Positions 1 to 50,236 of a stretch of 50,236 nucleotides of DNA are shown in pieces (the first letter of the stretch is position 1; every line of letters starts with the position of its first letter). Source of the stretch: Candidatus Halobeggiatoa sp. HSG11 (GTDB lineage Bacteria; Pseudomonadota; Gammaproteobacteria; Beggiatoales; Beggiatoaceae); the NCBI GenBank assembly GCA_030378105.1, contig JAUCGL010000018.1:1-50236 (forward strand). The letters are read 5' to 3'. The notes under the pieces were generated by a model, which worked only from the letters and a program-made list of their open reading frames with translations, did no database searches and had not been told where the DNA came from. A program made the translations under genes and the position numbers.

Positions 1-429
1 GAAGGTACTGGTGAACAACTACCTCCAGAAGAGGAAGGTACTGGTGAACAACTACCTCCAGAAGAGGAAGGTGCTGGTGAACAACTACCTCCAGAAGAGG
101 AAGGTACTGGTGAACAACTACCTCCAGAAGAGGAAGGTACTGGTGAACAACTACCTCCAAAAGAAGAAGGTACTGGTGAACAATTACCTCCAAAAGAAGA
201 AAGTACTGGTGAACAATTACCTCCAAAAGAAGAAGGTACTGATGAGCAGCCACCTAAACCAGAAGAAGGCACTGATGAGCAACCACCTCAACCAGAAGAA
301 AATACTGATGAGCAACTACCTCCAAAAGAAGAAGGTGCTGGTGAGCAACTACCTCCAAAAGAAGAAGGTACTGGTGAGCAATTACCACCGCCAAAAGAAG
401 GTAATGGCGAACAACCACCACCAACTGGA
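1..429 (+). repeat. Coding tandem repeat, 33-bp unit, about 13 copies
   Basis: Units start at 1, 34, 67, 100 and so on every 33 bases to 397. The first five are nearly identical; later ones diverge (Gln/Lys/Asp swaps, PPKPEEGTDEQ variants) and the last is most degenerate. The period is 11 codons, so copy number can change without a frameshift. The array probably continues leftwards beyond the window. Confidence 0.95.
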
Positions 430-1932
430 AATGGCAATGAGTTACTAGAATTTTTTGAAGAAAGTGAAATCGAATTTGAATTTGATGAACCTGAAGATTT
501 TGAGATTTCTATTGATGAAATGGAAAATATGCATGTAAGTAAAATCACTGAACTTAATGATGAGTCATTCAAAAAAATGCGGCCTAAACATTTGCAAAAA
601 ATGGCACCTGAAGCTTTAAAAGCAATGACTCCAAATCAAAGAACTAACATCAGTAAAGATGCAATGGATGGTTTGACCAAAGAGCATATTGATGCAATGT
701 CTAAAGAAGAGTTAAATGATTTATTCAAAGCTGATAAGTTGGCTGGTTTAAATTCGGAGGTAATTCATAACTTAGGTGTAGAACATCTTAATGAAAATGA
801 AGTTAAACAAATGTCTGATGAAGATGCTTCTAGATTTTTCCATCATCTTGACCATGAAAAAATTTCTAACGATGATGCAAAGCGTATGTTACCGGAAGGT
901 TGGGAAATTGATGATGAAACTGGTGAATTAGAACCACCATTGGGTGCTAAATTAGGAATTAAAGAAATAACTCAAGTATTTTCTCCAGTTGAAGGAATTA
1001 TGCCCAAAATAACTATGCCAACTGTTCCTGATTTAAATGCAGGTAGAGGTGTAGGAGGTAGTGGAACTCCGGTCATTAACCATATGAAAGATTCTTTATC
1101 TAAGTCTTTTAATTTAGACTTGTTACAGCGTGACACTACTGGTGTTTTGCATGTAGAAGAGAAAAATGAAATTGGTGAAATTAAAAATGAGTTTGCTTTT
1201 ATTCCTGATAGCAATAATATAACTCAGGTTGATAAAAACAACATTTCATCAGAAATTTCTATTGGACAAGGCTGTTTCTATAACGTAACTACCTCGCAAG
1301 GTCAGAAAATTAAAATGTTGCCAACTATTAAAGGCCCGGAGGATTTGTCGAAAGTTATAAACAATGGTCAGGTAGTTTATGGTGAATATGGTGAAATGTT
1401 TATGAATATTCCAAATAATACTCGTAATGATAGCAGTCGGTCAATTGATATAAATATAGCAGATTCTTATATTGAACCTGCTTCAGATACATGGTGTGTG
1501 GATACAACAGACCCAACTCTTTGTGATTTTGGAATAACATATTATGATACACGGGCTAAACAACAAATTGCAAAGATCACGTATCCTGATGGCACTTCTC
1601 AAAAACTTATGCCAACTGTGTTCAAACCGGATACTTTAATTGAAAATGGATTAGCTATTCCGGGAGTAGAGGATATTATTTTTAATATAAACGGTACTTT
1701 TACTGTTTCATATCAAGGTGATAAATATTTACTTGTACCTGATTCTTATGTTAGTACTAGTGAAGTTCCTGAAGGAAAAACGGTTAAATCAAAGTTAGTC
1801 TTTAATACAAATGGTGGTTTAATTTATACGGTTGGAGTTGATTTGTCTGATTCAATTACTCAGCAATTGGCTCTTAAATTTAATTTATCCATAGAACCAT
1901 TTGTGGAAGATTTGTGTGAAGTGACAGAGTAA
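1..1932 (+). CDS. Repeat-rich protein of unknown function, 3' part (5' end off window)
   Basis: Frame 1 is open from base 1 to the stop at 1930-1932, so the gene starts outside the window and 643 residues are visible. An ATG at 520 is only an internal methionine. Order of parts: an acidic proline-rich tract of 11-residue repeats (bases 1-429, consensus EGTGEQLPPEE); an acidic linker rich in E, F and D; a stretch at about 543-860 with a period near eight residues (MAPEALKA, MTPNQRTN, ISKDAMDG, MSKEELND); then a mixed, probably beta-rich C-terminal region of about 350 residues with two cysteines near WCVDTTDPTLC. No transmembrane segment is visible in this part. The low-complexity N-terminal spacer followed by repeats fits an exported or surface protein, but export cannot be judged without the N-terminus. 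I do not recognise the family. Confidence 0.85.
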   Translation, partial: EGTGEQLPPEEEGTGEQLPPEEEGAGEQLPPEEEGTGEQLPPEEEGTGEQLPPKEEGTGEQLPPKEESTGEQLPPKEEGTDEQPPKPEEGTDEQPPQPEENTDEQLPPKEEGAGEQLPPKEEGTGEQLPPPKEGNGEQPPPTGNGNELLEFFEESEIEFEFDEPEDFEISIDEMENMHVSKITELNDESFKKMRPKHLQKMAPEALKAMTPNQRTNISKDAMDGLTKEHIDAMSKEELNDLFKADKLAGLNSEVIHNLGVEHLNENEVKQMSDEDASRFFHHLDHEKISNDDAKRMLPEGWEIDDETGELEPPLGAKLGIKEITQVFSPVEGIMPKITMPTVPDLNAGRGVGGSGTPVINHMKDSLSKSFNLDLLQRDTTGVLHVEEKNEIGEIKNEFAFIPDSNNITQVDKNNISSEISIGQGCFYNVTTSQGQKIKMLPTIKGPEDLSKVINNGQVVYGEYGEMFMNIPNNTRNDSSRSIDINIADSYIEPASDTWCVDTTDPTLCDFGITYYDTRAKQQIAKITYPDGTSQKLMPTVFKPDTLIENGLAIPGVEDIIFNINGTFTVSYQGDKYLLVPDSYVSTSEVPEGKTVKSKLVFNTNGGLIYTVGVDLSDSITQQLALKFNLSIEPFVEDLCEVTE

Positions 1933-2533
1933 AGTTGTTGTGAAGTATTATTTTAACTAATGTTTCTCGCTCTTAACCTCAAGTTAAAAATTTGAAGTCC
2001 AAAACTTCAGCTTTGACGCTGTTAATTGATAAACTCAAAGTTACGCTGACAGATAACAAACTACTTGAAAGTATATTGGATGTGCTGAAATAGTGAAGCA
2101 CATCCTTGTATACTAAAATTTAAATAACTTTCTGCGTAATATCACTTGTAAATCAAACCTTTGTACTGCAAACATTTTTTATTAATTAAGTGATCCAATA
2201 TCTTTGCGAAAAAAAACATAAAAAATCTGTAATCTGAATCTCACGTTAAGTCGCAGACTATTCAACTTCGGTTTCACTTCCATCTCATCTGACTACTCAT
2301 TTGGTTCTTAAAAGTTGTATTAGTTGGAAAGACTTAGTTTAAAATTTAGAATTAAAAACCGGTAATTTAACTATATTCCATTGCTACCGATGAACTTAAT
2401 TGTTATAATAGACAAGTTGAGTTGCAGCAAGTTAAACTTTTAATAGGAATTATTGATAATATTTAACATTAAAAATAACTTTTATATTTTATAAAATAAT
2501 TTAATACAAATCTTTTAGATACGGAGAGAATAG
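1933..2533. other. Intergenic region, 600 bp
   Basis: No coding sequence is supported. It holds a perfect 9-bp stem hairpin at 2078-2105 (GGATGTGCT / AGCACATCC, 10-base loop) that could end the upstream transcript although no T-run follows, and the ctpA promoter candidate at 2381-2409. The stretch at about 2255-2285 weakly resembles 29627-29660. Confidence 0.6.
2381..2409 (+). promoter_or_regulatory. Sigma-70-type promoter candidate for ctpA
   Basis: TTGCTA at 2381-2386, a 17-bp spacer, and a perfect TATAAT at 2404-2409, about 125 bp before the ctpA start. Both boxes and the spacing match the consensus well. Confidence 0.55.
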
Positions 2534-3844
2534 ATGAAAACTATGTTTCGTTATTTACCTGCTTTATTAATGGGTGCAGTTCTTGGAGCTTTTATCGCTA
2601 TTGGAACAACTGTTTTTGCCAATCGAAGTCAGCCAAACTCTTCAATACCTTATGAAGACCTGCGTACTTTTACCGAGATTTTTGATAAAATAAAAACAGA
2701 TTATGTTGAAGAAGTTGAAGATAAAAAACTACTAGAAAATGCTATTCAAGGAATGTTATCTGGACTCGATCCTCATTCTGGCTACTTAGACCCAGAAACA
2801 TTTCGAGAGTTACAAATAGGTACAACCGGTGAATTTGGTGGTTTGGGAATTGAAGTAGGAATGGATAATGGTTTTGTTAAAGTCATTGCCCCAATTGATG
2901 ACACCCCAGCTCAACGGGCTGGAATTCAGGCTGGTGATTTGATTGTGCGTTTAAATGATACGCCAGTTAAAGGAATGACCTTGAGTGATGCAGTTAAAAT
3001 TATGCGAGGTGAACCAGATACTAATATTAATTTAACTATCGTGCGTGAGAATGAAGATAAACCAATAGTTTTAACTATTACTAGAGCTATTATCCAAGTT
3101 AAAAGTGTTAAAAGTCGAACTTTGGAACCTAGCTATATTTATGTACGCATCAGTCATTTTCAAACTCCAACTGGTAAAGATTTAGAAAAAGCCATTCGAG
3201 ATTTAAAAGAAGAAAATAAAGATGTTGGTCTCAAAGGATTAGTGTTGGATTTACGCAATAATCCGGGTGGAGTATTAAAAGCAGCAGTATCAGTATCAGA
3301 TGCTTTTTTAAAGACTGGATTGATTGTTTACACTGAAGGAAGAGTTCTTGATTCTTCATTGAGATTTCAAGCTCATTCACAAGATTTAGTTGATGGTATT
3401 CCAATAGTTGTATTAGTTAATAGTGGTTCAGCCTCTGCTTCAGAAATTGTTGCCGGAGCTTTGCAAGATCATAGGCGAGCTATCATTATGGGTACTAAAA
3501 CTTTTGGGAAAGGTTCAGTACAAACTATTTTACCTATGAATAATGATGCTGCTTTAAAACTAACAACTGCACGTTATTTCACGCCATTAGGGCGTTCTAT
3601 ACAAGCAGAAGGTATTCAACCTGATATTTTATTAAGTAAAGTTGAAATTGCCTCAGTAGAACAAGAAACTGATCGAATAACAGAAGCTGATTTAAATCGA
3701 CATTTGGATAACGGAGAGAAAAAATCCGAGACCAAAGATGATTTAACTAAAGATTCTTCCGAAGAAGAACCATTGGTTAAAAGAGATTATGAAGTTTATG
3801 AGGCTCTTAATCTATTAAAAGGGTTAAATATAATCCGAGATTAA
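2534..3844 (+). CDS. ctpA: C-terminal processing serine protease (S41 family, CtpA)
   Basis: Carboxy-terminal processing peptidase that cleaves periplasmic proteins near their C-termini. The 436-residue length is typical of the CtpA group. An N-terminal signal sequence or anchor covers about residues 1-29 (hydrophobic core LLMGAVLGAFIAIGTTVFA). A PDZ domain follows (about 95-180, starting near GGLGIEV), then the S41 core. The catalytic pair is visible: Ser301 in the SGSASASE motif (codon at 3434) and Lys326 in FGKGSVQT, 25 residues apart as in characterised members. The C-terminal tail from about residue 380 is charged and acidic. The start is supported by GGAGA just upstream (2523-2527). It stands alone between a promoter candidate and a strong terminator. 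As a periplasmic protease it shares a compartment with the exported proteins encoded downstream, but nothing here shows that they are substrates. Confidence 0.95.
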   Translation: MKTMFRYLPALLMGAVLGAFIAIGTTVFANRSQPNSSIPYEDLRTFTEIFDKIKTDYVEEVEDKKLLENAIQGMLSGLDPHSGYLDPETFRELQIGTTGEFGGLGIEVGMDNGFVKVIAPIDDTPAQRAGIQAGDLIVRLNDTPVKGMTLSDAVKIMRGEPDTNINLTIVRENEDKPIVLTITRAIIQVKSVKSRTLEPSYIYVRISHFQTPTGKDLEKAIRDLKEENKDVGLKGLVLDLRNNPGGVLKAAVSVSDAFLKTGLIVYTEGRVLDSSLRFQAHSQDLVDGIPIVVLVNSGSASASEIVAGALQDHRRAIIMGTKTFGKGSVQTILPMNNDAALKLTTARYFTPLGRSIQAEGIQPDILLSKVEIASVEQETDRITEADLNRHLDNGEKKSETKDDLTKDSSEEEPLVKRDYEVYEALNLLKGLNIIRD

Positions 3845-3852
3845 TCATTATA

Positions 3853-3877
3853 TAGGAAAATTAATTTTCCTATTTTT
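3853..3877 (+). terminator. Rho-independent terminator after ctpA
   Basis: A perfect 20-base palindrome (TAGGAAAATT / AATTTTCCTA) at 3853-3872 is followed directly by TTTTT. It lies 9 bp after the ctpA stop. Confidence 0.85.
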
Positions 3878-4000
3878 CAACAGGAACGTGCATAATTCAA
3901 TTTTTACATAATAAATTATGTTCGTTTCTTATAATTCTTGTTCTTAAACAAACCAGTATGAGAATTAAGAATCTTAAATTAATTCTGGAGCTAGTTTTGT

Positions 4001-5959
4001 ATGTCTTCTAACCAAGTTAAAAATTATTATGAAATAATGGAGGTTGAACCACATGCTGAACAATCTGAAATTAAAAAATCATATCATAGACTTGCTCATA
4101 AATTTCATCCAGATATCAGCACAGAAGAAAATGCCGAACAGAAATTTCAAGAAATTAATGAAGCATATGAAGTATTAAAAAACCCCCATAGACGTTTTAT
4201 CCATGATTCCGCTACTTTTAAATCTTCTGTGTCACAATCTTGGTTTTCAGCCAAAAAAAATACTTTTATTCATAATGTTAATAAACACAAAATCAAAATT
4301 TCTGCTAATAAACTTAATAGGGACAGCATAATGCAATCTAAAATTCCTTTGTTATTAATGGGAATCTTTGTTTTAATCTTGTCAGCGATTACTATTGTGT
4401 TTCTATTCACTATAGAACAGGTTGGACAAGGGCATAAACAAATTCAAACAGCTATTTTAGAAGGTGATAAAACAGCAATAGCAACTTTTGAAAATACGGA
4501 TATTGAAACTCAAAAACAGATTATTGCAGATAAAAATGTTTCTCAAGCAGTAGTTAATATTTATTTGCAAGACCCCGATAAATCTATTTTTTATCAATTG
4601 GAAACTTATGATAATATTGTTGAAAATATTATATTAACTGATACTTATCCAACTTTAATCGCTTATTATAAACCACAGATTCAAACTGCTGTTAAACAGA
4701 ATAATTTTAACGAAGCCATATCTTTATTGGAAACTTTTAAAAAGAAATATCCTGAATCACAAGAATTGGATGATTTATATGCAGAAATTCAAAACAAAAA
4801 ACAACAGCGTCTGGCTGTTTTAACCAAGCAATATACTAACTGCCTAGAACAAACAGCGGAGCCTTTATTAAATAGAATTAACTGTGTAGCTTTGGCTCGT
4901 CAAAAAATCATAAAAATCGGAACTTCTTTACCGACTGATGATTTAAACTTACAAGCTATGTATATAGAAGGAATTAAATATTCTTTCATAGAAAAAGATT
5001 ATCAACAAGCGGAAAAATTGTTATCAGAGTGGAAAAATGCGTTACCAAATCCTTCTGAAGAACGAGAGCAGTTACAACATAATTTATCGTTATATAAACA
5101 ACGTAAAAATATAACTACTGATTTAAGTGGTTATGATAAAGAGAAAATTATTACACGACTTGGCCAATTGATAACTGCTAAAGAATTGCAATTAGAACTA
5201 TTTTCAATATCAGAAGTTCAAGATAATTTGCTAAGATATCATATAGATGAAGCATTAGAGCTGGTTTTATTAAAAGAAAATGTTGCAATTAATACTAAAA
5301 CTATTGTTTTGTTAGAACAGCTCCTTAATGTTGCACGTAATAGTAAACGTTATCAATCAAATAAAGTATCAGCACCTTGGTATAGTAGTAATAAGGAACC
5401 TACTTCCGTTAAGAAAACTAAACCCGGAATTGCTAATTTACTTCAACAATGCAGGAAACATTTCGAGTCTAAACGGCTTACTACTGGTAACTCTGGTAAT
5501 GCATTATCTTGTTACCGCAAAATTTTAAAACAAGATTCAGGTAATCTTGATGCAATTGCTGGTTTAAATGCAATAGCTAAACGTTATAAATTATGGGCCG
5601 AAAATGCTTTACAGCAGAACAAATTAAAAAAAGTTAAATCACATATTGCTGGTTTAGCAAAAGTAAATCCAAATTCTAAAACTATTGCATCTTTGAAAAA
5701 GCGTTTAAATAAAGCAATTGCAAAAAAAGAATATGAATCGAAAAAAATCCAGCCAAAAGTGACCGAGATAAAACCAATTCCAGAAAAAAATGTTGCTAAA
5801 CCAATAGAGGTTCAGGAAACTAAGAAAATTGAAAAAGTTGAAGTTAAGGAAGAATCCTGTAGTGAATGCAGTTGTTCTAAACTGCTTAAACAATTATCTA
5901 TGGGAGTTAAACCATTGACAAAAATACAAAATAAATTCTTTCAAAATAAATGTCGTTAA
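4001..5959 (+). CDS. Membrane-anchored J-domain protein with TPR-like repeats
   Basis: J-domain co-chaperone of 652 residues. The J domain covers about residues 7-70 with the His-Pro-Asp motif at 36-38, which stimulates a DnaK/Hsp70 ATPase. There is no G/F-rich region and no zinc-binding CxxCxGxG repeats, so this is a type III J protein. A single transmembrane helix lies at about 115-138. The remaining 500 residues are helical and TPR-like (AISLLETFKKKYPES; ALSCYRKILKQDSGNLDAIAGL), with a Lys/Glu/Pro-rich linker and a cysteine-rich end (SCSECSCS, final NKCR). The J domain should be cytoplasmic, placing the TPR region in the periplasm if there is one crossing. The start has GGAG about 12 bp upstream. 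It is flanked by terminators, so it is probably monocistronic. The client is unknown. Confidence 0.85.
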   Translation: MSSNQVKNYYEIMEVEPHAEQSEIKKSYHRLAHKFHPDISTEENAEQKFQEINEAYEVLKNPHRRFIHDSATFKSSVSQSWFSAKKNTFIHNVNKHKIKISANKLNRDSIMQSKIPLLLMGIFVLILSAITIVFLFTIEQVGQGHKQIQTAILEGDKTAIATFENTDIETQKQIIADKNVSQAVVNIYLQDPDKSIFYQLETYDNIVENIILTDTYPTLIAYYKPQIQTAVKQNNFNEAISLLETFKKKYPESQELDDLYAEIQNKKQQRLAVLTKQYTNCLEQTAEPLLNRINCVALARQKIIKIGTSLPTDDLNLQAMYIEGIKYSFIEKDYQQAEKLLSEWKNALPNPSEEREQLQHNLSLYKQRKNITTDLSGYDKEKIITRLGQLITAKELQLELFSISEVQDNLLRYHIDEALELVLLKENVAINTKTIVLLEQLLNVARNSKRYQSNKVSAPWYSSNKEPTSVKKTKPGIANLLQQCRKHFESKRLTTGNSGNALSCYRKILKQDSGNLDAIAGLNAIAKRYKLWAENALQQNKLKKVKSHIAGLAKVNPNSKTIASLKKRLNKAIAKKEYESKKIQPKVTEIKPIPEKNVAKPIEVQETKKIEKVEVKEESCSECSCSKLLKQLSMGVKPLTKIQNKFFQNKCR

Positions 5960-6002
5960 ATATTTAATTATATGGTAGTCATACAATATGTAATGTTAAA
6001 TT

Positions 6003-6033
6003 TGCTAGGTATTTGATACCCAGCAAGTTTTTT
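6003..6033 (+). terminator. Rho-independent terminator after the J-domain gene
   Basis: Stem TGCTAGGTAT / ATACCCAGCA (one mismatch, 3-base loop) at 6003-6025, followed by AAG and a T-run at 6028-6033. The rest of the 346-bp gap to 6305 holds only the solo repeat end at 6072-6091 and AT-rich leader sequence. Confidence 0.75.
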
Positions 6034-6071
6034 GGAGTTAGCACTACTTTATATAAAACTACCAAATAATT

Positions 6072-6091
6072 TTTAGCTCTTAATTCACATT
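6072..6091 (+). repeat. Solo copy of the MITE terminal inverted repeat
   Basis: Twenty bases identical to the right terminal repeat of the element at 28698-28829 (TTTAGCTCTTAATTCACATT). No matching left end is seen within about 130 bp upstream, and the base pair outside the end is CC rather than TA. This looks like a relic or partly deleted copy. Confidence 0.7.
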
Positions 6092-6305
6092 CCAGTATAT
6101 TTTATATAACTCAATCTATTTTATGTAGATATATTAAGTGTTTTTTATTCGTAATTTAATTTATGTATAGAAAACTTAAATATCTACAAAAAATTGTGAT
6201 AGAATTATACCAATCAATTTAATATAGTATCTTCATATTCCAGCATATGACTTTACAACATATTAAGTGAATACAAATCAATTACTTTTATCTTGAGGTA
6301 AAAAT

Positions 6306-9300
6306 ATGAAAAAAACATTGTTTAAAACTTTTAGTATTTTAGCTGTATTAATAATCGTAGCTGTTGTTGCTTTTAATTTTTTTGTTGTTAAAAATATAGG
6401 CGGAACAGTTTATGTTGCTGTCGCCGGTCCTATGTCTGGCAAAGGAAAAGCAGACGGATTACAGATGGTACAAGGTGTTCAATTATACCTCGATAAAGTT
6501 AATCGGGAAGGTGGCATTAACGGTAAAAAAGTTAAATTGCTACCTTTTGATGATCAAAACGATAAAGAATTGGCTGAACAAATAGCCAAAGAAATTGTGG
6601 AACAAGATAAAGCTCACATAGTGCTTGGACATTTATACAGTTCTACTTCCACGCAAGCAGGAAAAATATATAAAAACGCTAAAATACCGGCTATTTCAGG
6701 TTCTGCTACAGCTGATAAAGTTGTCAAGGACAACAGTTGGTATTCAAGGGTCATTTTTGATAATCACACCCAAGCGGCATTTTTAGCAAATTATATCTTC
6801 AAAGTTCTTAATCAAGATACTATTAGTGTTATTTATGATTTAGATGATTATGGTAAATCTTTAGCTATGCCATTTATAAACACTTTTAATGGATTGGGTG
6901 GTAAAATTAAATTTTTATGGTCTTTTGATACTAAAAGTGAAACTATAGAACAAGATATTAGTAATATTGTTACTGATTTATCTAAGAAAAAAAATGATGA
7001 TCCGGGTGTAATTTTTCTAGCTACTCATGGGCAAGAAGCAGTGGACATAATTGTGCCAATGAAACGGCTTGGTCTTTCTTATCCAATAGTCGGTTCTGAT
7101 GCTATGGGTGGTAAAGGCTTTTCTATTAAGTTTAATGAATTTCCAGAAGAACAATCGGAACCGGGATATTTTACTGATGGTATCTATGCACCATCTCCAA
7201 TTTTATTTGATGTTGCCAACGAACGAGCTCAAAAAGTTCGAAATGAATACATAATTAAATATGGTGAAAATCCAAGCTGGAAAGCTATGAGTTATTATGA
7301 TGCAGCAATAGTTGCTGTTGATGCTATGAGAAAATCTAATGTAACCGGTTCCAATCTTGCTCAAGAACGTGAAGATATAAAAAATAACATATTATCAATT
7401 GATCACGTTAAGAAAGCAATTGATGGTGTTACTGGTAAACTTTACTTTGATATAGAAGGTAATGTAGTAAAACCTCTAGTTATGGGGACTTTTAACAAAC
7501 AGCAGTTAGTTTCTGCTTTAACTCAACTGCAAGTGGTAACAGATTTATCTCGAGTTTCTAATCTTAAACAAAAATTAGAAGACGAAAAAATTATAATTGT
7601 TCATAATAACTATATGGTTAAAACAAGAATTGTGTACGCCGGTATTGATATTAATGAGGTCAGTAATTTAAATATAAAAAACTCTTCATATTTGGTAGAT
7701 TTTTACCTATGGTTTCGCCATCAGGAAGGATTTGATAATACACAAATTGAATTTATTAATGCGGAAAAACCAATAAAACTAGGAAAACCAATAGCAGAAA
7801 TAATAGATAATGGTATGGTTTATAGTGCCTATCGAATTAAAGCTAAATTTAAGAGTGGGTTCCAATTTTTTGATTATCCATTCGATTTGCAAAATTTACA
7901 AATTAAGTTTCGCCATCCAAGCTTGACTAGAAAGAAGCTTATTTATGTAGTAGATGAAATTGGTATGCGTCAAATAAGCAATGAAGCTATTTTAAAAAAA
8001 TTAGCTAGGACTCAAGCATTTGAATCTATAACTGAGTGGTCAATACAATCGGCTAATTTTTATCAAGATGTTATGAAAAATGAATCAACTCTTGGTAATC
8101 CATTGCTTTTTTCCTCTAAAGCTCATATTGAATATTCAAGATTTAACTCTAATATTTTGATTAAACGGAGTATTATAAGCTTTATAGTTAAAAATATGTT
8201 ACCTGTAGTAATTCTTTTGGTATTGTCGTATGTAGTGTTTTTTATGTCGCCGAAAGACTTGACTCCAAGAATTGCTATAAGTCTTAATTCACTGTTAGCA
8301 GTGGCTTTTTTTCATTTAAAAATGTCATCTGCTTTACCGGGAATTGGTTATTTAGTTGCATTAGATTACGCATTTTATGCTATTTATATAATAATAGTTT
8401 TGGGACTTTTAATAACTCTTATTTCTTATAAATTACAACCAAAAGACAGTGAGGTAATAAAACCAAAAGTGAAACTGATTCTATTGGTTGGTAGAATTGG
8501 TTATCCACTTATATTTATAACTGTTGGTTTTTTATTTGCTAATAACTACGGAATGGTTAATTTAAATTTTTCCCAAGCAATTTCGTCCAAATCACAAATA
8601 GTAGACAATCCTGCTGAACCAACAGTCGCTAAAAAAGAACAAGTTACCACTTTAGTATTAAATGGTTGGGAAATTGATGCAATTGGAGAAGTTAAGCAAA
8701 TTTTAAATGATTTCCACCTTGAGCATCCAGATATCAATATAAAATATGTTCCTATTGTTTGGGAACGGTATATTTCTACTATAGAAAATCAGTTAGATGC
8801 AAGAAATGGAGGCGGAGGTGACTTACTATTTTTGGATTCTTTTTCATCATCATCCAGATGGTTTAAAAAATCATACTTGGAACCACTTGATGATTTGCCA
8901 TCAATTAGAACAAATTTTAAGGACAATGTATTAGAAGCATGGGCAAATGAAAAAAATAATTTATATGGAGTACCATTTTTAGCTATTACTGGTGCTGTTT
9001 TCTACAATACTAAGATTTTTGAAAAGCTTAAACTTGAAATACCAACAACATGGGAGGAATTATTAGTAACAGCTCAAACTATTAAAGATGCTGGCCATGT
9101 CCCATTTGCAAATGGAATTGGAGATGGTTGGGCTTTAAATGAAACTATTTTTCTTAATTTAGCTCCTAATTTTATTGGTGGGTATGAAGGTCGGTTGGAA
9201 TACTTGGCAGGAAATCGTTGTTTTAATGACGAACATAGTGTAGCAGTATTTCAGGCGTTAGCTGACTTAAAACCATTTTTACCTCCAAAACCTGAGACTG

Positions 9301-9866
9301 TAACTTATTACGATAGTCAAAATCTTTTCCAATATGATAAAGTGGCTATGTGGATAAATAATTCGTATGGTGTTTTATTTATGGGAGATGACTCTGATTT
9401 TGATTGGGATACTTTTGCTATTCCTCCTTTGAAAGGGCAACCAAGATATACTATTTTCCATACTGAAGCTGGTATTGGAATAAATGCCAATTCAAATCAT
9501 AAGAAAGAAGCTCGTGTTTTCTTAGAATGGTTATCAAATAAAGAAGCAGCAAACTCTATTGCTAACAAAATGCCTGGTTATTTTCCCATGCATAAGGAAT
9601 TGCCAAATATTGATAATAAACATGTTGAAAGTCTTTTATCTATTATAAATACTGCTAAGGGGACTGATGTTCGTTGGTCACTACCAATGTTAGATGAAGG
9701 GCTTCCTAATGCTTATTCACTCATGAATGACAATGCTGAAGCTATAATTTTGGGTACATTGACTCCGCAACAAGCAGCTAATAATTTGCAAAAAGGTTTG
9801 GCTGAATGGTTTGACCCTGCTCAAACATGTAATATGTCTAATGAAAAAGGTTTTCTTTCTTGGTAG
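6306..9866 (+). CDS. Fusion: periplasmic binding domain - pentameric ligand-gated ion channel - solute-binding protein
   Basis: A 1186-residue triple fusion. Residues 1-28 form a signal sequence or anchor. Residues 33-405 match the branched-chain-amino-acid/ANF type of binding protein (VAVAGPMSGKGKADGLQ..GVQL; LPFDDQND). Residues 437-610 look like the extracellular domain of a Cys-loop-type channel (VDFYLWFRHQ; YPFDLQNLQIKFRH), without the Cys-loop cysteines, as in prokaryotic members. Residues 620-745 hold four hydrophobic segments in channel order: M1 (IVKNMLPVVILLVLSYVVFF), M2 (TPRIAISLNSLLAVAFFHLK, then SSALP), M3, and M4 after GRIGYP. Residues 782-1186 form a MalE/SBP_bac_1-type binding protein (LNGWEIDAIGEVKQILNDF; GVPFLAITGAVFYNTKIFEKL; PTTWEELL). 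The channel C-terminus after M4 is extracellular in this family, so both binding domains would face the periplasm. GAGG precedes the start by 9 bp. Ligand and ion selectivity are unknown. Confidence 0.9.
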   Translation: MKKTLFKTFSILAVLIIVAVVAFNFFVVKNIGGTVYVAVAGPMSGKGKADGLQMVQGVQLYLDKVNREGGINGKKVKLLPFDDQNDKELAEQIAKEIVEQDKAHIVLGHLYSSTSTQAGKIYKNAKIPAISGSATADKVVKDNSWYSRVIFDNHTQAAFLANYIFKVLNQDTISVIYDLDDYGKSLAMPFINTFNGLGGKIKFLWSFDTKSETIEQDISNIVTDLSKKKNDDPGVIFLATHGQEAVDIIVPMKRLGLSYPIVGSDAMGGKGFSIKFNEFPEEQSEPGYFTDGIYAPSPILFDVANERAQKVRNEYIIKYGENPSWKAMSYYDAAIVAVDAMRKSNVTGSNLAQEREDIKNNILSIDHVKKAIDGVTGKLYFDIEGNVVKPLVMGTFNKQQLVSALTQLQVVTDLSRVSNLKQKLEDEKIIIVHNNYMVKTRIVYAGIDINEVSNLNIKNSSYLVDFYLWFRHQEGFDNTQIEFINAEKPIKLGKPIAEIIDNGMVYSAYRIKAKFKSGFQFFDYPFDLQNLQIKFRHPSLTRKKLIYVVDEIGMRQISNEAILKKLARTQAFESITEWSIQSANFYQDVMKNESTLGNPLLFSSKAHIEYSRFNSNILIKRSIISFIVKNMLPVVILLVLSYVVFFMSPKDLTPRIAISLNSLLAVAFFHLKMSSALPGIGYLVALDYAFYAIYIIIVLGLLITLISYKLQPKDSEVIKPKVKLILLVGRIGYPLIFITVGFLFANNYGMVNLNFSQAISSKSQIVDNPAEPTVAKKEQVTTLVLNGWEIDAIGEVKQILNDFHLEHPDINIKYVPIVWERYISTIENQLDARNGGGGDLLFLDSFSSSSRWFKKSYLEPLDDLPSIRTNFKDNVLEAWANEKNNLYGVPFLAITGAVFYNTKIFEKLKLEIPTTWEELLVTAQTIKDAGHVPFANGIGDGWALNETIFLNLAPNFIGGYEGRLEYLAGNRCFNDEHSVAVFQALADLKPFLPPKPETVTYYDSQNLFQYDKVAMWINNSYGVLFMGDDSDFDWDTFAIPPLKGQPRYTIFHTEAGIGINANSNHKKEARVFLEWLSNKEAANSIANKMPGYFPMHKELPNIDNKHVESLLSIINTAKGTDVRWSLPMLDEGLPNAYSLMNDNAEAIILGTLTPQQAANNLQKGLAEWFDPAQTCNMSNEKGFLSW

Positions 9867-10047
9867 TAATTTATTGATAATTATAATGTTTATCTATTGA
9901 GGTGGTGTACAATCTTGTTATTTACAAAATACTTAACAAATTGTATACTAGCTTAAGGTAGTACTTGCACGAAAAAGAAACAGTTAATTAAACACCAATA
10001 GGTAATATTTTATAATTATCAATTCCACTCTGACCTTTGGAGATTTT

Positions 10048-13000
10048 ATGTTTAACATATTAAAAAATATCAGCGTTATTTTGTTATTGACCTTACCATT
10101 ATTAACAGAAAGTGCAACGATAGATGAACCAATCCTCCGCATAAACACCGATATGCACACGGACGCTATCACCAGTATTGATATTGATGCCAATGAACGT
10201 TTTTTGGTGACAGGTTCTAAAGATAAAACTATACGAGTGTGGTCTTTGCCCGAAGAATGGGATAAAAAAAATTTGGAAGGAGCTAAGTTAGAACAAGTCT
10301 TACGCCCACCTATTCAAGAAGGTTCTAATATAGGTCAAATTAATACAGTAGCAATTTCACCAGATGGTAAACAAATAATTGCCGGTGGTTGGGAAGGCTG
10401 TGAACAAGATATGGGTATGAGTTGTTCTATTTATATATTTAATAGGATAACTGGCAGATTGAAAAAACGCATATCTAATTTACCTGCTGAGGTTCTTCAT
10501 TTAACATTTTCCCCTTCAGGAAATGAGATTTTAGCTACTTTTGGAGAAAGTAGTAAAAATAAAGGAGAAGGAGTATATATTTACCATATTGTAGATGATA
10601 GAGTGACAAGTGAAAAACTTGAAGGAGAATATGGTGGTGCAAGCTATTGGGGAGAAATATTTGAAGATCCAAATAATCCTACGGCTAAACGAATCGTTAC
10701 AACATGTGAAGATGGAGCAATACGTTTGTATGATAAAAACCTTGATCCTGTAGCTAAATATAACACAAATGAAGATGGTATCTATCCATATATGGCTCGT
10801 TTCCATCCTTCAGGAGATAAAATTGCAGTAAGCCTAAAAAATTATAAACAAATTATTTTATTATCTGAATCAAAATCATCAAATATTAATCGAACATTTA
10901 CTGAACCACCTAAAGACCCGATTAAATCTAATTCTGGAAATGAAATAAATGGTTCTAAATTTTCATCCAATTTAGTTATTCTTGATAAACTTTCTATCCA
11001 AAAAGATGAAAAAGAATCTAAAGGATACGAAGGAGATTTATCTGTAATCAACTGGTCAATAGATGGAAATTGGTTATATGCTACTGGCTACAAATATCAG
11101 ATTGATGGAATTAGACCAATTTTACGTTGGTATAAAGGAAATAGTGAAAATGGTTATTTGGTTTGGCCTTCTATTGACGAAATTATTGAAATACTTCCCT
11201 TAAAAAATGATGTAGTTCTTTTTGGGGCTGAAAATCCAGCCTTTGGTATATTTGACTCTCGTGGTCAAAAAATATTGTATAATAGTGCTGAAACTGTAGA
11301 TTTTAATCAAAATAAAAAGATATTATATAACAATTATAAATCAAAGAATCGTACATACTTAAACGAATTCCAAACTAGCCAAAATGATTTATTATTATCT
11401 AAGGATGCTACTACAGTACAATTTGGTTATTCTGATCATCATGGTAAACGTTTAATTAGGTTTTCTATAAATAATCGTATTTTGTATGATATATTTGAAG
11501 AAAATGAAAAACTAAAACCATCTCGTACTTCAGGTGTGGAACTTTTTCAAAAAAATAGCTCTGTTCATAAGCTTACGAATGGTATATATATTTCTGATTT
11601 AAGATTAAATAATCAAAATATATTAAAAGGAGAGGAAAGTAAAACAGAAATTGTTCATAGTTTTTCTGTTACCTCTAGTTCTCAGAAATTTTTAATTGGT
11701 ACCAGTGAATATTTACGCTTTTTTAGTAACGATGGTATTCAACAGTGGGAAACAAAGATTTCATCACCAGCTTTACAAGTAAATATTGCTAGAAATGATA
11801 AAGTTGTTGTTGTAATTTTGAAGAGTGGTACCTTACGTTGGTATCGTCTTACTGATGGTGAAGAATTACTGTCTCTGTTTCCACATACGGACGGTAAACG
11901 TTGGATATTATGGACCTCTCTTGGATATTACGATACGTCTGTAGGAGGCGAAAAATTAATTGGCTGGCATGTTAACCTCGGACCAAATAAAGCTGCTGAT
12001 TTCTTTTCTGCTTCCCAATTTCGTAAGATTTATTATCGTCCTGATGTTATTAATAATGTTTTAGAAAAATTAGATATTGAAGAAGCATTGTTTGCTGCTA
12101 ATCAGAAAGCAAGTATGAAAATTGTTACCCCAGAAATTCATAATGTACTAAAACAAAAATATGACGTTGAAGTGGTTAACACAGTGTTACAAATGTTTAA
12201 TATTGATGAAGCTTTACACTTAGTTGCTCAAGAAATGGGATACTTGTCTACAGAGTTAATGAAAAAAAGACCAATTCAAGAGTTATTGCCACCTGTAGTA
12301 ACATATTTAAATAAATGCGATAAACCAAATAGTCAAAGATATACAAATACCATTATAAATGATGAGAATATATCATTTTCTAATCCAAATATTAAATTAT
12401 GTTATCGTATTCGCCGTCCCTCAGAAAAATATATAACGGCATTAAAAATATTGGTAGATGGGCGGCCATTAGGAGAAATACGTAAGGAACATTATACTAG
12501 AAATCATCATACTGATACCACTGAAAAAACTAAAGAATGTACTTCGCTTCCTAAAATTCGTACTACCAATAATCAAAAAAACGTTACAAGTAATGATAAA
12601 ATTGAAAACGATACTGCTGAAAATTTAGATAACTCTCGTGATATAGGTACTATTCTAGCTAGGAAATCCATTGATTGTGAATTACCTCAAAATGAAGAAA
12701 AAGAATATCACTTAAATATTACTTTACCTCAGAATGATGTAGAATTAGGTCTCATTGTTGAAAATAAGTTTGCTGCTTCTGATCCAGTAACTATTAACCT
12801 TAATTGGACCGGCAAAAAAGTTGAAAAAATTACCAAACCTAATCTTTATGGTTTAATAGTAGGTGTTAGTGAATATGATGACGAAACAGTCAGATTAAGA
12901 TATGCAGCTCAAGATGCAATTGATTTTTCTGAAGTCCTAAATAAACAAAAAGAATTATATAATAATATAGAAATTGAGTTATTAGCTAACGCTGATAAAG

Positions 13001-13662
13001 CACGAATATTAGAAGGTTTAAAGTGGATACGCAATAAAGCAACAATTAATGACGTATCTATATTGTTTTTTGCAGGACATGGTTACAATGATAATGAAGG
13101 ACAATATTATTTTTTACCTCGTGATGTAAATAAACATAATATTATAGAAACTAGTGTTGTATATCAACAAATTAAACAAAATGTTACTGCTTTACCAAGT
13201 AAAACCTTGTTTTTCATAGATACTTGTCATTCAGGGAATGTTATGGGAGGAGGTATTGTTGGTGGTTCTGTTGATGTGGACCGAGTTTCTAATGATTTAG
13301 CTAGTAGTGAAAATGGAATTGTTGTTTTTGCTGCTGCCACGGGAAAACAGTTAGCATGGGAAAACGAAAGTTGGGGTAATGGTGCATTTACTAAAGCTTT
13401 ATTAGAAGGTTTAGAAGGCGAAGCAGATTTAATTAGTGATGGAAAAATTAAGTTTTCTGAATTGAATACATATTTATCGGATCGAGTAAGTAAATTAACT
13501 GATGGTAAACAAACACCAACAACGGCAATTCCTAAAACTATTGCAGACTTTCCAATAGCCCTAATGGAAAATTATTCTCCTGAACAAAAAAAGCATAATA
13601 CTAACAAAGGTGGTAAAAGTCGTGGTGGAGATGACTTTGACACTCCAGAAGTAGGACAATAA
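10048..13662 (+). CDS. Exported WD40-repeat caspase-like protease (peptidase C14), active-site residues present
   Basis: 1204 residues. A Sec-type signal peptide covers about residues 1-23 (ILKNISVILLLTLPLLTESA). WD40-like repeats follow (ITSIDIDANERFLVTGSKD..IRVW; NTVAISPDGKQIIAGG), forming one or two propellers to about residue 600. A module around residues 619-690 (WILWTSLGYYDTSVGGEKLIGWH; ASQFRKIYYRPDV) is shared with the next gene. The caspase-like domain begins near residue 931 (NLYGLIVGVSEYD). The catalytic dyad is visible: His1011 in FFAGHGYN (codon 13078-13080) and Cys1060 in FIDTCHSG (codon 13225-13227). Bacterial caspase homologues (orthocaspases/metacaspase-like) usually cut after basic residues. 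The predicted export is notable. GGAG precedes the start by 6 bp. The partner and substrate are unknown; the neighbouring paralogue lacks the catalytic His. Confidence 0.9.
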   Translation: MFNILKNISVILLLTLPLLTESATIDEPILRINTDMHTDAITSIDIDANERFLVTGSKDKTIRVWSLPEEWDKKNLEGAKLEQVLRPPIQEGSNIGQINTVAISPDGKQIIAGGWEGCEQDMGMSCSIYIFNRITGRLKKRISNLPAEVLHLTFSPSGNEILATFGESSKNKGEGVYIYHIVDDRVTSEKLEGEYGGASYWGEIFEDPNNPTAKRIVTTCEDGAIRLYDKNLDPVAKYNTNEDGIYPYMARFHPSGDKIAVSLKNYKQIILLSESKSSNINRTFTEPPKDPIKSNSGNEINGSKFSSNLVILDKLSIQKDEKESKGYEGDLSVINWSIDGNWLYATGYKYQIDGIRPILRWYKGNSENGYLVWPSIDEIIEILPLKNDVVLFGAENPAFGIFDSRGQKILYNSAETVDFNQNKKILYNNYKSKNRTYLNEFQTSQNDLLLSKDATTVQFGYSDHHGKRLIRFSINNRILYDIFEENEKLKPSRTSGVELFQKNSSVHKLTNGIYISDLRLNNQNILKGEESKTEIVHSFSVTSSSQKFLIGTSEYLRFFSNDGIQQWETKISSPALQVNIARNDKVVVVILKSGTLRWYRLTDGEELLSLFPHTDGKRWILWTSLGYYDTSVGGEKLIGWHVNLGPNKAADFFSASQFRKIYYRPDVINNVLEKLDIEEALFAANQKASMKIVTPEIHNVLKQKYDVEVVNTVLQMFNIDEALHLVAQEMGYLSTELMKKRPIQELLPPVVTYLNKCDKPNSQRYTNTIINDENISFSNPNIKLCYRIRRPSEKYITALKILVDGRPLGEIRKEHYTRNHHTDTTEKTKECTSLPKIRTTNNQKNVTSNDKIENDTAENLDNSRDIGTILARKSIDCELPQNEEKEYHLNITLPQNDVELGLIVENKFAASDPVTINLNWTGKKVEKITKPNLYGLIVGVSEYDDETVRLRYAAQDAIDFSEVLNKQKELYNNIEIELLANADKARILEGLKWIRNKATINDVSILFFAGHGYNDNEGQYYFLPRDVNKHNIIETSVVYQQIKQNVTALPSKTLFFIDTCHSGNVMGGGIVGGSVDVDRVSNDLASSENGIVVFAAATGKQLAWENESWGNGAFTKALLEGLEGEADLISDGKIKFSELNTYLSDRVSKLTDGKQTPTTAIPKTIADFPIALMENYSPEQKKHNTNKGGKSRGGDDFDTPEVGQ

Positions 13663-13982
13663 TAGCAAACTCTACCATACAGATAAATGCTTTCATTATT
13701 GGTATAAAATAGTAATCGCTCACCTCTCCTTGCCCCTCCTGAGGATGGATAGAGGGAGGTATACTGTAAACGGCTTAAATTTTGACTTTTGTTTTAAGTA
13801 AATCGTTATGGCAATTAGCTAAACAACGATTTCAAAAAATCCAAGTCTTACCCGTTCATAGTATAAATGTATTTTAGGTTATTTTTGAATTTTGTGAGAT
13901 TTAACAAAGCAAAAAATTTACAAATTGAATAGTTTGTCTATATAGATTTTTGAGATATTTAACAGAATCATAATTGTAGGAA
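13663..13982. other. Intergenic region with one MITE
   Basis: 320 bp. It contains a C-rich/G-rich imperfect dyad at about 13724-13759 (CCTCTCC..GAGGGAGG) directly followed by the 106-bp element at 13760-13865. The rest is AT-rich leader of the giant gene. No coding sequence is seen. Confidence 0.6.
13760..13865. repeat. Small palindromic-ended element, copy A (MITE-like)
   Basis: 106 bp, about 91% identical to 36559-36665 with differences that are nearly all transitions plus one indel. The ends are imperfect 13-bp inverted repeats (TATACTGTAAACG / CGTTCATAGTATA). It has no coding capacity. The outer bases are TA, suggesting TA target choice. Confidence 0.85.
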
Positions 13983-13988
13983 ATGTTT

Positions 13989-16900
13989 ATGTTTAATAAT
14001 TTTAAGTCCTTTATTTTTATTATTTTTCTTGTAACACCAATGATATCATTCTCATTAGTAAATGAGAAACCGGTGATTAAAATTAATCCAAGTATGCATA
14101 TTGGAGAAATAACTGATATAGCGGTTGATCCATTAGAACGTTATATGGTTACTAGTTCAAAAGATAAAACAGTACGTGTATGGACTTTACCAGAATTAAA
14201 GTTAAGACGAGTACTGCGTTTGGATAAAAATGTTGAAGGGCCAATTCATGCTGTGGCAATTTCTCCAAACGGAAAAGATATAGTAGTTGGTGGTCGAACT
14301 GGTTGTGATGTTGAAGGTAAAAATTGTGCTATCTATTTATTTGATTATATGACCGGGAAATTGAAAAAAACTGTTCATGGAATTCCTGGTGATATTCGTA
14401 CTTTGTCCTTTTCACCTGATACCTATGGTAGATATTTATTAGTTACCCATGAAGTGTCCGAAGCTCAAAAAGAAGATAAAGAACGGAAAAATTCTTTAAT
14501 TATTTATCGAACTTTAGATTACAGTAATATACAGGCATTTGATAATGAAAAAGACAAATTAAAAGAAGACAAATGTAAAACTTATATAAATCATGCTGAA
14601 TTTAATACACATGGTCATTTAATAACAACATGTTCGGATAATTATGTTCGTTTGTATGATAGTAATTTTAATCTTTGGAAAAAAGATGATATTACCAAAA
14701 AAAAATATGATGATTACTTGGATAACAATAAGGATTATATGATTAAACGATACATTGGAATTAATTCCTCTTTATTGCCAGGAGAATGGAAAGATTGGAA
14801 AAAAGAATTTTTTAATAACGATAAACAAAACAAATATAGTTGGATGCCACGTACAGCACGATTTTCAAAATCAGGAAAAAAGCTTGCGATAAATTTTATA
14901 CAAGGATTAATTATTATCAATATACCAAAAAAAGATAAACCAGCTCAACAAAATGAAAATTTATTGTTTAATGATGTAGATCTAGTTATTCAAGAAGACC
15001 CAAATTATAACGCATGGTTAGTAGGTGATATTGTTTGGTCAGAAAATGAAAATGTAATATATGCAGCAAGAGATTATTCTCCAACTTTATTACGTTATTC
15101 TCTGAAAAAACATTCTAAAAATCTATTTAAATTTGATACTGATACTGAATATAGTGGTAGCTTATATGAGGATATAAACATTTTGATGAATGGTTCTGTT
15201 ATCATCAAAAGTAGAAATAATTTTAGTTTAGTAGATGGGAATTTATTTGAACAGTTTAAAAAATTAGATAACCAAGTGAATATTAGTGACAAAGTATCAG
15301 ATAATGTTGAGATAAACGAGGTCTCTAAAGAATCACCAAGAAAAGTATTAGCTATAACAATAGGGAAAGATCAGGATAAAGAAGGGCAAAAAATTCCTGC
15401 TGATTTAATTAATAGTAATATAATACCACAAATTGGTATTAATTATTTAGAAATTTCAGATGATGATAATAGTATAAAATATAATGCTTTTGGTAATGAC
15501 TATTGTCTTTCTCTTAAAAATCAACGTAAATTAACAAAAGGGAATTGTGTTAGTATTATAGAACAAACTAATGGCAGTATTCTGAAAAATGTCAAACATT
15601 CATTTGATGATTTTTATATTGATTCAAACGAAGATTACATGTTGTTAGGAGGAGCAAATAAGGGAAAAAATGTTTTCATGATATTTGATGATAAAGGTGA
15701 AAAAAAGTTGGATGAACTGAGTGATGATAAAATTACTGATGTTAGTTTAAATGGTGGTAATGGGCTGTTTACATCAGGATTTGCTGGATTTTTTACAGAA
15801 AAACAAACGAGAAAACAAGAAGAACAAACAGAAAATCAGGCAGAAGAGCAGATAGAAAAAATCTTATATGGGTATAGTTTGGATGAAGGTAAAAAAATTC
15901 TGGAATATAATTTTAAAACAAAAAAAATTAAACTATTCTTTCTGGAGAATGGAGAACCTATATCTCTAAATAATTCAGAAGAAACTTCAATAAAAGCTTT
16001 AGAAGTTGTTAATAATAAATTAATTATCATAAAATTAGATGATAATAAAATACAAAGTTATCGCTTAACAGATGGTAAGTCATTGTTATTGGATGATAAT
16101 GCTGATAATAGCAAAGTTTATACAGAATATCATATCACACCAAGTCAAGAAACTTTGGTATTTGATTCTCTACCAAAACAACAAGTAATATTGAAAGGAC
16201 ATGGGGCAAAATTAAGCTCTGATGGAAAACAGATTATTACTATATCTGAGGATACTGTATCTGAGAAGGATATTGTTATTTTATGGGATTCCATAACAGG
16301 GAAAAGACTTGGAGGACCAATATCTCATACAAATGTTAACAGTGCAACATTTAACCATACTGGAGATCGTATTATTACTATATCTGATAATAACACAACT
16401 GCTAAAGTATGGAGTTTAAAAACAAGTGATTCTACTTGGAAAGAAGAAACATTTACTGGTAAGACAAATTTTGATAATAAAAACATTATTAAAGCGAAAT
16501 TTAGTCCTAAAGGAAAGTATATTATCGTTCGGTATAGAACTCCTAAAGATAAAAAGATAACTATTAGTTTATTTAATTCTGAAGATGGAAAATATATTAA
16601 AGATATTCATTCTGAAATAGAATCTAAAAATGAAATTTACACATACTTCACTCCTGACGGAAAGTATGTTGTTTTAGAATATACTGAAAAAGAACACAAA
16701 AAGATTTCCTTATGGAATTCTAACGATGGAAAAGAAAAATTATCTGATATAGATAAAATTAAATTTAGTCCTGATGGAAAAAAGTTTATAACAGTATCTT
16801 ATGGCAAAGAAAATAAGGGTGCAGATGTTAAGTTATGTTCAGAATTTAATTGTACAAAATTAAATATTAAAAGTAAAATTGAAAATATTAAAAGTAGAAT

Positions 16901-19900
16901 TGATGATATTAAGTTTAGTTCCAATCGTATATTTACAACTTCTGGTAAGGCTATCTATCTGTGGGATAATGAAATTATAACAAGCACTGATGATGAAAAA
17001 AACATAAAAAATCCTAAAGCAAGAATTTTTGATTATTCTGATGCAGAATTTAGTCCTGATGGAAAAAGAATAGTTGCCAAAAAAAATAAAATCTTCTATT
17101 TGTTTGATTCAATTGATGGGCGGCAATTAATCAATTCTCTTTCCAACGGTGAAGGAAATAATGATTACGTTAGGTATTTTTTCTCTAAAAACAGTGAATA
17201 TATTATTACAATTACAATAAGTGGGAACGATAATGATGGATATTTATGGGATGCTAAAGATGGAAGTTTGATTAAAAAACTTAATCATACTTCATATTAT
17301 GAAGGAGTAACTTTTAGTTCTGATGATAATTTTATTACTCAATCTAATAATGGTCATTATTATCTTCATACAAATAACAAAGAAGATAAAGATAGCGATG
17401 GCAAAAAATTATTAAATATAGTCTCTGGTTCTATTTATTTTAGCTCTGATGATAAATATATTATGCATCAAAGTCCAGGCTACAGAACAACCTTGTTTAA
17501 TAGAGAAGGACGACAAATTCACATATTTCCCAATACTGATAGTGCAGAATTTGTATCTGGTAATAATATATTGCTTCAAGAAAATGATGGTATTGTTAAG
17601 TTAATAAAAATTAACAATATTTATGATAACAATGCTGATATACATGACATTGTGGAGACAAAAATAAATAGAACTTTAGTTATTAGTCCAGATGGAAAGT
17701 ATATTCTTACAATATTGAGGAATAATATTGCTCAGTTGTGGGATACTATTAGTGGAAAACAAATTACCAAGCTAATAGGCCATAAAGATATTATTTTAAG
17801 TGCAGATTTTAGCTATGATGGTAAATACATTGTTACAGCATCAAAAGATAATACTGCCCGTATTTGGAACACAACTGGAAAGGAAATTCGCAAATTAATT
17901 CATAAAGAAGCTGTTTTAAATGCACATTTTGAAAATAATGGACAAAGGATTGTTACAGTATCAAAAAATAAAATTGTGTATTTATGGGATCAAGATTATG
18001 ATGATGATGATAAACTTGAAATTAAAGAAGAAAAAGTACCAATTAATAAATTAGTAACTCATACAGATACTGTCTTTGATGCAACTTTTAGTCATGATAA
18101 CCAATACATTATTACAGCATCAAAAGATAACACTGCTATTTTGTGGAATATAGGAGATGATGAGAAAAATATTATATTATCTGGCCATAATAGTGTTGTT
18201 TTAAATGCAAGTTTTAGTTATAACGATGAATATATTATTACCGCATCAGAAGATACTAATGCTATTTTATGGAATAAAAAAGGAGAACAAATTGAAAAAT
18301 TACCTCATGACGCTCCTGTTTTAGATGCAAGTTTTAGTAACAATGGTAAATATATTGTTACGGTATCAAAAGGCGAAGCTAATATTTGGAGTATTACTAT
18401 TACTGAAAATGAAAAAATTGAAGTAAAGAAAATTAAACCATTAGAGCATAAAAATGGTAATGTTTTAGATGTAAAATTTAGTCATGATAATAAACACATT
18501 ATCACAGTATTAGACAATAATCAGACTGAGCTTTGGGGTATAAACGGTGATCATAAAAGAACACTATCCTTTCCCGATAAGCAGACTGTCCATAATGCAG
18601 TATTTAACCCATCTGATGATGAACAAATCGTTATAGCATCTTTTAGTGCAATTACTAATGTTGCTGATCTAATGAAAATTAAAATATCAGAGAATAAAGA
18701 AGCACGACATTGGGATTGGGATGTTGATTTTAATTCTGATGAGAGCCTTCTTGCCTTAGCCGCCGGTGAAGATGGAGTTCTTTTATGGGATATGAAGAAT
18801 AAACAACATTACGATACTATAGAGCATCCTAATGATGGAATTGTGGCTGTAGCCTTTAGTCATGATAATAAACTTATTGCTTCGGGAGGTTTTAGTGGAA
18901 AAGTTTATTTATGGGAAATTGGAAATAATGAACCACTAATGAAATCAGATGAACATTCTAATGTTATTGTTAGTTTGGCTTTTACTTCTGATGGTCAATT
19001 TCTAGCTTCAGCAGATGTTAATAATAAAATATTTTTGTGGGATATTAAAAACAGAAATATACTTTATAAAAAACCATTGGAAGGTGAATTTACCAAGGGG
19101 GGTATTTATAGATTATCTTTTAGTTCAGATAATAACATCCTCGTTGTGGGTCGTGGTAAAGAAATATTATTGTGGGACATTGAAAATAAGCAAAAGTTTA
19201 GAGAACCATTGGTTGGACATTCAGGTATAGTAAAGAGTGTTACTTTTAGCCCCAATGGAGAAACTCTAGCTTCAGCAGATGAAAATGGAGAAATATTATT
19301 ATGGAATTGGAACAATATTATTAAGGGACAAGATGATAATGCAAAAAAAACACCACAATACAAAAAATTACCAACAGGAGATTATGATAGTCGAGGTTTA
19401 GCTATTGCTTTTAGCCCTGATAACGAAACGTTAGTTTCTTCGTCTAATAGTGGAGAAATATTGTTTTGGGATGTTAATAAAAGGACGTTACGACATAATA
19501 CTAAAACTGATAACAATCGCAGTGCCACTGGTTTAGTAGTTTTTAGTCCAGCCAAAGATAGTAGTAGAGAAACGGTAGCTTTTACAATAGGTTCTCGTGG
19601 AGATTTTGCAAAATTAATAGAATATGACTCATCTTTTGATAATGTTAGTTTATCGACTACTACTGATAATAATTTTCAGGATAATGATTATAATAAGTAT
19701 TTTCAGAATAAAGATGAAGGTATTTTAAATTTAAATAAAGAAACATTTTTAACTATAAGTTCTGATGGTGAGATGTTAATTACTCAATCAAAATCTAATG
19801 AAAATCTTGGAAGAATATGGAAAACTTCCGATGGCGAATTAGTTAAATCACTAGATAAAATCAAATATGCCGCTTTTAGCAATAATGGTAGAAATATAAT

Positions 19901-22900
19901 ATATATTGATGATAATTCGGTTAAAACATTTAAAATAAGCGATAATAATGAAGAAGACAATTTATTGTTGTGTGTGACTGGAAATGATGATAAACCTGAC
20001 AAAGATAGTTCGTCAGATATGATTGGAAGTAGTACTGGTATGACTAAAAATGAAGATGAGCAATCTAAATGTCCTGATTATGCTGCTATTAGTAACGATA
20101 ATAAAGTTATAATAGGTTATCATAATGGGGATAATTTTAAGTTTAGTGTTATTATTAAAAGAGAAAAAGAAGGAACTATTAAAAAACCTATTTTTGATGG
20201 CAAAATTGACAATGCTGGCAGCACAGAAATTCTTTATGCTCAGTTCAGCAAAGATAGTAAATTTTTAATAATGAATTCTAAAGATACTATATTCATTTTT
20301 GATATAGAGAATGTGAATGAGGAGCAAAAACTAAAGTTAGTTGATACTAGACGTTTAGAAAATAATACTATATCTAGCGTAAGTTTTGGTGATGATAATA
20401 GATTTATAAATGTTTTTTTCAAGGAAAATGCTCAAGGAGAGAAATTTTTGCAACAACAAACTTTTTTTTATAATTTCAGTATGTTTAATAAAGATGGTAA
20501 ATTAAACTGGCGAAAACCTATACCATCAACATTGTTTAGTGAATTTGAAACTGACTATATTGGTAGTAACAATGAAAATGATCATATATCTATTATAAAA
20601 ACAAATGGATATTATAATTTTTATAATCTTAATGATGGTACAAAATTATTTGATAATGCAGAGGATGATAAAGAGAACGTAACACATTATGCTATAGTTC
20701 CATCTGATAAAAATGATGTTCAAGGTAAAGATTTAATATTGTATACAGATAAACATGAAGATTGTAAGGTAGCTTATTCTGATGAAAAAGATGCTAAAGA
20801 TGAAACATGTACAAATGCTAAAAATTTGACACTGAATAAAGTTGGTAAAGATACTTATAAACTAACTATTCCAACAAATATCAAAAATAAAGGTTTTGAT
20901 GTAGCTGATATTCAACCTGCCGGTAATAACACAATTGTTATAACTTCACAAGATGATATTGAACGTTATTTAACCTATGATAATTCAAATACTGATAAGC
21001 CTGTTGAGCTAAATGTCTTTAAGGAGATGGAACCAGGATATAGTGTTTCTGCTATTACTCCAAATAATGAACTTTTACTAAGTACATCATCAGACAAAGA
21101 TGGTGTATTTTTGCATTTATATGAGAAAAGTGAAGAAAAATGGAAGAAAAAAATACCATTTAAAGCCAATAACATCAAAGTTAATTCTGATGTAGTTGTA
21201 TTAAATTTACAAAATGGTACATTAAATTGGCGTAGTATAAATGATGGTGAAGAGTTATTTACTTTATTTCCTTATGTGGATGAGGTACAGAATTTAGATT
21301 GGATATTATGGACACCAAGAGGTTACTACGATTCATCTGTCGCCGGAGAAAATCTTATTGGTTGGCAAATTAATCATGACGCAAATACAGCTCCAGAGTT
21401 TTTTGTTGCTTCTCAGTTTCGTAAATATTACTATCGTCCTGATGTAATTAGCCAAATTTGGGAAAAGAAGCAACAAGATGAAGTAGTATTATTTTCAGCT
21501 AATCAAAGTTCTAAATATGTGCCAGAAGTAGAACCAGAAATTAGAAAATTATTAACAACTTATTACCCGCATGATGTTGTGGATAATATATTAACAGCAT
21601 TCAATGTAGAGAATGCTTTAAAATTACTAAATAAAGAGAAAGGTTATTCCATACCTTCTAAATTGCAAACTCAATACGATATTCAAGAATCATTACCTCC
21701 AGTAGTTACTTTATTAAATATTGATGATGAATGTGCTGTTGAAGATTATGATGTGGAATCCGAAAGTTTAACAAAAGATAAATATGGAGAATTTAATGAC
21801 CTAACTAAATGTTATACTCCCAAACATGTCAAAAAAGATAGTGGATTATTCCAAGAAAATAAGCGAGAAAAAATAATTGACCATGATTTTTGCTTTTCTA
21901 AAACTGACATAGATTTGTATTATAGTATTCGTCATCTATCTGATGAACCTATTACTACATTAAAAGTATTAGCAGATGGTCGATTATTAGGAAAAGTGTA
22001 TAACAAAAAAAATCGTGACACAAGTAGTAAACTTACTCAAAAAAGATTATGTGACTTACGACCAGAAATAAAGACTGAAGATAAAGTAAAAAAATACCTT
22101 TCTGTTAACTGTGACTTAAGTCAAAATGACTACACTCTTCGTGTTTCATTGCCACCACGTGATGTAAATATTAGCCTAATTGCAGAGAATCGCTTCGCAG
22201 CTTCTGAACCGGTTACAATTCGCTTACATTGGAATGGTGATAATAATAATCTTTATTTATTGGCAGTTGGAACTGAACAAGGAAAGGCTTCTAAAAAAAT
22301 AATAACTACTGCCGAAACTGAACAAAAGGTTTATGAAAAAATAACTACTGCCGAAAAAGATGCAATTTGTTTTGCTGAGACTATGAAACTGCAAGAAGGT
22401 AAATTGTTTGATAAAGTAAATATTAAATTATTACAAAGAGTTGATGGTCATCCAGAAATAACATGGTTAGTTGGAAAAAATAACCAAGCTATGGCCAGTA
22501 AAAAAACTATACTAAATGGTTTAAAATGGTTAGAAAAAAATACAAAAGTTAATGATGTAGCTATACTGTTTTTAGCAGGTAGTGGTACTCAAGGAAAAGA
22601 TGGACAATATTATTTTTTACCTCGTAATCTTGATAAAGATAATATAACTGATACAGCTATTTCCTATAGAGATATTACAAAAACAATGGCATCTTTATCT
22701 GGTAATAGTTTAATTTTTGCAGATGTTTGTTATAAAAACATTTTTGACTATAAATCTACTATTCATAATCCAATAATTACTAATGAAATGGCTCAGTCTA
22801 AAAATGGAGTAACAATATTTGCTGCCAATAATAAGAAATGCGGAAATATTTCAGATAATACAGAAAATGGTATTTTTACTACTAATTTATTGGATGGATT

Positions 22901-23279
22901 GTTTGATAGTGAAAAAACGGTTGTTGATGGTAAAATTACATTACAAAAACTAAAGTCCCATCTTTACAAACGAGAACAATCATTTGCAATCATTCCCAAA
23001 ACAATTAATGAAAATTTTACAATTTCTTCTGTAGAACCTGTAGAACAACAAGAAAAAGAAACTTGCATTTGTAAAACAGACTTGGAGAAAGGTCGGTGTT
23101 TTATTACTGAACCTAGTATCGAACAACTTGACGAAAAAGTTATAGACAACATTGCCATTTGTTATGACAACAATTCGGAAGATTGGAAAAGTAATTTGAA
23201 AGAATGGAATCTAAAAGAAATTCAAAAGGAAGATGGTCTGAGTTTTGTGTATATCAAAAAACCTGAGTCTCAGAAATAA
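13989..23279 (+). CDS. Giant exported WD40 protein with a degenerate caspase-like domain (pseudoprotease)
   Basis: About 3096 residues, a paralogue of the upstream gene. I prefer the ATG at 13989 over 13983 because TAGG lies 8 bp upstream and the N-terminus then matches the paralogue (MFNNFKSF versus MFNILKNI). A signal peptide is followed by many WD40-like blades, for example at bases 17760-18390 (LSADFSYDGKYIVTASKD..ARIW; DATFSHDNQYIITASKD..ILW) and 18715-19480, enough for several propellers. The shared module is near 21299 (WILWTPRGYYDSSVAGENL). In the C-terminal caspase-like domain the motif AGHG is AGSG (Ser codon 22581-22583) and DTCHSG is DVCYKN (Cys codon 22728-22730), so the Cys remains but the His and surroundings are lost. 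The flanking QYYFLPR is conserved. Predicted catalytically dead. The reading frame is intact over 9.3 kb, arguing for a retained function such as scaffold or decoy. Confidence 0.9.
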   Translation: MFNNFKSFIFIIFLVTPMISFSLVNEKPVIKINPSMHIGEITDIAVDPLERYMVTSSKDKTVRVWTLPELKLRRVLRLDKNVEGPIHAVAISPNGKDIVVGGRTGCDVEGKNCAIYLFDYMTGKLKKTVHGIPGDIRTLSFSPDTYGRYLLVTHEVSEAQKEDKERKNSLIIYRTLDYSNIQAFDNEKDKLKEDKCKTYINHAEFNTHGHLITTCSDNYVRLYDSNFNLWKKDDITKKKYDDYLDNNKDYMIKRYIGINSSLLPGEWKDWKKEFFNNDKQNKYSWMPRTARFSKSGKKLAINFIQGLIIINIPKKDKPAQQNENLLFNDVDLVIQEDPNYNAWLVGDIVWSENENVIYAARDYSPTLLRYSLKKHSKNLFKFDTDTEYSGSLYEDINILMNGSVIIKSRNNFSLVDGNLFEQFKKLDNQVNISDKVSDNVEINEVSKESPRKVLAITIGKDQDKEGQKIPADLINSNIIPQIGINYLEISDDDNSIKYNAFGNDYCLSLKNQRKLTKGNCVSIIEQTNGSILKNVKHSFDDFYIDSNEDYMLLGGANKGKNVFMIFDDKGEKKLDELSDDKITDVSLNGGNGLFTSGFAGFFTEKQTRKQEEQTENQAEEQIEKILYGYSLDEGKKILEYNFKTKKIKLFFLENGEPISLNNSEETSIKALEVVNNKLIIIKLDDNKIQSYRLTDGKSLLLDDNADNSKVYTEYHITPSQETLVFDSLPKQQVILKGHGAKLSSDGKQIITISEDTVSEKDIVILWDSITGKRLGGPISHTNVNSATFNHTGDRIITISDNNTTAKVWSLKTSDSTWKEETFTGKTNFDNKNIIKAKFSPKGKYIIVRYRTPKDKKITISLFNSEDGKYIKDIHSEIESKNEIYTYFTPDGKYVVLEYTEKEHKKISLWNSNDGKEKLSDIDKIKFSPDGKKFITVSYGKENKGADVKLCSEFNCTKLNIKSKIENIKSRIDDIKFSSNRIFTTSGKAIYLWDNEIITSTDDEKNIKNPKARIFDYSDAEFSPDGKRIVAKKNKIFYLFDSIDGRQLINSLSNGEGNNDYVRYFFSKNSEYIITITISGNDNDGYLWDAKDGSLIKKLNHTSYYEGVTFSSDDNFITQSNNGHYYLHTNNKEDKDSDGKKLLNIVSGSIYFSSDDKYIMHQSPGYRTTLFNREGRQIHIFPNTDSAEFVSGNNILLQENDGIVKLIKINNIYDNNADIHDIVETKINRTLVISPDGKYILTILRNNIAQLWDTISGKQITKLIGHKDIILSADFSYDGKYIVTASKDNTARIWNTTGKEIRKLIHKEAVLNAHFENNGQRIVTVSKNKIVYLWDQDYDDDDKLEIKEEKVPINKLVTHTDTVFDATFSHDNQYIITASKDNTAILWNIGDDEKNIILSGHNSVVLNASFSYNDEYIITASEDTNAILWNKKGEQIEKLPHDAPVLDASFSNNGKYIVTVSKGEANIWSITITENEKIEVKKIKPLEHKNGNVLDVKFSHDNKHIITVLDNNQTELWGINGDHKRTLSFPDKQTVHNAVFNPSDDEQIVIASFSAITNVADLMKIKISENKEARHWDWDVDFNSDESLLALAAGEDGVLLWDMKNKQHYDTIEHPNDGIVAVAFSHDNKLIASGGFSGKVYLWEIGNNEPLMKSDEHSNVIVSLAFTSDGQFLASADVNNKIFLWDIKNRNILYKKPLEGEFTKGGIYRLSFSSDNNILVVGRGKEILLWDIENKQKFREPLVGHSGIVKSVTFSPNGETLASADENGEILLWNWNNIIKGQDDNAKKTPQYKKLPTGDYDSRGLAIAFSPDNETLVSSSNSGEILFWDVNKRTLRHNTKTDNNRSATGLVVFSPAKDSSRETVAFTIGSRGDFAKLIEYDSSFDNVSLSTTTDNNFQDNDYNKYFQNKDEGILNLNKETFLTISSDGEMLITQSKSNENLGRIWKTSDGELVKSLDKIKYAAFSNNGRNIIYIDDNSVKTFKISDNNEEDNLLLCVTGNDDKPDKDSSSDMIGSSTGMTKNEDEQSKCPDYAAISNDNKVIIGYHNGDNFKFSVIIKREKEGTIKKPIFDGKIDNAGSTEILYAQFSKDSKFLIMNSKDTIFIFDIENVNEEQKLKLVDTRRLENNTISSVSFGDDNRFINVFFKENAQGEKFLQQQTFFYNFSMFNKDGKLNWRKPIPSTLFSEFETDYIGSNNENDHISIIKTNGYYNFYNLNDGTKLFDNAEDDKENVTHYAIVPSDKNDVQGKDLILYTDKHEDCKVAYSDEKDAKDETCTNAKNLTLNKVGKDTYKLTIPTNIKNKGFDVADIQPAGNNTIVITSQDDIERYLTYDNSNTDKPVELNVFKEMEPGYSVSAITPNNELLLSTSSDKDGVFLHLYEKSEEKWKKKIPFKANNIKVNSDVVVLNLQNGTLNWRSINDGEELFTLFPYVDEVQNLDWILWTPRGYYDSSVAGENLIGWQINHDANTAPEFFVASQFRKYYYRPDVISQIWEKKQQDEVVLFSANQSSKYVPEVEPEIRKLLTTYYPHDVVDNILTAFNVENALKLLNKEKGYSIPSKLQTQYDIQESLPPVVTLLNIDDECAVEDYDVESESLTKDKYGEFNDLTKCYTPKHVKKDSGLFQENKREKIIDHDFCFSKTDIDLYYSIRHLSDEPITTLKVLADGRLLGKVYNKKNRDTSSKLTQKRLCDLRPEIKTEDKVKKYLSVNCDLSQNDYTLRVSLPPRDVNISLIAENRFAASEPVTIRLHWNGDNNNLYLLAVGTEQGKASKKIITTAETEQKVYEKITTAEKDAICFAETMKLQEGKLFDKVNIKLLQRVDGHPEITWLVGKNNQAMASKKTILNGLKWLEKNTKVNDVAILFLAGSGTQGKDGQYYFLPRNLDKDNITDTAISYRDITKTMASLSGNSLIFADVCYKNIFDYKSTIHNPIITNEMAQSKNGVTIFAANNKKCGNISDNTENGIFTTNLLDGLFDSEKTVVDGKITLQKLKSHLYKREQSFAIIPKTINENFTISSVEPVEQQEKETCICKTDLEKGRCFITEPSIEQLDEKVIDNIAICYDNNSEDWKSNLKEWNLKEIQKEDGLSFVYIKKPESQK

Positions 23280-23481
23280 TTAGTTATACAGAACCAGTAT
23301 AAAATTATGTAGGTCTGATTAGAGAAGTATAATCGGACATTCGTAATCATTGTAGAAAATATTTTTCATATGAATCATCATTCACTGTATTTATATAATG
23401 AAGAATTGTAAATATTTTATTCTGAAAATTACACAATTCTGATTTCAATAATTACATTGCCAAATCAATAACTTGAAAAAT

Positions 23482-23513
23482 ATACTGTATAAAGACAGAT
23501 TTCTATACAGTAT
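23482..23513. promoter_or_regulatory. Perfect 10-bp dyad upstream of the binding-protein/channel operon
   Basis: ATACTGTATA at 23482-23491 and TATACAGTAT at 23504-23513, separated by 12 bp and ending 29 bp before the start of the solute-binding protein gene. It could be an operator for a dimeric repressor or a hairpin in the leader. No convincing -35/-10 pair could be fixed. The rest of the gap (23280-23542) has an imperfect hairpin at 23312-23337. Confidence 0.45.
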
Positions 23514-23542
23514 TATAGTTCTAAAACATATGCATAACTATC

Positions 23543-25153
23543 ATGAATTTTATATATTTTAAGTTAATCGTTACTACGTTGTTTTTTATGATTAGTTATT
23601 GTGAAGCAAATGATAACAAATCCCAAATTCAAAACACTAAACATGAAACAATAAGAATAGCTTTAGGACAAAATGTCAATACTATTGATCCAAGTTTAGC
23701 AAGACAAGAACAGGATTTTGAAATTATTGAACAGCTATTTTTAGGCTTAACAGATTTTGAACCTACTACCTATAATGTAATTCCAGAGTTTGCAATAAGT
23801 TGGAAAGTAAATGATGATAATACGATTTATACATTTAAACTACGTCAGGATGTCAAATGGACAAATGGAGAACCGGTAACTGCACATGATGTTGTATGGA
23901 CAATTAACCATAATCTCATTCAATCTCCTCGCTTATATAAAATGCTTTATATAATTAAAAATGCCAAGGCAATCCGTAAAGGAGAATTATTACCACTGGG
24001 AGTCAATGCTATAGATGATTATACAGTAGAATTTGAATTAGAATATGCCGCTGGTTATTTTCCTGCGATGGTAAGTATGTCGGTATATCGTCCTTTACCA
24101 AAGAACGTTGTTAAAAAATATGGTAATGATTGGACTAAATTAGAACATATTCAAACTAATGGTTCTTATTATCCAATTAATTGGAAACAAGGTAAAAGTA
24201 TCACTTTGGAGAAAAATTTACAATATTATGATGTACATCAAGTTCAAATACAAAAAATACAATACTTTATTATTTCCAATGCTGTATTAGGGTTTGCCAT
24301 GTATAAACATGATGAACTAGATATAATAGGTGGTAATTCTACATTACCTCGTGATGAAATGCCTTATATCAATTTTAACGCTAATCTACGTAGAGAATTA
24401 CATAATACCAAAAAATTTAAAACTTTATTTTATGGTTTTAATACTAAAAACCCTCCAATGGATAATAAATTAGTCCGTAAAGCAATTTCAGCAGCTATTA
24501 ATAAGCAAATTATTAATGATTTTGTTGTTTGGAATAATAATACAATAGCTAATACTTTTACTCATCCTTCTACTTTTGGTTCAGTTGAACCACAACAACA
24601 AGTAGGCGTTCAATTTGATCCTAAACAAGCAAAAAAATGGTTATTACAAGCTGGCTATAATGATAATGAATTTCCTAAAGATGTTGTTTTAATATCCCCA
24701 GATGAACCAACTAAATTAAGTATTGCTAATGCTATCAAAATTATGTTAAAACGTTATTTAAATATTGATATTAAAATACAAAAATATGGACGAAGAGATG
24801 ATAAAAAAACTTTTGATATACATATTTTTTATCATACATGGACGGGAGATTATCCAGATGCAAATAATTGGTTATATGAAACATTCCATCCTAAATTTGG
24901 TTATTATTCTAAAAAATTAGGTTGGAGTAATGATGAATTTACTGAGGTAGTAGAAAAAGCTCAACAAATAACAGAACAAACTGAAAGAAAACGTCTTTAT
25001 CACAGGGCAGAGCAAATTATTACCGAAGAAGAGGCTGCCATAATACCTATTTATTTTACCAATGCTCCTATACTTGTAAAATCTAGAGTAAAGGGATGGT
25101 ATCATATGCCATTTGGTGGACAGCATATTCGAGATTGGAAATTGGAGAATTAA
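23543..25153 (+). CDS. Periplasmic oligopeptide-type solute-binding protein (SBP_bac_5 family)
   Basis: 536 residues, normal for the DppA/OppA class. A signal peptide covers about residues 1-23 (IYFKLIVTTLFFMISYCEA). The family pattern is clear: IRIALGQNVNTIDPSLARQE near the N-terminus, then FEIIEQLFLGLTDF, YTFKLRQDVKWTNGEPVTAHDVVWT, and KLVRKAISAAINKQII. These proteins bind peptides, nickel or other solutes and normally deliver them to an ABC transporter. No permease or ATPase gene is present nearby. Instead the gene is followed after 2 bp by a binding-protein/channel fusion, so the two are almost certainly co-transcribed. No clear ribosome-binding site precedes the ATG. The fit with the family is strong; the ligand is unknown. 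Confidence 0.9.
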   Translation: MNFIYFKLIVTTLFFMISYCEANDNKSQIQNTKHETIRIALGQNVNTIDPSLARQEQDFEIIEQLFLGLTDFEPTTYNVIPEFAISWKVNDDNTIYTFKLRQDVKWTNGEPVTAHDVVWTINHNLIQSPRLYKMLYIIKNAKAIRKGELLPLGVNAIDDYTVEFELEYAAGYFPAMVSMSVYRPLPKNVVKKYGNDWTKLEHIQTNGSYYPINWKQGKSITLEKNLQYYDVHQVQIQKIQYFIISNAVLGFAMYKHDELDIIGGNSTLPRDEMPYINFNANLRRELHNTKKFKTLFYGFNTKNPPMDNKLVRKAISAAINKQIINDFVVWNNNTIANTFTHPSTFGSVEPQQQVGVQFDPKQAKKWLLQAGYNDNEFPKDVVLISPDEPTKLSIANAIKIMLKRYLNIDIKIQKYGRRDDKKTFDIHIFYHTWTGDYPDANNWLYETFHPKFGYYSKKLGWSNDEFTEVVEKAQQITEQTERKRLYHRAEQIITEEEAAIIPIYFTNAPILVKSRVKGWYHMPFGGQHIRDWKLEN

Positions 25154-25155
25154 AG

Positions 25156-27462
25156 ATGTCTAAAATATTCTATGTAATAATTTTCCTTATTTTAGGTTTA
25201 GCAGTTTTCCTATTGCAAAAATATTCCGAACCATATTATATTGCTGTTGCCGGGCCAATGACAAATATTAATGGTGAAGCTATGCAACAAGGTGTTCAAT
25301 TGGCTATTGATGAAATTAATAAAAAAGATGGTATTAATGGTAGACAAATTAAATTAAAAATTTTTGATGATCAAAATGATCCAAATATTGCCATAGAAAA
25401 AGCTAAAGAAATAATCAAAGGAAAGTATCTTGCTGTTATTGGACATTATACCAGTGGAACCTCTTTAGCAGCAGCAGAAATTTATAAAAAACATGGTATT
25501 CCAGCTATTTCAGGTTCGGCAACTTCTGATGAGTTAACTAAAGGAAATGATTGGTATTTTAGAGTTATTTTTAATAATAGTGATCAGGGAGCTTTATTAG
25601 CTTATTATATTAAAAAAATTCTTAAGAGAGACAAAGCTAGTATTATTTTTGACAGTGATTCATATGGAGAAAACTTAGCAAAAACTTTCTTACAAACGGC
25701 CAAAATGATTGATTTAAAAATTAAAAATCAATGGTGTTTTATTGGTGATAACGGTGGAAATTGTCCTGCTGAACAAAATTTTGCTGATACTTTAAAACTA
25801 GTTAAGAACTTAAATGCAAAAAAAACTGGTATTATATTTCTTGCTACTCATTCAGAAGAAGCAGTGAAAATTATCAAAGCAGTACGAAATAAAAATAACA
25901 GATTTCCTATCATTGGTGCAGATTCATTATCCAGTACAGCATTTTATGATTTAATTCGCAATGATACATTAGAAAAATATCAAAAGGGTTATTATACTGA
26001 TGGTATTTATGTAATAGCTCCATTTTTGGAAGATTTAGCCGGTAAACGTGCCATTGATTTTAAACGAGCTTTTTCGACAAAATATAACAAGAAAAAACTT
26101 TCTGCAACTTCCATCGTTTATTATGATGCAACTCAAGTTATTTTACATGCACTTAAGCAACTATCTTCAGAGACAATAACATATAGTTTAATAGAAAAAC
26201 GAACTCAATTAAAAGAAAATTTATGGAAAATTTCAAACCATCATCAGGCAGTTGAAGGAGTTACCGGACCTATTTACTTTGATAGAAACGGGGATGTTGA
26301 TCAGTCTATACCAATAGGTGTATATGAAAACGGTAAACCAACAGTTGCTTTATCTCAATATCGCAGTAAACATTTAACTCAAGAACAATCCCAAGCAAAA
26401 CGTATTTTACCAGAAGTTTTTGAAGGCAATCTCATAAAAGTTAATGGTAAATTCAGAAGCAAAGCAGAAGTTGTTTATGTGGGAGTTGAATTTAATAAAA
26501 TAACTCAACTAAAAACCAAAGAATCCAGTTATATGATTGATTTTTATATTTGGTTTCGTTCTAAAATTGATATGGATAAATCTGAAATAGATAAATTATT
26601 TTTAGATGAATTTGGTATAAATACAACTACATTTGATAATAAAATCCACTTTGATGCGAACCAAATTGAATTTGTTAATATTGTTGATGTTAAAGCCGGA
26701 CAATTAACCAATTCTAAAATGGCTGATATAGATCGTACCATAACTGATGAAAAAATTATTACAAAAACTTACCGAGTCAAAGCTAAATTCAAAGGTGATT
26801 TTGATTTTCATAGATATCCTTTAGACCGCCAAACCTTGTCCATTCAATTAAGACATCAAAATAAAGAACGCAACAGTCTAATTTATGCTGTAGATACTCA
26901 AGGTTTAAAAATGGATGAACTTAAAGAAAGAGTTAAAAATAATAATATTGTGGCATTAAATGGTTGGCAAGTTCATGATATTGCACTATTTGAAGATATT
27001 CAGAAAATAGACTCAACCTTTGGTTTTCCCAAATATTTCAACTTACAACGTCAATTGGAATATTCTCGTTTAAACATCGAAATAGAAATTGAACGCCATG
27101 TATTCAGTTTTTTTTGGAAAAATCTGTTTCCTAATATGTTAATTATAGTACTTGGATATGGAATATTTTTTATTAAAGCATTCGCTACTCAAATGGCATT
27201 GGGAGTTAATTTAATATTACCAACTTCTATATTGCATATCAGACTGTCTTCTGAACTACCAATGTTAGCTTATTTCACTTTATTGGAATATACTTTTTAC
27301 CTAATTTACTTCTTAGCAGTTTGCTCTTTACTTATGGTTGTTACTATGCATTTTCACGAAGAAGATGAAAGAAACTATAAACGTACTCAAAATATCATGC
27401 TTGCAGGGAGAATTGGTTATCCTATTGTAGTTTTTGTTGGTTGCTTTCTGATATTTTTTTAG
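25156..27462 (+). CDS. Fusion: periplasmic binding domain - pentameric ligand-gated ion channel
   Basis: 768 residues from the ATG at 25156, chosen because GGAG lies 8 bp upstream and the protein then begins with a hydrophobic anchor (IFYVIIFLILGLAVFLL). An upstream in-frame ATG at 25096 lies inside the preceding gene. Residues 25-410 form a branched-chain-amino-acid-type binding domain (IAVAGPMTNINGEAMQQGVQ; KIFDDQND). From about residue 436 the channel ligand-binding fold follows (MIDFYIWFRS; YPLDRQTLSIQLRH), with an extended loop rich in acidic residues. M1 starts near residue 648 (FFWKNLFPNMLIIVLGYGIFF), then M2 (TQMALGVNLILPTSILHIRL, SSELP), M3, and M4 after GRIGYP. It ends directly after M4, unlike the paralogue at 6306, which continues into a second binding protein. 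Its partner binding protein is instead the separate gene 2 bp upstream. Confidence 0.9.
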   Translation: MSKIFYVIIFLILGLAVFLLQKYSEPYYIAVAGPMTNINGEAMQQGVQLAIDEINKKDGINGRQIKLKIFDDQNDPNIAIEKAKEIIKGKYLAVIGHYTSGTSLAAAEIYKKHGIPAISGSATSDELTKGNDWYFRVIFNNSDQGALLAYYIKKILKRDKASIIFDSDSYGENLAKTFLQTAKMIDLKIKNQWCFIGDNGGNCPAEQNFADTLKLVKNLNAKKTGIIFLATHSEEAVKIIKAVRNKNNRFPIIGADSLSSTAFYDLIRNDTLEKYQKGYYTDGIYVIAPFLEDLAGKRAIDFKRAFSTKYNKKKLSATSIVYYDATQVILHALKQLSSETITYSLIEKRTQLKENLWKISNHHQAVEGVTGPIYFDRNGDVDQSIPIGVYENGKPTVALSQYRSKHLTQEQSQAKRILPEVFEGNLIKVNGKFRSKAEVVYVGVEFNKITQLKTKESSYMIDFYIWFRSKIDMDKSEIDKLFLDEFGINTTTFDNKIHFDANQIEFVNIVDVKAGQLTNSKMADIDRTITDEKIITKTYRVKAKFKGDFDFHRYPLDRQTLSIQLRHQNKERNSLIYAVDTQGLKMDELKERVKNNNIVALNGWQVHDIALFEDIQKIDSTFGFPKYFNLQRQLEYSRLNIEIEIERHVFSFFWKNLFPNMLIIVLGYGIFFIKAFATQMALGVNLILPTSILHIRLSSELPMLAYFTLLEYTFYLIYFLAVCSLLMVVTMHFHEEDERNYKRTQNIMLAGRIGYPIVVFVGCFLIFF

Positions 27463-27704
27463 CTAAATAGAATAGCTATTTCAATATTTTCGTTATGTAC
27501 CCAACGAGAGAAACGGCGTTCCGTACTTTGAGCTTTTTGGGCCCTACTTTTAACAAATGGAATCCATTCTGGAAGGTTGATTTCTCTCACTTGAATCAAA
27601 CTGTATACCATCCATAACAACGTTATTTTATGACGTTTATCTTTCCAATTGCTTGAAGATAGAAAATTTGATAAAGTTGTTAATAATGGGTCAAGGATTT
27701 TCAT
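27459..27704 (-). pseudogene. Transposase fragment, N-terminal part only
   Basis: 81 codons on the minus strand. The segment WKDKRHKITLLWMVYSLIQ and SRAQKAQSTERRFSRWVHN resembles the N-terminus of IS4-type DDE transposases (SxAQxxxRRxxRWLxN pattern), which are normally over 300 residues. The frame ends at 27459, overlapping the last bases of the channel gene, and the catalytic region is absent. Its 5' end faces the broken LRR gene, so the insertion probably truncated that gene before itself being deleted. The family assignment is from memory of the pattern. Confidence 0.55.
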
Positions 27705-27738
27705 TTTTTATTTATGTCTGTTTTAGGTTGTTAATTAA

Positions 27739-28503
27739 ACCTATTATGCTCTTTTTTTATACTTTTGTCAGGCTGTCAGGTATAACAGCACAAATGGGGA
27801 TAACTGGAAGAATAATTATGGTTGGAATATTACTAACCTACCTTGTAGTTGGCATGGTATTTATTGTAAAGATAATGGCATAGTTCAAATTGGTCTTAAT
27901 TATGATGGTAACGATTATTCAGGTAATAATTTGGTGGGTACAATTCCTAATTTTAAAAGTTTTCCTAATTTAGAACGTCTTCATTTATCTGAAAACTTCT
28001 TAACTGGTACAATTCCAAATTTTAGTAATTTACCCAATTTATCTGCACTATCTCTTGGTAACAATCAATTGACAGGAAAAACGCCTGATTTTATCAATCT
28101 GCCTAATTTAACATACCTTGATGTAGAAAATAATCAACTAACCACAGTAAAAATAACTCTTGAAAAAGAAAGCTACACCCAAGACGAACAATTCAAAGCA
28201 GAATTAACCGAAACTTTCAGTGAAGACTATGACTTATATGTAGCAATTTTATTTCCCAACAATACTGATTTTGTCACGTTAGAAGATACTAATAAATTTA
28301 CTCAGCTAAACCAAATTCAAAAATGGTAAGCTTTGAGAGAAGAAACAATCACATTAATAGATTTAGCTTTACCATCCGATTTAGCAACTGGCAAATATTG
28401 TATTTATGGAATTTTAGCTCCTAAAGATGAATCTATTTTTGAAGTAAAAGAACAATGGATTATGGATATGGAATGTTTTAAACTGAGTGAATCTGATTTT
28501 TAG
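27739..28503 (+). pseudogene. Leucine-rich-repeat surface protein, 5' truncated and interrupted by a stop
   Basis: Frame 1 encodes a recognisable LRR cap and repeats: YNSTNGDNWKNNYGWN (27781), PCSWHGIYCKDNGIVQI, then NNLVGTIPNFKSFPNLERLH, NFLTGTIPNF and NQLTGKTPDF. A C-terminal module runs from about 28141 (LEKESYTQDEQFKAELTETF; YDLYVAILFPN). An in-frame TAA at 28327-28329 interrupts this module, and the same frame continues with matching sequence (LPSDLATGKYCIYGILAPKDES) to a TAG at 28501-28503. No in-frame start codon precedes the cap after the stop at 27736-27738, so the start and signal peptide are lost. The largest intact piece would start at 27931 and end at 28329. Confidence 0.8.
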
Positions 28504-28616
28504 ATGGAGTTTATAAACACTAATTCCTAAGCAAATCCTATATATGTTTATTTATAATTTGTAACACCTTATATAGTATTATCCTAAAAATAAAATTGAA
28601 CAATGGAAATTAAATT

Positions 28617-29281
28617 TTGAAATACTACTTATTTATATTAATATTTTTATTTGTTGGTTGTGCAACAGTAAAAGAAGAAACTGCTACAACACAATTAAAT
28701 GTGAATTAAGAGCTAAATAATTATTTTAAAAATCATATAATTAGAATTTACTATTTAGAGACTTTTACTTGGTAAGTTTTTAACATATTGTTTTAAAAGC
28801 TATATGAATTTTAGCTCTTAATTCACATTTAAATAAATCTATATCAAACAATAATTTTTCTTACAGAAAAGTATATTTTTTTCAGCATAAATTGATAACA
28901 GGGTGGGTTTTTGAATCAGGAGATACTTTTTATAATGATTTACGTGAAGGAAATGTTGAAAGATTATATTCGGCAGCAGAATCAATTATATCTCAAGAAT
29001 ATTCTGACCAAATAGTTATCATTCCCATTAAAGACACAAGTGCTGTCTTAATATTATTTCCAGAGCCAAAACTAATGCCAAATTGTTTCTTTGCTATGGT
29101 AATAAAAAATGATAATGGTTATAGGTATATTACATACGAACGTACTATGGATACTACGGATAGTGGTTTTGTGGGAGTAGTCGGTGAATGGAATGCAAAG
29201 AAAAACCATATTAATCATGGGTCTCGTACCTATAAAAAATCATCTGAGTTTGTAGCTGAAGTATTAGATAATAAGCTGTAA
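28617..29281 (+). pseudogene. Small lipoprotein gene split by a MITE
   Basis: The left part starts at a TTG (28617) and encodes a lipoprotein signal (KYYLFILIFLFVGCATVK, lipobox LFVGC), then stops at 28707-28709 inside the inserted element. Removing 28698-28831 (the element plus one TA) joins the codon TTA at 28695-28697 to AAT at 28832-28834, in frame with the open frame that continues to 29281. The rebuilt protein is about 176 residues and includes FQHKLITGWVFESGDTF, VIIPIKDTSAVLILFPEP and VGVVGEWNAKKNHINHG. A TTG at 28892 might allow separate translation of the C-terminal 129 residues, but without export signal. Function unknown. Confidence 0.8.
28698..28829. mobile_element. MITE of 132 bp with 20-bp perfect terminal inverted repeats and TA duplication
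   Basis: The left end AATGTGAATTAAGAGCTAAA (28698-28717) is the exact reverse complement of the right end (28810-28829). TA lies on both sides (28696-28697 and 28830-28831), as expected for the Tc1/mariner-IS630 group. The interior is AT-rich without coding capacity, so it must be mobilised in trans. One end is also present alone at 6072-6091. Confidence 0.85.
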
Positions 29282-29294
29282 TAGTGTTAGGTAA

Positions 29295-29450
29295 GTTATC
29301 ATTGATGGTCGTGTACAGCTACTTGCCGTGCTGAAAGACTGCAAGAAAGATACGGTTAAAAGTTTTCTGAAAAGTATTCCAACTCATTGTATTAACATTT
29401 CTGAAAAATTGATTTACCTTCAACTAATGAGAAGTTACGAAATTTCATGA
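29295..29450 (+). pseudogene. Transposase scrap, possibly ISL3 family
   Basis: About 51 codons without a start: VIIDGRVQLLAVLKDCKKDT and VKSFLKSIPTHC resemble the central part of ISL3-type transposases (D..VL.DRKKETV..FL.SIP). The frame ends in a TGA at 29448-29450 at the edge of a palindromic repeat. The C-terminal portion of the same family appears at the right edge of the window. Confidence 0.4.
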
Positions 29451-29475
29451 TGTCCCCGGAACGTCCATATTCCGT
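29442..29475 (+). repeat. Palindromic repeat, copy 1
   Basis: ATTTCATGATGT followed by the core CGGAACGTCCATATTCCG (29457-29474, 5-bp stem ends). The same sequence with three changes occurs inverted at 45610-45641. From here to 29690 I see no supported gene. Confidence 0.65.
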
Positions 29476-29690
29476 GAACTAATCAATTTCTCAGTAAAAC
29501 AGTTGTTATTTCCAGATAAGTCAGGTTCCTCAGACAACTCCACCATGACATCAACGATGAACTTGTTCAAAATTTCAAAAAACGCAACTATGCTTAACTA
29601 TTTCTTCAAATTTAAGAACTCTCACACTATTCGACTTCGGCTTCGCCTTTCCGTATCTCACAGCGATATTGGAAAGTTGAATAATTACGA

Positions 29691-31013
29691 TTATTTTATC
29701 TCAAAAGAAATCGGGTCATTACCATTAAAAACAATTTTCCCATCTTTTAAGCGATAACCTATATAAACAGTATATGGAATCAGCGGTAATCCGGCTAATG
29801 AACCTTCGTAAATAGTACTTTGTAACGTACTAGATAATTTCACATTTTCTTCAGCAGCAATGATAGATGGTATATCATTATTCCACAATTCCCAAGTCAA
29901 ATAATCATTACCACGCATAAAAAATACTGGAGTTTCTAAATGTAACAATGCTAAAATTAAAATATCAACTGTTTCAGCAACATCAAAATCATCAATAGTA
30001 ACGGCAGCAGAAACTGTTATTGTATCAGTTGAATCAATTTGTAACTGATTGCCAACTAGTCCTTGTTCTGTAACAATTTGATTAAAAAAATAAGATTCAG
30101 TTTCAATTTCACTACCTATCTTATCAACTGCCATCCCAAGCGAACCTTTCATTACATTTGCAGTAGAATTAAAATTAAATACTAAAATACTATTTGTAGT
30201 CAGTTCATTACGACTACTTATATTAATATAGTAAGTCTTATTTGCTTCTAAAGTAACATTGATCTGAGAATGAGAATAATGATCATCAACATCATCGTTA
30301 CAAGCTAATTCAGTCAAAGAATCTTTAGAGCCAGACCACAAAGATAATACAGTATTATAATCAGAATTAAGAGTGTCAAATACTAAACTTTGCATAGTGT
30401 TGGATTTGTACTGATACCAAACACTATTGTAAGCACTACTAGCACAAACTGATAAAGATTCATTAGCATCAGTAGTGGCTATATCAGCTTGTTGAGTGTT
30501 AGTATAAGGAATAGTTGTTATTTCAATTGCATTAGTCAAACTATCGTTGTTCGAATCCGAAATACTTAAAGATTTGGCATTAAAAGTTAAATTACCAGTT
30601 TCCTTATTAAAACCATTAATACCAATAAGATATTGAGTACCACCGGTTAGCTCTGCACTTAGTTGAGATTGCATGGTGTCCTCTGTGCCATTGTCATTAC
30701 AAGTTACTTTAGTCAATGGATGCTGTTCTCCAGTCCAAACACCAAGCACTGTATCATAGTCAGAGCCATAAGTATCAAATACTATTTTTTCATCAATGGT
30801 AGGGTTATATTGATACCAAACACTTGCTTCACTGAATGAACAAATAGGAAAGTCTTCGGAAGATTCTGTAGTTGAATCAGAAGTATCCTGTGTATTGGTA
30901 TAAGGTAATGTTGGAATACTAATAGCACTATCTAAATCGTCATTAACTGGAGCAGCATGTATAGGAATTGCTACAGTTAATAGGGTTATCCACCCAAATA
31001 TTTTTAAATTCAT
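29691..31013 (-). CDS. Exported protein with two PPC-like beta domains
   Basis: 440 residues from the ATG at 31013. An upstream in-frame ATG (31064) would place the start inside the terminator of the preceding gene; 31013 has GGGGAA 6 bp upstream and gives a clean signal peptide (KIFGWITLLTVAIPIHA). Two related domains of about 120 residues follow, each with ISIPTLPYTNTQ or ITTIPYTNTQ, SVWYQY, then a DT..SDYDTVL..W(T/S)G block and a CND motif, typical of pre-peptidase-C-terminal-like beta sandwiches that may bind calcium. The last about 150 residues form a different region (SLAGLPLIPYTVYIGYRLKDG) found at the end of other exported proteins. It lies 81 bp downstream of the large surface protein gene on the same strand, with a terminator between them. 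Role likely surface or extracellular matrix; unproven. Confidence 0.8.
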   Translation of the reverse strand: MNLKIFGWITLLTVAIPIHAAPVNDDLDSAISIPTLPYTNTQDTSDSTTESSEDFPICSFSEASVWYQYNPTIDEKIVFDTYGSDYDTVLGVWTGEQHPLTKVTCNDNGTEDTMQSQLSAELTGGTQYLIGINGFNKETGNLTFNAKSLSISDSNNDSLTNAIEITTIPYTNTQQADIATTDANESLSVCASSAYNSVWYQYKSNTMQSLVFDTLNSDYNTVLSLWSGSKDSLTELACNDDVDDHYSHSQINVTLEANKTYYINISSRNELTTNSILVFNFNSTANVMKGSLGMAVDKIGSEIETESYFFNQIVTEQGLVGNQLQIDSTDTITVSAAVTIDDFDVAETVDILILALLHLETPVFFMRGNDYLTWELWNNDIPSIIAAEENVKLSSTLQSTIYEGSLAGLPLIPYTVYIGYRLKDGKIVFNGNDPISFEIK

Positions 31014-31024
31014 AAAAATTCCCC

Positions 31025-31051
31025 AAAAAAATAGGGGCAGAAACTGCCCCT
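31025..31051 (-). terminator. Rho-independent terminator after the SdrD-like surface protein gene
   Basis: On the minus strand AGGGGCAG, loop TTT, CTGCCCCT, then A and seven T. It sits between the stop of the upstream gene (31095) and the start of the next one (31013), and helps fix that start. Confidence 0.9.
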
Positions 31052-31094
31052 TTAAGTTTAACATTGTAAGTAAGAATTAATAAACTTTAAATTA

Positions 31095-34000
31095 TTACTC
31101 TTCAAGACCTTGTTGAGATATAATTGCTTCTACATCACAACTATTAGGCCATGAAATTGCTTCGATATCAGAATAAATTTCTGTATTATATTTCAATACA
31201 ATATTGCTAGGATTTTCTGAAGTTGCTTCCCCAGGTAAAACTGGGCAACCACCTTCTGTTGTTCTCCAACCATATATATTAAAATCTCCATCTTCATGAA
31301 CAGCAAACAATAAGACATTATTATTAGCCATATCTAATGCTTCTATTTGACCTGATACTGGACAAATAATAGTTTCACCAGTAGAGCTATCCCATGAATA
31401 TAATGTGCTAGATTCTGCACTACTTTTACCAGTTCTATTACTATTTTCTGCCAGATATAATACATCATCTTCATTATTCCAAGTCATACCTTCAATAGCA
31501 AACTGTGAATAATCAGCTTCACTGGAAGTATTAGCACGTTCACCGATACCAGTCAATAAATCAACAACTAATGGACCGGCTTTTCTATCTGACCATGCCC
31601 ATAGTTCACCATTATTTTTGAATGAAATGGCGGATACTTCACCTGGCCAGATTTGAACCTCTGGATTCACAGGAGTTGCAACACCGGTTGATTTATCAAT
31701 TTGATATAAAGTTCCAGTAGGATAGACTGTATTTTCTATGTCACCATTCACATCATCACCAGATGAAGCATATAGTATATCTGTTATAGGATCAGTATCT
31801 AAACCTTCGAGGTCATATCCAGACAATACATCACCTAATGCAGTTGCTACACCAGTATTTGGAGTTATACCAAAGATTCCAGTATCATTCAAAAGTTTAT
31901 CATTCAAAGCATAAAAATTAGGCTCAGAACAACCAGGAATAACATCATCCAGTCTAGGATTGAAACCAAAGTCAACTGTTAGATTAACTTTTGCAGCTTC
32001 ATCTTCAGGGTCTTCTGGAGCAACTAGAGTAACTGCTGATGATACAACTCCATGACCAACTACTGGATTACCATTACTATCGTTGTCAATACCATCATCT
32101 GGATCAGAACCAGAACTATTTGGACCAGAACCTTCAGAAGTTATGAAAGCAAAGGAAGTTGTTGGATCATTTAACGGACCTCCAACTGCAAAGTTATCTG
32201 GATCGATCTGCACAATGTAATCACCCGGTTTCAATTCTTCAAATAAGTAATAACCTGGTGTACCACCTTTAGTAAAGGTAACCATACTTGATATTTGCTG
32301 ATCAACATTTGGTGTATATTCATTATTACCATCAGTATCACGATACAAGTTAACCTTAACACCATTAATGCCTTCATCACCATCAGCAACGCTGTAAGTA
32401 CCATTCAGTTCTTCATCTTTATCTAACCAAACTTGATTACCCAAAGATAAATCACCAATAATTACGAATATACCAGCATCTACGGTTCTGTTAAACTCAT
32501 TTTTGCCCAATGTAACGATGTCTGTTACGCCATCACTATCAACATCAGAATCTTCAGCATCAGACGAACCTTCATCTTTGCCAGTAAAATATTCAGCATC
32601 TTCTGGTAAAGTGAATTTAACAAAATAATCACCTGGACCAAGGTCTTCAAATAGATAGCTACCATCACTTGCAGTGTTAGTAATTTCTACTTCTTGATCT
32701 GAGGCTGGGTCTGCAATACCATTACCATCATCACGATATAATGTTACTTCAACACCACTTATACCTAGATCTTTACTTTCATTTTGTTGACCATTTTGAT
32801 CACGATCAAACCATACATAGTCACCTAATGCAGCAGTTCCTTTTTCTACTAATCCCATATCCCAACTATAGTCAAGTGTTTCGCTTTCTAAAGTTATAAT
32901 TATAGTTGAATTAGTATCAGGATTAACATCTGAATCTGCAAGATCATCATCACTAGCATCCTGAGGCGATACTGCATAACCAACTGGTGGGTAAAATTTA
33001 ACAAAGTAATCGCCACCATCTAAGAATGAAAAGATGTAGAAACCTGGTTCACCATCTGGACCATCAGCTGTTCTAGTGAATTCAAGGAATTCATCATCAG
33101 CAGTATTAGGGATACCATCTGCTCCGGGTTTATAAACTTCAACTTTAACACCATTAAGACCTACTTCATCATTATCTTGTAAGCCATTAGCGTTATAATC
33201 TAACCAAACTCTATCACCCAAAACGGCGGGTTCAAAATCAACTACTTCAATACCAACTTTAATTGGTTCAGAAGGAAGCAATGTATCACCATTATCTACT
33301 CGAGTAGCAACATAACCAAAAGAGTTCCATGCAATTGAAGGTTCTTCTTCAGTTCCTAAAGCAGCATCAATTGGAGCTAACATAGGCCATTCCAGCTTTA
33401 ATTCATCACCTGGATCAAACACTTTTTCACCAAAATCGAATCTTAAAGAACGAACAGCAGCAATATCATCTGGTAAGTTAGTTGACCATTGTGGTTCTTG
33501 GCAATCAACTGGATTTGTTGGTAATACTTCACTCCGACAAGGATTTTCTTCAACACTGTAAGATACGATAATTCCATTACCAGCATTTACAACATCTCTT
33601 AATCGAGGTTGCCAGTTTGATTCACGTTGAGATAAATCAATAACTCCAGTATCAGATATGAATGGTAAAATATCAACAACTACCACGTTAGTCATGGAAA
33701 CATTTCCAACGTTTTTAACTATCAAACGATAATCTAAAGTACCACCTCTAGCAGTTTTACCCCAATTTGGATAACGATGATATTCATAGTCCAATTGACC
33801 ACGAACCCATTTAAGTGATTCCATAGCAGCTATTTTACTTGCAGTTATAAGAGCGTTATCACTTGAACATAACAGTTCTTCAACGTCACCATCACCATCA
33901 ATATCACTGGTATCAGCTATTTTATCAATACAACTATTTAAATTAATAGCAGTATTAGGATTTTCAGCAATGGAATAAGCTCTATTACCTAATAAACCAG

Positions 34001-35792
34001 GCAAAGTTGTGGATTTAACCCGAGCTGTCATGTTTATTTTATATCTATTCCATTTTTTAAATGAATGAGCATTGTCACCAAGCCATTCCCAATACAATAC
34101 TGTTTTACCTTCCTGATTAGTTTTTTCAGAAAAAGTTGGTGAAGGTATGCCTTTAGTTCCACCAGATACAGGACTCCAGCTCTCATATTCCAAATTATCA
34201 TCTAATATATCAACTATACTAGGATTTACTAACAAAGTTTCTGATTTGTTTATCAAGGTTATCTCATACGTTACAGTATCGCCTGGGGTAATTGTTGACA
34301 TTCCAGAAACAGTTTTAATTATCACAGGTTTTGCCATAGCATTAATTACTTCGGTCTTTTTAGTATGAATAGCATTTTTAGGTCTACCTTCATAGCTTGT
34401 TTCACCAAGAACAGTATTTTCAAGTATATCGCCAACGTTTACTGGTTGACCATTTCTATCTTCTGATAGCACTGTAACTGAGAAACCAGTAGATACATTT
34501 CTGCTAACATCAGAACGGAAACCAACTGGTACTGATGGATAAGTCCATTTTAGGTCAGTTATATATTCACCGTCAGATAAGTTTAATGATGCCACATCTA
34601 CTAATTGCATTGGAGGCGTATTAAATGGACTACCAGCTACTGTTGTCCAAGTAGAATTAGTATTGGTTTTATAATCAATAGAAACCGGAACTGAACCATC
34701 AATTTGATTATTATCGCCAGCACGTATATTCGTCACATCCATTTGCAGGGGTATAGTATCAGTTATAATCATCTCATCAAGAGTAACACTACCGGTATTT
34801 TTGATAGTAAATCCATAATCAAAAGTCCCACCTTGTATAATTGTATTTGGGCCTTGCTTCACCACTGAAAAATTAGCAACACCTTCACCCATACCAGGTC
34901 CAAAATAATTAGTTACTTGAGCAGTATAAACTTGCGGTTCTGCTACACCAACCACAGTACCAGTAGCGGTAACTACATTAGTTATATCACCTTCACTAAA
35001 AATAGAAGATGGATACTGTACTGTAAAATCATAATAGGTAAAACATTCCCCTACTTTTAAGTCTTTGGTAGGCCAAGTAATGGTTTCACCAGTGGCATCG
35101 TAAACTCCATTTCTTCCAGAAGATATGTAATTAGTATTAGCCGGTAACTGATCAACCATAGTTACATTATTTAAATCAAGTTGACCATAACCGTCTTGGT
35201 TACACATCGTAACTCGGTATTTAGTATCAAAATCTAAACGAGGATTAATAGAGTTTAAAGCTTTAGTCAAAGTAATTACACTTTCAGCAGTCACAGTTAC
35301 TGTTGAAATAACATTTTCTACACTATCTGCATTATCAGAACTAATAGTAGCTGAATTAGTCACTATAGTGTTATTAGGTGTTTGACCATTTTTAAGTACA
35401 ACGCTCATAGTTAGTTCACCAGTAGAACCTGCTTCTAGAGGACTAATGAACTGCCAAGTTACAACATTTTCAGTAATATCAACTGCTTCAATATGTTGAT
35501 GTGCTGCACCAGCTGGGGAAACTTCTTGTAATATCTCAGTTATTTCAGCAGGTAAGGTGCTAGTTAATTGTACATTTTCACAATTTTCTGTGGTACTGGC
35601 ACAACGATACTTAAGTAAAAAAGTAAATGGTTGTCCAGATAAAACGGACGTTACATCACCTTCAACACTTTGTTCAAGTGCTAATTCTGCTCGAGCATGA
35701 GCATTTGTAGAAATGCCGAGCATCATGACTATTCCCATAACGGATAGTGTGTAAGAAAAGACACTTCCTCGTTGGAAAAAGAGATTTTTCAT
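31095..35792 (-). CDS. Large exported surface protein with DUF11 repeats and three SdrD-type B domains
   Basis: 1565 residues. A long signal peptide covers about residues 1-34 (FSYTLSVMGIVMMLGISTNAHA). The N-terminal 900 residues contain several DUF11-type repeats (VTLTKAL.., TDTIPLQMDVTNI, VVVVDILPFIS, and NKSETLLVNPSIVDILDDNL). Three SdrD B-like domains follow: LGDRVWLDYNANGLQDNDEV, LGDYVWFDRDQNGQQNESKD and LGNQVWLDKDEELNGTYSVA, each with a GVxVxLYxD strand and Asp-rich loops that bind calcium in Gram-positive relatives. The C-terminal 300 residues look like a propeller-type domain (GVATALGDVLSGYDLEGLDT; WPGEVSAISFKNNGELWAWS). There is no LPXTG sorting signal, in keeping with a Gram-negative host. 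GGAGGA lies 8 bp before the start. Likely adhesin or sheath component. Confidence 0.9.
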   Translation of the reverse strand: MKNLFFQRGSVFSYTLSVMGIVMMLGISTNAHARAELALEQSVEGDVTSVLSGQPFTFLLKYRCASTTENCENVQLTSTLPAEITEILQEVSPAGAAHQHIEAVDITENVVTWQFISPLEAGSTGELTMSVVLKNGQTPNNTIVTNSATISSDNADSVENVISTVTVTAESVITLTKALNSINPRLDFDTKYRVTMCNQDGYGQLDLNNVTMVDQLPANTNYISSGRNGVYDATGETITWPTKDLKVGECFTYYDFTVQYPSSIFSEGDITNVVTATGTVVGVAEPQVYTAQVTNYFGPGMGEGVANFSVVKQGPNTIIQGGTFDYGFTIKNTGSVTLDEMIITDTIPLQMDVTNIRAGDNNQIDGSVPVSIDYKTNTNSTWTTVAGSPFNTPPMQLVDVASLNLSDGEYITDLKWTYPSVPVGFRSDVSRNVSTGFSVTVLSEDRNGQPVNVGDILENTVLGETSYEGRPKNAIHTKKTEVINAMAKPVIIKTVSGMSTITPGDTVTYEITLINKSETLLVNPSIVDILDDNLEYESWSPVSGGTKGIPSPTFSEKTNQEGKTVLYWEWLGDNAHSFKKWNRYKINMTARVKSTTLPGLLGNRAYSIAENPNTAINLNSCIDKIADTSDIDGDGDVEELLCSSDNALITASKIAAMESLKWVRGQLDYEYHRYPNWGKTARGGTLDYRLIVKNVGNVSMTNVVVVDILPFISDTGVIDLSQRESNWQPRLRDVVNAGNGIIVSYSVEENPCRSEVLPTNPVDCQEPQWSTNLPDDIAAVRSLRFDFGEKVFDPGDELKLEWPMLAPIDAALGTEEEPSIAWNSFGYVATRVDNGDTLLPSEPIKVGIEVVDFEPAVLGDRVWLDYNANGLQDNDEVGLNGVKVEVYKPGADGIPNTADDEFLEFTRTADGPDGEPGFYIFSFLDGGDYFVKFYPPVGYAVSPQDASDDDLADSDVNPDTNSTIIITLESETLDYSWDMGLVEKGTAALGDYVWFDRDQNGQQNESKDLGISGVEVTLYRDDGNGIADPASDQEVEITNTASDGSYLFEDLGPGDYFVKFTLPEDAEYFTGKDEGSSDAEDSDVDSDGVTDIVTLGKNEFNRTVDAGIFVIIGDLSLGNQVWLDKDEELNGTYSVADGDEGINGVKVNLYRDTDGNNEYTPNVDQQISSMVTFTKGGTPGYYLFEELKPGDYIVQIDPDNFAVGGPLNDPTTSFAFITSEGSGPNSSGSDPDDGIDNDSNGNPVVGHGVVSSAVTLVAPEDPEDEAAKVNLTVDFGFNPRLDDVIPGCSEPNFYALNDKLLNDTGIFGITPNTGVATALGDVLSGYDLEGLDTDPITDILYASSGDDVNGDIENTVYPTGTLYQIDKSTGVATPVNPEVQIWPGEVSAISFKNNGELWAWSDRKAGPLVVDLLTGIGERANTSSEADYSQFAIEGMTWNNEDDVLYLAENSNRTGKSSAESSTLYSWDSSTGETIICPVSGQIEALDMANNNVLLFAVHEDGDFNIYGWRTTEGGCPVLPGEATSENPSNIVLKYNTEIYSDIEAISWPNSCDVEAIISQQGLEE

Positions 35793-36943
35793 TTTTTTCC
35801 TCCATTAAAACCAAATTAAAATTTAAAAGTATAATTCAATTAAAAGTTTGAATAAATAGGTTAATTTACTATATAAAAATAAGAATATTTTAAAACAGGT
35901 ATAGATTAGTATAGCAGATATAAATTTAAAGAATTGAACTAGAAAATACTTCTGAAATATTTATATAATTAGCTATTAACAAAGTTAATATTACTCAGAT
36001 AAAAAATGCTTAATTATAATTTTTTCATAATATTTTTAGTACAGAATATTTTATTAATAATTATAACTTTTTTCTAAAATGTCCTTCTTAACTAAGATTG
36101 TAAAAATGGGACTTTAATATTTGAGAAGGATAATGATTCCCTTGTTTTCTTTCTTAATCAGATATGAGTTATTATCATAAATAAAACTTCAAACAAACTT
36201 AAACTAATCTTGAATAAATTAATGAATATAATTTATAGATATTATAGCAATTTTTGTTCCTTGACTTGATCTCATTGGAATATACTATATTTATATAGAT
36301 ATTTTTTGCAATTTGCAACGCAATATAAAAACTCTTGCGAATCTTATGTATTTTATGTGAAAATATATTTAATATATTTGAAATATAACATAATACTTAT
36401 ATAATTGAGTTGTTATAACATTCCTACATTATGCATCATAATATATAAATAAGGAATATCACTATAAAACTAAATATTAAAGATAAAGGAGTTTCGCAGC
36501 GTTAGCATCAATTTAAAGTCAAAAACAAAATACATGATGGAGATAGAAAACTATAGTTTATACTGTAAACGACTTAAGATTTTGACTTTTACTTTAAGTA
36601 AATCGTTATGGCAATTAGCTAAACAACAACTTCAAAAAGTCCAAGTTTTACTCGTTCATAGTATAATAAATGGTGAATGTAATTAAGAAATGAAATAACG
36701 AAAGAAACGACGAAGCGTAATACAAAATCCTACCAATTTCTTAAAAATTTGCAAGGTATAAACTCTTGTTAAGTTTATAACTATTTTAGCTCAGGATTAC
36801 CCAAAAAAATATTAAAAGTTTACTTCGTTTATTTTACAATTTATCAAAATTAATTTTAAAAAAACTTTTCAAACAATTAATACATTTTTGTAAGGGGTTA
36901 TCACTCAATATAAGAAGATATAGTTGATTTTAATCCAAAATAC
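35793..36943. other. Long AT-rich intergenic region (1.15 kb)
   Basis: No open frame with plausible coding character was found. It holds MITE-like copy B at 36559-36665. The 35793-36200 part should contain the promoter of the large surface protein on the minus strand, but I could not fix boxes. No tRNA or other RNA gene is apparent. Confidence 0.55.
36559..36665. repeat. Small palindromic-ended element, copy B (MITE-like)
   Basis: 107 bp, the same orientation as copy A at 13760-13865 and about 91% identical to it. Same imperfect 13-bp ends starting TATACTGTAAACG. It lies in the middle of a long intergenic region. Confidence 0.85.
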
Positions 36944-37258
36944 TTATGGGTCAACGTCAATAGTTTTGTTACTGTTTATATGATTTGCTTCTTTTGCTTT
37001 CATAAGAGATTCAAGATATGCAAGTTCATTTGCATTTTTTTCAATGCCTCTAACAATAGCTTGGCTAATATCATCTGCACCCTTTGGAGTTTTATTGCAT
37101 AGTTCAAAAATCCTAAAAGCCGCATTTAATCTAAGAGTTATAGGAGCTTCCATATCAGTAACTATGGTCTCTACTACATCTAATGCAATATTTGCAAGAT
37201 GTTGCAATCGTTCTTCACAAGCAGATTCTACTTTTAAATCCTTAGGTTTATTTAACAT
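36944..37258 (-). CDS. Small helical protein of unknown function, tandem paralogue 1
   Basis: 104 residues, predicted all-helical and soluble, with no signal peptide. It is about 75-80% identical to the next gene upstream (37339-37686); shared blocks include ERLQHLA.IALDVVETI, TDMEAPI.LRL.AAFRIFEL and IEKNANELAYLESLMKAKEA. The AAFRIFEL..ELAYLESL pattern recalls small HEAT-like or terminase-small-subunit-like helical proteins, but I cannot assign a family. It is the downstream member of a two-gene same-strand pair. Confidence 0.75.
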   Translation of the reverse strand: MLNKPKDLKVESACEERLQHLANIALDVVETIVTDMEAPITLRLNAAFRIFELCNKTPKGADDISQAIVRGIEKNANELAYLESLMKAKEANHINSNKTIDVDP

Positions 37259-37303
37259 AAGTTATACATAGTTGTGTTTTTAAGTAGCAGATTGTTACAT
37301 AAA

Positions 37304-37322
37304 GGACGGATACTATCCGTCC
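37304..37322 (-). terminator. Hairpin between the tandem paralogues
   Basis: GGACGGAT / ATCCGTCC with a 3-base loop. On the minus strand it is followed only by TTTA, so termination would be weak. Confidence 0.4.
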
Positions 37323-37338
37323 CATGTTGTAAAAATAT

Positions 37339-37686
37339 TTATAGGAAAGTAGGGCAGCTATCACCACTACTATTATGATGATCAACTCCGATAGTTTTGT
37401 TATCAAGTTGATTAGCTTCTTTCGCTTTCATAAGTGATTCAAGATATGCAAGTTCATTAGCATTTTTTTCAATCCCCCTTATAATTGCTTGACCAACATC
37501 ATCATTATTTTTAGGAGACATGCTACACAACTCAAAAATCCTAAATGCTGCATCTAATCGTAAGTTAATAGGAGCTTCCATATCTGTCAAGATAGTTTCA
37601 ACTACATCTAATGCAATATCTGCTAAATGTTGCAAACGTTCTTGACAAACAGATTCAACTTTTAAATTTTCTGGTTTAGTTATCAT
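37339..37686 (-). CDS. Small helical protein of unknown function, tandem paralogue 2
   Basis: 115 residues. It matches its neighbour over about 100 residues and differs by a short extra C-terminal tail (HHNSSGDSCPTFL). The two genes are separated by 80 bp containing a hairpin. The high protein similarity indicates a recent tandem duplication with both copies kept intact. No transmembrane segment, no recognised motif. Function unknown. Confidence 0.75.
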   Translation of the reverse strand: MITKPENLKVESVCQERLQHLADIALDVVETILTDMEAPINLRLDAAFRIFELCSMSPKNNDDVGQAIIRGIEKNANELAYLESLMKAKEANQLDNKTIGVDHHNSSGDSCPTFL

Positions 37687-39871
<2,185 letters not shown>

Positions 39872-40019
39872 CTTTAAATGATATTAGTTTTAAAAATTAA
39901 TGAAACTTATAATAACTTTCTCACCCCACCCTTGGCTGCTACTTCTTTTAACGGCTCATCGTTATACATATTTTTAAATATTTTATTTTAAATAGTTTTT
40001 CGTAGGGTGGGTAGAAAGG

Positions 40020-40206
40020 CACGGCTTTCTCATAAAAATATAATTTATTTTTCAATGTGTTACAAAAAATCCACTCCGTCTGAAGTAAAATTTAATGCGT
40101 AAGTCATTGTTTTGTTATTATTTACGTACATTCATTCTATGAGAATCTCTACGGCAAATTTTGTAATTTATTGATTTATCACGTTATTTTTTATGAGAAA
40201 GCCGTG
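40020..40206. mobile_element. MITE-like element of 187 bp with 19-bp inverted repeats and 10-bp target duplication
   Basis: The left end CACGGCTTTCTCATAAAAA (40020-40038) is the exact reverse complement of 40188-40206. The 10-bp direct repeat GGTAGAAAGG flanks it on both sides (40010-40019 and 40207-40216). The interior has no open frame. A 10-bp duplication suits mobilisation by an IS4-type transposase. Confidence 0.85.
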
Positions 40207-40256
40207 GGTAGAAAGGTAAGGAAACATTATGTTATCTAATAATTGTAGCATATATG

Positions 40257-40459
40257 AGACATCTTTCCTAAATAAGTATATACTTATTTAACTGAGCTTG
40301 CCGCTGAAAAGCTTTATATTCCACCAATTTCATTGGTGGCTATTCACATTCAATCATTTCAGGATAGTTAAAACAACCCCAACGGGGTGGAACTTGAATA
40401 GCCATAGGTGAAACCTATGGAACTCTGCGTCAACCATCAGTTATTTAGGAAAGATGTCT
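40257..40459. mobile_element. Structured element of 203 bp with 19-bp inverted repeats and nested hairpins
   Basis: The ends AGACATCTTTCCTAAATAA (40257-40275) and 40441-40459 are perfect inverted repeats. Inside are a 20-bp palindrome (40270-40289), hairpin CCACCAAT-TTC-ATTGGTGG (40321-40339), a long-range 10-bp pair TGGCTATTCA / TGAATAGCCA, hairpin CCCC-AAC-GGGG (40377-40387) and hairpin CCATAGGT-GAA-ACCTATGG (40402-40420). A possible 3-bp duplication, ATG, flanks it. It may be a MITE, a structured RNA, or both. Confidence 0.75.
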
Positions 40460-40506
40460 ATGGAACGGCGAATATCCAATTGCCTAAGTATCAAATTACT
40501 AACAAA

Positions 40507-42270
40507 TCACAAAAAATCTGTATCACCGCTCATCAACCACCAATGACCTTCCTCAGTTTCAGAAGGTAGATATTTTGACCAAGTATTATGTGGAATATAA
40601 GCCATATCTTTAACTTCTTCTGAATTTGGAAAACAATTAATAAAGTTATCAGTTATCCAAGCTTTAACCTGTTTCATGCCCCAATTTCCAGCAATTCGCT
40701 GCACCTGCTGAACAACTTCAAATACATATTTAGGATTGCCAATAAAATCTCTGATATGACAAATATCATCCTGCCGACAAATAACTGCAACCCCAATAGC
40801 TTGACCAGTTAAACGCCTTGTTACTAACAATAGCTCATATTTATGATGTGGATGCAATAAATAACGATAATAAATATGTTCCCAATTATGAATTCCAACT
40901 ATCGCATGGGTTAAATTGGCTTGCATTTGTTGCCATAATTTATTTATAATTAGTTTATTTTGCTCAGGTTGAGAAGGTTGTAAATGGCGAATTCTGGTCC
41001 ATAAACTTGGTCTACCAGTTGTTGTTGACCAACTTAATTCAACTATTTTGCGTCCTATCGCATCATGTACTCCTAACAAGCCCAATCTTTTAGCTAATTT
41101 TAAATGAGCATCATTGGGAAAACCATAACCTATCCAAGTATTTGCTCCATAACCAATATTATTTTCTAAAAAAGTGGTTTCAATCAAAAACAATGCACTT
41201 CGTTTAGTTAATATGGCTCTTTCTGTTGTTGACACCATAACATCAGCTAATTGAACAGTGAATTTAGGCAGGCCAAAATAACATATTTCTTTTTTTATCC
41301 CTCCAAAATGCCCCACCATTTTATCATTTCGCCAAGCTGCAACACATAATCCTTTACCATCTCCATATTTCCAGTTCCAAAATTCTGGACTCATAGTTTC
41401 AGGTTTAAATACCTCATCAAATAAATCACGAACCGCAACACTGTCTTGTTCAGTAACTAAAGTAACTTGCCAACGTGGAGTTCTTGTTTTAGTTAATTGT
41501 AAAAATATATAACCATAATATCCATTGCGATATTTTTGTTGATATTGCTGCAAAGAAGTCTGTAATTCGTCCAATACTGAAGTCGTTAAATTTAAATCTG
41601 CCAAAATATTGGTACGATATTTATCTATAACCCATAGTAAATAATCAACGCTTGGCATTGCTTGTTTTGATAAATCAATCTGTTCGGTCAATTTAAAACC
41701 ACAGCGTTGAGCTTGAGCAATTGTATGATCAACTAAAGGTAATTCATGCGGAGTATCGGTTTCAGTACGCTTAAGTGCAATTTCATCAATAATAAATACA
41801 AGGCCATCCTGAGTTAATAATTTGTGAGCTTTGTTAAATAATGCTAAAACTTCTAAATATTGGGCGGATTCTTGTAATAAAATAACCTCAAAACTATCCG
41901 GTGGTGCAATAAATTCTTGTAAAGTTGTACATTCTAATTTAACTTTATCACTAGCATTATGTTTAGCTAGAGAAATTTGTTTTGCATCAGGACTTATTCC
42001 AGTAACTGCATAACCAAGTTTTGCTAATTGTGAGGCTGTTGTGCCTAAACCAACTCCAATTTCTAAAATACGACAAGGTGGTTTTGGTAATTTGTCCAAT
42101 AAAAAATTAGTGGAGCGTTGTTGGGCAATTTTGGCATCTTGAATAGATTCATTTTCGGCAAATAAACCATAGTGTAAATAGTTAACTTTTCCTTCCTGCA
42201 CGCAAAGGCAGTAAGCAAAAACGTTTAATGGAAAATCTAAATTAGCATAGTTCTTTGCTGTATGTGACAC
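40507..42270 (-). CDS. Fusion of SAM-dependent methyltransferase and GNAT acetyltransferase
   Basis: 587 residues. The N-terminal half is a class I methyltransferase: ILEIGVGLGTTASQLAKLGY (SAM-binding motif I, about residues 65-85), VTGISPDAKQISLA, and QEFIAPPDSFEVILLQESAQ. The C-terminal half from about residue 265 is GNAT-like (VTLVTEQDSVAVRDLFDEVF; FWNWKYGDGKGLCVAAWRND; MVGHFGGI), a layout typical of N-acetyltransferases acting on sugars, amino acids or polyketides. The start is a GTG with GGAG 7 bp upstream; an ATG four bases earlier is in another frame. It is divergent from the cytochrome gene with about 90 bp between them, so the two may share a control region. The substrate is unknown. 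Confidence 0.8.
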   Translation of the reverse strand: MSHTAKNYANLDFPLNVFAYCLCVQEGKVNYLHYGLFAENESIQDAKIAQQRSTNFLLDKLPKPPCRILEIGVGLGTTASQLAKLGYAVTGISPDAKQISLAKHNASDKVKLECTTLQEFIAPPDSFEVILLQESAQYLEVLALFNKAHKLLTQDGLVFIIDEIALKRTETDTPHELPLVDHTIAQAQRCGFKLTEQIDLSKQAMPSVDYLLWVIDKYRTNILADLNLTTSVLDELQTSLQQYQQKYRNGYYGYIFLQLTKTRTPRWQVTLVTEQDSVAVRDLFDEVFKPETMSPEFWNWKYGDGKGLCVAAWRNDKMVGHFGGIKKEICYFGLPKFTVQLADVMVSTTERAILTKRSALFLIETTFLENNIGYGANTWIGYGFPNDAHLKLAKRLGLLGVHDAIGRKIVELSWSTTTGRPSLWTRIRHLQPSQPEQNKLIINKLWQQMQANLTHAIVGIHNWEHIYYRYLLHPHHKYELLLVTRRLTGQAIGVAVICRQDDICHIRDFIGNPKYVFEVVQQVQRIAGNWGMKQVKAWITDNFINCFPNSEEVKDMAYIPHNTWSKYLPSETEEGHWWLMSGDTDFL

Positions 42271-42362
42271 TCATTTGCTCCAAAATCTTTAACTGGTAAT
42301 TGCCAAAAGGATGTTATTATGGCACAATTATATCATTAGAACTTTTGTATAACAAAGAGGGA

Positions 42363-43784
42363 ATGAGAGTGAGTCAAACAAATCATAAAAGTTCCGTGAT
42401 GGGTATTGTTTTTGGGTTTGGAATCGTTATAGCGTTTCTTATTGTTATATTGATGGTAGGAAAAGATGATATTATTAAGGTTTCAGAATCCGAATCTCAA
42501 CAATCAGGTAAGGCCATTTATGATAAATCATGTATAGCATGTCATGGTTCTGGAGTGTTAAATGCTCCAAAATTAGGTAATCAAGCTGATTGGGAACATC
42601 GTATCCTTAAAGGCGAAAAAGTTTTATTACAAAATGCCATTAATGGTTTAAGTTCTATGCCGCCACGTGGTGGTGCTTTTTTAAATGATGAAGAATTAAA
42701 ATTGGCTTTGTCGTATATGTTGGCTAGTGTCACCACAGAAACTGTAGTTACTCCAAAAGTTGTGGATGTTGTTAAAACTGAACCTTCGGCAGTTAAACCT
42801 GTCGCAAATGTTGATACTAAACAACATGCTGGAAAATCAGTTTATGATAAAGTTTGTATGGCTTGTCATAATGCCGGTTTATTGAATGCTCCAAAATTAG
42901 CCAATAAGGATGATTGGACAACTAGGATAACAAAAGGTGAAGCTACTTTGCTGCAAAATTCTATCAATGGTATTAATGCTATGCCTCCACGCGGTGGAAA
43001 CTTTGTTAGTGATGCAGATATGAAATTAGCAGTACAGTATATGTTAGCTAGTGTTGAGGAGAAAACTTCTGAACCAACAATTCAAACAACTCCAAGTCAG
43101 GTTAAACAAGTTATAACTACACCAGTGGATATTAAAAAACATGCAGGAAAATCAGTTTATGATAAAGTTTGTATGGCTTGTCATAATGCAGGTTTATTGA
43201 ATGCTCCAAAATTGGCTAATAAGGATGATTGGACAACTAGGATAACAAAAGGTGAGGCTACTTTGCTCCAAAATTCTATCAATGGTATTAATGCTATGCC
43301 TCCTCGTGGTGGAAATTTTGTTAGTGATGCGGACATGAAATTAGCAGTACAGTATATGTTGGCTAGTGTTGGAGCTGAAACTTCTGAGCCAATGATTCAA
43401 ACTGCTCCAAGTCCAGTTAAACAGGTCGTTACTAAACCGGTTGCTAAAGTTTTTAATACACCTAAACCAGCTCCAAAGGTTGTTAGTAGGCCACAAGTTG
43501 TTGAAAAACCTGTGTCAACTACTCCAATTGCAAATTCTCCTAAGCAAGGTAAGGATATTTATGAAATGACATGTAAATCTTGCCATGTAGTTGGTATTGC
43601 TGGAGCCCCCAAAATTGCTGAAAAGAAGGATTGGAAAACTCGACTTCCTAAAGGTGAAAATACTCTTATACAAAATGCTATCAATGGCCTTAATATAATG
43701 CCTCCTAAGGGCGGAAATGTTAATTTAACTAACGAAGAAGTTAAGTTGGCTGTACAATATATGCTAGAAGTTGTTGGAAAGTAA
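42363..43784 (+). CDS. Membrane-anchored tetrahaem cytochrome c (four cytochrome c5 domains)
   Basis: 473 residues from the ATG at 42363; a GTG at 42369 is equally possible because AGAGGG lies 7 bp before it. A TTG at 42300 is less likely. An N-terminal anchor (GIVFGFGIVIAFLIVILMVG) is followed by four haem-binding domains with CxxCH at 42531 (CIACH), 42855 (CMACH), 43170 (CMACH) and 43572 (CKSCH). Each has the later Met ligand motif MPPRGG or MPPKGG typical of cytochrome c5. Proline-rich linkers separate them. Domains 2 and 3 are nearly identical with a 315-bp period, a recent internal duplication. The protein likely shuttles electrons in the periplasm, for example during sulfur oxidation or respiration, but no partner enzyme is nearby. 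Confidence 0.92.
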   Translation: MRVSQTNHKSSVMGIVFGFGIVIAFLIVILMVGKDDIIKVSESESQQSGKAIYDKSCIACHGSGVLNAPKLGNQADWEHRILKGEKVLLQNAINGLSSMPPRGGAFLNDEELKLALSYMLASVTTETVVTPKVVDVVKTEPSAVKPVANVDTKQHAGKSVYDKVCMACHNAGLLNAPKLANKDDWTTRITKGEATLLQNSINGINAMPPRGGNFVSDADMKLAVQYMLASVEEKTSEPTIQTTPSQVKQVITTPVDIKKHAGKSVYDKVCMACHNAGLLNAPKLANKDDWTTRITKGEATLLQNSINGINAMPPRGGNFVSDADMKLAVQYMLASVGAETSEPMIQTAPSPVKQVVTKPVAKVFNTPKPAPKVVSRPQVVEKPVSTTPIANSPKQGKDIYEMTCKSCHVVGIAGAPKIAEKKDWKTRLPKGENTLIQNAINGLNIMPPKGGNVNLTNEEVKLAVQYMLEVVGK

Positions 43785-43810
43785 AATTAGGTTTTCCCAT
43801 ATACAACGTA

Positions 43811-43919
43811 TTTCTCGTTCCCAACGTCTTCGTTGGGAATGTTTTTTTGCAACGCTCTGCGTTGCGGGACTCAGAGCGTCCCTGAATGCGTTCCCTACCA
43901 AGAGGTTGGGAACGAGAAA
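43811..43919. repeat. Palindromic intergenic repeat with 15-bp ends
   Basis: TTTCTCGTTCCCAAC at 43811-43825 and its exact reverse complement at 43905-43919 enclose further hairpins (GCAACG / CGTTGC near 43849-43865; GGGAC / GTCCC near 43866-43882). This type (CGTTCCCAACG..CGTTGGGAACG) is, as I recall, a common dispersed repeat in sulfur bacteria and cyanobacteria. Confidence 0.75.
43818..43848 (+). terminator. Rho-independent terminator after the cytochrome gene
   Basis: TTCCCAACG, loop TCTT, CGTTGGGAA, then TG and seven T. It is built into the left arm of the palindromic repeat. Confidence 0.85.
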
Positions 43920-43932
43920 AATTTTGTAGTAG

Positions 43933-43962
43933 GGGTAGACCTATGTGTCTACCCTTTATTTT
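43933..43962 (+). terminator. Hairpin before adk
   Basis: GGGTAGAC / GTCTACCC (8-bp perfect stem) followed by TTTATTTT, about 50 bp before adk. Either a second terminator or part of the repeat cluster. Confidence 0.5.
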
Positions 43963-44013
43963 CGAACTATCTAAACCCTTAAAAATTTTAATTATTTACA
44001 AACGGAGATTTAA

Positions 44014-44667
<654 letters not shown>

Positions 44668-45090
44668 GTTTTTTGAGTTGAGTAGCCCTTGGGAACTTCT
44701 CCTAAAGGCTCTCACAGAACTAAGATTTTATTTTTAAGCCATGCACCTAACCATGTGTTATGGATTTCAGGTTTAACTCATTGAACCTATCAAAACTTTC
44801 ATCATTTCTATCAATACTAATTATCTTACCATCTATAGTTTTTCAGAAAAATAAAAGTTTTCAGATCATATCTGCTAGGTTTGCGAAACTTAACAAGTCT
44901 TTTGGCCAAAATATTTATTTGAAAATCTATAACTCTTTCTGCCACTTAATCCAATCAACCTAGCTTACACAATTAGCTATTCTTAAGTATTTTGCGTAAC
45001 ATTAAGTAAAAAATAACTATAATTCAAAAATCATAAAATTCCATTAACAAAAATAACCTCTAAACACCCAACACCAAGCTAGATTTTACA
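44668..45090. other. Intergenic region, 420 bp
   Basis: No gene supported. An open frame at 44760-44963 has no recognisable product or ribosome-binding site. On the minus strand the stretch 44685-44720 reads like the conserved 3' end of some group II introns (GTTCTGTGAGAGCC..CTACTCAAC), but the rest of such an intron is absent. Confidence 0.45.
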
Positions 45091-45576
45091 ATGAATACTA
45101 TCAAAAAATCCATTATATTTGTAATCATTTTATTTTATTTATCAAGCTGTGCTTTTTATCCAAAAGTTGCTGATAGACAAAATACTCAATGCCATTTAGT
45201 CACCAAAAAACTGACATTAGAAGTTTTCCCACCTATTCCAGAAAGCTCGCTTGATTTAACTGGCTTTGATATTTCTGATGATTCTGGAATAATATTTTAT
45301 ATTCTTGCTGGTGTGGTAGTTATTGCAACTGTTTCTGCCATTGTTTCAGGCTCAATAGTATTAACTGGAAATACTATTCATTGGATAGAGCAAGAAGGTA
45401 AATGTGATGATGGGGCAATCAAAAAAGCAATTGAAAATTTATTAAACTCATTGAATTCTATAGAAAGTTTATTTGTTAATTTAACCAAAGATATTATAGA
45501 TTGGGTTAACTTAAATATGGATAAAATTCACGTAGAATGCAGTGGAGTAACGAACTGTATGATGAAGTTTCGTTAA
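45091..45576 (+). CDS. Lipoprotein of unknown function
   Basis: 161 residues. A lipoprotein signal ends in the lipobox LSSC (IIFVIILFYLSSCAFYPKVA). A second hydrophobic segment lies at about residues 67-94 (IIFYILAGVVVIATVSAIVS), so the mature protein may also span or embed in the membrane. Six cysteines in total, including the lipidated one and a C-terminal pair (CSGVTNC). No family recognised. It is followed by a palindromic repeat and lies convergent to the BCCT gene. Confidence 0.7.
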   Translation: MNTIKKSIIFVIILFYLSSCAFYPKVADRQNTQCHLVTKKLTLEVFPPIPESSLDLTGFDISDDSGIIFYILAGVVVIATVSAIVSGSIVLTGNTIHWIEQEGKCDDGAIKKAIENLLNSLNSIESLFVNLTKDIIDWVNLNMDKIHVECSGVTNCMMKFR

Positions 45577-45600
45577 TTAAAGGAATCTCACATATATTTT

Positions 45601-45637
45601 ATGATGCTACGGAATATGGACGTTCCGTGAACATCAT
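45601..45637 (+). repeat. Palindromic repeat, copy 2 (inverted relative to 29442)
   Basis: ATGATG..CATCAT outer arms and the core CGGAATATGGACGTTCCG (45610-45627), the reverse complement of 29457-29474. It sits between convergent genes and could work as a two-way terminator. Confidence 0.65.
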
Positions 45638-45656
45638 GAAATCTATACAAATATAA

Positions 45657-47336
45657 CTATATTTTTTCCTGTTTTAAAGCCTTAACTAACCCATAAATCA
45701 TCACCAAAATGATGAATGAAAAAGGTAAAGCGGCAGTTATTGAAGCTGTTTGTAAGGCTTGCAAGCCTCCTAAAATAAGCAATATTCCAGCAACTGCTCC
45801 TTCTCCAATTCCCCAAAATACTCGATGTCTTATTGGTGGATTTTCATTTCCTACTGATAAAATAGTACAAACTACCAAAGTAGCTGAATCAGAGGAAGTT
45901 ATGAAGTAAGAAGCAATCAATATGGTAGCAACTCCAGAAGCAAAAGTACCCATCATACCAACATCCAACTTTTCAAAAGTGGTATACAGTGCAATCGTTA
46001 CATCATTATTAACAGCTTCAATAATACCAGCTTGACCGATGGCAGCTACTGTTGCTCCGGCTTCATTAACAACAGTGTGCATCAATTCCATATACAATGC
46101 GGTATTTCCAAATACGGTAAGCCATAAAAAAGCTAAAGATGTTGGAACTAACAAAACTCCAACAATAAATTCCCGAATCGTGCGGCCTCGTGAGATACGA
46201 GCAATGAACATCCCAACGAATGGTGACCAAGCTATCCACCAAGCCCAATAAAAAGTTGTCCAACCGCTTTGCCAACCAGTATCTTTATGAGCATCTGTCC
46301 ACATACTTAATGGAATAACGGACGCTAGATAATCTCCAGTATTTTGTAAAAATGAATTTAATAAATAACGAGTTGGGCCAAATAACAGTAGAAATACTAA
46401 TAAAATCAAACTTAAAACTAAATTTAACTCACTGAGAATTTTAACTCCTTTCCCAACTCCAGAAACTACCGACCAAGTTGCAATTAAAGTGACAGCTACA
46501 ATAATTAAAATTAAACTATATGGAAAAGGTCTGGAATATTCTGTAGCCGCTTCACTAGCACAAGTTGCTTGTTCTGCTTCTACAAGTCCGCTACATTTTT
46601 CAAGTGTATAAGTTTCTTTGGCAATCTTTTCAGCAGTTGAATAGGAATCATATTGAAATAAATGAGCTAAACCAGTGTCCATTTGATTTACCCCAAGCCC
46701 TAATGAAGTTGCTAATCCAAATACTGTTCCAAATACAGCTAAAATATCAACCGCATGGCCAATTGGCCCATAAATTTTATCACCAATTATAGGATATAAA
46801 GCGGAACGAATAGTTAAGGGTAATTTTTTACGATAGGCAAAATAAGCTAAAGATAAGCCAACAATAACATAAATAGCCCAAGGATGTAGTCCCCAATGTA
46901 GGAAAGTAATTCGCATCGCTGCTTCAGCAGCTTCTGATGTCATACCTTCGGTTATGAAAGGATTACTTTGAAAATGATAAATTGGTTCGGCAATACTCCA
47001 AAATACTAATCCAATTCCCATACCAGCACTAAATAACATTGCAAACCAAGAAAAATAGCTAAATTCAGGTCTTTCATCATCATCTCCAAGCCGAATCTTT
47101 CCATAGCGACTGAACATTAACCAGATGACAAAAAATAGGAAAAATGCAACTACACCTATGTAATACCAATTAAGTCCAAAAATAATATTGCTTTTTAAAG
47201 CATTAAAAGTTTTAGATGCGGTTTCGGTCCAAAAACTTCCAAAAACTACAAATATAACAATCACCGCTTTGGAAAACAGTGCTACCGTTGGGTTCATACC
47301 TTTAAAAAAGCCTGATTTAGCTCGATGTATAATCAT
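45657..47336 (-). CDS. BCCT-family betaine/choline/carnitine transporter with an enlarged periplasmic loop
   Basis: 559 residues from the ATG at 47336, which overlaps the stop of the upstream gene as ATGA, with AGGA 4 bp before it; an ATG at 47348 is less likely. Twelve transmembrane segments are expected. Family motifs: GMGIGLVFWSIAEPIYHF (TM3), GLHPWAIYVIVGLSLAYF (TM4), GTVFGLATSLGLGVNQMDTG (TM5), WAWWIAWSPFVGMFIARIS with GRTIREF (TM8 region). These carriers import trimethylammonium compounds with Na+ or H+. After TM5, where relatives have about ten residues, there is an insertion of roughly 45 residues with two cysteines (bases about 46530-46665), predicted periplasmic. The partner gene upstream is a betaine-type binding protein. 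Confidence 0.92.
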   Translation of the reverse strand: MIIHRAKSGFFKGMNPTVALFSKAVIVIFVVFGSFWTETASKTFNALKSNIIFGLNWYYIGVVAFFLFFVIWLMFSRYGKIRLGDDDERPEFSYFSWFAMLFSAGMGIGLVFWSIAEPIYHFQSNPFITEGMTSEAAEAAMRITFLHWGLHPWAIYVIVGLSLAYFAYRKKLPLTIRSALYPIIGDKIYGPIGHAVDILAVFGTVFGLATSLGLGVNQMDTGLAHLFQYDSYSTAEKIAKETYTLEKCSGLVEAEQATCASEAATEYSRPFPYSLILIIVAVTLIATWSVVSGVGKGVKILSELNLVLSLILLVFLLLFGPTRYLLNSFLQNTGDYLASVIPLSMWTDAHKDTGWQSGWTTFYWAWWIAWSPFVGMFIARISRGRTIREFIVGVLLVPTSLAFLWLTVFGNTALYMELMHTVVNEAGATVAAIGQAGIIEAVNNDVTIALYTTFEKLDVGMMGTFASGVATILIASYFITSSDSATLVVCTILSVGNENPPIRHRVFWGIGEGAVAGILLILGGLQALQTASITAALPFSFIILVMIYGLVKALKQEKI

Positions 47337-48193
47337 TTTCCTATCCATTTATTTACTTTATCACGATTTTCTTTAACCCAACGTACAGCATTATCATACG
47401 GATCAGAGTCTTCATCTTCATTCCATATCATAACTTGCTCCATATCAGATGGTTGCCAGATAAAATTATCAAGCACTTGGTATACTTTAGGGTTATCTGT
47501 TTTTAAACCCTTACGTACTATAGTACCAATATGTTCTTCTCCACGACTGTCTTTAGGATTATATACATTTTTGGGATCGTCTAAATATTTTAATTTCCAA
47601 CGAGAAAATATCCAATGTGGAGTCCAAGCAGTAACAACAATCCACTCTTCATTTTTAATAGCATCTCCCAAACTAGCAGTCATAGCAGCCCCACTGCCTT
47701 CAACCAATTTAAACTTTTTCAGTTCATATTCTTCTATAACTTGTTCAGTTTTGCTCATTAATCCGGCTCCGGGATCAATACCAATAATTCGTTTTCTAAA
47801 TTTTTTGATATTAGCATTAAGTTCAGTAATGGAATTAATGGTTACATATTCGGGAACGATTAAACCAATTTTAGTACCTTTAAGGTTAGGACCTAAATAT
47901 TCTATATTATCTTGAACTGCGTTTAAATAATGGGCATGAGTGGTATACAACCATGCTGCTACATGAGCATCAACATCACCACTTGCTACAGCCTGCCACA
48001 TAGCTGCCGCAGTAACTGGAATTATATCAACTTCCTCACCTATTTCTTCTAAAACCACTTTGATAACATTGGCACTAGCTACTTCACTAGACCATTCAAC
48101 ATAAGTTATTTCAATAGGGTCATAATCTTCAGCATAAACTATTCCAATGATACCTATAAAAATTATTAAAGTCTTTAGCATGTTTTCTATCAT
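47333..48193 (-). CDS. Glycine betaine/choline-type periplasmic binding protein (OpuAC/ProX family)
   Basis: 286 residues from the ATG at 48193 (GGGGAG 7 bp upstream); the longer frame to 48214 lacks a ribosome-binding site. Signal peptide LKTLIIFIGIIGIVYAE. Family features: ITYVEWSSEVASANVIKVVL near the start, PVTAAAMWQAVASGDVDAHV, AWLYTTHAHY, GIDPGAGLM, and VTAWTPHWIFSRWKLKYLDD, where the Trp residues probably form the aromatic cage for a quaternary ammonium group. Normally such proteins feed an ABC importer, but no OpuAA/AB genes are present. It overlaps by 4 bp with a BCCT carrier, so translation is coupled. Likely role: osmoprotectant or methylamine capture. Confidence 0.92.
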   Translation of the reverse strand: MIENMLKTLIIFIGIIGIVYAEDYDPIEITYVEWSSEVASANVIKVVLEEIGEEVDIIPVTAAAMWQAVASGDVDAHVAAWLYTTHAHYLNAVQDNIEYLGPNLKGTKIGLIVPEYVTINSITELNANIKKFRKRIIGIDPGAGLMSKTEQVIEEYELKKFKLVEGSGAAMTASLGDAIKNEEWIVVTAWTPHWIFSRWKLKYLDDPKNVYNPKDSRGEEHIGTIVRKGLKTDNPKVYQVLDNFIWQPSDMEQVMIWNEDEDSDPYDNAVRWVKENRDKVNKWIGK

Positions 48194-48255
48194 TAAAAAC
48201 TCCCCGAGTTCCAATAGTATATATCAATTAATTAAACGCACCACTTCATTGATAA

Positions 48256-48285
48256 AGTTTACCATGTTTTTTTAAGAAGTTACAA
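48256..48285 (-). promoter_or_regulatory. Promoter candidate for the betaine-binding protein / BCCT operon
   Basis: On the minus strand TTGTAA (48285-48280), an 18-bp spacer and TAAACT (48261-48256), 62 bp before the start. Each box matches the consensus in four of six positions. Confidence 0.3.
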
Positions 48286-48451
48286 GGTAAATTTATTAAA
48301 TTAACTATAATTAATCATAACAGCATATTTTAAATGCTTATATAAAAAAATCAATACACATTAAATAATTTTAATTTTAATGAAAAAAATGTGCATGAGT
48401 ATAATTCATATGATAAAATCTTAGTAACTTAATTTTTAAGAGGAAAATGTT

Positions 48452-49798
48452 ATGAAATTACGCTCAGTAAATACTGTGTTGCTTGGTTTATTTCTGGTTG
48501 GCTGTGGTGGTAGTGATAGTGAAACTGAGGAATTTATTTCTAATTTAACCCTAAGTGAAGAGGTAATTGATGTTAATGAAAAAATGGCTTCAGTGACGTT
48601 TAAGGGTGGAAAAACTTTAAAACTTGAAGCCGGGGTTGGTAGTGGAGCTTTTCATGCTGAAGATGATCCAGCAGATGAAATTTATACTATCACCGATAGA
48701 GGACCTAATTTTTCTTGTAGTAGTAGTGAAAGTTATTTGGAAGTAAAAAACTTTTGTGTAGGTGAAAATGGTTCAAAAGGCCGAATTTTTGCTATGGCTG
48801 ATTTTACTCCAACTATCTATAAATTTAATATTGATACTAGTGGTGTATTTGGAGCTAAAGTTGGTTATGAAGTTATGCAGACGATTAAAATCAAGGATCG
48901 GGATGGTGATCCAATTTCTGGTTTACCAAATCCAATAGCAAGTACTGAAAGGGCTTATGATAATCAAGGTAAATTATTAGATTTTGACCCAGAAGGTATT
49001 GACCCAGAATCTATTATTAGATTGTCTAATGGTAATTTTTGGATAGCAGAAGAATATGCTCCTAGTTTGGTTCATGTTGCTAAAGATGGACGGATTTTAG
49101 AACGTATTGTACCAGAAGGAATGGCTAGTAAATTAAGTGAAGCTAATTATCGAGTCACTGATGGTTTACCGGGTATTTTGGCAAAACGACAATTAAATCG
49201 TGGTATTAAATCATTGGTTATAACTCCAGATGAGGATTATTTATATTTTGCGGTTCAAAATCCATTAGCTAATCCAGATTTTAAGGCTTATAGTACTTCT
49301 CGTCATGTTCGGATATTTAAGGTTTTGTTGCAACAGTTTGGAGATTTTAGCAGCATGGTTGCTGAATATGTTTATATTCTTGATAAACCAGAAAGCTTTA
49401 CTTTTGATAATAGTAATCGTCAAAATGATGTTAAAATAACTGACATGGTGGTTTTGGATGATGATAAATTAGTGTTAATAGAACGAGTTAATCGGCATAC
49501 TAAATTGTATCAAGTTGTAACTAATGCTACAAATATTCTTGGTAGTGGTTGGGATATAGCTACAACTGATTTATCATTGGAGAATTTGCCTAATTTGACT
49601 GCATATGGTATAACTCCAGTAACCAAAAAATTAGTGTTTGATTCTCGTAATGAACTGTCTGATTTATCTCCTAAAATTGAAGGTTTAGCAGTATTAAATG
49701 ACCAGTATGTGGTCTTTACTAATGATAATGATTTTGGTGTTAGTGGTGTTAAAGCCAAACTAACTGTAGTTAGAATTGCCGAACAGTTGAGTAAGTAG
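48452..49798 (+). CDS. Lipoprotein with phytase-like esterase domain
   Basis: 448 residues. A lipobox (FLVGC, Cys at about residue 18) follows a short hydrophobic stretch, so it is probably outer-membrane anchored. The body matches the 'esterase-like activity of phytase' family: GVGSGAFHAEDDPADEIYTI with TDRGPN, KDRDGDPISGLPNP, DFDPEGIDPESIIRLSNGNF with WIAEEYAPS, then IKSLVITPDEDYLYFAVQNP and KIEGLAVLNDQYVVFTNDND. It should form a beta propeller with calcium-binding acidic loops and release phosphate from organic esters, although the true substrate is not established. AGAGGA lies 9 bp before the ATG. Single gene; no pho-type operator was identified. Confidence 0.88.
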   Translation: MKLRSVNTVLLGLFLVGCGGSDSETEEFISNLTLSEEVIDVNEKMASVTFKGGKTLKLEAGVGSGAFHAEDDPADEIYTITDRGPNFSCSSSESYLEVKNFCVGENGSKGRIFAMADFTPTIYKFNIDTSGVFGAKVGYEVMQTIKIKDRDGDPISGLPNPIASTERAYDNQGKLLDFDPEGIDPESIIRLSNGNFWIAEEYAPSLVHVAKDGRILERIVPEGMASKLSEANYRVTDGLPGILAKRQLNRGIKSLVITPDEDYLYFAVQNPLANPDFKAYSTSRHVRIFKVLLQQFGDFSSMVAEYVYILDKPESFTFDNSNRQNDVKITDMVVLDDDKLVLIERVNRHTKLYQVVTNATNILGSGWDIATTDLSLENLPNLTAYGITPVTKKLVFDSRNELSDLSPKIEGLAVLNDQYVVFTNDNDFGVSGVKAKLTVVRIAEQLSK

Positions 49799-49940
49799 GA
49801 ATTTATTGTAGAGAACTTGTGGGATAATAGAATTGTCAAAACAAAATTATCAATTTCCAGAGAAAGTTCTTAAGTACAACGAATTGGCGAAATAAGCGAA
49901 TTTTTTGGATTATAGACATTCATAAAAATACATTCGTGTG

Positions 49941-49973
49941 AAACCTGCGAAGTTTTGGAAACCTCGTAGGTTT
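49941..49973. repeat. Imperfect palindrome
   Basis: AAACCTGCGAAG, loop, CCTCGTAGGTTT, then T. A dispersed palindrome type that could also terminate transcription from the phytase-like gene, 145 bp upstream. Confidence 0.5.
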
Positions 49974-50026
49974 TAAGTGAAATTATTAAGGCTCTTTGGT
50001 AATTTGCGTTGAATATAATATATTGA

Positions 50027-50236
50027 TTATAAAGCATATAATTTTCTATCTGAAGTATCCAAAAATATGCGTTGGAACAAATGTCCAACATTAATGATAC
50101 CAAAGCAAAGTCTTTTTATAACCTTGATTTTGTTATTAAATCCTTCAACAAATCCACTTGTATGTCGTTCAACAAAATAATTCACAATATCTTCTAAATG
50201 AGACTTTAATGTTGAAAGGAATCTGTCATAACAAAC
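50027..50236 (-). CDS. ISL3-family transposase, C-terminal part (runs off the window)
   Basis: 70 codons of the C-terminus, minus strand, ending in TAA at 50027-50029. The segment LEDIVNYFVERHTSGFVEGF with NNKIKVIKRLCFG carries the family's last conserved block, including the Glu of the DDE triad (FVEGFNNKIK). The remaining gene lies beyond the right edge. GGCTCTTTGG at 49990-49999 looks like the terminal inverted repeat of an ISL3 element, so the IS end is probably near 49990. Confidence 0.8.
   Translation of the reverse strand, partial: VCYDRFLSTLKSHLEDIVNYFVERHTSGFVEGFNNKIKVIKRLCFGIINVGHLFQRIFLDTSDRKLYAL

Follow-up and report, generated by a model that had tools for sequence, protein, structure and literature searches.

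A putative pentameric ligand-gated ion channel with a binding-protein domain at each end from a Beggiatoaceae genome

Described channels and the three-part gene

Pentameric ligand-gated ion channels (pLGICs) assemble as pentamers with a pore, both ends of each chain lying outside the cytoplasm and the C-terminus being extracellular; the bacterial members are related to nerve receptors and serve as models of them. To our knowledge, little has been established about their stimuli and their role in bacteria. We likewise know of no extra domain in GLIC, nor of a module after M4 in either GLIC or DeCLIC. Among other membrane proteins, NMDA- and AMPA-type receptors and GluR0 have a pore of the K-channel type, and the ABC importers GlnPQ and OpuA carry solute-binding protein (SBP) domains, up to two per chain, covalently tethered to the membrane protein. 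N-terminal PBP-I fusions to bacterial pLGICs have been described from Magnetospirillum and Bradyrhizobium, and separate PBP-II genes adjoining pLGIC genes were noted in the same work (Tasneem et al. 2004, PMC549065, excerpted text).

The gene analyzed here lies in a 50,236-nucleotide stretch of Candidatus Halobeggiatoa sp. HSG11 (the window; Table 1), its ATG six bases downstream of a GAGGT ribosome-binding motif (6295-6299). A first-pass annotation had read a LIV-type binding domain, a pLGIC and an SBP in one frame, and this order is borne out by the open frame, by Pfam and by the predicted fold. Across the whole protein, Pfam detects Peripla_BP_6 at residues 34-364 (E 3.9e-39; 135.7 bits, cut-off 31.7) and SBP_bac_1 at residues 797-1082 (E 7.8e-32; 111.9 bits, cut-off 26), and no cytoplasmic output domain. 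Both the order of the three parts and the pLGIC fold are supported.

Table 1. Positions of the three-part gene, its domains and the sister system in the window
Feature	Coordinates	Strand	Extent	Basis
Three-part channel gene	6306..9866	+	1186 aa; coordinates include stop	Uninterrupted ORF
Hydrophobic N-terminal segment	6306..6410	+	Residues 1-35	Hydropathy peak, residues 10-28
LIV/LivJ-type periplasmic binding domain (PBP-I, Peripla_BP_6)	6405..7475	+	Residues 34-390	Pfam, PDB match, model
pLGIC extracellular beta-sandwich domain	7593..8168	+	Residues 430-621	DFYLWFR, Pro-loop YPFDLQ, pre-M1 Arg621; profile and fold
pLGIC transmembrane domain, M1-M4	8169..8546	+	Residues 622-747	Predicted helices; pLDDT <50 in parts
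Linker after M4	8547..8645	+	Residues 748-780	pLDDT <50 over 731-778
Family-1 solute-binding domain (PBP-II, oligosaccharide type)	8646..9839	+	Residues 781-1178	Pfam SBP_bac_1, PDB matches
Sister system: separate family-5 (peptide-type) SBP	23543..25153	+	536 aa	Pfam SBP_bac_5, E 1.3e-65
Sister system: LIVBP-pLGIC ending after M4, without C-terminal SBP	25096..27462	+		

The pLGIC core is common to this protein, GLIC and DeCLIC, but the extra domains of DeCLIC are two jelly-roll lobes rather than LIV-type or family-1 binding proteins (PMC9897478, excerpted text). Unlike the tethered SBPs of GlnPQ and OpuA, which feed a transporter, those of the window protein come without a permease or ATPase part. 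NMDA receptors likewise unite a PBP-I, a PBP-II and a pore, though another one, in a single chain, a parallel of evolutionary interest; in these, in AMPA-type receptors and in GluR0, however, the PBP-II is interrupted by the inserted pore (both according to excerpts of PMC549065), whereas here the SBP is continuous and the whole PBP-II follows M4 on a tether. The channels of Tasneem et al. have the same N-terminal PBP-I and pLGIC core, which agrees with the first-pass remark that prokaryotic channels with an N-terminal binding domain were known; a C-terminal PBP-II fusion is not described in the excerpted text of that paper (PMC549065). Nor did our searches of the open-access PubMed Central literature bring up a report of a binding protein at the C-terminus of a pLGIC. 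The three-part gene is real, with the N-terminal PBP-I fusion and the neighboring PBP-II known before and the C-terminal PBP-II fusion seemingly an added variant.

The annotation had also proposed a database search for further proteins of this order, which yielded 11 distinct proteins in 8 genomes among the matches listed: six genomes of the window's own family and MAGs labelled cyanobacterium and Anaerolineae. The gene of one of these proteins (L026) runs off its contig close to the 3′ end, and the frame of a twelfth copy (L069) is interrupted by a stop. Our sample comprises 60 regions among more than 150 matches listed, picked by class and score, and counts given here describe this sample rather than all genes.

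A sequencing or assembly error could in principle have joined two genes, as the annotation had considered. Nothing in the window copy speaks for this, though the L069 copy does hold a stop. Against it, the 11 distinct proteins, from 8 assemblies and with relatives 40-62% identical to the window protein, share the order in a single frame. Furthermore, an N-terminal hydrophobic export segment or lipobox is found by eye at 15/15 loci of free SBP relatives, where the fused proteins have M4 and a polar linker. Because the order is shared in one frame so widely, we rejected two genes or a frameshift as exceedingly improbable, and the single gene stands.

The LIV-type domain and the channel core

From its sequence, the hydrophobic N-terminal segment could be a signal peptide or a membrane anchor. 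The following domain matches LivJ (4gnr) by sequence (E 2.2e-24) and by fold, with a model confidence of mostly pLDDT 75-94. Residues S112, T135 and D265 align with LivJ S79, T102 and E226, Asp replacing Glu in the last case; the LivJ residues are those we take to contact the amino acid. Among the 11 fused proteins the Ser is found in 11, the Thr in 8 and the Asp in 7.

The whole-protein model is of modest confidence (1186 residues, pLDDT 68.5, pTM 0.42), so the relative placement of the domains is not readable from it. Binding proteins fill the best 50 rows of a fold search with this model; as such matches are no evidence against a channel, the core was folded alone.

Both sequence motifs named in the first-pass annotation are present (DFYLWFR at 465-471, YPFDLQ at 524-529), and its M1-M4 appear in the structure model as predicted helices at 623-645, 649-676, 681-709 and 718-747; hydropathy alone reveals M1, M3 and M4, not M2. 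The check on Pfam channel profiles gave less: searched with the whole protein, Neur_chan_memb (632-704, 23.9 bits) and Neur_chan_LBD (497-590, 18.0 bits) stay below their cut-offs of 28.1 and 26, and among 12 relatives 5 and 3, respectively, match at E ≤ 0.01. A Pfam cut-off is a yardstick of the model and not a defining feature of the pLGIC family. Since both matches fall short of it, the core was tested further by profile and fold, and here the assignment held. A profile of the 12 relatives has GLIC as its best match (E 1.6e-21, over 38-341 of 358 positions). Folded alone (pLDDT 69.5), the core aligns with GluCl at Z 17.9 (290 residues, 4.3 Å) and with GLIC at Z 17.1-17.3, and all 1000 chains passed to the second structural aligner score Z ≥ 8.

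The Pro-loop Pro525 and Asp527 and the pre-M1 Arg621 are all kept in 38/38 sampled channels, fused and unfused, whereas their equivalents occur in 0/35, 1/35 and 1/35 homologues in which MscS replaces the pLGIC pore (counts that omit the unclassified L058, which runs into a contig end, and L129, whose pore is unmatched by the references). These coupling residues thus appear to be kept where a pLGIC pore needs gating. Together with the M1 Pro (P633), they are hallmark residues of the family, and all four are intact in 11/11 fused proteins. This bears on whether the pLGIC part might relay a conformational signal rather than ions. Such a non-conducting receptor would fit the M2 region, whose length and charge vary among the fused proteins: Arg or Lys lies close to its inner end in the window protein (TPR), L064 (TSR), L071 (SPR) and L076 (APK), and the seven others are two residues shorter near the inner end, with Glu in the preceding loop. 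The intact hallmarks and the lack of a cytoplasmic output domain by Pfam nevertheless make a non-conducting receptor very unlikely.

The C-terminal binding protein and its separate counterparts

The linker after M4 is probably flexible, judging from its model confidence. Across 10 aligned fused proteins it spans 28-40 residues, with 9-44% identity in 7 of the 8 pairs compared. The domain beyond it matches SBPs of the RafE, NagB2 and XylA types in the PDB by sequence and fold. SBPs are periplasmic and pLGIC C-termini extracellular, and on this family knowledge both binding modules would lie in the periplasm.

Relatives encoded as free SBPs adjoin ABC sugar permeases at 8/15 loci and, at 5/15, sensor proteins resembling the HAMP histidine kinase of L088, the one locus in which Pfam confirms the kinase and HAMP domains; this SBP clade therefore seems to serve signaling elsewhere. 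Single-sequence searches of the window and the other channel loci with the L079 and L080 permeases (E 1e-5) revealed no MalF/MalG-like permease, the kind of neighbor expected of the binding protein of an ABC importer.

Sequence conservation gives a mixed picture of ligand binding by the fused domain. The window SBP retains 56 of 79 columns invariant in 16 free relatives and differs at 23; position 1021, a Trp there, is Tyr in the window protein and neither Trp nor Tyr in 7/11 fused proteins. These departures mean that the SBP may have changed or lost its ligand. It is also less conserved than the channel core in two of the closer pairs of fused proteins, window/L064 (58% versus 67-69% identity) and L052/L065 (71% versus 87-88%). 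Such features would suit a relic or structural module without a ligand, but we regard this as quite unlikely: the domain is full-length in 10/11 fused proteins, the other being cut by a contig end, it is the best conserved module of the tandem L066 pair (87% versus 59% for the LIV-type domain), and the Anaerolineae copy retains 73/79 of the invariant columns.

The window holds a sister channel without C-terminal SBP (Table 1), whose true start may be an internal ATG (25156) immediately after the family-5 SBP gene. Of the 27 sampled unfused channels, 21 have such an SBP gene upstream in the same orientation (-70 to +465 nt, ORF to ORF), compared with 0/8 fused genes with 1.5 kb or more of upstream sequence (Fisher p 1.3e-4, with clades as non-independent draws). 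The test omits L078 (932 bases upstream), L129 and the fused L026, L052 and L071 (<300 bases upstream). An OPT oligopeptide transporter gene continues three of the SBP_bac_5-channel operons, which makes peptides the predicted ligands there. For the 6/27 unfused channels without an SBP neighbor, the SBP is either dispensable or located elsewhere. Together, these counts suggest that a partner SBP, usually encoded apart, is built in here. Its covalent fusion to a pLGIC in turn suggests a functional partnership between other bacterial pLGICs and the SBPs encoded beside them.

Sequence-based trees leave loss, gain and transfer of the fusion indistinguishable. A single clade of fused SBPs is neither rejected nor shown (p-AU 0.437; 11 versus 16 rows). 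Fused rows fall into more than one group in the LIVBP-plus-ECD tree, where the label needs 4 changes and the unfused L051, L066_13465 and L078 sit beside fused rows. Both trees leave out the broken L069 copy. The Anaerolineae fused copy, on a 4.7-kb contig, may be mis-binned.

Possible modes of action

The recurrent three-part design suggests that nutrients open or tune the channel. We lean, with some reserve, towards a self-contained inner-membrane receptor channel in which the tethered SBP acts in cis on gating. Five chains would build one pLGIC pore in the inner membrane, with a LIV-type domain above the extracellular domain of each chain sensing an amino-acid-like solute. The SBP, hanging in the periplasm some 33 residues from M4, would sense a second solute, probably a saccharide, and do in cis the job of the separate SBP_bac_5 protein at sister channels. 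When liganded, it would lean on the extracellular or LIV-type domains and shift gating, the channel reporting solutes as ion flux. Here we infer the ligands, docking, gating and physiological role. Dual-nutrient gating of the putative channel, as first suggested from the sequence, is plausible. The ten binding modules per pentamer need not be the full count, because the canonical pLGIC interface sites are possible further ligand sites.

Alternatively, the tethered SBP might merely concentrate solute, catching it and releasing it beside the orthosteric site, with no docking or allosteric force. The linker looks long and flexible enough for this, and Tasneem et al. 2004 (PMC549065, excerpted text) put forward a solute-concentrating role for the PBP and Cache domains that bacterial pLGICs carry. 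However, the proteins that the LIV-type head resembles bind a different class of ligand from those that the SBP resembles. It is therefore not evident how both would deliver a single agonist by one route, and we consider this alternative unlikely. A chain bearing its own putative binding partners offers a one-gene test of the role of a pLGIC, with candidate ligand classes.

A wider reading, which we offer tentatively and would not yet rely on, is that giant sulfur bacteria and their relatives use modular receptors, setting a LIV-type/Cys-loop-type head on a pLGIC pore or on an MscS pore, the latter often under cyclic-nucleotide control. To read a second nutrient, the pLGIC versions would use an SBP, of the peptide type when supplied in trans and of the sugar type when in cis. 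A fused chain would then be a coincidence detector for amino acid and saccharide, turning nutrient into ion flux without a second messenger.

Our searches of the open-access PubMed Central literature brought up no report of an MscS pore combined with the extracellular domain of a pLGIC. In our sample, 35 homologues (including L134_6965, with a broken frame, and L122, which is cut) join this same head to an MscS-type pore, and 21 of them have a cyclic-nucleotide domain.

A channel core between two binding domains

The three-part gene is an uninterrupted frame of 1186 codons with GAGGT six bases 5′ of its ATG. The first-pass annotation had read it as a pentameric ligand-gated ion channel (pLGIC) with unrelated binding proteins at its two ends. 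Both ends match Pfam, as a LIV-type binding domain (LIVBP) and a C-terminal PBP-II domain (SBP), but the matches between them to Neur_chan_LBD (18.0 bits) and Neur_chan_memb (23.9 bits) each fall below the Pfam cut-off, as do all ligand-gated channel matches in NCBIfam (LGIC_1, E = 3.5e-13). Because of these scores, we examined the core by further methods. A profile of 12 relatives matched GLIC over nearly the entire core (E = 1.6e-21). Predicted separately, the core (pLDDT 69.5, pTM 0.60) has ten strands and four long helices; its best 50 Foldseek matches listed were GLIC, GluCl, GABA-A and glycine receptors or their chimaeras, and VIA-align superposed it on GluCl with Z = 17.9 (290 residues, 4.3 Å). 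The full-chain model (pLDDT 68.5, pTM 0.42) places the four helices ahead of a low-confidence linker and a full-length SBP domain. The gene almost certainly encodes a real three-domain protein of pLGIC fold, as had been claimed.

The architecture, originally described in one protein, recurs. Homologues came from two sources: one scan of a genome collection (described as covering 84,980 species) with two short peptide patterns gave 24 loci, and 42 genomes from the window's own family were searched as well. Our sample holds 11 distinct proteins in 8 genomes with this domain order, window protein included: a second in its own genome (L052), three in one Parabeggiatoa MAG (L064 and two at L066), single copies elsewhere in the family (L026, L065, L067, L068), and one each in MAGs labelled Anaerolineae (L071) and Pseudanabaenaceae (L076). 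Relatives are 40-62% identical to the window protein, and an additional copy (L069) is interrupted by a stop.

Features located in the window and in sampled homologue loci
Feature	Location	Remark
LIV-type domain	residues 34-364	Peripla_BP_6, E 3.9e-39
C-terminal SBP	residues 797-1082	SBP_bac_1, E 7.8e-32
Predicted helices	residues 623-645, 649-676, 681-709, 718-747	full-chain model
Three-part gene	window 6306-9866 (+)	1186 aa
Sister channel	window 25096-27462	LIVBP-pLGIC, stops after M4
SBP_bac_5 gene	window 23543-25153	precedes sister channel
Tandem fused pair	L066:614-4171, 8861-12514
OPT genes	L099:5637-7484; L105:2591-4336; L108:2935-4653	directly 3′ of SBP_bac_5 and LIVBP-pLGIC pairs
MscS-type genes, own genome	L056:4915-8283; L057:4121-7522, 7656-10763; L059:4706-7624; L060:4147-7077; L061:3224-6178; L062:2275-5532	seven
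Other pLGIC-like genes, own genome	L063:2942-4933	behind dCache and two hydrophobic stretches
	L056:10490-11608	short, 373 aa
Free SBP gene	L083:5818-8091
WD40 genes	window 10048-13662 (+)	1204 aa
	window 13983-23279 (+)	3098 aa
BCCT transporter	window 45657-47348 (-)
OpuAC-type gene	window 47333-48214 (-)
Repeat frame	window 11-448

One extracellular head on two kinds of pore

In 35 sampled rows, the LIVBP and extracellular domain (ECD) lead not into M1-M4 but into different transmembrane helices plus an MscS domain. All but L062, which stands apart on a very long branch, form one group (34/35, support 97). A cNMP-binding domain is present in 21 of the 35 (Pfam was run on three), and nine loci carry tandem pairs in which one gene has this domain and the other lacks it. 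These homologues are numerous in relatives (L116-L135), and 22 of 398 drawn genomes of the phylum, own genome included, match an MscS-type ECD-plus-helix query at E ≤ 1e-12, some only partially. In the own 5.2-Mb genome, pLGIC-type ECDs occur in at least 17 genes (2 fused, 6 plain, 7 MscS-type and two of other types). The MscS-type homologues are a side observation that also has a bearing on the three-part channel: its head is a portable sensor. MscS pores are known as heptamers, and a pentameric-receptor head on one raises a puzzle of symmetry, arguably a greater surprise than the three-part channel.

The DFYLWFR residues Trp469 and Arg471 occur in all 38 sampled channels, fused and unfused, and in all 35 MscS-type homologues (two unclassified rows omitted throughout). 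The Pro-loop residues Pro525 and Asp527, together with the pre-M1 Arg621, are likewise found in 38/38 channels, but in only 0, 1 and 1 of the 35 MscS-type proteins, respectively. That these coupling residues track the pLGIC pore argues that the pore of fused proteins would still be gated by the ECD. Residues S112, T135 and D265 of the LIV-type domain align with the amino-acid-contacting LivJ residues S79, T102 and E226.

Origin and divergence of the C-terminal domain

Free relatives of the fused SBP were found at 15 loci: ten are from Chloroflexota, one is from a spirochaete, and four carry the label Desulfobacteraceae or Deltaproteobacteria. PDB and NCBIfam matches of the fused domain are sugar binders: RafE, the chitin-oligosaccharide protein NagB and xylo-oligosaccharide proteins. 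MalF/MalG-like permeases adjoin the free gene at 8 of the 15 loci; two of these, used as single-sequence queries, gave no match in the window or at the remaining channel loci. At five others, the neighbour resembles the HAMP histidine kinase of L088, and therefore the clade has probably also been recruited into signalling outside channels. These five SBPs group with that of L087 (100/98 support), whose downstream neighbour lies off the contig. Neither kind of neighbour was found at the L083 locus, where the free gene carries, in one frame, two tandem copies of the domain, the latter truncated where the locus ends.

In the alignment, 79 columns are invariant among 16 free SBPs; 56 of these are retained by the window protein and 73 by L071. 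Free SBPs have Trp at position 1021. L064, L071 and L076 share it, the window protein has Tyr, and the remaining seven fused proteins have another residue.

The post-M4 linker spans 28-40 residues in ten aligned fused proteins, with 9-44% identity in seven of eight compared pairs (76% in the L066 tandem pair); such steady length without steady sequence points to a flexible tether. Unfused L051 and L066_13465 terminate at its first residue. In the L066 pair, identity is 59% in the LIV-type domain, 79% in the ECD, 72% in the transmembrane domain and 87% in the SBP (third codon positions: 60, 85, 82 and 84%), which suggests that the 3′ part was exchanged or converted, or that the LIV-type domain is foreign. 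Elsewhere the SBP is not the best-conserved module (window/L064, 58% versus 67-69%; L052/L065, 71% versus 87-88%).

Putative separate partners of unfused channels

Among sampled genes with 1.5 kb or more of sequence on their 5′ side, a same-strand SBP_bac_5 gene lies upstream of 21 of 27 unfused channels versus none of eight fused ones; the Fisher p of 1.3e-4 overstates this contrast, because the neighboured unfused genes fall within one 25-row group (SH-aLRT 100; neighbour present in 21). Spacing runs from -70 to +465 nt, with 12 of 21 overlapping (open frames, stop to stop). In a Pfam scan of ten among 32 listed flanking genes, three encode OPT oligopeptide transporters (-46 to +4 nt 3′ of the channel gene) and none an ABC permease. 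Since the SBP_bac_5 and OPT families both indicate peptides, these are the foremost candidate ligands of the sister channels. Might the SBP_bac_5, channel and OPT genes together form a peptide-sensing and uptake operon?

We slightly favour a periplasm-facing receptor channel whose pLGIC pore would be tuned by two binding modules per chain, the tethered SBP standing in for a partner that comes as a free protein in sister channels; for ligands, stoichiometry, docking and ion selectivity we rely on inference. Tasneem et al. 2004 (PMC549065) described bacterial pLGICs with N-terminally fused PBP-I domains, others fused to Cache domains, and stand-alone PBP-II genes in the neighbourhood, and suggested that these cooperate; the C-terminal fusion is a covalent version of that proposal. 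Our searches of an open-access library found no C-terminal binding-protein fusion to a pLGIC.

Two adjacent WD40 genes lie between the window's two channel systems, the shorter with a caspase domain (Pfam) and the longer identified as WD40 from the matches listed. Further along, a stand-alone gene for an OpuAC-type glycine-betaine-binding protein overlaps the 5′ end of a BCCT transporter gene (Pfam), and the window's list of open frames shows no ABC permease next to it. To our knowledge, BCCT secondary carriers normally work without a binding protein; could this one serve the carrier? At the window's other end, an open frame consists mostly of near-identical 11-residue repeats, NNYLQKRKVLV.
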